In this document: one piece after another, positions 1 through 40,920 of the stretch
Layout of the letters: every line of letters starts with the position of its first letter
Numbering within the stretch: the stretch's first letter is position 1
Origin: a virus
DNA: 40,920 bases
Direction: 5' to 3' (one strand)
IMG/VR virus record: IMGVR_UViG_3300009553_000008
Location: 1 to 40,920 of that record
Translations under genes and position numbers: made by a program
The notes under the pieces: generated by a model
The model's database searches: none
Told to the model about the DNA's origin: nothing
What the model saw: the letters and a program-made list of their open reading frames with translations, nothing else

Positions 1-123
1 CCTCTCATTCGAGACAAAATCCTTGAGTTGAGTGGCGGCAAGCTGGGGAACATCTGGCTTCCTCACGACGCCAGGGCCAAGACGTTCCAGAGCAAGCACA
101 CCACAGTTGAGCAGTTCCTGAAG
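1..123. repeat. Terminal direct repeat, left copy (circular overlap)
   Basis: These 123 bases are identical to the last 123 bases of the window (40798-40920). The open reading frame of the large terminase continues in frame from one copy into the other. The simplest reading is an assembly of a circular or circularly permuted molecule in which the closing overlap was not trimmed. A genuine short terminal repeat is possible, but physical ends inside terL would be unusual. Confidence 0.95.
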
Positions 124-489
124 GCCTTCCCAGGCAAGGTGAAGGTCGTTCCGCAATCGAAGAAGTCAGACCAGATCAGCGCTGCACGTCAGGTTATCGA
201 TACCTGCGAGTTCAACAAGACAGAATGTGAGGAAGGGCTTGACGGACTGCTCGCATGGGAATACGAATGGAATGACGATCTGAAGACTTTCAGTAAGGAG
301 CCGTTACATAACTGGGCCTCCCACCCATCCGATGGATTTGCATACGGTTGCCAAGTGATGCAGATGGCCGAGCCAAAGAAAGAGGCTGAAGAACCGAAGT
401 TCGCCATTGAATCCAAGAATGGGCGTATAGTTACGCGTCCGTTAGAGGAACTCTGGCGCGACACTCCACAAAAATCTCGGAGGATCTAG
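1..489 (+). CDS. terL: Terminase large subunit, C-terminal part (gene continues from 39907-40797)
   Basis: This is the 3' end of the packaging motor gene that starts at 39907. Frame 1 reads PLIRDKILELSGGK from the first base, exactly as at the end of the window, so no upstream start is needed. Joined across the junction the protein is 459 residues, normal for a TerL. This part holds the end of the RNase-H-like nuclease domain, including the LPHDARAKTF segment (Asp about residue 320) that is conserved in PBSX-type large terminases. The stop is TAG at 487-489, overlapping the GTG start of the next gene by one base. Confidence 0.93.
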   Translation, partial: PLIRDKILELSGGKLGNIWLPHDARAKTFQSKHTTVEQFLKAFPGKVKVVPQSKKSDQISAARQVIDTCEFNKTECEEGLDGLLAWEYEWNDDLKTFSKEPLHNWASHPSDGFAYGCQVMQMAEPKKEAEEPKFAIESKNGRIVTRPLEELWRDTPQKSRRI

Positions 490-794
490 TGTCCGCACAA
501 AACGCTTCCTTCACTCCCTCCGCTGGCAATACCGTTCGGATTGCTGCAACTGCGGCGAGTGCACCGGCTACGCTAGCCATCCAATCTGCCCAAGTCAGGT
601 TCGTCAATACTGGGCCGAATAAGGTATTCGTCCGATGGGGTGTTGGCGCCCAAACTGCGCTCACCACGGATACGCCGATTGCCTCGGGTGCGACCGAGGT
701 GTTTACCAAGCCCCCCGGTGCTCTAGACATTGCAGCGATCTGCGATGCTACGGAGACGGCTACTCTCTTCGTTACCCCTGGCGAAGGCTCCTGA
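489..794 (+). CDS. Small virion-associated protein, function unknown
   Basis: A 101-residue protein starting at GTG 489, whose G is the last base of the terL stop. It is rich in Ala, Thr, Val and Ser with alternating beta-type composition (for example QVRFVNTGPNKVFVRWG), as in small jelly-roll or Ig-like decoration proteins. Its place between terL and the portal suggests a head-decoration or head-completion role. This is inference from position and composition; I recognise no named family. Confidence 0.7.
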   Translation: MSAQNASFTPSAGNTVRIAATAASAPATLAIQSAQVRFVNTGPNKVFVRWGVGAQTALTTDTPIASGATEVFTKPPGALDIAAICDATETATLFVTPGEGS

Positions 795-795
795 C

Positions 796-1194
796 ATGAC
801 GCTGAAGGGAAGCTATTCCCAAGTTCCGCTGGCGCTAGTTCAGTCAGCCGTCAGCCGCAGCTTGAATAGCGCATTCCAGATAAGCGCCAATCGCAATGCA
901 CTGGTGACGTACAGTGTTCAGATCACAGTGACAGCCACAATCTCAGGCGGCCAGAATGGAGATGTGATTCTTGAAATCGCCAGTGATGCAGGATTCACGA
1001 CAAATGTGCAGACGCTGAGCGTTTCAGGGGTAGGTCAGACTTACACGCTTGCTGTCGCATTGCAGGGTGTCCAACCTCAGACGGCGCCTGTAACTGGCTT
1101 CGTTCCGGCAGGCTATTTTGCCCGCCTGCGCACCGTGCAGAACACGGGCACTCCGTCATTCACTTACCGATTCGGACAAGAAGTCCTGATGTAA
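796..1194 (+). CDS. Putative virion structural protein, beta-rich
   Basis: 132 residues from ATG 796, one base after the previous stop. It begins MTLKGSYSQVPLAL and has long alternating polar/hydrophobic stretches typical of beta-sandwich virion proteins (VTYSVQITVTATISGG). Its TAA overlaps the portal start in a TAATG arrangement, suggesting translational coupling. I cannot assign a family; decoration or fibre-like protein is the best guess. Confidence 0.65.
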   Translation: MTLKGSYSQVPLALVQSAVSRSLNSAFQISANRNALVTYSVQITVTATISGGQNGDVILEIASDAGFTTNVQTLSVSGVGQTYTLAVALQGVQPQTAPVTGFVPAGYFARLRTVQNTGTPSFTYRFGQEVLM

Positions 1195-3311
1195 TGGCAG
1201 ACAAACCCGCTCAGCCCGAGAACCAAGACCCGGCCTTGCGCTGGGGATCTGAACTGAAGTTCGCCAAGAAGACGGACGACAAATGGATTGAGCGTTCACG
1301 CAAGATCGTGAAGCGATATCGGGATGAGCGTGACGCCATCGACAGCGAGGATAGGCGCTACAACGTCTTGTGGAGCAATGTCCGCACGCTGATGCCTGCG
1401 GTGTACTCTCGCAAGCCCAAGGCTGCTGTATCGCGTCGGAACAAGGATCGAAGCGACGTAGCCCGTACTGCATCGGCCATCCTTGAGCGTGCTCTGCAGT
1501 ATGAGCTGGAGTTCTACAACGACTTCGACAGCGGCATGCGCAATGCCATCCTTGATCGACTGTTGCCGGGTCGTGGTGTGTGCTGGGTCCGGTATGAGCC
1601 GCACTTCGGTGTAGCCACTCAGGTTACCGAGGATGTCGAGACGCCCGCACAAGAGGCTGCAGAGACGCAAGAGACGCTCAAGTACGAGTGCACCCCAGTG
1701 GATTACGTCTACTGGGAAGATTTCCGCATGGCTCCTGCTCGGACCTGGGAAGAGTGTGGCTGGGTGGCTAGGCGCGTCTACATGGGCAAGGAAGAGATCG
1801 TAGAACGCTTCGGTGATGACTACGCCGACGTTCCTCGCTCGCATGTTCCGCTGGGTCTTGATGAGAAGACAGACCCCAATGCCGATCGCATGAAGAAGGC
1901 AAAGATTTGGGAGATCTGGAGCAAGACTGACGGCAAAGTTTACTGGTACGCCGAGGGTTACCCGAGGTGCCTGGATGTCAAGGACGATCCGCTAGAGCTT
2001 GATGGTTTCTTTCCATGCCCGAAGCCTCTCTATGCCACGACGACCACGGACCAAATGGTGCCGGTGCCTGACTACATCGAGTACCAGGACCAAGCGCGTG
2101 AACTGGACGAGGTGACGACTCGGATCGCATACCTTGTCAAGGCCTGCAAGGTCATCGGTGTCTATGACGCATCGCAGACCGCCATTCAGCGCATGTTCAC
2201 CGAGGGGGCGGACAACACGCTGATCCCGGTCGACACGTGGGCGATGTTTGCTGAGAAGGGCGGCATCAAGGGCGCGATTGACTGGGTGCCGCTGGACATG
2301 GTCGTGCAGGCCCTCAATCAGCTCTACCTTGCTCGGGAGCAGATCAAGCAGGTGATCTACGAGGTCACTGGGATCTCTGACATCCTGCGCGGCGCATCGC
2401 AAGCCAGCGAGACGCTGGGAGCGCAGCAGATCAAGGCGCAGTTCGCCTCCATGCGCTTGGATGACATGAAAAAGGATGTGGCCCGGTTCGCATCCGACAT
2501 CATCCGAATCAAAGCACAAATCATGTGCTCCTTTTACTCGGATGACAGCCTGATCAAGATGTCAGGCATCCAAGACACGAAGGATCAGCCTTTCATTCCG
2601 CAAGCTCTCGCCATGTTGCGCAATGAGCCCATGCGGAACTTCGCTATCGAGGTCACGGCTGACTCGCTGGCCGAGATGGACGAGATCAGCGAGCGCGATG
2701 GGCGCATGCAGTTTCTCCAGGCTGCGGGTGGCTTCCTACGGGAGGCAGTGCAGGCGGCCCAGCAAGTGCCGGAGATCGCTCCTCTGATGGGCGAGATGCT
2801 CATGTTTGCCGTGCGGGCGTGGAAGACGGCCGAGCCGCTGGAGGCGTCGTTCGAAGAGGCAATCTCCAAGATGAGCCAGCCGAAGCCGCCTGCACCACCG
2901 AGCCCCGAGGCCATCAAGGCGCAGGCCGATGCGCAGAAGTCGCAGGTTGACGCCCAGGTTGCTCAAGTCAAGGCGCAATCCGAACAGGCCAAGGCTCAGG
3001 TCGAGATGCAGAAGAGCCAAGCTGAACTTGCGATGACGCAGATGGAAATGCAGCGCATGCAGATGGAGCAGCAGCAGGCCGGCGCATTGGAGCAGTTCAA
3101 GCAGCAGGCAGCCGCTCAGATGGAGGTGATGGCGATGCAGCATGAAAAGGCGCTAGAAGCCGCCCGCCTATCGTTCGATCAGTGGAAGGCTGAGCTTGAT
3201 GCCGCAACCAAGATCGAAGTCGCAAACATCTCCGCAGCCGTGAAGATGAACGACACAGCCACGGCTGCTGCGACGGCAGAGGCTACGCAAGAGCTGAAGG
3301 GCAACGACTAG
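1194..3311 (+). CDS. Portal protein
   Basis: At 705 residues this is the size of P22-type portals, which form the dodecameric channel at the packaging vertex and connect head to tail. The N-terminal half carries a portal-like pattern: an ERSRKIVKRYRDERD start, then YNVLWSNVRTLMPAVYSRKPK, and a later YLVKACKVIGVYDASQ helix. The C-terminal 130 residues (about 570-700) are a Gln/Ala/Met-rich coiled coil full of QAKAQ and QMEMQ repeats, resembling the barrel extension of long portals. It lies between terL and scaffold, the classic position. The start overlaps the preceding stop and the TAG stop overlaps the next GTG. Confidence 0.9.
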   Translation: MADKPAQPENQDPALRWGSELKFAKKTDDKWIERSRKIVKRYRDERDAIDSEDRRYNVLWSNVRTLMPAVYSRKPKAAVSRRNKDRSDVARTASAILERALQYELEFYNDFDSGMRNAILDRLLPGRGVCWVRYEPHFGVATQVTEDVETPAQEAAETQETLKYECTPVDYVYWEDFRMAPARTWEECGWVARRVYMGKEEIVERFGDDYADVPRSHVPLGLDEKTDPNADRMKKAKIWEIWSKTDGKVYWYAEGYPRCLDVKDDPLELDGFFPCPKPLYATTTTDQMVPVPDYIEYQDQARELDEVTTRIAYLVKACKVIGVYDASQTAIQRMFTEGADNTLIPVDTWAMFAEKGGIKGAIDWVPLDMVVQALNQLYLAREQIKQVIYEVTGISDILRGASQASETLGAQQIKAQFASMRLDDMKKDVARFASDIIRIKAQIMCSFYSDDSLIKMSGIQDTKDQPFIPQALAMLRNEPMRNFAIEVTADSLAEMDEISERDGRMQFLQAAGGFLREAVQAAQQVPEIAPLMGEMLMFAVRAWKTAEPLEASFEEAISKMSQPKPPAPPSPEAIKAQADAQKSQVDAQVAQVKAQSEQAKAQVEMQKSQAELAMTQMEMQRMQMEQQQAGALEQFKQQAAAQMEVMAMQHEKALEAARLSFDQWKAELDAATKIEVANISAAVKMNDTATAAATAEATQELKGND

Positions 3312-3637
3312 TGCCTATCTACAAAGCCCAATGTGAGTGCGGGCACGCACAAGACGTGTACTTGCCGCTGAGCAGGATGGATGACCTTCCGGACCACTGC
3401 GGCAAGAAGATGTTTCGAGCTGTCTGTGCACCGATGGTTATTGCTGATATTCAGCCTTACCGGTCCATGGCGACCGGAGAAATGATTGGTGGTCGCGCAC
3501 AGCATCGCGAGCACTTGAAGAAACACGGGTTGGTCGAAGTAGGCAACGAAAAGATCCCCGCTAAGCCGCAGCCGAAAGCGTCGACCACCGACCTCAAGGC
3601 TGATTTGTACAAAGTAGTCAATGGAATGGGTCTATGA
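3311..3637 (+). CDS. Zinc-ribbon protein between portal and scaffold
   Basis: 108 residues from GTG 3311. The N-terminus reads MPIYKAQCECGHAQDVYLPLSRMDDLPDHCGKK with a CxCG pair and a later HCG, like the FmdB-type zinc ribbons often found beside portal genes in podoviruses. The second half is basic and probably disordered. It overlaps both neighbours by 1-4 bases. The role is unknown; a head-morphogenesis or gene-regulatory helper is possible. Confidence 0.72.
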   Translation: MPIYKAQCECGHAQDVYLPLSRMDDLPDHCGKKMFRAVCAPMVIADIQPYRSMATGEMIGGRAQHREHLKKHGLVEVGNEKIPAKPQPKASTTDLKADLYKVVNGMGL

Positions 3638-4671
3638 GCGATCTTCGCGAAGCACTCGAAACAGCATTTGAGAGCGCCGAAACTGCACCTGTAGTTGAGT
3701 CGACGCCTGCCACCGAGTTGGCACAGGAAACTCAAGCCGAAGCAGAGGCACGCTCTCGTGATGAGAAAGGTCGCTTCGCTGCGAAGTCGGAGCCGGTCGA
3801 AGATGCGAAGATAACCAAGCAGCCTGAACTGAAGGCGCCTGCAGCAGCGACTGATTTGCCGCAAGATGCGCCGAAGCCGGAAGTTCAGGCTGATGCGATA
3901 AAGGCCCCAAACACGTGGCGTCCTGCAGCGGCAGCGAAGTTCGCGACTCTTGACCCGGAGATTCGCGCAGAGATCGAAAAGCGGGAAAACGATGCCCGAA
4001 TGGGTATCCAGCAATACAAACAGGCTGCAGACTTTGGTCGCGGCTTCGGTGAGGCAGCAAAGCCGTTTGAGCGCACATTTCAAGAGCTTGGAGTTACTCC
4101 GGTTCAGGCGTTTCAAACACTGTTGGCAGCAGACCACAAACTGCGCTATAGTCCGCCTCAAGAAAAGGCACGGTACTTTGCCGAGCTGGCTCAGCAGTAT
4201 GGAGTTAGCCTTGACCACATCAAGGAGGCTCCTCAGCCAGATCCGCAGTATCTGCATTTGCAGCAAGAGCTAAGTCAGCTCCGTCAGCAGCAGGAAAGTT
4301 GGCTTCGCCAGCAGCAGGAACAGGAAAGTAGCACCCTCACGAGCGCTATCGAACAGTTCAAGGCTGATCCGGCAAATCAACACTTCGAGGCAGTTCGAGA
4401 CGATATGGCAATGCTCCTTGAAAACGGGCGAGCCAAGTCACTCAAAGAAGCCTATGACATGGCCGTGTGGGTCCGACCCGATATCCGCTCCAACCTACTG
4501 AAACAACAGACGGAAGAAGCGGCGAAAAAGGCGCAGGAAGCATCTCACGTACAGCGCGCAAAGACTGCGGCAGTTGGCGTCAAGGGAAGCTCTCCGGCAT
4601 CTGGTTCGGCTACAGGCCCGAAAGACTCGTTGCGCGCCGAAATCGAAGCGGCGGCTGACAAATTCTTCTGA
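3634..4671 (+). CDS. Capsid scaffolding protein
   Basis: 345 residues starting MSDLREALETAF, highly charged and Ala/Glu/Gln-rich with an RSRDEKGRFAAK motif near residue 45, a common N-terminal signature of podoviral scaffolds. A coiled-coil segment (about residues 205-235, LQQELSQLRQQQESWLRQQQ) is predicted by eye. It lies immediately upstream of the coat gene. Scaffolds template procapsid assembly and then leave the shell. No protease gene is nearby, so release may not need proteolysis. Confidence 0.85.
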   Translation: MSDLREALETAFESAETAPVVESTPATELAQETQAEAEARSRDEKGRFAAKSEPVEDAKITKQPELKAPAAATDLPQDAPKPEVQADAIKAPNTWRPAAAAKFATLDPEIRAEIEKRENDARMGIQQYKQAADFGRGFGEAAKPFERTFQELGVTPVQAFQTLLAADHKLRYSPPQEKARYFAELAQQYGVSLDHIKEAPQPDPQYLHLQQELSQLRQQQESWLRQQQEQESSTLTSAIEQFKADPANQHFEAVRDDMAMLLENGRAKSLKEAYDMAVWVRPDIRSNLLKQQTEEAAKKAQEASHVQRAKTAAVGVKGSSPASGSATGPKDSLRAEIEAAADKFF

Positions 4672-4688
4672 CTTAACTGGAGTAACAA

Positions 4689-5681
4689 ATGCCCTCTTTT
4701 GCAAACGTAGCCGACATTGTCGCTACGACCATCCAAAGCCGAACCGGCAAACTTGCCGACAACGTCATGAAGAACAATGTTCTTCTGATGCGCATGAATG
4801 AGCGTGGGAATGTGAAGCCGTTTAGCGGCGGCAACGTGATTACGCAAGAACTCATGTACAACGATCCCAACACGCAGAACGCTGGTTCGTACAGCGGTTA
4901 TGACGTGGTGGACATCACCCCGAATAGCCCGATCTCTTTCGCCCAATTCGACATCAAGCAGTATTCCGCTGCCGTGACGATCTCGGGCCTGGAAATGCTG
5001 CAGAACTCTGGCAAAGAGCAGATCATCGATCTGTTGGAGGGCCGGATTCAGATTGCCGAGGCCCAACTGCAGAACCAGATCAGCGCTGGACTGTATTCGG
5101 ACGGCACCGGCAACAGCGGCAAGGACATCACCGGTCTGGCGGCTGCGATCTCGTCGACCCCGACGACCGGCACCTATGGCGGCATCAACCGCGCAACGTG
5201 GTCTTTCTGGCGAAATGTGGCCTTCTCGGCTGCGACTGACGGCGGTGCTCCGGCGACTTCTGCCAATATCCAGAGCTACATGAACCGCGTTGCCCTGCAG
5301 CTGGTTCGCGGCACGGATTCTGCTGATACCGCAGTTGCTGACAACAACTACTACCGTCTGTACTTGGAATCGCTGCAAAGCATTCAGCGCGTGACAGATG
5401 AGAAGTTGGCTGGTGCTGGCTTTACCTCGCTGAAATACTTCGGCGCAGGCAAGGCTGTTGATGTGGTTCTCGACGGCGGTATTGGTGGTTCGATCACTGC
5501 CAATACCATGTATTTCCTCAACACGAAATACATCTTCTTCCGCCCGCACCGTGACCGCAACATGGTCCCGATTGGTGGTGACCGTCAGTCCGTCAACCAA
5601 GATGCAATCGTGAAGCTGATGGGCTGGGCTGGCAATCTGACTTGCTCTGGCCAACAGTTCCAAGGCAAGCTCATCGCTTAA
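4689..5681 (+). CDS. Major capsid protein
   Basis: 330 residues from ATG 4689 with a GGAG ribosome-binding site at 4679-4682. It starts MPSFANVADIVATTIQSRTG and contains GGNVITQELMYNDP and HRDRNMVPIGGDRQSVNQDA, patterns I associate with HK97-fold coat proteins of podoviruses. There is no obvious N-terminal delta domain for cleavage. The position after the scaffold and before small decoration-type proteins supports the call. GC and codon choice suggest high expression. Confidence 0.9.
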   Translation: MPSFANVADIVATTIQSRTGKLADNVMKNNVLLMRMNERGNVKPFSGGNVITQELMYNDPNTQNAGSYSGYDVVDITPNSPISFAQFDIKQYSAAVTISGLEMLQNSGKEQIIDLLEGRIQIAEAQLQNQISAGLYSDGTGNSGKDITGLAAAISSTPTTGTYGGINRATWSFWRNVAFSAATDGGAPATSANIQSYMNRVALQLVRGTDSADTAVADNNYYRLYLESLQSIQRVTDEKLAGAGFTSLKYFGAGKAVDVVLDGGIGGSITANTMYFLNTKYIFFRPHRDRNMVPIGGDRQSVNQDAIVKLMGWAGNLTCSGQQFQGKLIA

Positions 5682-5692
5682 GGAGAAACGAA

Positions 5693-5992
5693 ATGGCAAC
5701 TCCCTTCAATGTATCCAACAGCGTCGGCGCTGATCTGAAAACGATCACGCTGGCTGCTGATCTCGCTTCCGGCGCCCTGAAGCCAAATGCTCGTCTCGGG
5801 CAAGAAGTCTTCGGCAGCGACGGCAAGCTGTATGTGTACGGTCAGGCCAACGCCGCAATCACTGCATCGACTGCTGTGTGCACGGTAAATGCCTCGACTT
5901 TCCTTGTCACTGCTTCGGGTGGTGCCTATACCTCCCCGGCTACCACCATGGCAAGCGGGGACCAAGGCTGGTTCTCGAAGGCCTCGGTGTAA
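5693..5992 (+). CDS. Head decoration-like protein
   Basis: 99 residues from ATG 5693, preceded by AAGGAG at 5681-5686. Composition is Ala/Thr/Ser/Gly-rich and beta-type (KLYVYGQANAAITASTAVCTV). It directly follows the coat gene, where many phages carry a decoration or stabilisation protein. I assign it by position and composition only. Confidence 0.7.
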   Translation: MATPFNVSNSVGADLKTITLAADLASGALKPNARLGQEVFGSDGKLYVYGQANAAITASTAVCTVNASTFLVTASGGAYTSPATTMASGDQGWFSKASV

Positions 5993-6002
5993 GGAGCTGA
6001 CT

Positions 6003-6389
6003 ATGCCTGGGTTCCTCCGCACTCTCATGGGTGGTGGGCTCTCGGCTGGTCAGGCCAACGCGATCAATGGATATGGCACGGCCGGCGCTACGGCGACCGG
6101 TGCCACCCAAGCAACCGCGTATCCTCTCCAGAACGAGTTCACTGAGTTCACGACTGTTGCCGCGTCGACTGGTGCTCTCCTGCCGGCTCCAACGGCAGTG
6201 AATGCACCGGCCACCGGTGATGCCTTCCTTGTCGCCAATCAGGGTGCGAATGCCTTGCTGGTGTATCCGCCCCTCGGCTTCTCCATCGGTACGGCTGCAG
6301 CCAATGCAGGTGTGTCGGTGGCGGCCGGCAAGGTTGGGTACTTCATTGCCAAGGGCAACGGCACCTACTGGGGCGGCTCTCTCGCCTGA
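6003..6389 (+). CDS. Putative head-associated protein, Ala/Gly-rich
   Basis: 128 residues from ATG 6003 with AAGGAG at 5992-5997. The N-terminus MPGFLRTLMGGGLSAGQAN is followed by a long low-complexity Ala/Thr/Gly region and a C-terminal beta-type stretch ending YFIAKGNGTYWGGSLA. A stable terminator hairpin follows the stop, so this gene closes the high-expression coat cluster. A second decoration or spike-like protein is plausible but not demonstrated. Confidence 0.68.
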   Translation: MPGFLRTLMGGGLSAGQANAINGYGTAGATATGATQATAYPLQNEFTEFTTVAASTGALLPAPTAVNAPATGDAFLVANQGANALLVYPPLGFSIGTAAANAGVSVAAGKVGYFIAKGNGTYWGGSLA

Positions 6390-6402
6390 TCCTTGGTCCT
6401 TC

Positions 6403-6422
6403 GGCCCTTCGGGGCCTCTTTT
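6403..6422 (+). terminator. Rho-independent terminator after the coat cluster
   Basis: A perfect 5-bp GC stem GGCCC/GGGCC with a UUCG tetraloop is followed by TCTTTT. The U-tract is short and interrupted once. Partial termination here would make coat and decoration mRNAs more abundant than downstream tail mRNAs. Confidence 0.8.
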
Positions 6423-6433
6423 CTGGAGCACAA

Positions 6434-6979
6434 ATGCAGCGCACCGATGACAATCTCTTTGTTGAGTTCTACATGGGCGCCATGCCCTCGGAGATCAAAA
6501 GCAAGGAACAGGGCTACCCGGTTCACATCGAAGTCCCGTTCATTCGCATCAACATCCCGGGTGACATCAACAACCAGATTGACACGCGTGCCGAAGAGCA
6601 CCACAAGCAGAGGTTTGCTGTGCAGTGGGGTCGTTTCGAGGCCGGTCAATCCCAGGGCATTCAAGGTTGGCGCCTTGAGGACTGGCCTGCAGTCTCGACT
6701 GCCCAAGTGCGCAATCTGAAGCATCTTGGCGTCCACACCGTTGAGCAGATGTCGAATCTGACCGACACCCAATGCCAAAAGGTCGGCATGGGCGCGATGG
6801 AGCTTCGCTTGAAGGCCAAAGGCGCACTTGAGAAGGCAAAGGGCGATGTCGACGAAAACGCCGAGCTGAAGGCGCAGCTCGCTGAAATGCAGATGCAACT
6901 CAAGGCGCTGGCGTCGGCCCAAGGCGAGCCGGAGAAGCGTGGCCCGGGTCGTCCGAAGAAAGATCCCGTCGAGGCCTAA
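6434..6979 (+). CDS. Virion morphogenesis protein, unknown family
   Basis: 181 residues from ATG 6434 with TGGAG at 6424-6428. The N-terminal two thirds contain FYMGAMPSEIKSKEQGYP and VPFIRINIPGDINNQ. The segment about 110-125 (NLKHLGVHTVEQMSNLTD) resembles a helix-hairpin-helix. A Lys/Glu helix follows and the tail ends KRGPGRPKKD, an AT-hook-like motif that may touch DNA. Proteins of this type occur between coat and neck genes in podoviruses; the role is not established. Confidence 0.65.
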   Translation: MQRTDDNLFVEFYMGAMPSEIKSKEQGYPVHIEVPFIRINIPGDINNQIDTRAEEHHKQRFAVQWGRFEAGQSQGIQGWRLEDWPAVSTAQVRNLKHLGVHTVEQMSNLTDTQCQKVGMGAMELRLKAKGALEKAKGDVDENAELKAQLAEMQMQLKALASAQGEPEKRGPGRPKKDPVEA

Positions 6980-6982
6980 GTC

Positions 6983-7885
6983 ATGAATTTGCTCCAGCTC
7001 GTTCAGGCGGTGACCAGCGAGTTGGGGTTGCCGATGCCGAATGCTGTCGTGTCCAACCCGGACACGCAGATTCAACAGCTCTATGCCTTCATCAACCGGC
7101 TTGGTCGTGATCTTGCCCGGGACTTCGAATGGCAAGAACTGCAGAAGACCTACGTCTTCACGACGAGCGCGTTTGACTCAACAGGCACCCTTACGGCTGG
7201 ATCATTGGTCATGACGGCTATCCCGTCGACGGCCCAGCTCTCGACGGACTGGAATGCATCGAACACGTCGCTTCCGGCCTATGCAGACATCATCTCAGTC
7301 GACAGTGGAACTCAGGTAACGCTGAATCAGGCTGCCCTCACTTCCGGGACGAGCACAGTCACCTTCTCAAAGGTCCGTTACGCACTCCCGAGCGACTGGG
7401 AGAAGCAGATCCCGCAGACCGAGTGGGACCGCACGCAGCACTGGCCCCTTGCTGGGCCCGCGACGAATCAGCAGTGGGGCTACCTGCAAGGCGGCATCGT
7501 CTCGACTGGGCCATGGCTGCGCTTCCGCATCTCGGGTGATCGATTCGCGGTGAATCCGAACCCACCGAACGGTGAGGTTCTATCATTCGAATACATGTCG
7601 AATGCCTGGGTCATTCCGCTGACCGGGACGAACAAGTCAGGTTTCACGCTTGACACAGATTCGTGCATCTACGACGACTCACTGATGATCCTTGGCACCA
7701 AAAAGCTTTGGCGCCAAGAGAAGGGTTTCGAGTCGAGCATTGTTGAGCGCGACTATCAGTACATGCTTGAACGTTGTACCTCTCAGAACAAGTCGGCACC
7801 GAAGCTGAACATGGCCCCGCGCCCGAGTACGATCCTGCTAGGGCCGTGGAACTTGCCAGATGGAAATTTCCCGGGACCTACCTGA
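6983..7885 (+). CDS. Putative neck/tail adaptor protein
   Basis: 300 residues starting MNLLQLVQAVTSELGL, with an N-terminal helical segment (INRLGRDLARDFEWQELQKTY) followed by beta-rich sequence. Proteins with this N-terminus follow the coat genes in many podoviruses and are thought to be head-tail adaptors. The 3' end overlaps the opposite-strand HNH gene by 8 bp, so the endonuclease gene sits right at this gene's end. The last residues (GNFPGPT) could have been altered by that insertion. Confidence 0.68.
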   Translation: MNLLQLVQAVTSELGLPMPNAVVSNPDTQIQQLYAFINRLGRDLARDFEWQELQKTYVFTTSAFDSTGTLTAGSLVMTAIPSTAQLSTDWNASNTSLPAYADIISVDSGTQVTLNQAALTSGTSTVTFSKVRYALPSDWEKQIPQTEWDRTQHWPLAGPATNQQWGYLQGGIVSTGPWLRFRISGDRFAVNPNPPNGEVLSFEYMSNAWVIPLTGTNKSGFTLDTDSCIYDDSLMILGTKKLWRQEKGFESSIVERDYQYMLERCTSQNKSAPKLNMAPRPSTILLGPWNLPDGNFPGPT

Positions 7886-8384
7886 TCCAGGCTTTATTTT
7901 GAATAATCCAGCCAATCATCGAGTCGCAAAGCCCGTATCTCTCTCCAAGCTTCTTGTAAGAGAGGCCCGTATCCTTACGATCTTTGCGAATTTCGTCAGC
8001 AATGTCGAAGTTTATTTTCGCATTGCCGCGGCTTGCGTAGTTTGCTCCCCGCACTTTGCTGTACTCAACATTCTCGGTTGGAGTAAGGTACTCAAGATTT
8101 CTTACATTGGGATTTCCTCTATTAAGGTCTTTGTGGTTGATCTGCATTCCATCGGGACGAGGACCAATAAATGTTTCTGCAACTAGCTTGTGAACAGTGA
8201 CATGCTTGAAGCTTCCATCCCTGGACAGAACGACGCGCGGGTAGCCGTCGTCGTTCATGTGGTGCTTCATGATTCGAGATCGTCGGAAATGGTTTCTGCA
8301 ATCAACCCGATCAACGGATCGGACGGTTCCGCATTCAGAAACCTCGTAGAAGCCCTCGTAGCCGACGCATGGTTTGAAGATCAT
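7878..8384 (-). CDS. NUMOD4-HNH homing endonuclease (antisense to the virion operon)
   Basis: 168 residues from ATG 8384. Domains in order: a NUMOD4-type start (GYEGFYEVSECGTVRSVDR, residues 8-26), an HNH core (VHKLVAETFIGPRP, then INHKDLNRGNPNVRNLEYLT, about 68-105), and a C-terminal helix-turn-helix (IADEIRKDRKDTGLSYKKLG to about 165) for DNA binding. Free-standing HNH genes of this type cut cognate intronless or endonuclease-less alleles and spread by repair. It lies between two tail genes and reads against them. Its -10 box ends 6 bases before the ATG and there is no Shine-Dalgarno, so the mRNA is probably leaderless. A longer in-frame start at 8426 is less likely. Confidence 0.87.
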   Translation of the reverse strand: MIFKPCVGYEGFYEVSECGTVRSVDRVDCRNHFRRSRIMKHHMNDDGYPRVVLSRDGSFKHVTVHKLVAETFIGPRPDGMQINHKDLNRGNPNVRNLEYLTPTENVEYSKVRGANYASRGNAKINFDIADEIRKDRKDTGLSYKKLGERYGLCDSMIGWIIQNKAWIR

Positions 8385-8390
8385 GAGCCA

Positions 8391-8399
8391 ATTATAGCA
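8391..8399 (-). promoter_or_regulatory. Extended -10 promoter for the HNH gene
   Basis: On the minus strand TGCTATAAT gives a perfect TATAAT at 8396-8391 with an upstream TG. There is no good -35, as is usual for extended -10 promoters. The start codon begins 6 bases after the hexamer, placing the transcription start at or next to the A of ATG. This would let the endonuclease be expressed apart from the virion operon. Confidence 0.65.
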
Positions 8400-8410
8400 G
8401 GGATGGTCTA

Positions 8411-9967
8411 ATGCAACGTAGGTCAATCCCGGCCAACAGGAAGCAGGTTAGTCGCACCGCGTCTATCCCTGCTCCGGTGGCTGGCTGGAATGCGCGCGAT
8501 GTGATATCTGACATGCCACCAGGAGACGCTGTCGTTCTCGACAACTTCTTTCCAAAGGCGACGGTCGTCTCCCTGCGTGAGGGCTACACCAATCACGTCA
8601 CTGGCATTACGGGAACCGTCGAGACGTTGGTTGCATACAACGGTGTTTCGACGCAGAAGCTATTCGCGGCAGCCGGCAACAACATCTACGATGCTACCGC
8701 AGCAGGTGTTGTTGGCGCCCCTGTTGTTACAGGGCAATCAAGCGCGCGCTGGCAGCATACGAACATCTCGACGGCTGGCGGTCAGTTTCTATACCTCGTG
8801 AATGGTGCAGACAAGCCACAGCTCTACAACGGCACTACGTGGACGGCTATCGACGGAGCATCGACGCCGGCAATCACTGGCGTCACGACAACCAATCTCA
8901 TCCACGTCAATCTGTGGAAGAACCGTATCTTCTTCACCGAGAAAAGCTCGCTGAAGGTGTGGTATCTGCCAACCTCGTCCATCGGTGGAGCCGCGAGCGC
9001 AATCGACTTCACGTCGCTATTCACGGATGGCGGCTACCTGATGGCGATGGCTACATGGACCATCGATGCCGGCTACGGTATGGACGACCATGCGGTGTTC
9101 ATCACGTCTCAGGGTCAGGTGGCCGTGTATCGAGGAACGGACCCGTCGTCAGCGTCCACTTTCGCGCTCGTCGGCGTATACACAATCGGCTCGCCGGTCG
9201 GTAGGCGCTGTTTCGCCAAGTACGGTTCGGACCTGATCATCATCTGCCAAGACGGGCTGATGCCGCTATCCAAAGCACTGATGTCGTCTCGCGTCAACAC
9301 GGGGATCAGCCTGACGGACAAGATTCAGCAGGCAATGAGCGAGTCGGTGACGATCTCAGGCAGCCTGTTTGGCTGGGAGTGTCAGGTCTACCCGAAAAAC
9401 AACATGGTGATCCTGAACGTGCCATACAACAGCACGACGACGTATCAGTACGTCATGAACTCCATCACCGGGGCATGGTGCAGGTTCCTTGGGTGGAATA
9501 CAACATGCTGGGAGATGTTTCAGGAAGAGATGTATTTCGGCGGATCTGGCCGAGTATGCCATGCGTTCTCGGGAACATCCGATAACGGACTGTCGATCTC
9601 AGGTGATGTGACGCAGGCGTTCAGCTACTTCGGGGCAAACACGTCGCAGAAGCGCTTCCTGTTGGCTCGGCCGATTCTGTATGCGGACAGCCCGTCTGTT
9701 GGGGTGTCGCTCGGAGTGGCTATCGACTTCGACCTGAATGCAATCCTGAACTCACCGACGTTTTCAAGCATCGGCAACATTGGTATTTGGGATTCAAGCG
9801 TTTGGGATGGTGCTGTTTGGGGTGGCGACTTGGCTCTGCGGAAGGACTGGCTCAACATTCAAGGCGTTGGTTATGCCGCAGCGCTGAGAATGAAGACATC
9901 TAGCCTTGCATCCCAACTACAATGGGCGTCGACGGATTTCGTCATGGAGTACGGCGGGATTGTGTAG
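8411..9967 (+). CDS. Tail protein (tail stabilisation/hub type)
   Basis: 518 residues from ATG 8411. The N-terminus SIPAPVAGWNARDVISDMPPGDAVVLDNFFPKATVVSLREGY is very similar in type to podoviral tail proteins that form the nozzle or hub. The rest is an all-beta, repeat-like protein with many aromatic/Gly strands, compatible with a beta-propeller. It lies between the adaptor and the internal virion proteins. The assignment to the short-tail complex is inferred from pattern and position. Confidence 0.78.
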   Translation: MQRRSIPANRKQVSRTASIPAPVAGWNARDVISDMPPGDAVVLDNFFPKATVVSLREGYTNHVTGITGTVETLVAYNGVSTQKLFAAAGNNIYDATAAGVVGAPVVTGQSSARWQHTNISTAGGQFLYLVNGADKPQLYNGTTWTAIDGASTPAITGVTTTNLIHVNLWKNRIFFTEKSSLKVWYLPTSSIGGAASAIDFTSLFTDGGYLMAMATWTIDAGYGMDDHAVFITSQGQVAVYRGTDPSSASTFALVGVYTIGSPVGRRCFAKYGSDLIIICQDGLMPLSKALMSSRVNTGISLTDKIQQAMSESVTISGSLFGWECQVYPKNNMVILNVPYNSTTTYQYVMNSITGAWCRFLGWNTTCWEMFQEEMYFGGSGRVCHAFSGTSDNGLSISGDVTQAFSYFGANTSQKRFLLARPILYADSPSVGVSLGVAIDFDLNAILNSPTFSSIGNIGIWDSSVWDGAVWGGDLALRKDWLNIQGVGYAAALRMKTSSLASQLQWASTDFVMEYGGIV

Positions 9968-10413
9968 TGAAAACCATCGTCTTCGACCATCCTCGCGTAT
10001 CTCGCTGGGTTTGCGAAAGAACAGGAGGACAACCAGATGGGATCGGGCAATCGATCGGCCTTGAACAAGATGGGCTGTTGATTGCCGGCGTGATGTATGA
10101 TAACTACAACGGTCGCAGCATATGTATGCATGTGGCCGGTGAAGGTTCATGGATGAGCCGAGAGTATCTTAGGATTTGCTTTGACTATCCGTTTCGGCAG
10201 CTCAAAGTAAATCAGGTGATTGGTCTAGTGGATAGCTCGAACCGGGCCGCTCGTCGCTTCGATGAGCACGCTGGCTTCAAGCTTCAGTGTGTAATTCCCA
10301 ACGCGGGGTCTGTGGGTGATCTGTGCATTTACAGCATGTCATCTTCAGAGTGCAGGTTTCTGCAACTGAAGGAACGACATGGGCGGCAAGAGCAGTGCAC
10401 CTCCGGCACCTGA
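9967..10413 (+). CDS. GNAT-family N-acetyltransferase-like protein
   Basis: 148 residues from GTG 9967, whose G is the last base of the previous stop. The body has GNAT features: LLIAGVMYDNYNGRSICMHVAGEG (central strands), then QVIGLVDSSNRAARRFDEHAGF, which matches the motif B arrangement of an Asn/Ser-Arg-Ala helix followed by a Gly-Phe turn. GNAT proteins transfer acetyl from acetyl-CoA to amines. It sits between tail and internal-protein genes, so a virion or host protein may be the target. It overlaps the next gene by 35 bases. Confidence 0.78.
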   Translation: MKTIVFDHPRVSRWVCERTGGQPDGIGQSIGLEQDGLLIAGVMYDNYNGRSICMHVAGEGSWMSREYLRICFDYPFRQLKVNQVIGLVDSSNRAARRFDEHAGFKLQCVIPNAGSVGDLCIYSMSSSECRFLQLKERHGRQEQCTSGT

Positions 10414-11137
10414 CTACACGGCAGCAGCGAAAGCGACGGCCGACAGTCAGCGCAACAACTACACGACTCCTTACGGCAATCAGACTTGGTCTCAAGGCCC
10501 TGATGGCACGTACACGAACAATGTCACGCTGAGTCCGGATCAGCAGAAGCTTCTGGATCAGCAGAACCAGACTTCGCTGCAACTCGGGAGCCTTCAAGGC
10601 TCCGCTACGAACCGTGTCGGCCAAATGCTCGGACAGGGTTTCGACACATCGTCCCTGCCTTCCGCACCAATCAATCCTGGGCAAACTGCTCAGCAGGCCA
10701 TCATGGCTCGCTTGCAGCCGCAGTTTGACCGCAGCGATGAGCAACTGCGCAACCGGCTTGCCAATCAAGGCATCATGCCGGGCTCCGAGGCGTACAACAA
10801 CGAGATCAACCTAGCCGGCCAGAACAAGAATGACGCCTATTCTCAAGCAGCGTTGCAAGGCATCAACCTTGACACAGGAGCCCGTAAGAGTGCTTTCGAT
10901 GAGCAGAGCTACCTGCGCCAACTCCCTTTGAACGAGCTGAACGCACTTCGCTCCGGTTCCCAAGTACAGAACCCGAACTTCAGCGGCGCCCCAAAGACTG
11001 GCGTTGACATGACTGGCGCCATGCAAAACCAGTACAACTCACAGTTGGCTAGCACGAACGCCAACAATGCGGCGAATGGACAGACCTGGAGTACGGTTGG
11101 TCAACTGGGTGGATTGGCTGCGGCCTTCATGTTCTGA
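10379..11137 (+). CDS. Putative internal virion / DNA ejection protein
   Basis: 252 residues beginning MGGKSSAPPAPDYTAAAKA, a start I associate with podoviral internal or tail-tip proteins. The middle is Gln/Asn-rich and helical (RSDEQLRNRLANQGIMPGSEAY), and the C-terminus is a short hydrophobic Gly/Ala segment (GQLGGLAAAFMF). Its size and location upstream of two further internal-protein genes fit the set of three ejection proteins seen in P22-like phages. The function is inferred. Confidence 0.72.
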   Translation: MGGKSSAPPAPDYTAAAKATADSQRNNYTTPYGNQTWSQGPDGTYTNNVTLSPDQQKLLDQQNQTSLQLGSLQGSATNRVGQMLGQGFDTSSLPSAPINPGQTAQQAIMARLQPQFDRSDEQLRNRLANQGIMPGSEAYNNEINLAGQNKNDAYSQAALQGINLDTGARKSAFDEQSYLRQLPLNELNALRSGSQVQNPNFSGAPKTGVDMTGAMQNQYNSQLASTNANNAANGQTWSTVGQLGGLAAAFMF

Positions 11138-11673
11138 TGGATGCACAAACCATCATCAAGAGCGCAAAGTCAGTCGACTGGAGCGATGAGGAGGCGCTCG
11201 TCAGCAAACTATCGTTCTCCTATCAGATCATCAAGGCAAGCGAACGCCTGTTGAGCGAGGCGATTGAGGAGCTTCCCGATGGGAGGCTCCGCACGTACTA
11301 CGTTGAGCACCTGGAAGAGGAAAAGAATCACGCTGAGTGGCTGCTGGAAGATCTCGGATTCACTCCTGCATACAGCCCTCTCGCGGCTGCAATCGCGGGC
11401 AGTCAGTACTATCTTATCAAGCATGAGCACCCTGCGGCACTTCTTGGCTACATGGCTGTGCTTGAAGGAAATGGACCAACGCTGGATTTCATCAACGCCA
11501 TGGAGGTTATCCACGGCCGGAAGATCATGCGGACTTGGCGTCATCACGTAATGGCTGATATCGAGCACCACAAGGATATCCAAGAGGAAATCAAAGCTCA
11601 CCCCGAACATGCAAAGCTGATCGAGATGAACGCGATCCAGACGGCCTATTACTTGGTGTCTCACAATGGCTGA
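11137..11673 (+). CDS. Heme-oxygenase-like diiron (HDO) family protein
   Basis: 178 all-helical residues. Spacing of possible metal ligands matches the heme-oxygenase-like diiron fold: Glu61 x3 His65 in EEKNHAEWL, Glu110 in AVLEGNG, His136/137, and Asp141 x3 His145 in DIEHHKDI. Members of this superfamily bind two irons and oxidise small substrates, or act as iron-containing redox enzymes. It overlaps the next gene by 8 bases and lies among virion genes. It could be an enzyme expressed late, a virion component, or a fold reused for structure. Confident on fold type, not on reaction. Confidence 0.7.
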   Translation: MDAQTIIKSAKSVDWSDEEALVSKLSFSYQIIKASERLLSEAIEELPDGRLRTYYVEHLEEEKNHAEWLLEDLGFTPAYSPLAAAIAGSQYYLIKHEHPAALLGYMAVLEGNGPTLDFINAMEVIHGRKIMRTWRHHVMADIEHHKDIQEEIKAHPEHAKLIEMNAIQTAYYLVSHNG

Positions 11674-12805
11674 CTTCAACCCATACGGAATCCAGTCCGA
11701 TCAGCTTGATATCGATCAGCAGCGCAAGCTTGCGCAAGCTCTGCAGTCGATTGGTCAGCAAGGCAGTCAAGGACAGATGGTGTCAGGCCACTACGTTGGA
11801 CCGGGCAAGCTTGGCGGGCTCGCAAGCTTCCTATCGCAGATCGGTGGCGGACTGATGCAGGGTCAGGCAGATAGCAAGCAGAAGGCGCTTGCACAAGCCA
11901 TCGCCACAAAGAAGCAGGAATGGATGCAAGGGCTTCCGCAGGCGACTCCTGCACAGGCCATGGACATGGGGGCAATCGATCCTTCCATGGCTCAGTATGG
12001 TCAGCTCGAAACTGCTCCTGCAACACAGCCCACTCAGAAGGACATGTTCAATTGGGGTATGCAGGGTATGGCGATTGATCCGGAAATGGCGAAGATGGCA
12101 ATGGCGCTGTCTCAGAAGAGCGGTCCAGAGTATTCTCAGAAACCCGAGGTTGACCAAAACGGCCGAGCCTATGTTCTCGATAAGCAAGGGAATGTGAAGT
12201 ACCTGCAGGGAGCAAACGGCACCATCGGCCAGCGTGAAAAGTTGGAAAACGTGAACGGCGTCTTCGTGAACCCGTACACCGCAGCTCCGCGAGCTGTCGC
12301 GCCGCAAGATGTGAACAAGCCATTTGGTATCGGACCGAATGGTGAGCAAGTGCCAAACGTTCCGTTTCAGCAGTACAGCAAGGAGAAGGCGAAGGCTGGT
12401 GCATCGAACGTCAACGTCAAGACCGATGTCAAGACGGGCGAGAGCTTGGCCGCGCAGGTCGGTCCGATGATGAAGGACTCTGCATCTCAGGCTGAAGCTG
12501 CTGTCAAGCAGGTCGATGCAGCCCAACGAGTCGTCAAGGCGGTCGAATCGAATAAGCTTTTCGTTGGCCCCGGCGCCAATACGAAGCTCAAGGCAACGCA
12601 GATTTTTGACACGTTCGGCGTGGCCGGCGCAGACGATGCTGAGAAGCTCGCGAACACCCGTTCAGCGATCCGCGGGCTTGCTGAGTTGACCCTGCAAGGG
12701 CGTCAGCAGATGAAGGGTCAGGGCGCCATCACCGAGAGCGAAGGCAAGCTGGCAGAGAAAGCCATGTCCGGCGACATCACAGATCTGACCGCAGCCGAGC
12801 TGTAG
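11666..12805 (+). CDS. Internal virion protein interrupted by an in-frame amber codon
   Basis: 379 residues to the TAG at 12803-12805. The sequence is Gln/Ala/Gly/Lys-rich and helical with MADFNPYGIQSDQLDIDQQR at the start and an Ala-rich region near 270-300 (QAEAAVKQVDAAQRVVKAVE). It belongs in position and composition to podoviral ejection proteins. The frame does not end naturally at the TAG: it continues for 63 sense codons to a TGA at 12995-12997 that overlaps the next ATG. Either the stop is read through, or it is a recent nonsense mutation or a sequence error. Confidence 0.75.
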   Translation: MADFNPYGIQSDQLDIDQQRKLAQALQSIGQQGSQGQMVSGHYVGPGKLGGLASFLSQIGGGLMQGQADSKQKALAQAIATKKQEWMQGLPQATPAQAMDMGAIDPSMAQYGQLETAPATQPTQKDMFNWGMQGMAIDPEMAKMAMALSQKSGPEYSQKPEVDQNGRAYVLDKQGNVKYLQGANGTIGQREKLENVNGVFVNPYTAAPRAVAPQDVNKPFGIGPNGEQVPNVPFQQYSKEKAKAGASNVNVKTDVKTGESLAAQVGPMMKDSASQAEAAVKQVDAAQRVVKAVESNKLFVGPGANTKLKATQIFDTFGVAGADDAEKLANTRSAIRGLAELTLQGRQQMKGQGAITESEGKLAEKAMSGDITDLTAAEL

Positions 12806-12997
12806 CAGCTTGCGAAGGCCTCTGAGCGCGCTGCACGGTTCAACTACGCCCAGCACGAACGTCGCATGAGCAGCGTTCGCGACAAACCTGAGTTCAAGAC
12901 GGTTGCCCCTTTCTACGAGGCCCCGCAGATGCCGGCTGAGCAGGCTGGTGGAGCGGCTCCGTCCAATAGCGGCTGGTCAATCAGTCCGGTGCCCTGA
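12803..12997 (+). other. Readthrough extension of the internal virion protein gene (amber plus 63 codons)
   Basis: After TAG the same frame reads QLAKASERAARFNYAQHERR and ends SNSGWSISPVP before TGA. Composition continues that of the upstream protein (TDLTAAEL-stop-QLAKASERAA forms one amphipathic helix). The TGA overlaps the next start as TGATG, the coupling used throughout this operon, whereas a true end at the TAG would leave an atypical 191-base gap. The TAG is followed by CAG and differs by one C-to-T change from CAG. Confidence 0.8.
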
Positions 12998-14751
12998 TGC
13001 CAAAGTATCAAGTCACCTCGCCGGACGGCCAGAAATTCGAGGTCAACGCGCCTAATGGGGCAACCCAAGATCAGGTGTTGGCGTTCGCTCAATCACAGTT
13101 CAAGAACCAAGGTTCTTCAACACAGGACCAATCAGGCTACGCTTACAAGGCGCTTGATATAGGCGCTCGACGGGCATCAAATGCTGCCGCAGGGGTCAAC
13201 TATGGAATGATTCCGGGAACTCTCGGAGTTCCGGTTGACACTGTTGCGAACGTCATCGATTTGGCAAAAGCAGGCATCGGATCTTTGTATGGTGGGGTAA
13301 CCGGCAAGACGCCACCAGAGGCGCTGGAGCCGATGGACCGATCAAAGACGTTCGGCACATCGCAATGGATCGCTAACCAGATCCGCAAGCTTCCGTATGG
13401 CACAAACTTCATCGACAACCAAAATCCAAACGATGAAGCATCTCGCCTCATGTACTCCGGTGGCGCCGCCGCTGGCGGAGCGCTCATGTCTGGAAGTGCT
13501 CTTGGCGCCCCTGTTTCCCCTTCGCAGATCCCGACAGCAGTAGCGTCTGGCGCGGCGTCTCAGTACGCCGCAGACAAGTTCCCGGATGATCCAGCCATTG
13601 CTGCTACGGCTGGCATGCTTCCAATTGCGGCTTCGAATATCGCAGGTGATGCAGCGCGCTCAAAGATCGCAAACCTACAGGCAGAGAAGCTTCGCAACAT
13701 GGAGCGCGACGAGACATTGAAGCGGGCCATGGATGCCGGCTATCAGATCCCGCCATCCACCGTCAACCCGAGCGCAACGAACCGAGTGCTTGAGAGCATC
13801 GCCGGCAAGGTGGCAACTCAACAGGCCGTCTCGTCGAAGAACACGCAGGTAACGGATGCTCTCGCCCGCAAGGCGACTGGCCTCCCCGAAAACGTTCCGC
13901 TCACAGAAGAGGCAATGCAATCTGTCCGCAAGGATGCTTACAACCAAGGGTACAAGCCGGTTGAGCAGCTCGGACAGATCAGCAGCGGTCGCCTGTATCG
14001 CGACGACTTGAACAAAATAGAACAGCAGTATCAAGGCGCTGCGCGTTCATTTCCTGGCGCCGTTCGGAATGATGTTTCCGAAATGCTAGCTCCTTTGCGC
14101 CGCCGAAGCTTCGATGCTGGTGATGCGCTCAAGATGACGCAGATCCTGCGCGATGAGGCATCGAAGTCATTCACATCTGGCGATGCGGCTCTAGGCAAAG
14201 CTCAGCGTGCTGCAGCTACAGCAATTGAGGATCAGATCGAACGCGGCATCCCTGCTGCGCAGAACCCGGACTTGGTCAAGAACTTCAGAGAAGCTCGCCA
14301 GCTCATGGCGAAAACTCACACGGTTGAGGATGCGATCCGCTCGGGAAGCGGCAGCGTCGATCCGAATGCTATCGCTCGCGAACTGCAGAAGGGTGCGCCT
14401 CTGTCTGGTGACCTGGAGACGATTGGACGCTTCGCAAACACCTTCAAGAAGGCCAACCAGACCCCGCAGGTTGTTGGAAGCCAAGGGGTTAGCAAGAGCG
14501 CTGCGTTGGCATCTGCGTTGATGGGTGGCGGCGGCGCTGTGGCTGGTGGTCCTGTTGGTGGTGTGATTGGTGCAGCAGCTCCGTTCGTCGTGCCGCCAGC
14601 AGCTCAGGCTCTGATTCTGTCCAAGCGCTATCAAGCTATGCAGCAACCGGACTACAAAGCAAGCATGCTCGCTCGGATGCTTGCCGCGTCTCCCGAGATG
14701 GATTATCAGGCGCTCCTGCAGCAGCCGCAGAACATTCAAGGGAGACAATAG
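12997..14751 (+). CDS. Internal virion / DNA injection protein
   Basis: 584 residues from ATG 12997. The N-terminal 35 residues (MPKYQVTSPDGQKFEVNAPN, then TQDQVLAFAQ) match the small domain that begins many phage internal proteins. Two Gly/Ala-rich hydrophobic stretches, about 150-180 and about 505-545 (SALMGGGGAVAGGPVGGV), look like membrane-active glycine-zipper segments. Between them is a long helical region. Such proteins are ejected with the DNA and help form a conduit across the envelope. It is the third of three probable ejection proteins. Confidence 0.78.
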   Translation: MPKYQVTSPDGQKFEVNAPNGATQDQVLAFAQSQFKNQGSSTQDQSGYAYKALDIGARRASNAAAGVNYGMIPGTLGVPVDTVANVIDLAKAGIGSLYGGVTGKTPPEALEPMDRSKTFGTSQWIANQIRKLPYGTNFIDNQNPNDEASRLMYSGGAAAGGALMSGSALGAPVSPSQIPTAVASGAASQYAADKFPDDPAIAATAGMLPIAASNIAGDAARSKIANLQAEKLRNMERDETLKRAMDAGYQIPPSTVNPSATNRVLESIAGKVATQQAVSSKNTQVTDALARKATGLPENVPLTEEAMQSVRKDAYNQGYKPVEQLGQISSGRLYRDDLNKIEQQYQGAARSFPGAVRNDVSEMLAPLRRRSFDAGDALKMTQILRDEASKSFTSGDAALGKAQRAAATAIEDQIERGIPAAQNPDLVKNFREARQLMAKTHTVEDAIRSGSGSVDPNAIARELQKGAPLSGDLETIGRFANTFKKANQTPQVVGSQGVSKSAALASALMGGGGAVAGGPVGGVIGAAAPFVVPPAAQALILSKRYQAMQQPDYKASMLARMLAASPEMDYQALLQQPQNIQGRQ

Positions 14752-14752
14752 C

Positions 14753-15472
14753 ATGCCCTTCGGAGGAACAGGTTCGTTTTCCCTCGTATCGGGGAATCCT
14801 GTCGTTACGGGTACGAACATCAGCTCAGTCACACAAAACAACACCATGAGCGATTTCGCCAATGGTTTTGGAAACTGCGTGACTCGCGATGGTCAGTCTC
14901 CGCCTACCGCAAACCTACCGATGGGTGGGCAGAGGCATACAGGAGCCGGTAATGCGTCAGGCGTTGGTGAGTATGTCGTCTATGGTCAGACAGTCACGCT
15001 GGGCTATGTCAGCAGCCCAAATGTATCTGCCGTCATTGCGCATAGGACTGGCTCTGCGTTGACGATTCCTGTGAGCGCGGTAACCACCGTTGTTTTTGAC
15101 AGCGAGGTTATCGATAGAGCATCGAACTACGACACATCGACCGGTATATTCACGGCCCCTGTTGCTGGCGTTTATCTTGTAACTACATCGCTGCGCCTAC
15201 AGAACAACGGTATTTCTGCAACAACGATGGATAATGCATATCTGTCGAAAAATAACGCTACAACGTCGTCTTCTACGGATGCAGTCAGACTCTCTCAAGC
15301 AACCGAATCTTCGTCAATCAACGCAGGCAGCAATCCATTCGATATGACGGGATCGCATCATTTCTCTCTGGCGGCCAGTGACACATTGCGCGTGAAAATA
15401 GCGATGGGCACTGGCGGTGTTGGATTGAATCTGCTGACAGGGTCGGCGTTTTCTGTGACCTTCTGGGGGTGA
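14753..15472 (+). CDS. Tail fibre protein with C1q-like C-terminal domain
   Basis: 239 residues from ATG 14753. The first 60 residues (MPFGGTGSFSLVSGNPVVTG, then NCVTRDGQSPPTANLPMGG) form a virion-attachment module shared with the tailspike at 16043. The C-terminal 130 residues (VVFDSEVIDRASNYDTSTG then FTAPVAGVYLVTTSLRLQN) match the C1q/TNF jelly-roll, a trimeric receptor-binding fold. The linker holds a VVYGQTVTLGY segment. It should be a short trimeric receptor-binding protein. Confidence 0.83.
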   Translation: MPFGGTGSFSLVSGNPVVTGTNISSVTQNNTMSDFANGFGNCVTRDGQSPPTANLPMGGQRHTGAGNASGVGEYVVYGQTVTLGYVSSPNVSAVIAHRTGSALTIPVSAVTTVVFDSEVIDRASNYDTSTGIFTAPVAGVYLVTTSLRLQNNGISATTMDNAYLSKNNATTSSSTDAVRLSQATESSSINAGSNPFDMTGSHHFSLAASDTLRVKIAMGTGGVGLNLLTGSAFSVTFWG

Positions 15473-15492
15473 TTGTGCCGACCCGATTCGCA

Positions 15493-15993
15493 TCATTCCT
15501 TCGGTTTTCGTCCAGGCTTCCCGATGGGATACAACAATTCCTCAATTGGAATCTTCTTCTCGTAGTAGTAGAAGCGATCAAGCGCCGTCTTGCAAAGGCG
15601 GCAAGCCCTGATACCTCTCTTCGCATCGAAGACAACGTTTTCTTCTGTGAACTCGTGGCCCCGCTTACAGTGCGTTCTCGCCTTGCGAGCTTTTGCAGCG
15701 GCATCTACAGCCGTCAAGATAGAATTTCTAGAATTCTGGATCTGCTCCTTTTGCGTTGCCCACCTTGTATTTCCAGGCTCATAGCCTTTGTCGTTGTCAA
15801 TTCTGTCCAAGCTAAGGCCAAACGGCCTGTCGCCAACATCGGAAGCGAAGTCTTTGAAGGAAGAACGCCATCTCTCACAGACCGTGATTCCTCGGCCGCC
15901 GTAGTTCTTGTATTCCTTTCGGTTCGGATTCGTGCAACGCTGGATCATATTGGCCCACGTGTTGTAGAGAGAGTGCTTGGCCTTGTTTCGCAT
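15493..15993 (-). CDS. HNH endonuclease between the two receptor-binding protein genes
   Basis: 166 residues from ATG 15993 with AAAGGAG at 16005-15999. The core reads YNTWANMIQRCTNPN, YKNYGGRGITVCERW and LDRIDNDKGYEPGNTRWAT, the typical pattern of phage HNH proteins of this type. A C-terminal zinc-knuckle-like segment follows (HCKRGHEF, then CRLCKTALDRFYYY). It reads against the virion genes and fills the gap between fibre and tailspike. The longer frame up to 16296 is only antisense to the tailspike. Confidence 0.87.
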   Translation of the reverse strand: MRNKAKHSLYNTWANMIQRCTNPNRKEYKNYGGRGITVCERWRSSFKDFASDVGDRPFGLSLDRIDNDKGYEPGNTRWATQKEQIQNSRNSILTAVDAAAKARKARTHCKRGHEFTEENVVFDAKRGIRACRLCKTALDRFYYYEKKIPIEELLYPIGKPGRKPKE

Positions 15994-16042
15994 AGATGCT
16001 CCTTTGAAAAATCCATGATAACACAAATTCGAGGGGTACAAC

Positions 16043-18148
16043 GTGCCGTTTAATGGAATCGGGGGATACACACTTGTAGCGGGGAATCCAGTTGTAACTG
16101 GGACGACCATCTCATCCACCGTCCAAAACAACACGACGACGGACTTCGCGAACGCGTTCGCGAACTGCATTACACGCGATGGACAGTCGCCCGCACTATC
16201 GAACATTCCTCTTGGCGGATTCAAGATCACGGGGCTTGCGGCTGGCACAACCAATGGAGACGCCATTCGATGGGAGCAGGTACTTCTTACTGACACCTCC
16301 AGCGCTTCAAATGGATCGGGGCAGGTCTATCACAATTCAACGCTGACCTATGATCCTCGCAGCGTTGGGGCTCGCCTGAACCGCCGCGTACACGTCAAAG
16401 ACTACCCTTGGCTTGCAAAGGGCGATGGAACGACCGACGACACCGCAGCCATCAATGCTGCATTGACTTGGCTATCCAGCGTTGGAGGCGGAACGCTTGA
16501 TGGAATTGGCGGACGCTACCGCATCACTAGCAAAATCACTATTCCCTCGTTCGTTAGGTTATTCGGAGACAACTGGCTACCAGATCCGAGCAACTTGCAG
16601 CAAGCGCACTTCACGGCAATCTACGTCGACTTCGGTAGCGGACTCGCCCCAGGATCAGGAAATCATGCCATTGAGATGCAGACAAGCTCCGGCATCGAGG
16701 GCTTTCTATTCTGGTATCCGGGCCAAGTTGCAAAAACTGCAGCAACGCCTACTTCGTTCGACTATTCAATCAGCACACCGATTGCAGGCTCGCCTTACGA
16801 CAATATCCACGTCAAGAACATCACTTTCTACAACAGCTATGCCGGCATGAATCTTAGCAATGGAGGCCGATGGAATGTTGAGAACATTCAGGGCGATCCG
16901 CTGTTCATTGGATTCACCGCGACCAATTGCTTCGATGTCTGCTATGCGAGGAAGGTCCACTTCTGGAACTTTTACACCCAAGCAGCGGCGCTCGAAACAT
17001 GGGTTGCTGCCAATGCGACTGCTTACAACTTCGGGCGCATAGATCAGCTGATGGGAGACGCTCTGTTTTCATGGAATAGAAACATTGCATTCGATCTCGG
17101 GGCAAATTTCTGGGGCAGTCTGAGCAATATCTGCGTTGACTTCGCAAATATTCCAATGCGATTTACATCGGTATCGCAAACCAATATCAATAACTTCGTC
17201 TTCATTGGATCAGCATCCGCCAAACCAGGGATTCATGTTGTCAGCGCGACGGGCGGTATCAACTTCTCCAACGGAAAGCTGACATCATCCATCGGGGTTG
17301 GGGCGCAGATCGACGGTGGCGACAAGGTGTCATTTTCCAACGTCACATTCTCAAACCAACATGCGGCGGTTGTTTGCACGAGCACGACCACTGAAGTGAA
17401 TGTCAATTCGTGCACTTGGGCCGTTCCGCCTTGGGGAACAAGCAATGTCAAGATCAACGGGATTCCCTTGCCCGCCATCTCGACGGCGATCACGCTGCCG
17501 GCTCCCACTGCAACGCCTACGGTTATTGGTGGCGGGTATCGCTTTGATCTGTCGACAGCCGGAACGAAGGCGCTCCAATACAACATGGGCTCCATTGCGC
17601 AGCGCAACTCGCTACATATTCTGGAGTTCGACTACACGATCAATGGAACCTCTACCACGTTCAACTTCCAATTTATCGTAGACAAGGACGTGGGCGGTCA
17701 ACGACAGGTGACGATGGCACCAACCTATCCATTGATCGTCAATGGCACACCGAAGAAGGTGCGCATCCCGTTCTTCATCAACGGCGCGCAGAACCTGACG
17801 CTGATGTCAATTCTCGTCACGCCCACGGTCACAGTCCCCGGCGCTTCGGTGGACATGACCAACATCGTTCTCTATGAGGCCAGCAATGCCAGCATGAGCG
17901 ATGTTCAGTGCGCCGCAATGATCAAGAACGGCTATAACCTTGACTTCTACGGGGTCGGCGCGTCTACCAAGATCGATGGCAAAAACCGAACGGTGTATCC
18001 GGTGCTAGACCCCGGAATTCGCACCACGGAAGTCCCAACGCAGGGCGCCTGGATCGTCGGCGACAAGATGATGGTTATTGCCCCCGCTACTGTTGCGGGA
18101 AGTTGGAAACTCTGCACTGTTGCAGGAACACCGGGGACGTGGGTATGA
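16043..18148 (+). CDS. Tailspike with pectate-lyase-like beta-helix
   Basis: 701 residues. The N-terminal 60 residues are paralogous to the fibre at 14753 (MPFNGIGGYTLVAGNPVVTG, TRDGQSPALSNIPLGG). After a linker, VHVKDYPWLAKGDGTTDDTAAINAAL (residues about 117-140) is the standard opening of phage pectate-lyase-superfamily spikes. A right-handed beta-helix follows to about residue 460, then a C-terminal beta domain. Such spikes bind and often cleave surface polysaccharide. Substrate and catalytic residues cannot be read from sequence. Confidence 0.88.
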   Translation: MPFNGIGGYTLVAGNPVVTGTTISSTVQNNTTTDFANAFANCITRDGQSPALSNIPLGGFKITGLAAGTTNGDAIRWEQVLLTDTSSASNGSGQVYHNSTLTYDPRSVGARLNRRVHVKDYPWLAKGDGTTDDTAAINAALTWLSSVGGGTLDGIGGRYRITSKITIPSFVRLFGDNWLPDPSNLQQAHFTAIYVDFGSGLAPGSGNHAIEMQTSSGIEGFLFWYPGQVAKTAATPTSFDYSISTPIAGSPYDNIHVKNITFYNSYAGMNLSNGGRWNVENIQGDPLFIGFTATNCFDVCYARKVHFWNFYTQAAALETWVAANATAYNFGRIDQLMGDALFSWNRNIAFDLGANFWGSLSNICVDFANIPMRFTSVSQTNINNFVFIGSASAKPGIHVVSATGGINFSNGKLTSSIGVGAQIDGGDKVSFSNVTFSNQHAAVVCTSTTTEVNVNSCTWAVPPWGTSNVKINGIPLPAISTAITLPAPTATPTVIGGGYRFDLSTAGTKALQYNMGSIAQRNSLHILEFDYTINGTSTTFNFQFIVDKDVGGQRQVTMAPTYPLIVNGTPKKVRIPFFINGAQNLTLMSILVTPTVTVPGASVDMTNIVLYEASNASMSDVQCAAMIKNGYNLDFYGVGASTKIDGKNRTVYPVLDPGIRTTEVPTQGAWIVGDKMMVIAPATVAGSWKLCTVAGTPGTWV

Positions 18149-18261
18149 GCAAAATCAAAACTCTCATTGCAGGTTGGCTGCGTGCCGCTGCTGACAAGAT
18201 CGATCCGAAGCCCGTCACGACTGCTGGCGGCGGCGGGAGCGGGGAAGAGAAACCGAAGTGA
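18145..18261 (+). CDS. Small basic amphipathic peptide between tailspike and lysis genes
   Basis: 38 residues from ATG 18145, overlapping the tailspike stop by 4 bases. It begins MSKIKTLIAGWLRAAADKID and ends in a Gly-rich acidic tail. The N-terminal half is an amphipathic helix. Short proteins of this look are common just upstream of phage lysis genes, with unknown role. It is coupled on both sides (TGA within GTGA of the next gene). Confidence 0.65.
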   Translation: MSKIKTLIAGWLRAAADKIDPKPVTTAGGGGSGEEKPK

Positions 18262-18641
18262 GATTGGCGGCGCTCCTGCTGGCTATTGTGTATGGCGTTC
18301 ACTACCTGAACGATCCAATCGCGAGCCAGTATGCGCCAGACCAACGAATCGCAGCAGCCAAAGCATGGGAGTACATCCTCACCAACGCCGGCTTCTGTGC
18401 TGTTCTGGCTGCTTGTGGGGTGCTTGCTCGAAAGCCTCTGGCATGGCCTGTCATCGGCTGGGGAATGCTGGAGTTCGGTGAGCGATCGATGTGCAGACTG
18501 GCTAAGCCGATAGGGAACGAGCCTCCGGAGGTTCAGATCTTCAGCGGCCTCTGCGGCGTTGAATTCTTTTGGCTTGGTGTTTTCATCGCGTCTGTCATCG
18601 CGATAATTCTCTTGGACAAAATCAGGGACAAACCAAAATGA
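18258..18641 (+). CDS. Multi-spanning membrane protein in lysis cassette
   Basis: 127 residues from GTG 18258. Hydrophobic segments lie at about 1-15 (RLAALLLAIVYGVHYL), 42-65 (AGFCAVLAACGVLARKPLAW) and 98-120 (FFWLGVFIASVIAIILL). The C-terminus is Lys/Arg-rich. Location and topology suggest a holin or holin-associated protein. Three consecutive membrane-protein genes make it unclear which one is the holin. Confidence 0.7.
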   Translation: MRLAALLLAIVYGVHYLNDPIASQYAPDQRIAAAKAWEYILTNAGFCAVLAACGVLARKPLAWPVIGWGMLEFGERSMCRLAKPIGNEPPEVQIFSGLCGVEFFWLGVFIASVIAIILLDKIRDKPK

Positions 18642-18961
18642 GCGACTTTCAGGGCTGGGTTTCGGATCTCTCGAAGGAGCCAGGCTTTGCTGGTGCGCTA
18701 GGGTCACTTCTGTCGCTGAAGTGGATGCATGGGATGTCATGGAAGCAAAAGGCCTTCAGCCTCGCAGGAGGTTTCGCAGTCGCCTACTATCTGGTCCCGT
18801 TCTTCCTTGAGTCAATGGCCGTCACAGCCAAGTCGGCGCCGACTGCATTTGGTTTCCTTGGCGGGTTCATCGGGCTCAACCTGTTGGGCAAAATTTATGC
18901 ATGGGTCGCAGAGACGACATTCGGGGAGCTACTGTCAAAATTCTGGAGCAAGTCGCCATGA
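18638..18961 (+). CDS. Candidate holin
   Basis: 107 residues from ATG 18638, overlapping the previous gene by 4 bases. MSDFQGWVSDLSKEPGFAGA is followed by SLAGGFAVAYYLVPFFLES and AFGFLGGFIGLNLLGKIYAW, giving two or three membrane segments with a charged C-terminal helix. Size and topology match class II-III holins, which perforate the inner membrane at the time of lysis. This is the best holin candidate of the cassette, from topology only. Confidence 0.7.
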   Translation: MSDFQGWVSDLSKEPGFAGALGSLLSLKWMHGMSWKQKAFSLAGGFAVAYYLVPFFLESMAVTAKSAPTAFGFLGGFIGLNLLGKIYAWVAETTFGELLSKFWSKSP

Positions 18962-19260
18962 TCTACGTATTCGGCGCCATCCTCTTGGCTGTCGCCCTAT
19001 TCCTTGCTTGGCTCATTGCCACCGAGCGATGGAAATTCCCGCTTCTGTTCGATTGCGGCCTTGCGTTGCTGGTGTTTGGTATTGCAGCGAACGGCATTCA
19101 GCTCGCCAGCGATGAGGCGCCAAACCTCCGCGCATGGATCGTTGCAGGTGCTGGTGCCATGCTGATGGCCTGGAGTTATCTCAGGAAAATGAGATACCTG
19201 AAAATGGTCGATCGTAGTAAGCTGCGCCATATCGACGGCAGCATCATGAGGAACAGATGA
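18958..19260 (+). CDS. Membrane protein, lysis cassette
   Basis: 100 residues from ATG 18958. Three hydrophobic stretches are visible (VFGAILLAVALFLAWLIA, LLFDCGLALLVFGIAANG, WIVAGAGAMLMAWSYL) followed by a basic tail (RKMRYLKMVDRSKLRH). The spacing resembles phage holins of the three-helix class. It may be a second holin, an antiholin or a pinholin. Confidence 0.68.
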   Translation: MIYVFGAILLAVALFLAWLIATERWKFPLLFDCGLALLVFGIAANGIQLASDEAPNLRAWIVAGAGAMLMAWSYLRKMRYLKMVDRSKLRHIDGSIMRNR

Positions 19261-19421
19261 TCGTTTCCATCCTTGAGCAAGAGCTAGAACAGCGTGAGCT
19301 AGGCTTTCAGAGGTTCCTCGAAGCTATCCAACGCGAGGTGAAGCTAGTTCAGGACGGATGCAAGTATCAGAGCGAAAAGGCTCTTGAACTGCTGAAGAGC
19401 TACGGACTGGAGGCGCCATGA
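19257..19421 (+). CDS. Small helical protein between holin and lysis enzyme
   Basis: 54 residues from ATG 19257 (MIVSILEQELEQRELGFQRF), overlapping the preceding stop by 4 bases and the next start by 4 bases. It is Glu/Lys/Leu-rich, probably a coiled-coil hairpin. No family recognised. The tight overlaps on both sides are the main support for it being real. Confidence 0.68.
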   Translation: MIVSILEQELEQRELGFQRFLEAIQREVKLVQDGCKYQSEKALELLKSYGLEAP

Positions 19422-19837
19422 AACTACTTCTTGAGCGAATCCAGCAAGACTCGGACGTAACGATTGGCAGCCTCTCTGTTGATGGTGATTGGGAGGCGTG
19501 GTGCGTGGAAGATGCCGTGCGCGAGGTGCCGGGGCAGTCGGTATGGCAATGGAAGGTCGCCGGCAAGACCGCGATCCCCCGCGGCACCTACGAGGTGAAG
19601 ATCACGCCCAGCGCCAGATTCAAGCGTGACCTGCCAATCCTACTGGCCGTGCCGGGCTTCGATGGCATCCGCATCCACCCGGGTAACACCGCGGCAGACA
19701 CCGAGGGATGCCTGCTGCCGGGCGCTGACCGGTTCGCCAAGTCGGTCGGCCGAAGCCGCGTCGCCTTCGATGCACTCTTCACCAAGATTAAGGAGGCGCT
19801 TGCGAAGGGTGAGCCGGTCTCCATCGAGATCGCATGA
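19418..19837 (+). CDS. DUF5675 protein, candidate cell-wall enzyme
   Basis: 139 residues from ATG 19418. Core motifs are WCVEDAVRE, IPRGTYEVKITPS and GIRIHPGNTAADTEGCLLPG, the signature of the DUF5675 phage family. His87 and Cys98 in the HPGN...TEGC context resemble the His/Cys pair of L,D-transpeptidase (YkuD) domains, though closer together than usual. It sits just before the spanins, exactly where an endolysin belongs, and no lysozyme, amidase or chitinase-like endolysin is present elsewhere. Peptidoglycan cleavage is inference. Confidence 0.75.
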   Translation: MKLLLERIQQDSDVTIGSLSVDGDWEAWCVEDAVREVPGQSVWQWKVAGKTAIPRGTYEVKITPSARFKRDLPILLAVPGFDGIRIHPGNTAADTEGCLLPGADRFAKSVGRSRVAFDALFTKIKEALAKGEPVSIEIA

Positions 19838-20244
19838 GCCCGTGGATCATCCTTGCCGCCGTGCTGGCCCTCAGTGGGGCGCTGGGCGCGTCGTATGTGC
19901 AAGGCCGCAGGGATGGTAGCGCCGCGGTGATTGCGGGGCAGGAGAAGGCCAGAATCGCGTCAGAGGCTGAGCGCACCAAGAAGGCCGCCAGCGTGTTCAG
20001 GATTCAGGAGAACCGAGATGCAGACATCCTCCGCACTGGCGATCAGCTTGCTGATGCTCTCAGCCGGCTGCGCAAGTCCTCCGCAGTGCGTGCCGCTGCA
20101 AGTCCAGCCTCCAGTGCTGGGGCCTGTTCCGAGCGAGAGCTTCCTGACGAGAATCGAGAAGCTCTGCTGCGGATCGGGGCTGAAGCCGAACGACTCCGCA
20201 TCGACTACGCAGCCTGCCGCGAGTTCGCCTACCCGGTGAAGTAG
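19834..20244 (+). CDS. Rz: i-spanin (Rz-like)
   Basis: 136 residues from ATG 19834. A single N-terminal membrane anchor (SPWIILAAVLALSGALGASYVQG) is followed by a charged helical periplasmic domain (QEKARIASEAERTKKAAS; DQLADALSRLRKS). This is the inner-membrane partner that joins with the o-spanin to fuse or disrupt the outer membrane in the last step of lysis. It contains the o-spanin gene in another frame, the classic nested Rz/Rz1 layout. Confidence 0.88.
   Translation: MSPWIILAAVLALSGALGASYVQGRRDGSAAVIAGQEKARIASEAERTKKAASVFRIQENRDADILRTGDQLADALSRLRKSSAVRAAASPASSAGACSERELPDENREALLRIGAEAERLRIDYAACREFAYPVK
20018..20239 (+). CDS. Rz1: o-spanin lipoprotein (Rz1-like), nested in Rz
   Basis: 73 residues from ATG 20018 inside the +1-shifted frame of Rz. 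The signal MQTSSALAISLLMLSAGC contains the lipobox LSAGC with Cys18 as the lipidated residue, followed by a Pro-rich stretch (VQPPVLGPVPSE) typical of Rz1. The frame stays open upstream to 19931 but the lipoprotein start fixes the true ATG. It should be an outer-membrane lipoprotein that binds Rz across the periplasm. Confidence 0.87.
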   Translation: MQTSSALAISLLMLSAGCASPPQCVPLQVQPPVLGPVPSESFLTRIEKLCCGSGLKPNDSASTTQPAASSPTR

Positions 20245-20253
20245 GTCAGCACG

Positions 20254-20511
20254 TCACCACAGGTTGCTCCAATACGCCGCGTCGACCTGGAGCAGCCCGC
20301 GCTGTCGCATTTCGTGCGTGGTCAGTCGCAGCTTCTCGACCAGCTCGCGGGCCGACTCCCATTCGGCGCGCTCGTTCGGCCCCATGCGTGGCCACTCCGG
20401 TGGATTCGGCGGCATGCGGTAATGCCAGCGCTCGTAGGTCAGCACGATCGGTGGGCCGACGCGGCGCTCGCGTGGTCCATCGTCGGGGCCGTCGTCACTC
20501 AGTGCGCCCAT
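20254..20511 (-). CDS. Hypothetical protein at the end of the minus-strand operon
   Basis: 85 residues from ATG 20511, overlapping the upstream gene's 3' end by 17 bases. MGALSDDGPDDGPRERRVGP is followed by YERWHYRMPPNPPEWPRMGP and a Glu/Arg-rich helix. No family recognised. It converges on the lysis operon with only 9 bases between the stops, and I see no bidirectional terminator there. Confidence 0.6.
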   Translation of the reverse strand: MGALSDDGPDDGPRERRVGPPIVLTYERWHYRMPPNPPEWPRMGPNERAEWESARELVEKLRLTTHEMRQRGLLQVDAAYWSNLW

Positions 20512-20809
20512 GCGGGGTCTCCTCAGGAACATGCGTTTGCACAGGCACATCGATGCCGCACCGCCGCGGCGCCATGATGACCGGCTCCTTGAGGATTGGT
20601 GACGTGCGAACGTAGGCCGGAAGCAGCGCCCCAGGCCTGCACATCGACTGCGGCAGGACCATGATCCATCCGTCCTCGGGCGCCGCGCCTTGCTTGCGCA
20701 TGTACTCGCCGAATGGCTCCGGCGGGACGCGGTTGATGTGCCACGCTATCTCTTCGCCGCTCATATACGCCGCGGATGTGTGGCTGTTTGTTCTGGAGGC
20801 GATGCTCAC
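20495..20809 (-). CDS. Hypothetical protein with EIAWHINRVPPEP motif
   Basis: 104 residues from GTG 20809 with GGAGAA upstream. Its sequence includes SGEEIAWHINRVPPEPFGEY and DGWIMVLPQSM. No transmembrane segment or known motif is visible. The GTG overlaps the upstream stop (GTGA). Confidence 0.6.
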   Translation of the reverse strand: MSIASRTNSHTSAAYMSGEEIAWHINRVPPEPFGEYMRKQGAAPEDGWIMVLPQSMCRPGALLPAYVRTSPILKEPVIMAPRRCGIDVPVQTHVPEETPHGRTE

Positions 20810-20991
20810 GGCTTCTCCTTGGTCATGGCTGCGTCGATGGCTCGGCGGATGTCGTGGCTCACCGTCCTGTGCAAGCCACCGATTCGGAAGCCGTGCGGGT
20901 GCTCGCCAGCCATTGGCACGAGGTCTACGGTCGAGCCGCTGAGCTGCAAGTGGTCGAGCCGCGCCGTGTCCGAACCGTCAGCAGCCGCCAT
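20806..20991 (-). CDS. Small hypothetical protein
   Basis: 61 residues from ATG 20991. It ends IRRAIDAAMTKEKP. The first 26 codons overlap the upstream gene; an alternative ATG at 20913 would avoid that. No family recognised. Confidence 0.5.
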   Translation of the reverse strand: MAAADGSDTARLDHLQLSGSTVDLVPMAGEHPHGFRIGGLHRTVSHDIRRAIDAAMTKEKP

Positions 20992-21356
20992 GCATGCGCG
21001 AACAAGTCTGATGGCATCACCACGCCAGATGTTGCTGGGCCGGAGAATTTGAAGCCACGCAAAACGATGGCGATTTGCTCATCGCTTGGAGCCGCATCCT
21101 TCCTCGCCTCCTCCAGCTCAGCAGTGAGGCGGGCTACTTCCGTCTCCAGCCGGTCCATTGTGTTCTCGCGCTCGGCGAGGGAGGTGGTGAGGCGGGCGAT
21201 TTCGGCGTCCCCTCTCACACGTCGGACTCGTTCGGCAACAGCCGCGTCTTGCCAAGTCTCATGTCCGTCAGGGCCTTTTACGGCATCGCGTAGTCGGCAA
21301 ATCTCCGCCCATAAAAGGTAGGGATCTGACTCGTTTGCATGCAGATCAGTCGCCAT
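20925..21356 (-). CDS. Coiled-coil hypothetical protein
   Basis: 143 residues from ATG 21356 (MATDLHANESDPYLLWAEI). The middle is a long heptad-rich helix (ARLTTSLAERENTMDRLETE, then VARLTAELEEARKDA). The C-terminal part (SGVVMPSDLFAHAWRLLT) looks like a separate small domain. Such Ser/Glu coiled coils are common in phage early operons; function unknown. Confidence 0.65.
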   Translation of the reverse strand: MATDLHANESDPYLLWAEICRLRDAVKGPDGHETWQDAAVAERVRRVRGDAEIARLTTSLAERENTMDRLETEVARLTAELEEARKDAAPSDEQIAIVLRGFKFSGPATSGVVMPSDLFAHAWRLLTVRTRRGSTTCSSAARP

Positions 21357-21477
21357 TGAATTCACCCCATTCCTTCCACGACAACAACTTGCCGGCCGCT
21401 CGGCAGTTGAACAAGTAGCCACCGACTGCGACCACAACGATAACGGCCAGCACAATGACTTTCGGATCGGCGCTCAT
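21346..21477 (-). CDS. Single-span membrane micro-protein
   Basis: 43 residues from ATG 21477: an N-terminal membrane helix (KVIVLAVIVVVAVGGYLF) and a short charged tail (KLLSWKEWGEFNGD). It overlaps both neighbours (4 bases upstream, 11 downstream), which supports translation. Function unknown. Confidence 0.62.
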   Translation of the reverse strand: MSADPKVIVLAVIVVVAVGGYLFNCRAAGKLLSWKEWGEFNGD

Positions 21478-21671
21478 GAGCGGGGCTCCTTCAGCCTGCT
21501 GCGAATCTCTCCGTACAAAGCAAGCGGCCACATGAGCCCGATCAAAAAGCTCAGCAAGATCGCCGGAATGACACCAAGCTTGCTGAAGTGCGCGGCCGGT
21601 CCAACCGCAATGATGGCGAGGAAGAGTGCTGGAGCAAGGTACAGCACGACACAGATAGTGAGGATGGTCAT
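21474..21671 (-). CDS. Two-span membrane protein
   Basis: 65 residues from ATG 21671: helices MTILTICVVLYLAPALFLAI and VIPAILLSFLIGLMWPLALY with a basic C-terminus. Coupled to the next micro-protein by a 4-base ATGA overlap. A pair of tiny membrane proteins in an early operon could act in superinfection exclusion or membrane remodelling; this is conjecture. Confidence 0.63.
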   Translation of the reverse strand: MTILTICVVLYLAPALFLAIIAVGPAAHFSKLGVIPAILLSFLIGLMWPLALYGEIRSRLKEPRS

Positions 21672-21871
21672 TTGGGCTCCTGCTTGGTGGTGGCGATGGC
21701 TGCGCGGTCTTCCTTGGGCGTGCCGTCTTCGTTGTAGATGTCGCCCCACGGTGCGCACTCACCACCGCAAATTGGGCAGTAGGTCGAGTCGCATTCATGC
21801 GCCCGGCCTTGCCATCCGCACTGCTGGCAATCCATCACGTCGCGCATGCTCGGCGTGTGCTGCGCGCTCAC
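21668..21871 (-). CDS. Small zinc-ribbon protein
   Basis: 67 residues from GTG 21871 (GTGA overlap with the upstream stop). The sequence MDCQQCGWQGRAHECDSTYC followed by PICGGECAPW gives two CxxC knuckles at about residues 13-16 and 29-32. Single zinc ribbons of this kind are frequent in phage accessory genes; partner unknown. Confidence 0.66.
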   Translation of the reverse strand: MSAQHTPSMRDVMDCQQCGWQGRAHECDSTYCPICGGECAPWGDIYNEDGTPKEDRAAIATTKQEPK

Positions 21872-22614
21872 GATGCTTTCTCCTTCGATGCCGCGAGCGC
21901 CGCCTTCAGGTCTTCGACGCGCAGCGACAGACGTTGGCACCAGCCCGAGAAATCGATGACCGTGTCTCCGTGTGCCTCGAGGAGGGCATTCACAGCGTCC
22001 AGTACTGCGTCGCTCAGCTCCCGGCGCTCTTCCACTTCAGAGGGAGGGGTGGCGAGGTAGTAGGGGATCGCGCGGATCGGCTTCGAGCCGTTGCACTCGC
22101 CGCCGCTGGTGAACAGGATGCCGCCGAATGGGCCCGGGTATTCGTAGGCGTAGCCGTCAGGCTTGCGCTCAACTTGCGCAACGGACTGACCTGCCATGGG
22201 CTCTATGTCGCATTCGGCAAGCTTCTGCATCAACCACTCCCGGCTGGGCGCTGAAAGCGCCCGTCTCACGCGAGGCACGACGAGTTCGCTGTGCCCGCAA
22301 CCCGTGCAATGCAACGCAGCAGCGTCACCTGGATGCGATCGCGTCATTTCCTCTCCCTGGTCGTAGGTCATCGCGTTCCCGCACTCCGGACAGGCGGGCG
22401 CACTCGTCTCGGTCGGCGCCTCGGGCTGCGGCACGGCAGGCGCTTTCGCACATGTCCTCACCAGCACCTCGACGTTGTGCAGCGGGAACATCTGCACGCG
22501 CGCCACATCGTTCAGATCGCGCACCACGGTGTCGTTGCCGGGGTTAAGCCAGCCGTAGAAGCTGAACTCGTCGGGCACGGCAGGCGCTGGCTGGGGTGAT
22601 TCAAAATCAGACAT
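21868..22614 (-). CDS. Hypothetical protein with central zinc finger
   Basis: 248 residues from ATG 22614. N-terminal segment FYGWLNPGNDTVVRDLNDVA, then a zinc finger (CPECGNAMTYDQGEEM ... HCTGCGHSELVV, about residues 75-112), then a domain with YLATPPSEVEERRELSD, and a C-terminal helix (WCQRLSLRVEDLKAALAA). The mosaic of short conserved pieces is typical of modular phage early proteins. Function not recognised. Confidence 0.66.
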   Translation of the reverse strand: MSDFESPQPAPAVPDEFSFYGWLNPGNDTVVRDLNDVARVQMFPLHNVEVLVRTCAKAPAVPQPEAPTETSAPACPECGNAMTYDQGEEMTRSHPGDAAALHCTGCGHSELVVPRVRRALSAPSREWLMQKLAECDIEPMAGQSVAQVERKPDGYAYEYPGPFGGILFTSGGECNGSKPIRAIPYYLATPPSEVEERRELSDAVLDAVNALLEAHGDTVIDFSGWCQRLSLRVEDLKAALAASKEKAS

Positions 22615-23086
22615 CTAAGCCTCCTACGTTTTTCCAGTTTCTTCCCTTCAGCAAGAAGAACATCGTCTTCCTGTTGACATCGAATTTCCTAGCCAGTGAT
22701 CGCCCGGAGGCGCCGCCTTTCCAAAGCAGTCTGGCTTCAAGCACCTGAGCCTCCGTGAGCTTGGCCTTGTTGTGCTTCTCACCCAGCGGAGCGACCTTTA
22801 GTCGACCTTTGCGGTCGCGGTCATCCATGTTGTCCTTGTTCGTGCCAAAGAACAAGTGCTCCGGATTGACGCAGGCTCTCACATCGCATTTGTGGCAGAC
22901 CAGCAGCCCGGCAGGTATCGGGCCTACATGCCGCTCGTAGAACGCCCTATGCATCCGAATCGTCTTTCCGCCCCGCCTGCTGGAGCCGTAGCCGCAACCA
23001 TTCTTTGATCCAAGCCATATCCAGCAGCCGTTTTCGTCAATGGTGTAGTGCGCGAACAGGTCCGGAATCCTGTAGTTAACCGGCAT
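22607..23086 (-). CDS. HNH endonuclease with C-terminal HTH
   Basis: 159 residues from ATG 23086 with GGAGAGAAAG upstream. Order: ENGCWIWLGSKNGCGYG (residues 17-33), MHRAFYERHVGPIPAGLLVCHKCD (HNH), ACVNPEHLFFGTNKDN (metal-binding loop), and a C-terminal HTH (AKLTEAQVLEARLLWKGGAS to NRKTMFFLL). It overlaps both neighbours, so it is transcribed in the early operon rather than against it. Confidence 0.88.
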   Translation of the reverse strand: MPVNYRIPDLFAHYTIDENGCWIWLGSKNGCGYGSSRRGGKTIRMHRAFYERHVGPIPAGLLVCHKCDVRACVNPEHLFFGTNKDNMDDRDRKGRLKVAPLGEKHNKAKLTEAQVLEARLLWKGGASGRSLARKFDVNRKTMFFLLKGRNWKNVGGLDV

Positions 23087-23399
23087 CTTTCTCTCCGGCC
23101 GGCTCGCTGGGCGCACTGGTGGCTAGGGCGTCGGCGATCTTCTGCTTCAGCAGCGCGCCAGCGGCGTAGCGCTCCGACTTCATAGACAGCGCAGCAACCG
23201 TGTTCACATCGGACTTGACGGATTCCAGCCATTCGCGCGTCACGACAGGCGCGGCCGGCGCACTGGTGGCAGCAAGAACTGCTTCCCATCCCTTGCTGAA
23301 AAGGAAGAAGAACGACTCCCGCAGCACGCTGGGCACCTCGTCGTTCTTCGGATGCAGTTTGTCGAATGCTTCGCGCTGCAGCGCTTCGGTTGTGCTCAT
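23076..23399 (-). CDS. Hypothetical protein
   Basis: 107 residues from ATG 23399 (MSTTEALQREAFDKLHPKND). Contains FFFLFSKGWEAVLAATSAP and a helical C-terminal half ending in an acidic tail. No motif recognised. Its 3' end overlaps the HNH gene by 11 bases. Confidence 0.62.
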   Translation of the reverse strand: MSTTEALQREAFDKLHPKNDEVPSVLRESFFFLFSKGWEAVLAATSAPAAPVVTREWLESVKSDVNTVAALSMKSERYAAGALLKQKIADALATSAPSEPAGEKDAG

Positions 23400-23419
23400 G
23401 GTTGTGCTCTCAGGTGGGA

Positions 23420-23644
23420 TCAGGAACGCGGATCGTTGTTTGCATCCAGCCCCGGACCGCCTTGAGAACGCCGATAGCATCGGTTCGCCTGACGCTTCGA
23501 TTGCTCCGGGTAGCGACGACGAGGATTGACGCGAGGTGTCCGCATGATGCTGTCCGCGACCTGATAGCCGACCGGATCGAAAGCCATCGCCGAAGACATG
23601 ACAGCAAGCGCCATCGCTGCATTGATTCGTGAGCTGTTCTTCAT
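23420..23644 (-). CDS. Small exported or membrane-associated protein
   Basis: 74 residues from ATG 23644. MKNSSRINAAMALAVMSSAMA looks like a signal peptide with possible cleavage after AMA. The mature part is basic (RTPRVNPRRRYPEQSKRQAN). A different frame over the same bases lacks the signal and is probably a shadow. Confidence 0.55.
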   Translation of the reverse strand: MKNSSRINAAMALAVMSSAMAFDPVGYQVADSIMRTPRVNPRRRYPEQSKRQANRCYRRSQGGPGLDANNDPRS

Positions 23645-23682
23645 TTCGTTTCCTTCTCGGCTCTACGCCGCTTCAGTTGGGT

Positions 23683-23901
23683 TCAGTACGATTGATCGTT
23701 GAAAGCCTCGATGGCGGCCTCAGCGTTGTTCGTGAGCAAGATGATTTCATCGCCCACCGAGACTTTGAAATGCGCGTTGAGGTATTTGCCCATGACGAGT
23801 CGCTTCGTCTTGCTGTTGCGATCCACAGGCGTGGAGGCGTATTCGATGAACTTCGTCTCGGCCCAATCGTTGTAGTCCTTGATGTTGAGTTGCAGATTCA
23901 T
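23683..23901 (-). CDS. Hypothetical protein coupled to the ribbon-helix-helix gene
   Basis: 72 residues from ATG 23901, overlapping the upstream gene stop by 4 bases. Contains DYNDWAETKFIEYASTPVDR and YLNAHFKVSVGDEIILLTNN. The two-gene unit of a small RHH protein followed by a protein of this size recalls type II toxin-antitoxin modules, but no toxin family is recognised. Confidence 0.62.
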   Translation of the reverse strand: MNLQLNIKDYNDWAETKFIEYASTPVDRNSKTKRLVMGKYLNAHFKVSVGDEIILLTNNAEAAIEAFNDQSY

Positions 23902-24038
23902 TGCTTCTCCTTCTTCAGAAACTGTTCGATGGCCCTGCGGATCAGGTCACTCATCGTCAGTCCGGTTTGTGCGGAACGCTCTTTCAGCTTTTGAATGAGC
24001 TGCTCCGTTAGGAACACGTGGGCTCGATGTTTTGTCAT
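23898..24038 (-). CDS. Ribbon-helix-helix DNA-binding protein
   Basis: 46 residues from ATG 24038. HRAHVFLTEQLIQKLKERSA supplies the beta-strand and first helix, then TGLTMSDLIRRAIEQFLKKE the second helix with the conserved Ser-Asp-Leu turn: a CopG/Arc type ribbon-helix-helix. It would bind short palindromes as a dimer. Perfect inverted repeats such as the one at 39589 are possible targets. Likely an operon regulator. Confidence 0.75.
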   Translation of the reverse strand: MTKHRAHVFLTEQLIQKLKERSAQTGLTMSDLIRRAIEQFLKKEKQ

Positions 24039-24041
24039 GAC

Positions 24042-24677
24042 TCAGCTATCGAAGCCAAAAACAAACCTCACATTTCCGTGCAGTTCCTGCAGTCGCTTCA
24101 CCTCGTCAAAAAAGTAGGCAAGCTCCTCTTTCAAAGAATCTTCCCACGTCACACGAACATGAGAGAACGGTCTGCTGGTCTTACCGACTTCTGGCTCATC
24201 GATCACCACCACTCCGGGGCCACTGACTCCTCCACAGTAATGCGTCGGTCCGGTCTTCTTGTCCCACTCAGCGTAGTGCTTGCTGTCGATGATGCCGGTT
24301 TTGACGACGGTTCCCATGCCATCCGCATAGGGCAGCATTTCGGCTGCATTGAGCCATGAATGGGAATGGTCACCCATCCAGACGTAAAGCCGTTCATCAT
24401 CTTCGTGCCACTTGCGCCGCCTCGGGTTAATGATGCTCAGCGAATTGATCGGGTGATCTTCTTCGCTGCCGATAAGGAAGTCATCCGGAAGGCCTCGTGG
24501 TTCGCTGATCGGTCGAACAACCTCGCCAGTCGGGACGCCAGCGAAGCCGCGGCCATTGCGAACGCCGGCAAGCACTGCGAACAACTGGTAGTGCCGATCC
24601 TGATCGTAGTCGCTCTCGATGTCTTCCCATATTTCTCCGTTGAGGCGCTGGAAGACTCCGTGAATGTCGCATCCCAT
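24042..24677 (-). CDS. Conserved phage protein, MGCDIH family
   Basis: 211 residues from ATG 24677, with AGGAG 6 bases upstream. The MGCDIHGVFQRLNGEIWEDI opening and HYQLFAVLAGVRNG match a widespread phage and actinobacterial protein family of unknown function, often annotated only as hypothetical. His6 and the CDIH context suggest a metal site. It is the first gene downstream of an extended -10 promoter. Confidence 0.75.
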   Translation of the reverse strand: MGCDIHGVFQRLNGEIWEDIESDYDQDRHYQLFAVLAGVRNGRGFAGVPTGEVVRPISEPRGLPDDFLIGSEEDHPINSLSIINPRRRKWHEDDERLYVWMGDHSHSWLNAAEMLPYADGMGTVVKTGIIDSKHYAEWDKKTGPTHYCGGVSGPGVVVIDEPEVGKTSRPFSHVRVTWEDSLKEELAYFFDEVKRLQELHGNVRFVFGFDS

Positions 24678-24707
24678 TTCAATCTCCTGTTGTGCAATGA
24701 TGGCTAG

Positions 24708-24716
24708 ATCATAGCA
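24708..24716 (-). promoter_or_regulatory. Extended -10 promoter inside the early operon
   Basis: On the minus strand TGCTATGAT gives a -10 at 24713-24708 with an upstream TG, about 31 bases before the ATG at 24677. It would boost expression of the downstream half of the minus operon. The 183-base space between genes here holds nothing else I recognise. Confidence 0.6.
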
Positions 24717-24860
24717 CACAAAAAGCACACTGCTGAACTTTTACACATAGGTCACCGGCCCCGCGCAACCAGGGACTATTGCTGCTGATTCCCCTCGCAG
24801 ACCCTGAACCGTTCAGAGTGTTTGAGCAGCAGCTCACGAAGCTTTCCGACCGGTGGTTGT

Positions 24861-25355
24861 TCACTTGATCTGCAGATTCTTCCGCTTCTCGATGTGGGCG
24901 CCAGGGACTTCCGTTCCTGCCTTGATGGCGTCTGCGATGGCTTTCTTATCCGGCTGAGCCTCAGGAATAGGCGGGGTACGCATGTAGTCGATAGGGATCA
25001 GCCCGGGTTCGTCGATCACGACAGCAGATGATTCATGGAAGCTCAGGACGACACCGGGGCCTTCGATCTTCTTGATCCCCGTGGCTTCCATGCAGTTCTG
25101 CAGGTAGCGCTTCAGGCCTTCTGCGCGAGCTTCGATTGACTTGCGGCGCTCTGTCTGCCGAGCCTCGAATTCCTTGATGGCTTCGGCCGTCGCTTCCATG
25201 TTTCGGATCATGTATGCGACGCTCTGCACCTTCACTTCCAACTCGCCTGACAAGCCTTCCAGCGTGTCGGCCATGGTCTGAGCGTCGAGGTCGAGATTCG
25301 ACAGCTTTTCCGCTGCCTCACGGTACTCATTTGCGATGACGAAAAGTGCGGTCAT
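24861..25355 (-). CDS. Siphovirus Gp157-family protein
   Basis: 164 residues from ATG 25355 (MTALFVIANEYREAAEKLSN). A long helical N-terminal half (LEGLSGELEVKVQSVAYMIR) is followed by QNCMEATGIKKIEGPGVVLS and a Pro-rich C-terminal arm (YMRTPPIPEAQPDKKAIADA). This is the Gp157 family layout; members sit next to recombinases and may act in recombination or phage resistance. It overlaps erf by 4 bases. Confidence 0.82.
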   Translation of the reverse strand: MTALFVIANEYREAAEKLSNLDLDAQTMADTLEGLSGELEVKVQSVAYMIRNMEATAEAIKEFEARQTERRKSIEARAEGLKRYLQNCMEATGIKKIEGPGVVLSFHESSAVVIDEPGLIPIDYMRTPPIPEAQPDKKAIADAIKAGTEVPGAHIEKRKNLQIK

Positions 25356-25915
25356 TTCTTTGCCTGTTCGGCCTTCTGTTCGGCCCATTGGTTGATCTGA
25401 TCCACGGCAGCGCTGTCGTTCTGATCCATGGCGACTTCGATTGCAGCCTTGACGAAGGCTTTCAGTCCTCCAACGCTGGTTGCGCTGAAGATTTCTGCCT
25501 TGCGTTCCGCGAGCCATTCCTCGCGTGTCGGCCCGGCTTTTCCTTCCGACCCGTCGATGGCGTCATGCTCGACGATCTCAAGCGCAGCCACCCACAGATA
25601 GCGCCGCTGATACGTCTCGACGGCCCCAATGTTCTGCACCTCGTGACAGCCCTTGAGTGCAGCCGACCCCATCGGGGACGAGATCACTATGAACTCATCC
25701 GGCTTCTCGACGTTGCGAATCGACATCATCGCAATCTTGTCCTCGAAGGTCACGATGCCACACAGGCCGTTCTTCTTGAACACTTTCAGTGCCGGGATGA
25801 GGAAGTCCCCCAGCTCGAAGTAGTAGTAGCCGGCGAACTTGTTGTGGCCGGTCTTCTTCAACTCCAAGCCGTGGAACTCCTCACGGGCTGCGTTCAGCTT
25901 TTCGTAGACGTTCAT
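25352..25915 (-). CDS. erf: ERF-family single-strand annealing recombinase
   Basis: 187 residues from ATG 25915. HNKFAGYYYFELGDFLIPAL (about residues 24-43) and GAVETYQRRYLWVAALEIVEHDA (about 97-119) are the conserved ERF blocks. ERF proteins anneal complementary single strands, as in P22, for circularisation and recombination-dependent replication. The protein lacks any ATPase motif, as expected. Gp157 and ERF are adjacent, a common pair. No single-strand-binding gene is recognised. Confidence 0.88.
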   Translation of the reverse strand: MNVYEKLNAAREEFHGLELKKTGHNKFAGYYYFELGDFLIPALKVFKKNGLCGIVTFEDKIAMMSIRNVEKPDEFIVISSPMGSAALKGCHEVQNIGAVETYQRRYLWVAALEIVEHDAIDGSEGKAGPTREEWLAERKAEIFSATSVGGLKAFVKAAIEVAMDQNDSAAVDQINQWAEQKAEQAKK

Positions 25916-26028
25916 CAGAAATCCGATCCGTGGTAGACGATCTCAGTTGCCACTTGAAGCGCATACAGCGCCCCGTGGTGCTTTCGGTACTGCCAGTACA
26001 AGTGCTGGGCTTCTCGGAATTTGTTCAT
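25915..26028 (-). CDS. Micro-protein upstream of erf
   Basis: 37 residues from ATG 26028 (MNKFREAQHLYWQYRKHHGA). It overlaps erf's start by one base and the upstream micro-gene by one base. Basic and Tyr/His-rich. Supported by its couplings and start context only. Confidence 0.55.
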   Translation of the reverse strand: MNKFREAQHLYWQYRKHHGALYALQVATEIVYHGSDF

Positions 26029-26099
26029 CACAGCTCCCATGTTGGTCTATTGAGCCAAGCCCACAGGGCTCGTAGCAGTCGGCGGGTGCGGAGGGTCAT
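26028..26099 (-). CDS. Possible 23-residue micro-protein
   Basis: ATG 26099 lies within the stop of the upstream gene (ATGA overlap) and its own TGA overlaps the next ATG by one base. The peptide MTLRTRRLLRALWAWLNRPT is Arg/Leu/Trp-rich and would form an amphipathic cationic helix. The double coupling is suggestive but the length allows chance. Confidence 0.4.
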   Translation of the reverse strand: MTLRTRRLLRALWAWLNRPTWEL

Positions 26100-26509
26100 T
26101 CAGCAGCATTCGAGAGAACGCGGTAGGCAACGATGTCCCAAGCGCGAGAGCCGTTGATGTGGTTCCAGCGGATATCTTCAGGCCTCTTTGTGAAGGTCGT
26201 TGATGTCTCGCAGCGAAACCGAAACTCCACCACAGAGCCAGAACTTACGGGGCACAAGCCGCCGCCCCATTCCATTAGCGCATTCGGCAAAACCGGAAGC
26301 GTCGGCAGTGGCGTCGGCACCCGTTGCTTCGGCGGATGAGACACAGCCGGCGTCTCATGCTCCTTGAAGTCGGTGTAGAGCTTCCCATCCGCACCCTTGA
26401 ACACTCCCGGGCTGACTTGCTCAGGGGTGAAGGTCTTCTCAGCGATGGGGCGAGGGATTGCCTTGCCCAACGGGAGAAAGGATTCAGTCTTGAGGATGTT
26501 GATGGTCAT
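26096..26509 (-). CDS. Hypothetical protein
   Basis: 137 residues from ATG 26509 (MTINILKTESFLPLGKAIPR). The middle contains PGVFKGADGKLYTDFKEH and a Pro-rich linker, then FRCETSTTFTKRPEDIRWNH. No family recognised. It overlaps the upstream gene by 4 bases. Confidence 0.62.
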   Translation of the reverse strand: MTINILKTESFLPLGKAIPRPIAEKTFTPEQVSPGVFKGADGKLYTDFKEHETPAVSHPPKQRVPTPLPTLPVLPNALMEWGGGLCPVSSGSVVEFRFRCETSTTFTKRPEDIRWNHINGSRAWDIVAYRVLSNAAE

Positions 26510-26949
26510 GATTTCACCTTTTCTGTAACTCTGTCCAGACGCTCAATCTCGGCGAGGATGAGGGCGCCGGCCTTGATGAGATTGCGGCGACGAACACCAC
26601 TCGGCTTCCACCATTCATCGTCCCACGGCCAGATGCGTGTCACGATGCTTGGCTCCATCTCGTCGCCTATTACGCGGCCGTCACTGGAGCCTACCAACGC
26701 ATAGGCTGCGGCGGCTCGCGCTAACGAGCAATTTCCGTGTGCGTCATCGTGCTCCGCCGACCATCCCTCTGCACTGATCTGTCGATCGCGCTCGAACAGC
26801 ACATCGCGCGCAGCCTTTGTTTGTTGGAACTGAGAAGTCAAGTATTTCTCAAGAGCATGAATTGCCGGCTCAAGGAGCGTCGATCCGTGGCTGTAGTGCA
26901 TTGCAATGTGCGCAAGCCGCATCGCCTCAGAAACTCGATCATCACTCAT
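26506..26949 (-). CDS. Conserved phage protein with EGW-AEHDD motif
   Basis: 147 residues from ATG 26949. ERDRQISAEGWSAEHDDAHG is the hallmark of a phage protein family seen in many early regions. The following LARAAAAYALVGSSDGRVIG and PWDDEWWKP also belong to it. Role unknown; the paired acidic/His motif suggests metal or nucleotide binding. Confidence 0.75.
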   Translation of the reverse strand: MSDDRVSEAMRLAHIAMHYSHGSTLLEPAIHALEKYLTSQFQQTKAARDVLFERDRQISAEGWSAEHDDAHGNCSLARAAAAYALVGSSDGRVIGDEMEPSIVTRIWPWDDEWWKPSGVRRRNLIKAGALILAEIERLDRVTEKVKS

Positions 26950-27178
26950 AGCGCCTTGCCTCCAAAATCAGATGCTCCCACTTCTCAACAAGCTGCGGAG
27001 CAAACAAAGACCGATCCACCTCTACACCCTGAATCATCGCTCCAGTCACAAAGACAGAAGCAGGAGTAGCAGGGCCATCGGTAGCCGATCCGCGACGACC
27101 TTCGGGCTCGCCGGGGTCGTAGTCGTAGCAGACTTCGACTTGTGCTTCTCCGAAATCTTGCAGGCTTCTTAGGGTCAT
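26942..27178 (-). CDS. Hypothetical protein
   Basis: 78 residues from ATG 27178, ATGA-coupled to the upstream gene. Includes EVCYDYDPGEPEGRRGSATD, a pattern found in a phage family around DNA-metabolism genes (CxYDY-PGE). Function unknown. Confidence 0.6.
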   Translation of the reverse strand: MTLRSLQDFGEAQVEVCYDYDPGEPEGRRGSATDGPATPASVFVTGAMIQGVEVDRSLFAPQLVEKWEHLILEARRYE

Positions 27179-27504
27179 GATGTTTGGTGCTCCAGTTCGT
27201 AGCTCAGGTCTTGAATCTTGACCCTCAGGTTGTCCACCTCAGCTTGCAAAGACTTGAGTTGAGATTCAGCAGCCTTGCGCATGTCGTCGTTGGTGTCACG
27301 AACTGACTCGAAGCAATCCTCGATCTCTTCGTACAAGCTTTTTGACTTCTCGCTGATGTAGTTGCCCATGCTTGTGAATGTCAGATCAAGTAAAGGGCAA
27401 GCCTCTTCAAGCAAATCCTTGATGTGATTTTTGATGCACTCCTCAGCTTGGCCGATTGCCTCGTCGATCTTCGGGCATGTGTACGGGTAGTCAAAATGAG
27501 ACAT
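27175..27504 (-). CDS. Acidic coiled-coil protein
   Basis: 109 residues from ATG 27504. Cys-containing N-terminal segment (YPYTCPKIDEAIGQAEECI) followed by a C-terminal coiled coil (AAESQLKSLQAEVDNLRVKI). Strongly acidic. No family recognised. Confidence 0.63.
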   Translation of the reverse strand: MSHFDYPYTCPKIDEAIGQAEECIKNHIKDLLEEACPLLDLTFTSMGNYISEKSKSLYEEIEDCFESVRDTNDDMRKAAESQLKSLQAEVDNLRVKIQDLSYELEHQTS

Positions 27505-27905
27505 CAGAATTTCCCCTCAACAGAAAGATGTAGAACAGTGCGAGCCTTGATCAAGTGCCCCGGCACCAGAGTAAGACGAGGCGTCACCCCCATCACTTGC
27601 ACAGGCGATGCAGCAGACAGCGCCACAAGCGGTGCGATGTAGCTGCGTGACCAGCCTTGTCCGTCCTTGATCGAGTAGCCTGTGATGCCACCCAGCGTGA
27701 CATCAACAGGACCGATCAGTTGGAACGACTGGCCGATGTAGAAGCTGTTGCGACGCAGTGTGTTCTTGTACCCGCCAACAGTCAGGCCCGAGTCGGTTCG
27801 GACGTACAGGCCGTAGTTCTGGTTTTCATCGCTATCCTTGCTTGGTATATGTGCGCTATGAATGTGCATGCCAATGGTCACGGCTGCGAGTGAAAAAATG
27901 CTCAC
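27504..27905 (-). CDS. PagP-like outer-membrane-type protein
   Basis: 133 residues from ATG 27905. The start (MSIFSLAAVTIGMHIHSAH) could be a signal or anchor. Then NYGLYVRTDSGLTVGGYKNT and RNSFYIGQSFQLIGPVDVTL resemble the repeated beta-hairpins of a PagP-like barrel family found in phages. PagP palmitoylates lipid A; a phage version could modify the host surface. The full catalytic set is not visible, so only fold similarity is suggested. Confidence 0.58.
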   Translation of the reverse strand: MSIFSLAAVTIGMHIHSAHIPSKDSDENQNYGLYVRTDSGLTVGGYKNTLRRNSFYIGQSFQLIGPVDVTLGGITGYSIKDGQGWSRSYIAPLVALSAASPVQVMGVTPRLTLVPGHLIKARTVLHLSVEGKF

Positions 27906-28384
27906 AATGTTCCCCCTTCGTGGTGGATTCGCTTTGCTTTGACATAGGCCGCATGCGCCTCTTCTGCGGTCGAAAAAGTACCGAGACGCATGATCTTGCC
28001 CTCCACAAAGATCTTTGAATAGAACCGATTCCCGCTTGGGAAGGCACCAAGAAGTGCGCCGGGCCTTTTCGATCCAGTCCTTCGTCGATTCTGGTTATTT
28101 ATTTGGCGGGACGCTTGGCGCAAATTTGCCCATCGGTTGTTCGTTCCGTCACCGTCAACATGGTCAACGAGATCTGTCGGCCACTCACCAGTCATCCATA
28201 AGACCGCAAGTCTGTGAGCCGCGTATAGCTCGTCATCGACGCGAATCTTTACGTATCCGCGGGAGCTGCATCCGGCAATTTCTCCAACCTTGTGCCTGCC
28301 ATCGGGTCGATCCTTGAGCCGAGTGAAAACACCCGTCTCAGAGTCGTACGCAAGAAGCTCGCGAAGACGCTCTGCAGTCAGCAT
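27902..28384 (-). CDS. HNH endonuclease with AP2 DNA-binding domain
   Basis: 160 residues from ATG 28384. HNH part: AAHRLAVLWMTGEWPTDLVD, then HVDGDGTNNRWANLRQASRQ (about residues 55-95). AP2 part: GAFPSGNRFYSKIFVEGKIM and LGTFSTAEEAHAAYVKAKR (about 112-150). This is the common HNH-AP2 homing endonuclease architecture. The stop of the upstream gene overlaps its start (TGATG). An in-frame GTG one codon earlier is possible. Confidence 0.9.
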   Translation of the reverse strand: MLTAERLRELLAYDSETGVFTRLKDRPDGRHKVGEIAGCSSRGYVKIRVDDELYAAHRLAVLWMTGEWPTDLVDHVDGDGTNNRWANLRQASRQINNQNRRRTGSKRPGALLGAFPSGNRFYSKIFVEGKIMRLGTFSTAEEAHAAYVKAKRIHHEGGTL

Positions 28385-28599
28385 CACAGTCCACCAAAGC
28401 CCGAGTCAGCCACGTCCGCAAGCGCCTTCATGCTGCAGCAGTCCGTCGTGACGACATGCGCCCGCTTGCTGCACGTCAGGCTCGGCGTATCGTACTTGGC
28501 GAAGGCTTGCTTCAGCGCCTGCTGCTGGCTGGGCGCTTCGATGTCGGTGATGATCAGCCGGCCGATTCGGTCGATGCCGGTCAGGTGGTAATTGCTCAT
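28384..28599 (-). CDS. Hypothetical protein
   Basis: 71 residues from ATG 28599 (MSNYHLTGIDRIGRLIITDI). A small alpha/beta protein with EAPSQQQALKQAFAKYDTPS and Cys-rich C-terminal part (SLTCSKRAHVVTTDCCSM). No family recognised. The HNH gene follows it without a gap. Confidence 0.62.
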   Translation of the reverse strand: MSNYHLTGIDRIGRLIITDIEAPSQQQALKQAFAKYDTPSLTCSKRAHVVTTDCCSMKALADVADSGFGGL

Positions 28600-28656
28600 G
28601 GTTGTCCTTGGTGGTGATCGCAATCCCAAGCCGGCATCACCGGCAAGGGGCTGGGA

Positions 28657-28998
28657 TCAGTCGTTCCGCACTTCGTCGATCTTGTCGGCCCTGCCGATGT
28701 TGGTCAGCAACTGTTGCAGCTGGTGCGGGTTGTGGTCGTACCAGCGGTTCGAGATCCACAGCTTGCCGTCGTCATCGCTGAGGACGGTCAGCTTCACGGC
28801 CCGGCCGTGCACGTAATCCATGCCCAGCTTCACACGGCCGCCGGCGCGCTCGCGGAGAACAAGCGCCTCGGCGTCCTCTTGCGACAGCTCGCCGTCTCGG
28901 GCATGAAGGAAGCCCATGCCCTGAGGCTGCGACAGTGCGTAGGCTGCTTGCGCCACTTTCACGAGGTCAGCGCCGGTGATGTCGATCATGTTTTCCAC
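28657..28998 (-). CDS. Hypothetical protein
   Basis: 113 residues from GTG 28998 (preceded by AAAGGA at 5-base spacing; the ATG at 28989 is too far). Contains DITGADLVKVAQAAYALSQP, MGFLHARDGELSQEDAEALV and KLWISNRWYDHNPHQLQQLL. The pattern is seen in phage early proteins; function unknown. Confidence 0.65.
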   Translation of the reverse strand: MENMIDITGADLVKVAQAAYALSQPQGMGFLHARDGELSQEDAEALVLRERAGGRVKLGMDYVHGRAVKLTVLSDDDGKLWISNRWYDHNPHQLQQLLTNIGRADKIDEVRND

Positions 28999-29070
28999 GG
29001 GAATCCTTTCTGTTTCGTGCGGATCGCACTCGCCTGCCTCGGGGCAAGCGGCTGCGTTCTTGGTAGAGGG

Positions 29071-29373
29071 TCAGGAGGTGGCGCGGGCGATGGCTGCGAG
29101 TGCAGCCACGACAGAGGGCAGCGGGCTGATTTCAGGATTGCCGATGCGGCTATTCACGTCTTCGATCAGTGCTTCGATCGCTGCGATCAGACCCGGCCTG
29201 CTGTTCAGCGCCAGTGCGATGAGATCGAAGTTTGCTTTGGTGTGCAGCCCTTTCACTGCAACTTGGCGCGCAATGATGGTCACGCCGTCTCCGGCCATCA
29301 GAAACACGTCGGCGGCTGGCTCACGAAACTTCACCTTGACGCTATATGGTCCCGGCGTGTGCTGCGTGCTCAT
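29071..29373 (-). CDS. Hypothetical protein, HTPGPY family
   Basis: 100 residues from ATG 29373. MSTQHTPGPYSVKVKFREPA and NFDLIALALNSRPGLIAAIEAL fit a large family of short phage proteins that begin with (H)TPGPW/Y and end in a NA-LI-AAPELL-like helix. Function unknown despite the family's wide spread. Confidence 0.72.
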   Translation of the reverse strand: MSTQHTPGPYSVKVKFREPAADVFLMAGDGVTIIARQVAVKGLHTKANFDLIALALNSRPGLIAAIEALIEDVNSRIGNPEISPLPSVVAALAAIARATS

Positions 29374-29425
29374 TTGGTTGATCTCCAGTAGGTAGTGGTG
29401 GGTCAGGCCCCGAAGGGCCGTTGGA

Positions 29426-29596
29426 TCAGGGGCAATTCGTGTGGTCGTGAACGTCAGAGCCGGGATCGTTGAACAGGTGGCCGTGGGCGGCGTAGTCTTC
29501 GCGGTCAGCATCGCTGTCCATCACGATGCCCATCTCGCGGCAGAACTCGATGTAAGCGGCGTCGAGCTTGGCTTGTTCGGTCTTGGTGGTGTTCAT
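29426..29596 (-). CDS. First gene of the minus-strand operon, hypothetical
   Basis: 56 residues from ATG 29596 (MNTTKTEQAKLDAAYIEFCR). Small and acidic with a His/Asp-rich C-terminus (SDVHDHTNCP) that could bind metal. The gene follows the divergent promoter directly. Confidence 0.62.
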   Translation of the reverse strand: MNTTKTEQAKLDAAYIEFCREMGIVMDSDADREDYAAHGHLFNDPGSDVHDHTNCP

Positions 29597-29634
29597 GGTG
29601 GGCTCCGTCTGTGTTTGCTGATTCGATGCAGATA

Positions 29635-29705
29635 AGTGTAGCACACGTTGTGTCACGCAACATAGGACAAACCCTAATGCTTTCTGTGTCACACCGTGCT
29701 ATGCT
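29635..29705. promoter_or_regulatory. Divergent early promoters with paired TGTGTCAC repeats
   Basis: Minus strand: TGCTACACT, -10 at 29640-29635, driving 29596 leftward. Plus strand: TGCTATGCT, -10 at 29700-29705, driving 29712 rightward; the ATG follows the hexamer by 6 bases, so that mRNA is probably leaderless. Between them TGTGTCAC occurs twice in the same orientation at 29649-29656 and 29685-29692, 36 bp apart, plausible operators for a regulator. The minus -10 also lies in a GTGT-AGC-ACAC inverted repeat (29636-29646). Confidence 0.65.
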
Positions 29706-29711
29706 TCTCGC

Positions 29712-29864
29712 ATGCTCAAAAAACCTCCCACCAAGGCGGCAAGCGTCCGGCTCTCGCTGGAACACTGGGCGAAGCTGCGCGCCCTCATGCAGTACTTCGG
29801 ACGCTCCTGGCTTGAAAGAGCCATCGACCGTGAGCACAAGAAACTTCCAAAGGACTCCCAATGA
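29712..29864 (+). CDS. Small Arc/ribbon-helix-helix-like protein, leaderless
   Basis: 50 residues from ATG 29712 (MLKKPPTKAASVRLSLEHWA). ASVRLSLEHWAKLRALMQYF then SWLERAIDREHKK resembles a strand-helix-helix fold of Arc type. It is the first rightward gene, next to the divergent control region, so an autoregulator is plausible. It has no Shine-Dalgarno; its start abuts the promoter. Confidence 0.65.
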   Translation: MLKKPPTKAASVRLSLEHWAKLRALMQYFGRSWLERAIDREHKKLPKDSQ

Positions 29865-30001
29865 GATCAGCATCCCAAGGAGCAACGCTCCAACCCATCC
29901 CCTACGACCCGTTCGACATTGGCCCCTTGCCTGAAGTCACTGAGTTCTTCGGTGAATCGGTGTGGGAGCTGTGGTTTGCTTTTGTGGAGGTGACGAAATG
30001 A
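29861..30001 (+). CDS. Small hypothetical protein
   Basis: 46 residues from ATG 29861, ATGA-coupled on both sides. LQPIPYDPFDIGPLPEVTEF then a Trp-rich C-terminus (GESVWELWFAFVEV). No family recognised. Confidence 0.58.
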   Translation: MRSASQGATLQPIPYDPFDIGPLPEVTEFFGESVWELWFAFVEVTK

Positions 30002-30219
30002 AAAGCGCAAGCGTGAAGGCTGCTGAGCTTCGGCTTAAGGCGTCCGAGCTGCAAGAGTCGGGCGAATCTGACGACATCTACAACATGCCGTGCGATACGT
30101 TCGATGTACTTCTCAGGCTGAGCGACGGCTGCGGCGGGATGCTAAATGTATGGCCCGTCGACATCCTGCAAATTTTCTGCCTGTTCGCCGCAGAATTCGA
30201 GGAGTCCGAATCATGCTGA
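29998..30219 (+). CDS. Small hypothetical protein
   Basis: 73 residues from ATG 29998 (MKSASVKAAELRLKASELQE). Basic helix first, then an acidic, Cys-containing part (DGCGGMLNVWPVDILQIF). Overlaps neighbours by 4-7 bases. Function unknown. Confidence 0.6.
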   Translation: MKSASVKAAELRLKASELQESGESDDIYNMPCDTFDVLLRLSDGCGGMLNVWPVDILQIFCLFAAEFEESESC

Positions 30220-30377
30220 CCCTTCACAACCTAGCTGCCCAGCTCCGCGCAAAGGCAGAAGCCAAGCCCGTAGAGCATCCCGAAGCGCCTCACTTCGTAT
30301 ACAACGAGCGGGACCATTGGGATGGTGCTGACTCAATGGCTGATTGGAGTGTGCAGCACGCGGAGGCCGTCAAATGA
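30213..30377 (+). CDS. Small hypothetical protein
   Basis: 54 residues from ATG 30213 (MLTLHNLAAQLRAKAEAKPV). Helical N-terminus and a Trp/Asp-rich end (ERDHWDGADSMADWSVQH). Overlaps both neighbours. Confidence 0.58.
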   Translation: MLTLHNLAAQLRAKAEAKPVEHPEAPHFVYNERDHWDGADSMADWSVQHAEAVK

Positions 30378-30622
30378 GCAGATACGTAACCATCGAAGAC
30401 GCTCGAATCGAAATCGATCTTGACGACATAGACGATGAGGACATCGAAGAAGAGTACGAGCGTCGCGGCTTGGGCGATGGTGAGGACATTGTCGAGACGG
30501 AAGATGCCGACTTGTTCTTCATCGTTGACCAGCATCATGTACTTGAGTGGCTGCGTCAATCGAACCCTCCTCAAGAGATTCGCGATTGGTACTACGCCAG
30601 AAAGGGAAGGATTCTGCTATGA
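30374..30622 (+). CDS. Highly acidic small protein
   Basis: 82 residues from ATG 30374. A run of Asp/Glu (ARIEIDLDDIDDEDIEEEYE) gives an extreme negative charge, then DQHHVLEWLRQSNPPQEI. Very acidic early phage proteins sometimes act as DNA mimics that block host DNA-binding proteins; this is a hypothesis from charge only. Confidence 0.62.
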   Translation: MSRYVTIEDARIEIDLDDIDDEDIEEEYERRGLGDGEDIVETEDADLFFIVDQHHVLEWLRQSNPPQEIRDWYYARKGRILL

Positions 30623-30900
30623 AGCAAATCGATCTAGTCGGCGGACTTCCTGAGCAAGAGCCCAAGCCGTTCAAGGATGTCAATAACCTTCGCCCCACCA
30701 TCGCCGAAGAGAAAGCCGAGCTTTGCCTTCGCATCGGCATCCTGTGCCGCAAGCCTCCTGCATGTGTCGCAAACGGCTCCATCCAGACAACTCGTGAATG
30801 GATTGCTGCGATGAAGTCTGCGATGGCAACGGCGAAGAAGGTCCGCGCCAGTGTTCCCGAGTTGACTGCTGCAATTTCAAACATGGAGAGATTCAAGTGA
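30619..30900 (+). CDS. Hypothetical protein
   Basis: 93 residues from ATG 30619 (MKQIDLVGGLPEQEPKPFKD). A basic helical C-terminal half (TREWIAAMKSAMATAKKVRA). Two Cys and CRKPPAC near residue 44. No family recognised. Confidence 0.6.
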   Translation: MKQIDLVGGLPEQEPKPFKDVNNLRPTIAEEKAELCLRIGILCRKPPACVANGSIQTTREWIAAMKSAMATAKKVRASVPELTAAISNMERFK

Positions 30901-31082
30901 ACGAAGAACACCGCATCCTTTCTCTCATCAACGCAGAAACAGACAGCTTGCGAGAGCTTCTGTCAATGCATGGTGACTGGGACGTTCTCATGAGCATTCT
31001 GAGCACAACCGACAAGATCAACAAGCTGTACGACGAACTCTCGGCGCAAGTGGAAATGCGCCTTCTTCTGGAGCGTGTATGA
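30897..31082 (+). CDS. Small helical hypothetical protein
   Basis: 61 residues from GTG 30897 (GTGA overlap). Helical and acidic (HRILSLINAETDSLRELLSM). No family recognised. Confidence 0.58.
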   Translation: MNEEHRILSLINAETDSLRELLSMHGDWDVLMSILSTTDKINKLYDELSAQVEMRLLLERV

Positions 31083-31390
31083 ACGAAGACATCAAGATCC
31101 TTCGCGAGGCGCTGGCGAAGTATGCGCTGTACGTTGAAGGTGACGGTAGCGACCCAATGGGAATCCCGCATGTGCTCTACAGGGAGACAAAGGAACAGTT
31201 CAGAGAGGCATGTGACCCGGACCGTATCCGAAGGCTTCTGGACGATGCGGAGCGGTATCAGATCTGGCGTGATGCGTACACGTCCGAAAACCCGGAGCAG
31301 CCCGCTACCGAACGAATCCTCCTCAACATGGCAAACGCCTGGACTGCAGGTGATGTCGATTACTTCCTAGGCCAAGCGAGGAAGGCATGA
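31079..31390 (+). CDS. Hypothetical protein
   Basis: 103 residues from ATG 31079 (MNEDIKILREALAKYALYVE). The second half (RRLLDDAERYQIWRDAYTSE, LLNMANAWTAGDVDYFLGQA) matches a frequent pattern of phage early proteins with a 'LLDDAERY--WR' box. Function unknown. Confidence 0.63.
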   Translation: MNEDIKILREALAKYALYVEGDGSDPMGIPHVLYRETKEQFREACDPDRIRRLLDDAERYQIWRDAYTSENPEQPATERILLNMANAWTAGDVDYFLGQARKA

Positions 31391-31638
31391 AAGCCGAAGC
31401 CCTAGAAGCCCTCCAGAGCGTCCGAACGCTTCTGGCCTACCAACTCACGCCAGAGTACGTTTCGGAGCTTCTGGAGCCGATCCAGAAGGCTTTGGAGGCA
31501 GGTTCAAAGTCGGCAAGTCTGTTGGATGACTTGTTCCTGACCGTCATGGGCGAATGTCCGAGCTTGCTTGATGAGGACAGCGGCGGAAATTCTGCCTTGT
31601 ACCTCGACATTCAAGACATCCGCTCCCTACGTCTCTGA
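31387..31638 (+). CDS. Hypothetical protein
   Basis: 83 residues from ATG 31387 (MKAEALEALQSVRTLLAYQL), ATGA-coupled. Helical and acidic. No motif recognised. Confidence 0.58.
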   Translation: MKAEALEALQSVRTLLAYQLTPEYVSELLEPIQKALEAGSKSASLLDDLFLTVMGECPSLLDEDSGGNSALYLDIQDIRSLRL

Positions 31639-31649
31639 AAGGAAGAAAC

Positions 31650-31847
31650 ATGGAACCGACGATGCATTTCCGCTGGCTCATCAGCCACCGCAACGACTAT
31701 GAGCGCGTCCTGCAGCAGCTTTGGCGAGATCCGGCTAGTGCGGACAGCGAGGAGTGGCGCAACGTACCTGAGGTCAGAGTGCCAATGCGCCCCAATGAAA
31801 TCTGGACGCAACCCGTTGGCACGCCGATTGATCCCGCACATTCGTGA
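31650..31847 (+). CDS. Hypothetical protein before RNA island 1
   Basis: 65 residues from ATG 31650 with GAAAGGAAG at 31637-31645. MEPTMHFRWLISHRNDYERV and EVRVPMRPNEIWTQ are visible. It is the last gene before 634 bases without a credible protein gene. Confidence 0.6.
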   Translation: MEPTMHFRWLISHRNDYERVLQQLWRDPASADSEEWRNVPEVRVPMRPNEIWTQPVGTPIDPAHS

Positions 31848-31867
31848 GAAATTTTTGCAACTGACAC

Positions 31868-31897
31868 TTGCAGGACTGTGCCTACATCGACTATGCT
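31868..31897 (+). promoter_or_regulatory. Putative sigma70-type promoter at RNA island 1
   Basis: TTGCAG (31868-31873) and TATGCT (31892-31897) are separated by 18 bases. CTATGCTTCT at 31891-31900 is the same ten bases as at the divergent promoter (29699-29708), suggesting a shared phage promoter element. A weaker candidate is CTGGCA (31920-31925)-17-TAGGAT (31943-31948), closer to the structured RNA. Confidence 0.5.
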
Positions 31898-31922
31898 TCT
31901 TACCGTCAGATGTGGCAGTCTG
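31871..31922 (+). ncRNA. Long imperfect hairpin at the head of RNA island 1
   Basis: The arms 31871-31888 and 31909-31922 pair over 14 bp with three small bulges on the 5' side (at 31873, 31878-31879 and 31883) and a 20-nt loop. It is a strong inverted repeat in a gene-free stretch. It overlaps the putative promoter, so as RNA it would matter only for transcripts arriving from upstream. Confidence 0.45.
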
Positions 31923-31955
31923 GCAGGTGCATCACACCATGGTAGGATTACAACG

Positions 31956-32060
31956 AACCCCGGACATTTAGCGGGGCTGTGTGGTCAGACGGAAGGTGAT
32001 GCCTCTGTCAGATTGCCCAGCCAAGGGCCAGCCCCGCTAAGTCTCTGGGGTTTTTCTTTG
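31956..32060 (+). ncRNA. Three-way-junction small RNA ending in a U-tract
   Basis: A 24-position closing helix pairs 31956-31979 with 32029-32052; 23 positions pair (two G-U) and one C-C mismatches. Inside are two hairpins: 31988-32009 (8 bp with one bulge, UGAUG loop) and 32015-32028 (GCCC/GGGC, 6-nt loop). The helix is followed by TTTTTCTTT, so the RNA would self-terminate. It is too large and branched for an ordinary terminator. A promoter candidate lies just upstream (TAGGAT at 31943). Function unknown. Confidence 0.6.
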
Positions 32061-32076
32061 GTGCGACGGTTTTGGT

Positions 32077-32214
32077 GGGGCGCGAAGGTTCCAAGTTGTG
32101 GGCTGATGCGTCGATGGGGGTTGCTCCCCGGGCTCAAGCAGAGGGTGGCCGAAAAGGAACAGTCGGCCGATAAGTCCTTCAGCAAGCCGGGTTCAAGTCC
32201 CGGGCGCTCCACCA
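32077..32214 (+). ncRNA. tRNA-Ala-like RNA with two-hairpin insert in place of the anticodon
   Basis: Acceptor GGGGCGC (32077-32083) pairs with GCGCTCC (32204-32210), giving 7 bp with a G3-U70 wobble, the main identity signal for alanyl-tRNA synthetase. Discriminator A (32211) and encoded CCA (32212-32214) follow. The T arm is canonical: CCGGG/TTCAAGT/CCCGG (32187-32203), joined directly to the acceptor. The core is 103 nt instead of about 45. GCTGA (32102-32106) pairs with TCAGC (32179-32183) at the anticodon-stem position and encloses hairpins GGGG/CCCC (32117-32129) and GGCCGA/TCGGCC (32147-32168). The loop AAAGGAACAG can also pair with GGTTCC at 32087, a possible pseudoknot. No normal anticodon loop is seen. 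Confidence 0.68.
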
Positions 32215-32217
32215 AAA

Positions 32218-32458
32218 CCGTTCCTGACCGCACTCCGAGCGTGATGGCCTGGCCTGAATGGGCTGAACGGAAGAAAACACAGGGTTGTGAACCATGACAA
32301 CCCTCCGCAGCCTTGGCGCAGGGACTGCAAGAACCGGTAGCCGTGATGTGACAGGTATCGCACGGCAGGGATGTGAATGGCCCCTCAAGGGAACTTGGGC
32401 TTTCTAGGGCAGAAGAACCGGGAAGCTGGAGAAAGTGATCGACGTACGGTCACCCAGC
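32218..32458 (+). ncRNA. Run of five hairpins downstream of the tRNA-Ala-like RNA
   Basis: Hairpins by eye: CCGTTC/GAACGG (32218-32270, enclosing two smaller stems), GGGTTGT/ACAACCC with 8-nt loop (32282-32303), GCCGTG/CACGGC (32340-32366), GCCC...AAG-GGAA-CTT-GGGC with a GNRA-type tetraloop (32380-32400), and a bulged stem 32425-32458 (GCTGG/CCAGC around a GTGATCG/CGGTCAC stem). None is followed by a U-tract. The density of stable stems in 240 gene-free bases suggests one or more structured RNAs or a structured leader for the gene at 32482. Confidence 0.45.
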
Positions 32459-32481
32459 CTAGTTATGTCTGAAAGGAATGT

Positions 32482-32808
32482 GTGAGAACTCTCAAAACAT
32501 CGACCTGCTGGGCTCGAATCTACATTGCAGGCCCGATTGACGTAGCCAAGCAGGTGATTCGGCAAGACTGCCTGAGACAAGGTCTGTGCGTCACCATTGA
32601 ACCGACGACGTACATCTACTCTGGAGGCGAAGAGGAAGGCTACGTTGTGGGGCTCAACAACTACCCGCGGTTTCCCATGACGGAGCATGAAATCGAGGAG
32701 CGCGCGAAGGACCTCGCGATGAAGCTTCTTGAGGGGACGTTTCAACATTCTGTGATGCTTCAATTTGAAGGCCATACGATTTGGTACACAAAGCGGGAGC
32801 AAGCGTGA
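32482..32808 (+). CDS. Conserved phage protein, IAGPI family
   Basis: 108 residues from GTG 32482 with GAAAGGAA upstream. RIYIAGPIDVAKQVIRQDCL, TTYIYSGGEEEGYVVGLNNY and PRFPMTEHEIEERAKDLAMK match a widespread phage family of unknown role. The IAGPI start resembles nucleotide-sugar or nucleoside hydrolase-like folds only superficially. It overlaps the next gene by 4 bases. Confidence 0.75.
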   Translation: MRTLKTSTCWARIYIAGPIDVAKQVIRQDCLRQGLCVTIEPTTYIYSGGEEEGYVVGLNNYPRFPMTEHEIEERAKDLAMKLLEGTFQHSVMLQFEGHTIWYTKREQA

Positions 32809-33626
32809 AACACGTCTTTTGCTACAGCGGTGGGCACTCATCAGCAATCAGCGCCATTGAGGGTGCTCGGCGATTCGGCGCTGAAAACGTCATTCTCGTG
32901 AATCACGACCTATCTTTCACGGTTGAGGACGCTGACATCAAACGCTTCAAGCGGGAGGTGGCCGAATATATCGGCGTCCCGATCACGTATGCGAACTACA
33001 AGGGATTGCCGGCCGTGACAGTCGATCAATTTGACGTATGTGTCCAGGCGCAGGCTTTCAAGGTCAATGATGGGCCGGAGTTGTGTACGTCTAGGCTCAA
33101 GACAGAGCCGTTCATGAACTACCTTGCGGATAATTTCCCCGAAAAGGATGTGATCTGCTACTACGGATTCGATGCCAACGAGACAACTCGGATAACACGG
33201 CGCGTTGGAATCATGTCATCGATGGGGTACAAAACTGATTACCCGATGCTGTGGGAGAGCAGGTCGATTCTCAACTCTGAGGAGATCGGAATACAGCGCC
33301 CTGGTACCTACGGAGTCTTCAAGCACGGGAACTGTGTTGGATGCCTAAAGGCAGGATGGCAGCATTGGTACATCGTCTACTGCACGCGTCCTGACATCTG
33401 GCTCAAGGCCAAATGGGCAGAAGATGAGATCGGCTACGCAATTCATCATGACTCCAGCGGGCCGGTTTACTTGGAAGACATGGAGGAAAGATTTTCCGCG
33501 ATGAAGGCTGCTGGTGTAGTCGCTACCGAGCAGATGAAACATCAAACCTTTTGGGCGCAGGCGAGAAAGGTTGTAAAGATCCACCAAGAGCTGTCGCGCG
33601 CTATGCCATGCGAGTGTTCTTTTTGA
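32805..33626 (+). CDS. PP-loop (PAPS-reductase-like) adenine nucleotide alpha hydrolase
   Basis: 273 residues from GTG 32805. The N-terminus FCYSGGHSSA (PP-loop SGGxSS, residues 8-13) and LVNHDLSFTVEDADIKRFKR place it in the PAPS reductase / ATP pyrophosphatase superfamily. CTSRLKTEPF and CVGCLKAGWQHW add Cys residues for sulfur or metal chemistry. Phage members have been linked to nucleotide or DNA modification, such as DndC-like sulfur chemistry, but no partner genes are present here. Confidence 0.82.
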   Translation: MKHVFCYSGGHSSAISAIEGARRFGAENVILVNHDLSFTVEDADIKRFKREVAEYIGVPITYANYKGLPAVTVDQFDVCVQAQAFKVNDGPELCTSRLKTEPFMNYLADNFPEKDVICYYGFDANETTRITRRVGIMSSMGYKTDYPMLWESRSILNSEEIGIQRPGTYGVFKHGNCVGCLKAGWQHWYIVYCTRPDIWLKAKWAEDEIGYAIHHDSSGPVYLEDMEERFSAMKAAGVVATEQMKHQTFWAQARKVVKIHQELSRAMPCECSF

Positions 33627-33633
33627 GGAAAAC

Positions 33634-34002
33634 ATGATCGAACTCCCTGTATGGATAGACCCTGAAGCATGGCAAGGCTTCGTAGAAATGAGGCTCGCCA
33701 AGGGCAAACGAACCCCCTTCACGCCGAGGGCTGCAAAGATGATTCTCAAGACCCTTGAGGAACTGAAGGAAGCAGGACATGACGCAAATGCCTCTCTAGA
33801 CCAATCGACGCTCGCAGGATGGAGCGACGTATACGAACCCAAGCAGAAGAGCATTCGGCGTGCCCAAGGGGCCGGAGACACTGCAGCCAAGCGCTGGCTG
33901 GCTGAGCATGCGGATGCTCCTGTTCAAGACGAAGCATCCAAAGAAGCAACCCGGCAACGCCTAGCGGCAGCCCGGCAATCAATCGTAAGGAGAGTAGCGT
34001 GA
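33634..34002 (+). CDS. Conserved phage protein near recombination genes
   Basis: 122 residues from ATG 33634 with GAGGAAAAC upstream. LPVWIDPEAWQGFVEMRLAK, RAAKMILKTLEELKEAGHDA and ASLDQSTLAGWSDVYEPKQK form a pattern found at the C-terminus of phage replication O-like proteins and as stand-alone proteins. It may be a relic or adaptor of a replication module. No O/P or DnaC-like gene is recognised. Confidence 0.68.
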   Translation: MIELPVWIDPEAWQGFVEMRLAKGKRTPFTPRAAKMILKTLEELKEAGHDANASLDQSTLAGWSDVYEPKQKSIRRAQGAGDTAAKRWLAEHADAPVQDEASKEATRQRLAAARQSIVRRVA

Positions 34003-34490
34003 GCAAAGCAGACTTGAGCTTGCTTGCTGGCCCGGTGCCAATCGATAGAGTTGCGCGCCGTGTGACCAAGAAATCAGCTCCTGAGAACCTATGGCAACCG
34101 CCGGTGCGAATCATGGATCACAACCGATTCTCAAGGGAAATCATCCGTACCGGACCTCTTCCGAAGGCCGCTCCGAAGGAATTGCATGGACTGATCGGAA
34201 AACGACGAGGAAGTATGGTCATTATCGGCTATGCGGAAGAGCAGCCCAAAGGGAGATGCTCACGTGCTCAATGGGTGGTGCGATGTGACTGCGGAAACTA
34301 CGAGGGGCGCAGCCGAATCCTGCGATGGCTCGGAACTGTTGCGCCTGATTTTTGCCTTGAATGCTGTAGGCGCGCCTACCTCAAGAGCGGAAATGGTGAA
34401 TATAGCCCGCGAGCAGCGGCCAGCAGAAATGCGCTGAAGCTTGACGAAATAAACCCTGTAGCGTGTGCTACTGAGAGGAAGATAGTGTGA
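33999..34490 (+). CDS. Zinc-binding hypothetical protein
   Basis: 163 residues from GTG 33999. The C-terminal half has WVVRCDCGNYEGRSRILRWL and PDFCLECCRRAYLKS, a CxC-x20-CxxC arrangement seen in phage zinc proteins often adjacent to HNH-type genes. The N-terminal half (RRVTKKSAPENLW) is basic. Possibly a nucleic-acid-binding protein. Confidence 0.65.
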   Translation: MSKADLSLLAGPVPIDRVARRVTKKSAPENLWQPPVRIMDHNRFSREIIRTGPLPKAAPKELHGLIGKRRGSMVIIGYAEEQPKGRCSRAQWVVRCDCGNYEGRSRILRWLGTVAPDFCLECCRRAYLKSGNGEYSPRAAASRNALKLDEINPVACATERKIV

Positions 34491-34687
34491 CAACAGAATA
34501 CGAAAGAGGCTTCGCAGCCGGAGAGCGCAAAGCCTGGGAAGACCGAAACACTCCCCGGATGGCAGTACGCCCCGAGAAGTCAGCAAGCGAATGGGAGCGC
34601 GGTTACATGGACGGATATTTCCCGCGCAGTCTTACATGGAGCCTGCGCAAGCCGGCAATCAAGTCATATGCGGAGGTTGATGCATGA
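34487..34687 (+). CDS. Small hypothetical protein
   Basis: 66 residues from GTG 34487. YERGFAAGERKAWEDRNTPR and WERGYMDGYFPRSLTW form a duplicated (Y/W)ERG(F/Y) motif. No family recognised. Confidence 0.6.
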   Translation: MTTEYERGFAAGERKAWEDRNTPRMAVRPEKSASEWERGYMDGYFPRSLTWSLRKPAIKSYAEVDA

Positions 34688-35247
34688 CTGAATCTTTCAG
34701 AACCCTCACTACAACCATTCTTCAGCTCTCAGCCCGCGATGGCGGAGCAGTGACTACTGACCTGACGGTGCTTGGCTACACGCAAGAAGCCGTTTCGCGA
34801 GCTACCTATGCACTACGCAAGGCGGGTCGTCTGTGGAGCTTCAAACGCTCAGGTGGTGCTCAGTACCACGCAACAGAGGAAGCATTCCTCATCGCCAGTG
34901 CCGAATGGAACGCCGGAGCCAAAGAGCGATTGCGAGCACGAGAGCGAGAAAAATACGCCAAGAAGAAGCTGACAGACCCGGCGTGGATCGAAGCCAAGAA
35001 TGCGCGGGTAATCGCCACTCGGGCCAAGCGACTGGCAGCAAGCGGGGTCAAGCCGAAGGTCAAGAAGCCTCGGGAATACAAGGTGACGCCGAAGCAGAAA
35101 CCATCATTCCCGGCAAACGTGACGATAAAATCGTCAGCACGCGGGCCGGCGTATTTGCCCGGTGATCCGGTGTTTACGAGGCAGACGAAATACACCTTCG
35201 GGGTGTCGCCGACGAATCCGACTCATACCAATACGCACGCGGAGTGA
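34684..35247 (+). CDS. Winged-helix DNA-binding protein
   Basis: 187 residues from ATG 34684. The first 65 residues look like a winged helix (ILQLSARDGGAVTTDLTVLG, then TQEAVSRATYALRKAGRLWS as recognition helix and wing). The rest is a basic, Lys/Arg-rich tail suited to nucleic-acid binding. A regulator or replication-associated protein is likely. Confidence 0.68.
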   Translation: MTESFRTLTTTILQLSARDGGAVTTDLTVLGYTQEAVSRATYALRKAGRLWSFKRSGGAQYHATEEAFLIASAEWNAGAKERLRAREREKYAKKKLTDPAWIEAKNARVIATRAKRLAASGVKPKVKKPREYKVTPKQKPSFPANVTIKSSARGPAYLPGDPVFTRQTKYTFGVSPTNPTHTNTHAE

Positions 35248-35249
35248 TC

Positions 35250-35411
35250 ATGCCAAAGATTGACTACGGTTCAAACCAAGGCCGCGAATACGACGAATTC
35301 GCAGAAATCAACCATACAGAGCGCCGCAAATACATGTGGATCGTTCTGATTGCTGACATCATTGCCATCGTTGGCATCGCTCTTTGGGTTCATGCTTGGG
35401 CGACGGCGTGA
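35250..35411 (+). CDS. Single-span membrane micro-protein
   Basis: 53 residues from ATG 35250: charged N-terminus, then WIVLIADIIAIVGIALWVHA as one membrane helix at the C-terminus (tail-anchored topology). GTGA-coupled to ninB. Confidence 0.62.
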   Translation: MPKIDYGSNQGREYDEFAEINHTERRKYMWIVLIADIIAIVGIALWVHAWATA

Positions 35412-35842
35412 GCGAATTCAGGCACTTCGCCAAGCTCCACAACGCGCAAGACGGGCATGCAGTCCTTCAGCGTTTATGGACAGTTGCGAAGCCCTGGCTG
35501 CTTGCTGGGCACGTTCTGGAAGTGCGAGTAGGCCCCGAGACGCGCACGTCAGCAGAGAATGCATTGCTGCATGCCATGCTGACCTATATCTCCAAGCACC
35601 ACGAATGGGCCGGCAAGAAACGCGATGTCGAGACGTGGAAGCGGCTCATGGTGGCGGCATGGACACGGGCAATCGGCGAGCCTATCGAGCTTCTGCCGGC
35701 GCTGGATGGGAATGGCGTGGATATCGTCTTCAGACGCACCAGCCAGCTCAACAAGCGCGAGTGTGCGGACTTGATCGAATTCGTCTACGCCTGGGGTGCT
35801 CAGAACGACGTGAACTTTCCTCCGAAGCCGGCGCTGGAATGA
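35408..35842 (+). CDS. ninB: Recombination protein NinB
   Basis: 144 residues from GTG 35408. SEFRHFAKLHNAQDGHAVLQ, LEVRVGPETRTSAENALLHA and SKHHEWAGKKRDVETWKRLM are the NinB (lambda Orf) family pattern. Orf helps load recombination proteins on single-stranded DNA in place of RecFOR. The next gene is ninG, the usual lambdoid neighbour. Confidence 0.88.
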   Translation: MSEFRHFAKLHNAQDGHAVLQRLWTVAKPWLLAGHVLEVRVGPETRTSAENALLHAMLTYISKHHEWAGKKRDVETWKRLMVAAWTRAIGEPIELLPALDGNGVDIVFRRTSQLNKRECADLIEFVYAWGAQNDVNFPPKPALE

Positions 35843-36390
35843 AGACCTGCAAGATCTGCAAAACCAAGTTTGAGGCTCAACGGCCGATGCAGTCCGTGTG
35901 CAGTCTTGATTGTGCGATTCATAGCTCAAAGAAGGCGCGAGCATGGGCAGCCAAGGAAGATAGGAAGACAACCCGGGTGAAGCTGGAGAAGCTGAAGACC
36001 CGATCAACATGGATGAAGGAGGCCCAACGTGAATTCAATCGGTACATTCGTGAGCGGGATCGTGTGGCAGGATTTGGATGCATCTCCAGCGGTCGTGCGC
36101 TGGATTGGTCAGGGAACGCGACAGACGCCGGCCACTTCCGCAGTGTCGGGTCGGCGCCACACCTCAGATTCAACGAAGACAACTGTCACGCCCAATCGAA
36201 GCATGCAAACCGTTATCTCAGTGGTGATGCGGTCAACTATCGCATGCGTCTGATTGAACGGATCGGCCTTGAGCGTGTCGAAGCGCTTGAGGCAGACCAA
36301 ACGCCACGCCATTACGACATATCAGACCTCAAAGCCATAAAGGAAAAGTATAAGAAGATGGCTCGGGAGCTGAAGAAGAATGCGGCATAA
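35839..36390 (+). CDS. ninG: Recombination protein NinG (Rap)
   Basis: 183 residues from ATG 35839. KTCKICKTKFEAQRPMQSVC SLDC gives the N-terminal zinc knuckle, then EAQREFNRYIRERDRVAGFG CISSGR and DAGHFRSVGSAPHLRFNEDN CHAQSKHANRYLSG form the HNH-like core of NinG/Rap, a structure-specific Holliday-junction/D-loop nuclease. The frame stays open upstream to 35350, but the ATGA overlap with ninB fixes the start. It ends 7 bases before the first tRNA-like element. Confidence 0.9.
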   Translation: MKTCKICKTKFEAQRPMQSVCSLDCAIHSSKKARAWAAKEDRKTTRVKLEKLKTRSTWMKEAQREFNRYIRERDRVAGFGCISSGRALDWSGNATDAGHFRSVGSAPHLRFNEDNCHAQSKHANRYLSGDAVNYRMRLIERIGLERVEALEADQTPRHYDISDLKAIKEKYKKMARELKKNAA

Positions 36391-36397
36391 TAGAGTC

Positions 36398-36518
36398 TCT
36401 GGAGCGGCGTGGAAGGACACGCTAGACGGAGTAGATCAGCAGGGTTGAACTATCACCCGACCGATGCGCCTTGAAGGCTGGCAGATCGCTGAAGCAGGTA
36501 TCAAGCGCTGCCTCCAGA
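36398..36518 (+). ncRNA. tRNA-like element 1 (two-hairpin anticodon replacement)
   Basis: Acceptor TCTGGAG (36398-36404) pairs with CTCCAGA (36512-36518), 7 bp. D-like arm GCGTG-GAAGGA-CACGC (36407-36422). A helix TCAGC (36436-36440)/GCTGA (36488-36492) stands at the anticodon-stem position and encloses hairpins GGGT/ACCC (36442-36458) and TGCGCC/GGC-GCA (36465-36483, TTGAA loop). T-like arm GCAG/CTGC (36494-36511) abuts the acceptor but its loop is not canonical. Same topology as the RNA at 32077. No CCA. Confidence 0.5.
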
Positions 36519-36532
36519 ACTTTAGAGAATTG

Positions 36533-36676
36533 AATTCAGCGGTGGCGAAATTGGTAGACGCACCGTCCAGAAGGGTGATACGCGTCGCCCGGCGTGCTCT
36601 GCTCAAACCCGAGCAGATAGGCAGAGCAAGCCAGACGGCGTTCGGGATTGGAGGTTCGAATCCTCCCCGCTGAATT
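36533..36676 (+). ncRNA. tRNA-Leu-like element 2 lacking an anticodon loop
   Basis: The best tRNA match of the island. Acceptor TCAGCGG/CCGCTGA (36536-36542/36667-36673), extended outward by AAT/ATT to 10 bp. D arm GCG-AAATTGGTAGA-CGC (36545-36561) and T arm GGAGG-TTCGAAT-CCTCC (36650-36666) are canonical and Leu-like. The anticodon stem CCGTC/GACGG (36563-36567/36634-36638) is intact, but the loop is replaced by 66 nt that fold into GGGTGA/TCGCCC (36573-36590) and GGC-GCTCTGC/GCAGAGC-GCC (36591-36632). No U33, so a normal spliced loop is not evident. No encoded CCA. Confidence 0.7.
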
Positions 36677-36678
36677 GA

Positions 36679-36774
36679 GTACTCTGATGGTGGCCGTAGC
36701 TGACGCGCAGTTAGCGGTGCTCCTTCCACCGTCTCCAACGGCAGGCGTAACATCCTGCGCCACCTTCAGAGTGC
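36679..36774 (+). ncRNA. tRNA-like element 3 with CCU loop and 16-bp closing stem
   Basis: Closing stem 36679-36694/36759-36774: 16 positions with one U-U mismatch and one G-U. Inside: a D-like hairpin GCTGA/TTAGC (36699-36715), an anticodon-like hairpin CGGTG-CTCCTTC-CACCG (36715-36731; 5-bp stem, 7-nt loop with U33 and CCU at 34-36, the Arg anticodon for AGG), and a T-like arm GCAGG/CCTGC (36741-36758) with a non-canonical 8-nt loop. The T-like stem abuts the closing stem. Position 37 is U, unusual. Confidence 0.5.
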
Positions 36775-36885
36775 TTTGTCTAGGTCGCTTGCAGGCGCGT
36801 CTGCAAGTGCATGGGTAGCAAGGTCGGATGGTCGCTCCATTCCAGACGGTGAACCGTAGTTCGATTCGACGGGGCCTAGACAAAG
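36774..36885 (+). ncRNA. tRNA-like element 4 with canonical T arm
   Basis: Closing stem CTTTGTCTAGG/CCTAGACAAAG (36774-36784/36875-36885), 11 bp perfect, extending to 13 with a U-G and a C-G pair. A strong hairpin CTTGCAG/CTGCAAG (36788-36807) sits at the D-arm position. ATGG/CCAT (36811-36840) occupies the anticodon position, CGG-TGAA-CCG (36847-36856) the variable arm. The T loop TTCGATT (36860-36866) is canonical, with a stem CCGTAG/CGACGG holding one A-G mismatch. Some stems overlap, so alternatives exist. It shares base 36774 with element 3. Confidence 0.48.
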
Positions 36886-36887
36886 TG

Positions 36888-37028
36888 CTTGCTTACAGAT
36901 GCTGAATGCGCAGGTCGATGCGCAATGCTGAGGTCACCTAGCATGGACGAAATTTAGAGTGGCTTGCCCGTTTGTGGCGTAACGAGCGCAACGCAGGAAT
37001 TCGACACCTGCCAGCATCTGTAAGCAAG
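36888..37028 (+). ncRNA. tRNA-like element 5 with 17-bp closing stem
   Basis: Arms 36888-36904 and 37012-37028 are perfectly complementary over 17 bp. Inside are TGCGC/GCGCA with loop AGGTCGAT (36907-36924, D-like), TGCTG/TAGCA (36926-36943), a bulged stem TTGC...CGTT/AACG...GCAA (36964-36991), and a T-like arm GCAGG-AATTCGACA-CCTGC (36993-37011) that abuts the closing stem and has UUCGA in its loop. Five-way junction overall, like a tRNA with a large variable arm. It ends 20 bases before the next gene, whose RBS AAGGAG follows. Confidence 0.52.
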
Positions 37029-37048
37029 ATCAACGAAGGAGAGACTGA

Positions 37049-37273
37049 ATGACGCACACGGATATTCTGAATTCAGAGAGTGCGCATGAGCTGCGCGTGG
37101 AGTGCTTGCGCCTACGTCAGGGCCTATGGGATTGCTTCGCAGCATCAGGTGGCGACACAGATGGCGACAAAGATCCGAAGGCTTTGATGACGGATATCGT
37201 TGAGCTTGCTGTGGGATCGGTCGAAGAACTAAGTTCCGACTATGCCGTAGATATTTCTCGACGGCCTGATTGA
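37049..37273 (+). CDS. Hypothetical protein after RNA island 2
   Basis: 74 residues from ATG 37049 with AAGGAGAG at 37036-37043. MTHTDILNSESAHELRVECL then SSDYAVDISRRPD. Its strong ribosome-binding site right after element 5 suggests it is translated from a processed RNA. No family recognised. Confidence 0.62.
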   Translation: MTHTDILNSESAHELRVECLRLRQGLWDCFAASGGDTDGDKDPKALMTDIVELAVGSVEELSSDYAVDISRRPD

Positions 37274-37422
37274 TGAAGCCCCGTCTCCGCTTCCTTTCCA
37301 ACAAGTACAGCCGATATTGGGTATGCACTCATTACGGCTTTGCAGGAAGAGGAGAAAGCCCACAAGAGGCGTACAGGGACCTATTCAACCGGTTTCGGCA
37401 GATTGCTGAACAGGAGATGTAG
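37273..37422 (+). CDS. Small basic hypothetical protein
   Basis: 49 residues from ATG 37273 (TGATG overlap). MKPRLRFLSNKYSRYWVCTH then YGFAGRGESPQEAYRDLFNR. The 'W-C---G-G-SP-EAY--W' pattern recurs in short phage proteins and in the protein at 38266. Function unknown. Confidence 0.62.
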   Translation: MKPRLRFLSNKYSRYWVCTHYGFAGRGESPQEAYRDLFNRFRQIAEQEM

Positions 37423-37424
37423 AC

Positions 37425-37787
37425 ATGAACGAGACTGATCGTGAGTTGCTGGAGTTGGCTGCGAAGGCTGCGGGCTATGCCTTCAAGTGGGAGTCCGTAT
37501 TTGGTAGCTTTATTGAAGAGGTTGAGCCGACTATCTTTGATGAGGGGGGATTCGGTCAGTTCTGGAATCCACTCACAGACGACGGAGACGCGCTGCGGCT
37601 CATCGTCGCATGCAAGTTGGACCTGTACCAGGGGTTTGGAGATAGCCCGGAAGTGTGGGTCGGCTATCACCTGCTGGGTATCGCAAGGCAAAAGCACTGC
37701 TGCGAAGAGATTGGCTCGGATGCTGCCGCCACAACCCGCCGTGCCATCGTCCATGCTGCAGCAGAGATCGGAAAGGCAATGCCATGA
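37425..37787 (+). CDS. Hypothetical protein with FWNPLTDDGDALRL motif
   Basis: 120 residues from ATG 37425. RELLELAAKAAGYAFKWES and FWNPLTDDGDALRLIVACKL are characteristic of a phage family (DUF2591-like). RAIVHAAAEIGKAMP ends the protein, as in that family. Role unknown. Confidence 0.72.
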   Translation: MNETDRELLELAAKAAGYAFKWESVFGSFIEEVEPTIFDEGGFGQFWNPLTDDGDALRLIVACKLDLYQGFGDSPEVWVGYHLLGIARQKHCCEEIGSDAAATTRRAIVHAAAEIGKAMP

Positions 37788-37990
37788 ACATCATCGACCA
37801 AATGGAAGAAGCCAGAGACTTTCACAAGTCCATCGGCCCCGAGGAATCTGCGGCAATGGCTGATAGTGATCTGGTGACTGTATTGGGTGCAGCTCTGATG
37901 GTTCTAGCCCGAGAGAACCCCGACAACTGCACCCCAAGGGTCACGCAGGCCTTGGCGATCTTTCATATGTGGGAGGCATCACGGCGATGA
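37784..37990 (+). CDS. Small hypothetical protein
   Basis: 68 residues from ATG 37784 (MNIIDQMEEARDFHKSIGPE), ATGA-coupled. Helical and acidic. No family recognised. Confidence 0.58.
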   Translation: MNIIDQMEEARDFHKSIGPEESAAMADSDLVTVLGAALMVLARENPDNCTPRVTQALAIFHMWEASRR

Positions 37991-38262
37991 GCATCGTTCA
38001 TGACATAACGAACAAGCTAGTTCTCTGGGAAAACAATCAGAAAGAAACTGTTTTGCAAGGAATTCTGATAGATCGTGCAGGTACCGACGAGCCGAAGCTT
38101 CTATGGGGTCGACTGATGGCAGTCAAGCATGCTCATGAGCCCCAAACGACCTACCATCTCGATGGGAAAGCGATGATCTCATTCTGGCCGCCAGAGTTTG
38201 AGCTTGTTGGGATGACGATGTCTGCAAAGCAAAAATACATAATCCACAAGGATGGGGAATAG
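37987..38262 (+). CDS. Hypothetical protein
   Basis: 91 residues from ATG 37987 (MSIVHDITNKLVLWENNQKE). Mixed alpha/beta; contains QTTYHLDGKAMISFWPPEFE. No family recognised. Confidence 0.58.
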   Translation: MSIVHDITNKLVLWENNQKETVLQGILIDRAGTDEPKLLWGRLMAVKHAHEPQTTYHLDGKAMISFWPPEFELVGMTMSAKQKYIIHKDGE

Positions 38263-38265
38263 GCG

Positions 38266-38403
38266 ATGAAACCAAGAATCTGGCGCTGGTGCGGAATCTG
38301 GTGTGCTCAAGCATTCAGCCCGCTAAGCCATTCTGGCGTAGGGTCAACGCCGAAGGCTGCATACGATGCATGGCTATTGATAAACATGGATCGGCCAGCC
38401 TAA
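38266..38403 (+). CDS. Small hypothetical protein, W-C-G type
   Basis: 45 residues from ATG 38266. MKPRIWRWCGIWCAQAFSPL then TPKAAYDAWLLINM. It is a paralogue in pattern of the protein at 37273 (MKPR start, Trp/Cys core, P-x-AY-x-x-[WL]). Function unknown. Confidence 0.6.
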   Translation: MKPRIWRWCGIWCAQAFSPLSHSGVGSTPKAAYDAWLLINMDRPA

Positions 38404-38405
38404 TC

Positions 38406-38414
38406 CGCTATACT
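38406..38414 (+). promoter_or_regulatory. Promoter for the H-NS-like gene
   Basis: CGCTATACT gives a -10 TATACT at 38409-38414 in the same GCTAT context as the other promoters here. The ATG follows the hexamer after 8 bases, so the transcript is leaderless or nearly so. No clear -35. Confidence 0.55.
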
Positions 38415-38422
38415 CTCGCCTC

Positions 38423-38605
38423 ATGACAAAAGAAGAAGCCATCACCGAAGTACAAAGGATCATCCGAGAGCATGGATTGAGCCTGAAGGACTACCAGTCC
38501 AGCCCACTCAAGGGCAAGAAGCTGCCTCCGAAATACTTTGGGCAGAATGGTGAGACATGGACGGGTCGGGGTGCTAAACCTAGGTGGATGCGGGAGCAGG
38601 CATGA
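38423..38605 (+). CDS. H-NS-type DNA-binding domain protein without oligomerisation domain
   Basis: 60 residues from ATG 38423. The C-terminal half KYFGQNGETWTGRGAKPRWM (37-56) is the DNA-binding core of H-NS/Bv3F proteins, with the TGRG AT-hook-like loop at 47-50. The N-terminal coiled-coil used for oligomerisation is absent; only about 30 residues (EEAITEVQRIIREHGLSLKD) precede it. A short protein of this kind would bind H-NS sites without bridging, so it could counteract host xenogeneic silencing. No Shine-Dalgarno is seen. Confidence 0.82.
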   Translation: MTKEEAITEVQRIIREHGLSLKDYQSSPLKGKKLPPKYFGQNGETWTGRGAKPRWMREQA

Positions 38606-38829
38606 CTGATGCGAAATTCGATGATTTGGTGTTGAGAAGCATGCAGATGCTTTGGGAGGACGCAAAGCGGCCAGAGAATATGGTTGTTGGGCTCCCAACG
38701 CTTCGCGAGTACCAGAAGGCAGTTGCTGAATCCGAAAAGGAACTGCGCGTGTTCTCACCAGCCGGCCTTAGGGACTTGTTTCCGGGGCTGGGTGTCACTA
38801 CCAACAAATTTTGGAGAAAGCGTGTCTGA
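38602..38829 (+). CDS. Small hypothetical protein
   Basis: 75 residues from ATG 38602 (MTDAKFDDLVLRSMQMLWED), ATGA-coupled to the H-NS-like gene. Charged and helical. No family recognised. Confidence 0.58.
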   Translation: MTDAKFDDLVLRSMQMLWEDAKRPENMVVGLPTLREYQKAVAESEKELRVFSPAGLRDLFPGLGVTTNKFWRKRV

Positions 38830-39082
38830 AGCCTTGATGATCGACGCAATCGACAAGAAGACGCTTGGGATCGTCCGATTCACTGAGAACTCGGGCCGGA
38901 TCGTGCACTATCAGGTGACAATCGACCCCAGCAAGAAGAGCCCAAGCGGCCAGTTCATGCGCTTCGGTACGCATGCGATGGACGAGATTACGGGATGGCA
39001 ACCGCTTGCAGGGATGGTGCTGGTTGAGATTCTGAGCCAAGATTGGCAAGACGAACTGCCGGAGATCCCGAATGCAACCTGA
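38822..39082 (+). CDS. Hypothetical protein
   Basis: 86 residues from GTG 38822 (an ATG at 38837 is possible). IDKKTLGIVRFTENSGRIVH and GMVLVEILSQDWQDELPE suggest a small beta domain. No family recognised. Confidence 0.58.
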   Translation: MSEALMIDAIDKKTLGIVRFTENSGRIVHYQVTIDPSKKSPSGQFMRFGTHAMDEITGWQPLAGMVLVEILSQDWQDELPEIPNAT

Positions 39083-39251
39083 TACCACCACTCAAGGCGA
39101 CATCAACGCAGACAAGGCAGAGGCCACTACGAAGCTCTGCGTTCTATGCATGGCCGAGGTGAAGCGAGAAGGCTACGCCACGCACCTCAAGAGCCATGGC
39201 TACGAATCGCTGGCGCATGCTGTGACGGCTAATCCGGGGCATGACGTATGA
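39072..39251 (+). CDS. Small C2H2-type zinc-finger protein
   Basis: 59 residues from ATG 39072. KLCVLCMAEVKREGYATHLK then SHGYESLAHA gives Cys23-x2-Cys26-x11-His38-x3-His42, the ligand spacing of a C2H2 finger, which is rare in phages but occurs in bacterial Ros-like and phage small proteins. Overlaps both neighbours. Confidence 0.6.
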   Translation: MQPDTTTQGDINADKAEATTKLCVLCMAEVKREGYATHLKSHGYESLAHAVTANPGHDV

Positions 39252-39586
39252 GCGACCTCGCAATCTGGCTGCCTGAAGCGGCTCAAGAGCCTGAGAAGAG
39301 CTACAGCTACATCAACGTAGTTGTACTGCCATACCTGAAGGGTCGTCCGATGGATGAGGTTGCACGAGCCTTCATCTCAACGCTTCGCCCAAGTTCAGTC
39401 CGCGTCATAAAGTTCAATCAAGCTCAGCACTGTGATGCACAAACGTGGCGTGTGACGGTGAATCTCAAGCGAGACGGGATGATTGATTGCATCCATCAAG
39501 AATGCCATGTAGAGCTTCCGGAAGGCGTCGACAACGGACATGAGCTTTCGTTGCTTCTGCCTGAGTGCAGCGACAATAGCAAGTAA
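39248..39586 (+). CDS. Hypothetical protein upstream of the terminase genes
   Basis: 112 residues from ATG 39248 (MSDLAIWLPEAAQEPEKSYS). Contains INVVVLPYLKGRPMDEVARA and RVIKFNQAQHCDAQTWRVTV. No family recognised. It ends just before an operator-like palindrome. Confidence 0.62.
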   Translation: MSDLAIWLPEAAQEPEKSYSYINVVVLPYLKGRPMDEVARAFISTLRPSSVRVIKFNQAQHCDAQTWRVTVNLKRDGMIDCIHQECHVELPEGVDNGHELSLLLPECSDNSK

Positions 39587-39588
39587 AC

Positions 39589-39605
39589 TGTATACTTTGT
39601 ATACA
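39589..39605. promoter_or_regulatory. Perfect palindrome overlapping a -10 box, late operon operator
   Basis: TGTATAC-TTT-GTATACA is a perfect 17-bp inverted repeat lying 22 bases before terS. It contains TATACT (39591-39596), a -10-like hexamer. A dimeric regulator bound here would control packaging and virion genes. Ribbon-helix-helix proteins (genes at 23898 and 29712) are candidates. Confidence 0.62.
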
Positions 39606-39626
39606 CAATAAACAACCGAGAGATAC

Positions 39627-39926
39627 ATGGCTCGCCCGAAAGGATCACCAAACAAGGCAACGCAGGCCGCTAGAGAGGCCATAGCTGCGTTTGTTGATGG
39701 CAATGCACACAAGCTAGAGGGCTGGCTGAAGGCGATTGCTGAGGGCGATCCTGCGAACGACATCAAGCCGAACCCTGCGAAGGCCTTCGAGCTGTACAAC
39801 AGCGTGATTGAGTACCACGTGCCGAAGCTCAACCGCACTGAGCTGACAGGCGCCAATGGCGGACCTGTCGAGACTGTGACGAGGATCGAGCTGTTCCCAA
39901 TGGCTGATGGCAACGGTAAGGCTTGA
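39627..39926 (+). CDS. terS: Terminase small subunit (TerS-like)
   Basis: 99 residues from ATG 39627 with GAGAGA upstream. MARPKGSPNKATQAAREAIA is the conserved start of a family of podoviral small terminase subunits; the middle (AFELYNSVIEYHVPKLNRTE) is a helical oligomerisation region. It recognises phage DNA and delivers it to TerL. Its end overlaps the terL start by 20 bases. Confidence 0.82.
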   Translation: MARPKGSPNKATQAAREAIAAFVDGNAHKLEGWLKAIAEGDPANDIKPNPAKAFELYNSVIEYHVPKLNRTELTGANGGPVETVTRIELFPMADGNGKA

Positions 39927-40920
39927 ACTTCCGCCGAAGCTGATCCCTGTATTCTCGGGTGAGGCTGATGTACGAGGCGCCTACGGTGGCCGCGGCTCAG
40001 CCAAGACACGATCATTCGCCAAGATGGCTGCGACACGAGGCTACATGTACGGCAAGTCAGGCATAGCGGGTCAGGTTCTCTGCGCCCGGCAGTTCATGAA
40101 CTCGCTTGAAGACTCCAGCCTTGAGGAGTGCAAGCGAGCCATTCAAGACGAGCCATTCCTATCCGATTACTACGAGATTGGAGAGAAGTACATCAAGAGC
40201 CGGGATGGACGAATCTGGTTCTCGTTCGCTGGCCTGGATCGCAACATCGGTAGCGTCAAGTCCAAAGGGAGAATCCTTTTGTGCTGGATTGATGAGGCCG
40301 AGCCCGTCACGGATCACGCTCTGACCGTGCTTATCCCAACCCTTCGTGAGGAGGGAGAGGGCTGGAATGCTGAGCTTTGGATCACATGGAACCCGGCCCG
40401 GAAGTCTGCTGCGGTAGAGAAGCGTTTCCGCAACTCCACAGACCCGCGCGTCAAGATCGCCAAGATCAACTGGCGTGACAACCCGAAGTTCCCGGCCGTC
40501 TTGGAGCGTCAAAGGCTGCGTGACCTGACTGAGCGTCCTGACGAGTACGACCATATTTGGGAGGGCGCCTACGGATCAGCACAGGGCGCAATCCTTGCCA
40601 AGTGGGTCAACAAGGCTGAGCGAGAGGGTCGCGTCACTGAGTTCATCAAGTTCGATCCTGACGGCGCTCCTATCGATGTAACGAGTGACATCGGATTCCG
40701 GGATACTGCTGCTTGGTGGTTCTGGCAGCGTTGCTTGGGTGGATACCGGCTGCTCGCCTACCTTGGCGATAGCGGCATGGATGCTGAGGAGTGGATCCCT
40801 CTCATTCGAGACAAAATCCTTGAGTTGAGTGGCGGCAAGCTGGGGAACATCTGGCTTCCTCACGACGCCAGGGCCAAGACGTTCCAGAGCAAGCACACCA
40901 CAGTTGAGCAGTTCCTGAAG
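39907..40920 (+). CDS. terL: Terminase large subunit, N-terminal part (continues at 1-489)
   Basis: The ATG at 39907 lies in another frame inside the terS 3' end. Residues 27-34 GGRGSAKT are the Walker A loop, and ILLCWIDEAE (Asp129-Glu130) is Walker B with the catalytic Glu. DVTSDIGFRDTAAWW (Asp261) starts the RNase-H-like nuclease. The ATPase translocates DNA into the head and the nuclease cuts the concatemer. Codon 298 is the first in the repeated 123 bases, where the map closes; the full protein is 459 residues. Confidence 0.93.
   Translation, partial: MATVRLELPPKLIPVFSGEADVRGAYGGRGSAKTRSFAKMAATRGYMYGKSGIAGQVLCARQFMNSLEDSSLEECKRAIQDEPFLSDYYEIGEKYIKSRDGRIWFSFAGLDRNIGSVKSKGRILLCWIDEAEPVTDHALTVLIPTLREEGEGWNAELWITWNPARKSAAVEKRFRNSTDPRVKIAKINWRDNPKFPAVLERQRLRDLTERPDEYDHIWEGAYGSAQGAILAKWVNKAEREGRVTEFIKFDPDGAPIDVTSDIGFRDTAAWWFWQRCLGGYRLLAYLGDSGMDAEEWIPLIRDKILELSGGKLGNIWLPHDARAKTFQSKHTTVEQFLK
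40798..40920. repeat. Terminal direct repeat, right copy
   Basis: Identical to 1-123 and in frame within terL. See the left copy for interpretation. Confidence 0.95.

Follow-up and report, generated by a model that had tools for sequence, protein, structure and literature searches.

A private in-frame amber codon in a virion-module gene of an Mx8-like phage, probably a nonsense variant or a consensus error

Results and Discussion

An amber codon private to one record

It was found that a TAG codon interrupts a conserved gene at positions 12803-12805 (plus strand) of the virus record IMGVR_UViG_3300009553_000008 (the window, that is, the whole stretch of 40,920 bases analysed here). This TAG is very probably a private single-base nonsense change from a lysine codon, AAG, arising either by recent mutation or by an error in the metagenomic consensus. 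The sequence from 12794 to 12814 reads GCC GAG CTG TAG CAG CTT GCG. On the plus strand, the ORF from 11666 to 12805 encodes a short form of 379 residues ending in the TAG, and the frame then stays open for 63 more sense codons (12806-12997, including the TGA at 12995-12997). The TGA overlaps the start codon of the next ORF at 12997 as TGATG, and the read-through frame amounts to 443 residues ending in SISPVP. Thus, the in-frame TAG, the open frame behind it, and the junction with the next start codon, all reported in the first-pass annotation, were confirmed from the sequence and the ORFs.

Is the stop codon shared by related phages? Relatives were gathered from IMG/VR and GTDB genomes, with prophage relatives in Herminiimonas and Comamonas. 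In the alignment of the closer set, 44 relatives cover the column of codon 380, while one further fragment stops short of it. The column holds lysine (AAG or AAA) in 32 of the 44 relatives, arginine in 10, and glutamate and valine in one each; none of the 44 has a stop codon or glutamine there. The nearest relative, IMGVR_UViG_3300010397_000037 (hereafter G001), which is 95% identical in amino acids over 443 residues, carries AAG as codon 380, flanked by the same CTG and CAG CTT as in the window. No stop was found at the aligned column in a wider set of relatives either, and the stops seen in a six-frame survey of relatives were set aside, all of them lying just 5′ of the start codon and outside the gene. 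A search of the phage collection revealed no near-identical phage records.

Since lysine predominates in the column and G001 has AAG, the ancestral codon was one for lysine, in all likelihood AAG. The base change at 12803 is therefore A-to-T, not C-to-T. A CAG-to-TAG origin had been proposed from the window alone; with no glutamine among the relatives and AAG in G001, it was rejected. None of the 44 relatives ends at this point. Intact orthologues one base change away from TAG exist, as in G001, and among the sequences compared the TAG is private to the window record. The remaining amino acid differences in the gene lie at variable columns or are conservative (E/D at residue 294). Of the options offered at first pass, recent mutation or assembly error is the one that the absence of the stop from the 44 relatives and from the 95%-identical G001 supports.

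A single A-to-T change at 12803 in the lineage sampled, or a wrong base in the consensus of the contig, would account for the observation, and a dedicated recoding mechanism would be unnecessary. I infer that a real change would be recent. If it is real and unsuppressed, the protein would end at residue 379, losing the rest of a conserved helix (residues 376-405) and 38 residues beyond it. T may well supported be the majority base at 12803. Given how conserved the gene is, it would be surprising for a thriving phage to have fixed a nonsense variant that is not suppressed.

The interrupted gene and its surroundings

The record carries a terminal direct repeat of 123 bases, with identical copies at 1-123 and 40798-40920, and probably represents a circular genome assembled to closure, one gene running across the join. 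The head-and-tail module occupies approximately positions 1-16,000, where PHROG matches include a portal, a major head protein, and a protein annotated as an amidase. Of these, the major head protein shares approximately 52% identity with its counterparts in the short-tailed Myxococcus phage Mx8 and Stenotrophomonas phage BUCT555. The phage is Mx8-like, and the interrupted gene belongs to its virion module. Two neighbouring genes of the module are alike at their starts (14753-15037 and 16043-16327); one G001 protein matches both with 57-79% identity over 95 residues, perhaps reflecting a shared N-terminus of tail proteins.

The interrupted gene had been called an internal virion protein gene. 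Its late place in the structural module fits this name, while similarity to known ejection proteins was not found. PHROG and Pfam searches of the protein gave no match, and neither did a PDB fold search with its low-confidence model at E <= 0.001. Only the position in the module suggests an internal virion (ejection) role.

The next gene (12997-14751, plus strand) encodes 584 residues. There is no obvious Shine-Dalgarno motif upstream of its ATG at 12997; judging from the sequence, its translation is probably coupled to ribosomes that reach 12997 through the full-length frame. Early termination at the TAG would then probably lower the translation of this gene.

The tail beyond the amber codon

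The tail aligns with G001 along its full length and with the C-termini of the relatives, shows no further disruption, and is kept in all 44 relatives after the codon-380 column, with a length of 51-72 residues. Against G001, dN/dS is 0.030 for the codons upstream of the stop and 0.047 for the tail (0.014 over codons 381-425), with no significant difference between the two parts in their numbers of synonymous and nonsynonymous codons (Fisher p = 0.27). By these substitution patterns, the tail is a genuine coding sequence under purifying selection, like the body of the gene. This selection mostly records the time before the stop arose and is also compatible with suppression in the present day.

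An AlphaFold2 model of the protein has a mean pLDDT of 58.6 and is better in the C-terminal half. Residues 376-405 are modelled as a helix (block pLDDT approximately 80-88) with codon 380 near its start, which bears out the first-pass remark that one helix continues across the TAG. The short form might instead be functional in this lineage, the tail becoming a relic, as the otherwise undamaged frame upstream of the TAG would allow. I consider this highly improbable: the tail is kept in every relative, its dN/dS shows no clear relaxation, and the cut would fall at the start of the conserved, predicted helix.

TAG as a terminator in the same genome

Is TAG an ordinary stop codon in this phage? 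TAG ends a terminase fragment, the portal gene (1194-3311, plus strand), and the ORFs at 8513-9967 and 12997-14751, at positions matching the stops of G001. The portal TAG stands opposite a TGA in G001, and in the ORF at 8513-9967 a TGA directly follows the TAG as a second stop. Since these terminators are aligned with the stops of the relative, TAG functions as a stop in this lineage. Avoidance of TAG as a terminator was not seen, as several genes of the window end in it. When the large plus-strand structural genes were compared with G001, no other internal stop was read, leaving one clear TAG case; the other stop-bearing matches were overlapping-frame ORFs or weak, divergent matches. Thus, genome-wide or late-gene reassignment of TAG was rejected, given the TAG terminators and one internal TAG instead of many.

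The host may tolerate the nonsense codon by means of an amber-suppressor tRNA or weak natural misreading of UAG, making the full-length protein at a reduced level. The intact frame and tail are in keeping with this, as is the conservation of the gene across relatives. On the other side, no independent sign of suppression was seen, and TAG ends the four genes above where those of the relative stop. Moreover, Herminiimonas and Comamonas, the genera of the prophage relatives, use the standard genetic code. Host suppression is therefore quite unlikely. Put more broadly, decoding of the TAG in the natural host, by a suppressor tRNA or a leaky UAG, with readthrough limiting the amount of full-length virion protein, is likewise unlikely.

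Programmed readthrough giving two forms of the virion protein was another option offered at first pass. UAG-CAR-YYA is a leaky stop context in plant viruses, and TAG CAG CTT resembles it with the last base missing. The same CAG CTT is present in G001, which has a sense codon before it; the context was therefore inherited and did not evolve for readthrough. No relative has a stop at this codon, and the tail seems to continue a predicted helix and to add no domain. A readthrough hairpin was also rejected, because the RNA 3′ of the TAG folds no better than shuffled sequences (z = +1.26 in the window and +0.16 in G001). The proposal of programmed readthrough is left without support, and I regard it as very unlikely.

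tRNA-like RNAs of the phage

The first-pass annotation had pointed to odd tRNA-like RNAs in the genome as possible suppressors. These RNAs do exist. A tRNA-Leu-like RNA at 36536-36674 (plus strand) scores 38.8 bits as a tRNA in an Rfam scan of a short stretch. It has 7/7 acceptor pairing and D and T arms, while a structured insert of approximately 66 nucleotides replaces the anticodon loop (fold z = -2.88). A possible second element at 32075-32214 (plus strand) has a T arm, a 3′ acceptor strand, and CCA, with no D arm recognised and no notable Rfam match. Their candidacy as suppressors was not supported. CTA and TTA are absent from both elements at any position, and therefore neither element can present an unedited CUA anticodon.

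Suppression encoded by the phage, or reassignment of TAG in late genes in the style of crAss-like phages, would draw on such tRNA-like RNAs. No standard tRNA was detected by ARAGORN at default settings or by an Rfam scan of the whole window. ARAGORN at a lowered threshold returned low-scoring candidates in the hundreds; those listed included a CTA anticodon, and the candidates were treated as noise. With no CTA in the tRNA-like elements, and with one internal TAG and several TAG terminators among the genes compared, such phage-borne decoding is extremely unlikely. The wider proposal of suppression by a tRNA of phage or host thus found no support, as other genes of this phage end in TAG in the ordinary way.

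The nearest relative has tRNA-Ser(CGA), tRNA-Ser(GCT), and tRNA-Arg(TCT) together with a tRNA-like match with an odd anticodon arm (L014:6401-6660 and L015:10163-10233, minus strand); ARAGORN found no tRNA in the window. A scan of viral contigs for D and T arms like these of the tRNA-Leu-like RNA, separated by a spacer of 70-100 nucleotides, gave at least 119 loci (L145-L263). Among these listed loci, there are 97 distinct spacers, 84 loci have 7/7 acceptor pairing, and in none does a canonical anticodon arm immediately follow the D arm. The search pattern itself selects long spacers, and a few matches may be pairs of adjacent tRNAs. The RNA at 36536-36674 possibly belongs to a class of phage tRNA-Leu-like RNAs that is widespread. 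Among the titles and abstracts searched, no clear description of a phage tRNA-like class lacking the anticodon arm was found.

How often do isolated stops occur?

I aligned the structural proteins of the window with related contigs, some of which overlap in part, and surveyed the 732 alignments, approximately 192,000 aligned residues in all. Two other interior stops were found, a TGA in a portal gene (L026) and a TAA in a scaffold-like gene (L039), while the remaining stops lie at protein ends. In the former contig, the frame remains intact past the TGA (L026:3569). Scaled to the structural genes of the window, roughly 0.06 interior stops are expected per genome, a figure based on these two cases and on contigs with partial overlap. 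Since two other interior stops occur among related contigs, one isolated stop is within this background.

Implications for annotation

A nonsense variant or consensus error at 12803 matters mainly for annotation. The gene is best recorded as one 443-residue protein with an interrupting stop, not as a short protein followed by a spare frame. The stop looks like an ordinary private nonsense variant and not like a signal of programmed readthrough. If the TAG were truly decoded, it would be a case of natural amber suppression in an uncultivated phage. The tRNA-Leu-like RNA at 36536-36674 is of greater interest than the TAG.

Comparison with known systems

Mx8 has virion structural proteins of 428 and 583 residues late in its module, like the two genes of the window at 11666-12997 and 12997-14751. 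In sequence, however, neither the interrupted gene's protein nor that of the next gene resembles the Mx8 protein at the corresponding position. An in-frame TAG in a phage gene is also a feature of the TAG-recoded crAss-like phages with suppressor tRNAs, as described in two reports (PMC10879173, PMC7886860). Compared with that description, the window has one such TAG instead of many, its TAG codons terminate genes, and no suppressor tRNA was found in it. According to Belinky et al. (2021, PMC7918605), in-frame stops occur widely among prokaryotic genes, are for the most part transient, and are commonest in the mobilome category. The stops in that study are common to at least two genomes, whereas the present one is confined to a single record; in both cases, one in-frame stop interrupts a gene that is otherwise intact and subject to purifying selection.

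What the first reader, a model, noticed from the sequence alone, without database searches (positions are those of the whole stretch)
31956..36676. A shared RNA architecture: acceptor, D arm, capped anticodon helix, T arm
Three RNAs (32077, 36398, 36533) share this plan in one small genome, while a fourth (36679) has a compact cloverleaf. The repeated design across two islands suggests function and a new class of phage tRNA-like RNA. Plausible roles: decoys for aminoacyl-tRNA synthetases or tRNA nucleases, charged-amino-acid stores, or translation regulators.
Basis: inference. Interest (0 to 1): 0.9.

Follow-up and report, generated by a model that had tools for sequence, protein, structure and literature searches.

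The report
Phage tRNA-like RNAs with swappable inserts
This phage carries an array of folded RNAs that look like tRNAs but have no anticodon; two belong to very large, unnamed families found in many phages, in which a fixed tRNA-like frame holds a middle piece that is exchanged from phage to phage, possibly as a weapon or decoy against the host cell.

Summary
ARAGORN and Rfam find nothing. Two islands hold about seven tRNA-like elements, T1-T7. T3 belongs to "type B" (covariance model built without it: E=1.9e-12). T7, outside the given span, belongs to "type A" (E=7.3e-14). T2 and T4 keep canonical T arms (T4 also a tRNA-Leu-like D arm) but have no anticodon loop; no relative of theirs was found. 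Type A is in 172 phage records and 971 of 5,426 complete E. coli genomes, including P1-like plasmids, and was unannotated wherever I looked. Type B is in alpha- and betaproteobacterial phages. Both have an acceptor-like stem, D-like hairpin, hypervariable insert and T-like hairpin. Acceptor pairing covaries strongly; in type A the D and T loops are complementary and covary. 302 inserts fall into 227 clusters and swap between near-identical phages and between A and B frames. Rfam's STnc100 (prophage sRNA) is a distant match to type A. Best reading: exchangeable payload RNAs in a tRNA-like chassis, probably acting in trans on host factors; anti-defence is my leading guess, Hfq-type base pairing the main rival. 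Function is inferred, not shown.

The parts
31955..32055 (+). T1: very stable long hairpin followed by a T run (terminator-like or tRNA-like); replaced by an unrelated hairpin in the relative L004
   Evidence: fold z -7.7; cassette swap with conserved flanks
32069..32216 (+). T2: tRNA-like RNA; extended acceptor stem, canonical T arm CCGGG-TTCAAGT-CCCGG, large insert in place of the anticodon arm; the encoded CCA lies inside the extended acceptor helix
   Evidence: z -2.4
35839..36390 (+). ninG/rap gene upstream of the second island
   Evidence: phrog_171, E=7e-78
36398..36518 (+). T3: type B element (acceptor TCTGGAG/CTCCAGA, D-like hairpin, insert, T-like hairpin)
   Evidence: model R1, E=1.9e-12
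36406..36422 (+). T3 D-like hairpin GGCGTGGAAGGACACGC, identical to the type B core
36423..36493 (+). T3 insert; homologous to the insert of L266, with compensatory stem changes (TCAGC/GCTGA vs CCCCG/CGGGG)
   Evidence: 110 nt, 74.5%, E=6e-12
36494..36511 (+). T3 T-like hairpin GCAGG-TATCAAGC-GCTGC
36535..36676 (+). T4: tRNA-Leu-like D arm, T arm GGAGG-TTCGAAT-CCTCC, acceptor TCAGCGG/CCGCTGA; anticodon loop replaced by a two-hairpin insert of about 65 nt, no U33 or anticodon loop
   Evidence: z -2.9
36678..36773 (+). T5: compact cloverleaf-like RNA with extended acceptor
   Evidence: z -3.8
36776..36883 (+). T6: tRNA-like RNA, acceptor TTGTCTAGG/CCTAGACAA, T-like loop TTCGATT
   Evidence: z -2.3
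36888..37028 (+). T7: type A element with a 17-bp acceptor stem; 95.7% identical copy in L004
   Evidence: model R2, E=7.3e-14; z -5.1
36907..36924 (+). T7 D-like hairpin TGCGC-AGGTCGAT-GCGCA; loop complementary to the T loop
36925..36992 (+). T7 insert (payload position)
36993..37011 (+). T7 T-like hairpin GCAGG-AATTCGACA-CCTGC

Best explanation
T3 and T7, and by architecture probably T2 and T4-T6, are non-coding phage RNAs built as chassis plus payload. The chassis is tRNA-like: an acceptor-like closing stem, a short D-like hairpin after 1-3 nt, and a T-like hairpin directly abutting the 3' acceptor strand. In type A the D and T loops can pair, as in a tRNA elbow. The payload replaces the anticodon arm and is exchanged as a cassette. 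Shown by sequence analysis: the structure, the homology, the hypervariability, the cassette exchange and the sharing of payloads between chassis. Inferred: (i) the RNA is cut from, or terminated within, the phage late leader or tRNA-cluster transcript and persists because the closed tRNA-like ends resist decay; (ii) the payload acts in trans by binding a specific host protein or RNA; (iii) the turnover reflects an arms race, most likely with anti-phage defences, so that the payloads work as decoys or inhibitors.
For: Homology: T3 E=1.9e-12 to type B, T7 E=7.3e-14 to type A. Covariation, type B acceptor: 96.5% paired over 57 distinct acceptors, 55.7% when halves are swapped between elements (highest of 200 swaps 62.4%). 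Type A: 91.7% against 70.3% (highest 76.6%). Type A loop-loop pairing covaries: D CTGAT with T ATCAG, TCGAT with ATCGA, one TTGAT with ATCAA. Payload turnover: 302 inserts form 227 clusters; all 212 insert similarities are in sense orientation. Near-identical flanks with unrelated inserts: L090/L186 and L094/L176. The same payload in A and B chassis: L097/L218 E=8e-20, L184/L234 E=2e-17, L328/L321 E=4e-15. T3's payload recurs in another phage with compensatory stems. Context: late-operon head (Q upstream, lysis genes downstream); tRNAs within 1 kb in 24 of 240 loci, always on the same strand; a Tad2 anti-defence gene near the P1-like array. Published work: phage tRNAs counteract tRNA-attacking defences (PMC11555353, PMC13096335; abstracts).
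Against: No expression, binding or anti-defence data exist for types A or B. Obvious mimicry is rare: tRNA T arms in 2 of 207 inserts (0.06 expected by shuffling), one 16S helix-11 family, and otherwise no rRNA similarity clearly above shuffles. Inserts are only mildly more stable than shuffles (mean z -0.65 for A, -0.23 for B). The relative STnc100/PasD is described as an Hfq-bound base-pairing sRNA (PMC13192938), which favours the rival. The link to tRNA genes is only about two-fold over random positions. Tad2 proximity is a single case.
Confidence: 0.42

Rival explanations
1. The RNAs are Hfq- or ProQ-dependent base-pairing sRNAs, as reported for STnc100/PasD. The variable middle carries the seed that pairs with host or prophage mRNAs, and the conserved frame gives stability.
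For: The type A model finds the Rfam STnc100 sites in L202 (3736-3858, E=1e-5 over 740 kb; E=3e-8 locally) and L159; STnc100 shares the closing stem, the GGUGAAU linker and the abutting 3' hairpin. PasD is abundant, Hfq-bound and shown by northern blot (PMC13192938). Intrinsic terminators follow 29 of 122 type A elements against 5.7 expected.
Against: Payloads shared between chassis keep long conserved cores and covarying hairpins over 70-110 nt, more like structured aptamers than a short seed. Most type A and nearly all type B elements have no nearby terminator. No terminator was found after T3-T7 in the window.
Confidence: 0.33
2. The elements act in cis in the late leader: they shape termination/antitermination, processing or stability of the downstream transcript.
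For: Many type A elements lie between Q and the lysis genes, where the late promoter and its early terminator are expected.
Against: Occurrence in other contexts (tRNA clusters of P1-like plasmids and large lytic phages, after ninG, near terminases), several per phage, and payloads unrelated in near-identical flanks; a cis device would not need this diversity.
Confidence: 0.12
3. They are decayed or chimeric tRNA genes without function, kept by recombination at tRNA clusters.
For: T2 and T4 keep real tRNA arms; one insert (L146) is a tRNA lacking its anticodon arm (34 bits); the islands sit where phages keep tRNAs.
Against: Compensatory changes in acceptors and in the D/T loop contact in hundreds of phages show purifying selection on structure.
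Confidence: 0.08

Closest known systems
STnc100 (Rfam RF02076) and PasD prophage sRNAs of enterobacteria
   Same: Closing stem, GGUGAAU linker into a 5' hairpin, variable middle, 3' hairpin abutting the closing stem; prophage late region; the type A model finds STnc100 sites
   Different: STnc100 has a short 3' loop (GAGGC) with no visible D/T loop pairing. It is described as one sRNA with seeds; hypervariable exchangeable payloads are not described. Type B does not match it.
Phage-encoded tRNAs
   Same: Place in the genome (late-operon head, tRNA clusters), acceptor/D/T arm plan; T2 and T4 have canonical T arms
   Different: No anticodon loop; acceptor of 7-17 bp; extended helix buries any CCA; not detected by ARAGORN or the Rfam tRNA model
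tmRNA
   Same: tRNA-like ends with something else in place of the anticodon arm
   Different: No tag reading frame or tmRNA consensus; Rfam tmRNA models give only sub-threshold hits
GOLLD and ROOL phage RNAs
   Same: Structured, phage-borne RNAs near tRNA genes (GOLLD; from memory)
   Different: Far larger RNAs with their own conserved folds; no Rfam match here

Membership tests
Type B scaffold family (defined here) | C-GGCGTGGANGGACACGC core, T-like hairpin with (T/A)ATCAAG-type loop, complementary acceptors abutting both | tested here: met
   T3: exact core and R1 E=1.9e-12, window not in the training set
Type A scaffold family (defined here) | GAATGCGCAGG-NNN-ATGCGC core, T-like hairpin, D/T loop complementarity, complementary acceptors | tested here: met
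   T7: R2 E=7.3e-14, D loop GTCGA pairs with T loop TCGAC
STnc100 (RF02076) | Match to the Rfam covariance model | tested here: not met
   No hit in the window; T7 is a distant relative only through the type A model
STnc100 (RF02076) | Expressed, Hfq-bound, 3' poly-U terminator | not testable with these tools
   No terminator-like site found directly after T3-T7; Hfq binding needs experiment
tRNA | Cloverleaf with a 7-nt anticodon loop and a free CCA end | tested here: not met
   ARAGORN 0, Rfam tRNA no hit; T4 lacks U33 and an anticodon loop
Decoy of tRNA- or rRNA-attacking enzymes | Payload resembles a tRNA or rRNA part beyond chance | tested here: inconclusive
   Clear in a few inserts (16S nt 243-282, E about 2e-7; tRNA T arms 2 observed vs 0.06 expected), not in most
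tmRNA | Rfam tmRNA model above gathering score | tested here: not met
   None in the window

The most novel reading that the evidence does not exclude
Phages across Proteobacteria share an RNA display system: several interchangeable tRNA-like chassis (types A and B, STnc100-like and others in the same arrays) present a fast-evolving library of structured RNA payloads that bind and neutralise host defence or stress factors, an RNA counterpart of protein anti-defence islands.
Probability: 0.33. Interest if true: 0.95.

Novelty: new variant of a known kind. Interest (0 to 1): 0.84.

Why it matters
A strict-consensus subset (one insert-length range) already gives 102 viral-contig stretches, and its overlap with the broader scan suggests on the order of one to two thousand type A carriers in IMG/VR (rough estimate). 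About one in six complete E. coli genomes carries one, including P1-like plasmids, yet no Rfam model covers them and I found no description. If the payloads are anti-defence RNAs, this is a large, readable store of natural RNA inhibitors, with the variable part marked by fixed borders. Even under the sRNA reading it turns an orphan family (STnc100/PasD) into one member of a large modular class and makes its function testable by payload swaps in laboratory phages.

Tried and rejected
Direct BLAST of the islands against 50,697 phages: none. One shared family for T2, T3 and T4: rejected. A generic structural descriptor: too weak. rRNA mimicry as a general rule: an apparent sense bias vanished against shuffles; the 15-nt match of T7's insert to 16S 1098-1112 is within chance. 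D-arm mimicry: 31 inserts vs 17 +/- 3.4 in shuffles, but the motif is loose. An intron-bearing tRNA for T4: rejected, no U33/anticodon loop once the insert is removed. E. coli K-12 Qin prophage: no type A. The first type A acceptor test used too loose an anchor (78.6% vs 64.3%) and was redone. Literature searches by motif and by topic found no description of types A or B; the library lacks most subscription papers and most preprints, so prior description cannot be excluded. BLAST of one type B element against phages: none, not an exhaustive test.

Full report
WHAT IS THERE. The window is a 40,920-base IMG/VR virus record. ninG (phrog_171, E=7e-78), ninB and terminase/portal genes are clear. 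ARAGORN finds no tRNA, and Rfam finds nothing in the window or, with lax filters, in the two islands. Reading and folding the islands gives T1 (31955-32055) and T2 (32069-32216), then a tight array behind ninG: T3 (36398-36518), T4 (36535-36676), T5 (36678-36773), T6 (36776-36883) and T7 (36888-37028). Fold z-scores run from -1.7 to -7.7.

THE KEY LINK. In loci fetched only by similarity to ninG, the 5' part of T7 was found again in several unrelated phages. Listing the hits shows one plan: variable acceptor, AA, D-like hairpin GCGC-AGGCTGAT-GCGC, an insert of any sequence, T-like hairpin GCCGG-AGATCAGCA-CCGGC, and the complement of the acceptor. This is type B.

MODELS. Models built from 33 type B and 34 type A elements, without the window, find T3 (E=1.9e-12) and T7 (E=7.3e-14). 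In the 80 ninG-selected loci, type A occurs in 8, always on the ninG strand and downstream. T1, T2, T4, T5 and T6 have no model hit and no BLAST relative beyond tRNA arms.

COVARIATION. The 5' and 3' parts were anchored by conserved core sequence without using acceptor pairing. In type B the seven acceptor positions pair in 96.5% of cells over 57 distinct acceptors; re-pairing 5' and 3' parts between elements gives 55.7% (highest of 200: 62.4%), and all four Watson-Crick types occur at several positions. In type A the figures are 91.7% against 70.3% (highest 76.6%). In type A the D loop can pair with the T loop, and the pair changes together: CTGAT/ATCAG in most, TCGAT/ATCGA in T7, L004, L328, L331, L332 and others, TTGAT/ATCAA in L344. 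Two TTGAT elements keep ATCAG, which a G-U pair allows. A descriptor that includes this contact gave 407 parses in the fetched loci against 16 in shuffled sequence; parses are redundant and most loci had been chosen by the motif.

PAYLOADS. Median insert length is about 74 nt (A) and 80 nt (B). Of 302 inserts, 195 are singletons and there are 227 clusters; all 212 significant similarities are in the same orientation. Near-identical phages differ exactly in the insert: L090/L186 (flanks 91.5% and 96.0%) and L094/L176 (94.8% and 96.2%). The same payload occurs in A and B chassis: L097/L218, L184/L234, L328/L321. Against its relative L004 (65% identical NinG), the window shows replacement of the first island between conserved flanks, and of T3-T6, while T7 is kept at 95.7%. 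T3's payload is homologous to that of L266 (110 nt, 74.5%, E=6e-12). Read by eye, TCAGC/GCTGA in T3 corresponds to CCCCG/CGGGG in L266, and GCCT/AGGC to GCCC/GGGC, while RGACGGAGTAGA and CCGACCGATGCGCC are kept: a defined fold with constant linkers.

WHERE IT LIVES. Type A: 172 phage records (Klebsiella, Escherichia, Pseudomonas, Salmonella and others), 971 of 5,426 complete E. coli genomes, on chromosomes and plasmids. In CUS-3 and E. coli D6 it lies between Q and the holin. In a P1-like plasmid it lies among phage tRNA genes, with a Tad2 anti-defence gene about 2 kb away. In Klebsiella phage Madison it lies in a 3.2-kb unannotated stretch beside tRNAs. PHROG matches of neighbours agree: Q-type antiterminators upstream, holins and endolysins downstream. 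Type B neighbours are mixed, with terminases on either side; its bacterial carriers include Acetobacter, Sphingomonas, Bordetella and Chromobacterium. tRNAs lie within 1 kb in 24 of 240 loci, all on the same strand, about twice the random expectation. Intrinsic terminators follow 29 of 122 type A elements (5.7 expected) and 8 of 102 type B (1.5 expected).

LINK TO A KNOWN sRNA. Rfam STnc100 and the type A model hit the same sites in L202 and L159. The alignments agree on the closing stem, the GGUGAAU linker and the abutting 3' hairpin. STnc100 is thus very probably a distant relative of type A. A 2026 preprint by Zhu, Shabalina and Storz (PMC13192938) relates STnc100 to PasD, an abundant Hfq-bound prophage sRNA confirmed by northern blot whose function is unknown. 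This makes expression of types A and B plausible and gives the base-pairing rival real weight.

MIMICRY. The decoy idea was tested against shuffles. A 16S helix-11 copy (nt 243-282, E about 2e-7) recurs in type A inserts, and one type B insert (L263) resembles the same region more weakly. Intact tRNA T arms occur in 2 of 207 inserts against 0.06 expected, and L146's insert is a tRNA without its anticodon arm (34 bits). Beyond these, rRNA similarity does not clearly exceed shuffles. Mimicry is real but rare, so if the payloads are decoys or inhibitors, most bind by shapes that I cannot recognise.

JUDGEMENT. Shown: two large families of selected RNA structures with exchanged inserts, two members in this window, and a distant tie to STnc100. 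Inferred: action in trans and anti-defence. I rate trans-acting structured payloads, probably anti-defence, at 0.42, base-pairing sRNA at 0.33, cis leader function at 0.12, and decayed tRNA genes (for the non-A, non-B elements) at 0.08. Prior description cannot be excluded, because many papers are not in the searchable library.

Noticed in passing
L202:2925-3545, L203:2940-3020, L204:2930-3010, L205 near 2890-3010: A further element family, CACAACAGGTAAGRGCA ... TGCYCTTWCCGTTGTG, sits directly 5' of type A in enterobacterial phages; its 3' strand overlaps the 5' acceptor strand of type A, so the two stems exclude each other. In phage Madison its insert is tRNA-Leu-like, similar in kind to T4.
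   Followed up: partly
L079:4247-4293, L154, L162, L073, L339 and others: A copy of 16S rRNA helix 11 (E. coli nt 243-282) is carried as the insert of type A elements; Rfam reports it as a partial microsporidian SSU rRNA match.
   Followed up: partly
L110:715-773 (minus strand): A tRNA-like sequence lacking its D arm, just below the Rfam tRNA cut-off, next to type A elements.
   Followed up: no
L166:676-756: Rfam Proteo-phage-1 RNA (RF03044) lies about 140 nt upstream of a type A element.
   Followed up: no
window 32781-33626: PP-loop protein of the phosphoadenosine phosphosulfate reductase type (phrog_424, E=2e-24) between the two islands.
   Followed up: no
L205:1937-5150: Klebsiella phage Madison has a 3.2-kb unannotated stretch that reads as a series of such structured RNAs, including an STnc100 match at 4338-4552.
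   Followed up: partly
window 32260-32480: Further apparently non-coding sequence with stable hairpins after T2; part of it (about 32219-32283) is conserved in L004.
   Followed up: no
L130, L177, L189, L203 (type A) and L301 (type B): Nested payloads: a shared outer module (GGTGANCGAG ... AAAACGAGGCGT-N-ACGCCTA) encloses a second, variable inner part.
   Followed up: no

What the first reader, a model, noticed from the sequence alone, without database searches (positions are those of the whole stretch)
36533..36676. tRNA-Leu-like gene whose anticodon loop is replaced by 66 nt with two hairpins
The acceptor, D arm, anticodon stem and T arm are intact and canonical, so this descends from a real tRNA-Leu-type gene. 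The insert lies exactly in the anticodon loop and folds into two stable hairpins. It is too short for a group I intron, and removing it leaves no U33-containing loop. It could be an anticodon-less tRNA that resists host anticodon nucleases, or a decoy for tRNA-binding enzymes.
Basis: partly seen in the sequence, partly recalled or inferred. Interest (0 to 1): 0.88.

Follow-up and report, generated by a model that had tools for sequence, protein, structure and literature searches.

The report
Phage array of tRNA-like RNA cassettes
The odd tRNA-like gene is one of several structured RNAs lying head to tail in this phage, and the array belongs to a widespread, almost unannotated set of phage RNAs (also in the classic E. 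coli phage P1) that keep a tRNA-like outer frame but carry a different inner part in almost every phage.

Summary
At 36533-36676 there is a tRNA-Leu-like acceptor, D arm, anticodon stem and T arm, with 66 nt (36568-36633) in place of the anticodon loop. It is not isolated. It is unit 2 of a head-to-tail array (about 36391-37028) of structured units, each closed by a long stem. A further T-arm unit lies at 32065-32222. The last array unit (36896-37020) matches, at E = 5.5e-15, a covariance model that I built from other phages. That family has a covarying closing stem, a D-like and a T-like hairpin whose loops kiss (four covarying loop pairs), and a hypervariable interior: 105 units fall into 85 core clusters. 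It occurs in phages P1 and HK620, many Klebsiella/Escherichia phages and a Burkholderiaceae prophage, nearly always unannotated. T-arm units like the reported one lie directly upstream of it. Rfam knows only a distant relative, the prophage sRNA STnc100. Best reading: a mosaic array of stable, tRNA-elbow-clamped RNAs displaying exchangeable effector domains, perhaps decoys or regulators against the host. The anatomy is strongly supported; the function is inferred. Y RNA, intron and pseudogene readings fit less well.

The parts
36391..36532 (+). U0, tentative first unit: imperfect closing stem TCTGGAG..CTCCAGA and hairpins, starting just after the ninG stop
   Evidence: read from sequence and fold; fold z only -2.0, so weak
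36522..36687 (+). U1, the reported unit: tRNA-Leu-like frame with 66-nt insert in place of the anticodon loop; outer pairing beyond 36533-36676 is imperfect and shares bases with U2
36568..36633 (+). 66-nt insert of U1 (two hairpins) between the strands of the anticodon stem 36563-36567 / 36634-36638
36670..36783 (+). U2: closed by AGTACTCTGATGGTGG / CCACCTTCAGAGTGCT, three inner hairpins, T loop not canonical
   Evidence: z -4.0
36769..36890 (+). U3: long closing stem, T-arm-like CGTAG-TTCGATT-CGACG directly inside it
   Evidence: z -3.3
36888..37028 (+). U4, unit-B family: 17-bp stem CTTGCTTACAGATGCTG / CAGCATCTGTAAGCAAG, D-like hairpin, variable core, T-like hairpin, kissing loops GTCGA/TCGAC
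   Evidence: model R1 match 36896-37020, 56.1 bits, E 5.5e-15; ortholog in L084 144/151 identical; z -5.4
35839..36390 (+). ninG-like gene (one search names the similar phage PMG1 gene NinG) directly upstream of the array; NinB at 35384-35842
   Evidence: NinG relatives; NinB, phrog_72
32065..32222 (+). U6: separate T-arm unit, canonical CCGGG-TTCAAGT-CCCGG, encoded CCA paired inside a 19-position closing stem
   Evidence: z -4.8
31955..32053 (+). long stem-closed structure (25 positions) followed by GGGGTTTTTCTTT, next to U6; may be a terminator-like RNA
   Evidence: z -8.0
39627..40920 (+). putative small terminase and large terminase (incomplete) downstream; used to find relatives. The names are my reading; no family named them
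   Evidence: PHROG hits of the small ORF unnamed

Best explanation
The reported element is one cassette in a mosaic array of structured phage RNAs, encoded between ninG and the late genes. Each cassette is a clamp: a long terminal stem plus a D-like and a T-like arm that meet like a tRNA elbow (shown by covariation for the unit-B family; shown by canonical sequence for the T-arm units). The clamp encloses a domain that differs from phage to phage (shown). Inferred: the array is transcribed with the phage operon and cut into discrete, exonuclease-resistant RNAs, and the displayed domains act in trans on host factors during infection, most likely as decoys or antagonists of host RNA-binding or RNA-cleaving proteins (defence included). 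Units are gained, lost and swapped by recombination, because the frames are conserved and the cores differ. In U1 the frame is a former tRNA-Leu whose anticodon loop was replaced by such a domain.
For: Tiling of four long-stem units. Unit-B model R1, built without the window, hits U4 at E 5.5e-15, prophage L304 at 4.7e-19 and HK620 at 6.3e-23, and P1 NC_005856 69817-69918 at 7.4e-18. Closing stem: 8 of 9 pairs change on both sides; covariation over the whole structure 0.379 against 0.113 in shuffles. Kissing loops covary: GCTGAT/ATCAGC (usual), GTCGA/TCGAC (U4, L502), GGTGAT/ATCACC (L475), GATGAT/ATCATC (L084, read). Conserved frame, variable core: 440 unit pairs with frame >=90% identical, only 28 with similar cores; 105 units in 85 clusters. 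Exchange: in L084 the U4 ortholog is 144/151 identical while ninG is 399/535, and in the U3 slot only the outer stem is kept, the inside being a different unit. T-arm units and unit B belong together: of 15 descriptor hits in the unit-B loci, 11 are on the same strand, upstream, within 1 kb (8 within 12 nt), none on the opposite strand within 1 kb. Leu-like units with long stems occur with unit B in the window, L304 and L242. In HK620/HK633 the array fills the leader between pR'/qut and S; in a P1-like plasmid and in P1 it is mixed with real tRNAs.
Against: No expression, processing or phenotype data for any unit here. U1 itself is not matched by R1; its place in the system rests on adjacency, closing stem and parallels in L304/L242. 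U0 is weak. No promoter-like or terminator-like site was found at 36250-37150. Trans-action and a decoy role are not tested; a base-pairing sRNA role would fit the anatomy nearly as well. L209 and L264, with Leu-like long-stem units, show no unit-B match. Unit B was found in few ninG-based loci (3 of 72) and terminase-based loci (3 clear of 44), so the array is an accessory.
Confidence: 0.5

Rival explanations
1. Prophage regulatory sRNAs: the variable cores are seeds that pair with mRNAs (Hfq-type), the clamp gives stability. This is what is assumed for the distant relatives STnc100 and PasD.
For: Rfam STnc100 and model R1 meet, both weakly, on the same units (R1 27.0 and 24.1 bits; STnc100 34.7 and 29.5 bits, gathering 47; also L537). 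Passages of PMC13192938: Pas sRNAs abundant, Hfq-bound in RIL-seq, northern-validated, PasD related to STnc100. Passages of PMC5331693: STnc100_4 seen by northern in EHEC.
Against: All STnc100 matches here are below the curated threshold. Long closing stems, tRNA-type T arms and interleaving with real tRNAs are not needed for seed RNAs. No target was predicted or tested here.
Confidence: 0.28
2. Bacterial Y RNAs: tRNA mimics that tether Ro60 (TROVE protein) to nucleases; the long stem would be the Ro60 site.
For: Same scan caught cyanobacterial tRNA-Leu-like arrays directly upstream of a TROVE gene (L347; all 8 of 8 such cyanobacterial genomes carry TROVE). Tandem tRNA-like units look alike. 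Y RNAs in phages are recalled from Chen 2014 (paper not read).
Against: No TROVE in the window nor in any of 27 genomes or records with these units; the E. coli control genome shows no TROVE match although P1 and HK620 live in E. coli. The YrlA model gives only 10.5 bits, at an unrelated place (gathering 69). Closing stems share no sequence motif by eye.
Confidence: 0.05
3. An intron-containing tRNA: the insert is spliced out to leave a working anticodon loop.
Against: No intron class of this size is known in bacterial tRNA anticodon loops (recalled); removing the whole insert leaves no loop; the frame is Leu-like, not Phe; no shared splice-like ends seen by eye in neighbours and relatives; with relaxed scores the same program genes in the window, so its intron calls are unspecific.
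Confidence: 0.04
4. Cis-acting leader: the stems form an antitermination, attenuation or RNase III-processing leader for the genes downstream, with no trans-acting product.
For: Position between ninG and the late genes here and between pR' and S in HK620/HK633; a late terminator tQ is annotated inside that HK620 leader.
Against: In P1 the same units lie in another operon next to tRNAs; cores are hypervariable; several different units in a row are not needed for a leader.
Confidence: 0.08
5. Decaying tRNA pseudogenes without function.
For: U1 and U6 clearly derive from tRNAs; several T loops are degenerate.
Against: Long closing stems in U1-U4 and U6, covarying stems and kissing loops, U4 better conserved than ninG.
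Confidence: 0.05

Closest known systems
STnc100 (Rfam RF02076) / PasD, prophage sRNAs of enterobacteria
   Same: Prophage location, similar frame (GGTGAAT.. at the 5' side, CCGGG-AGGCA-CCCGG arm at the 3' side); overlapping weak matches of both models on L524 and L527
   Different: Sub-threshold similarity only; different D and T loops without the kissing pair; reported in the passages I read as single base-pairing sRNAs, not as clamp arrays with swappable cores
Bacterial Y RNAs (YrlA, RF02553)
   Same: tRNA mimic closed by a long stem, sometimes several in tandem
   Different: Needs Ro60; none here; model does not match
Phage tRNA clusters (P1 trnA/trnT/trnI)
   Same: Same loci, interleaved with the units in P1-like phages
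   Different: Units have no usable anticodon, longer closing stems and variable cores
tmRNA (RF00023, permuted RF04321)
   Same: tRNA-like frame without anticodon
   Different: Only weak matches in relatives (E 0.02-1, bits far below gathering); no tag reading frame was looked for
T4 stable RNAs C and D in its tRNA cluster (recalled, no call)
   Same: Stable non-tRNA RNAs inside a phage tRNA cluster, function unknown
   Different: No sequence comparison made here

Membership tests
tRNA (functional) | acceptor, D, anticodon and T stems | tested here: met
   U1 has all stems
tRNA (functional) | 7-nt anticodon loop with U33 and an anticodon | tested here: not met
   66 nt in its place; no standard ARAGORN or Rfam call
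Intron-containing tRNA | removal of an intron of known class restores a 7-nt loop | tested here: inconclusive
   ARAGORN can place a 45-nt intron, but no class of such intron fits (recalled) and splicing cannot be tested
Y RNA / YrlA | Ro60 (TROVE) gene nearby | tested here: not met
   0 in the window, 0 of 27 records
Y RNA / YrlA | match to RF02553 | tested here: not met
   10.5 bits elsewhere in the window, gathering 69
STnc100 (RF02076) | score over the gathering threshold | tested here: not met
   window no match up to E 5; relatives 29.5-37.8 bits against 47
Unit-B family defined here (model R1) | covarying closing stem, D-like and T-like hairpins at fixed places | tested here: met
   U4 56.1 bits, E 5.5e-15; not met by U0-U3 and U6, which R1 does not report
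Unit-B family defined here (model R1) | D-loop/T-loop complementarity | tested here: met
   U4 GTCGA/TCGAC
Anticodon-nuclease decoy or resistant tRNA | binding to or resistance against PrrC/RloC/PARIS-type nuclease | not testable with these tools
   needs biochemistry

The most novel reading that the evidence does not exclude
Phages carry a general RNA weapon rack: mosaic arrays of tRNA-elbow clamps, each displaying a fast-evolving RNA domain that blocks a different host defence or host RNA enzyme. Former tRNAs, such as the reported tRNA-Leu with its anticodon loop replaced, are one source of clamps. The system would be the RNA counterpart of phage anti-defence gene islands, and would sit unnoticed in P1 and HK620.
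Probability: 0.3. Interest if true: 0.95.

Novelty: new variant of a known kind. Interest (0 to 1): 0.86.

Why it matters
A structured RNA family with a conserved tRNA-like frame and hypervariable interiors is present in textbook phages (P1, HK620) and was matched by one 85-nt probe in 853 of 5426 complete E. coli genomes, yet apart from STnc100/PasD it appears to have no name; my literature searches (open-access full texts only) showed no description. Hypervariability inside a fixed frame is what host-phage conflict usually leaves behind, and P1 makes the function directly testable in laboratory E. coli.

Tried and rejected
Y RNA, YrlA, tmRNA and other Rfam families, intron, attP explanation for U6: a 35-nt match to Mycobacterium phage Wee lies beside its integrase and looks like an attP in a tRNA 3' end, but that cannot explain U6's 5' strand and closing stem. 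Exact search for U1's T arm in viral contigs: nothing. Blast of U1 in phages: only short tRNA pieces; one lead, Acinetobacter phage Silvergun, has an unannotated 128-nt tRNA-Leu-like gene near a tRNA. H-type pseudoknot as a common core of the oversize tRNA-Leu set: only modest (mean z 0.61, 24% of 58 with p<=0.05), and an anticodon-stem complement in 49% against 38% in shuffles, so not a uniform fold; U1's own pseudoknot p = 0.07. In genome contigs many pattern hits are ordinary tRNA-Leu genes with a repeated 3' half or a neighbour (38 of 98 parsed kept). In the GTDB sample only 2 of 274 genomes have R1 matches over 40 bits; the other 14 matching genomes (24-29 bits) I take as chance. In one search, L523 breaks one kissing pair. 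R1 was given 97 sources (most, not all, of the 120 loci L415-L534, plus L537, L304 and the window), L002-L045 of the 80 terminase loci and L159-L250 of the 120 oversize-Leu loci (1 match, L242).

Full report
What is at the place. The reported feature is real and exact: 10-bp closing stem, tRNA-Leu D arm, anticodon stem CCGTC/GACGG, 66-nt insert with two hairpins where the anticodon loop should be, 11-nt variable region, canonical T arm. Standard ARAGORN and Rfam do not see it; ARAGORN with introns allowed does.

It is one of several. Downstream and upstream of it lie further stem-closed units. A scan for inverted repeats that close 70-190 nt finds eight stems with score >=17 in the 40.9-kb window against 0.37 on average in 30 shuffles. 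Four tile 36522-36687, 36670-36783, 36769-36890, 36888-37028; three more lie at 31914-32222. U1-U4 and U6 fold with z between -3.3 and -5.4, controls -0.2 +- 1.1; U0 only -2.0. Adjacent closing stems share bases at their outer ends, so neighbouring units may compete there. The array starts right after ninG and ends just before a small ORF, about 2.6 kb upstream of the putative terminase genes.

Relatives of the last unit. Aligned units show a constant frame: closing stem, GAATGCGCAGGCTGATGCGC, variable core, AAGCCGGAGATCAGCACCGGC, closing stem. A 40-sequence model that excludes the window finds U4 with 56.1 bits, E 5.5e-15, and also L304, HK620, Bas77, a P1-like plasmid and L242, and P1 itself. 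On 105 matches, 94.3% of pair cells are standard pairs, 14 of 18 pairs change on both sides, covariation 0.379 against 0.113 +- 0.007 in shuffles. That alignment was fitted to the model; the unfitted one, counted with the kissing pairs included, gives 0.262 against 0.090. D and T loops are complementary in four different ways, which is what a tRNA-elbow-like kiss predicts. The D motif was fixed by the search pattern, so most sequences cannot show variation there; the few exceptions carry the weight.

Hypervariable cores. The 105 cores (28-158 nt, median 70) fall into 85 similarity clusters; of 440 pairs with frame >=90% identical, 28 have similar cores. The same core recurs behind different upstream sequences, and L084, whose ninG is 399/535 identical to the window's, keeps U4 (144/151) but has a different unit inside the conserved outer stem of the U3 slot and lacks U0-U2. 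So units are exchanged as modules.

How the reported unit fits in. A descriptor for T arm plus long closing stem, run on the loci that hold unit B, gives 15 hits; 11 lie upstream on the same strand within 1 kb of a unit B, 8 of them within 12 nt, none on the opposite strand within 1 kb (two of the 11 are near-identical P1-like copies). In L304 the neighbour is, like U1, a tRNA-Leu derivative with a replaced anticodon region. L242 has both kinds 380 nt apart; L209 and L264 have the Leu-like kind only. Thus U1-type units and unit B are parts of one kind of array.

Where the arrays are. HK620 and HK633: between pR'/qut and S. P1: after dmt, among trnA/trnT, overlapped by the antisense ORFs plp and upl. 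The 39-nt frame piece matches 122 of 50,697 phage records; in the 60 rows listed none carries an RNA annotation at the match. One 85-nt piece with a P1-type core matches 853 of 5426 E. coli genomes. R1 finds the unit in 3 of 72 ninG-based loci, in 4 of 44 terminase-based loci, one of them weak, and in 11 of 79 loci found with a neighbouring small protein, several of them weak. In a class-wide genome sample only 2 of 274 have strong matches.

Wider class. Their cores are diverse; some pairs show compensatory changes in a pseudoknot (L186/L211, L170/L238, read), but as a set the signal is modest. In genomes, a cyanobacterial subset proved to be tandem units in genomes with Ro60 genes, in L347 directly in front of one, i.e. 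Y RNAs. This suggested Y RNA for the window too, and the tests said no.

Mechanism. Shown: frames, kisses, variable cores, module exchange, position. Inferred: transcription from the phage operon, processing to stable RNAs, trans-action of the cores. [quoted passage not shown] The strongest rival is base-pairing regulation, because the only named relatives, STnc100 and PasD, are treated as prophage sRNAs in the passages I read.

Literature seen: passages of PMC9004378, PMC7824862, PMC9569102, PMC7790460, PMC13192938, PMC12370729, PMC5331693, the introduction of PMC13192938, and search listings. Chen 2014 on Y RNAs, T4 RNAs C/D and intron sizes are recalled.

Noticed in passing
L347 6265-7045, L315 24-996, L301 94-394, L326 5390-5667: Cyanobacterial tandem arrays of tRNA-Leu-like RNAs with a covarying insert in the anticodon position (GNRA hairpin plus helix with ..GAGGGTTATC); in L347 directly upstream of a TROVE/Ro60 gene. 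The YrlA model matches two of these loci only far below its threshold, so they are probably unregistered Y RNAs.
   Followed up: partly
L159-L278 (viral), e.g. L184/L226/L232, L186/L211, L170/L238: Oversize tRNA-Leu-like genes (113-143 nt) are widespread in phage contigs and missed by ARAGORN; some show H-type pseudoknots with compensatory changes between the D arm and the T arm.
   Followed up: partly
NC_005856 (phage P1) 69472-70041: The annotated antisense ORFs plp and upl overlap the RNA array on the other strand and may be spurious.
   Followed up: no
L076 419-577 (minus): A marine phage contig has a single 159-nt tRNA-like unit with a closing stem of 22 positions, same anatomy as U1; R1 finds no unit B in this locus.
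   Followed up: no
L156 1501-1628 (Acinetobacter phage Silvergun, OZ038342.1, from 13564): Unannotated 128-nt tRNA-Leu-like gene near a true tRNA.
   Followed up: no
L174, L184, L202 contigs (G008, G013, G022): Large phage contigs with oversize tRNA-Leu-like genes also carry TROVE-like genes (3 of 41 contigs, one below the cut-off), candidates for phage Y RNA systems.
   Followed up: no
window 32230-32480: Further structured-looking stretch between U6 and the PAPS-reductase-like gene; only a reverse-strand terminator-like hairpin was found.
   Followed up: no
L300, L323, L285 (bacterial contigs): tRNA-Leu-like genes whose anticodon stem is extended by a long hairpin; might be introns of an unusual kind.
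   Followed up: no
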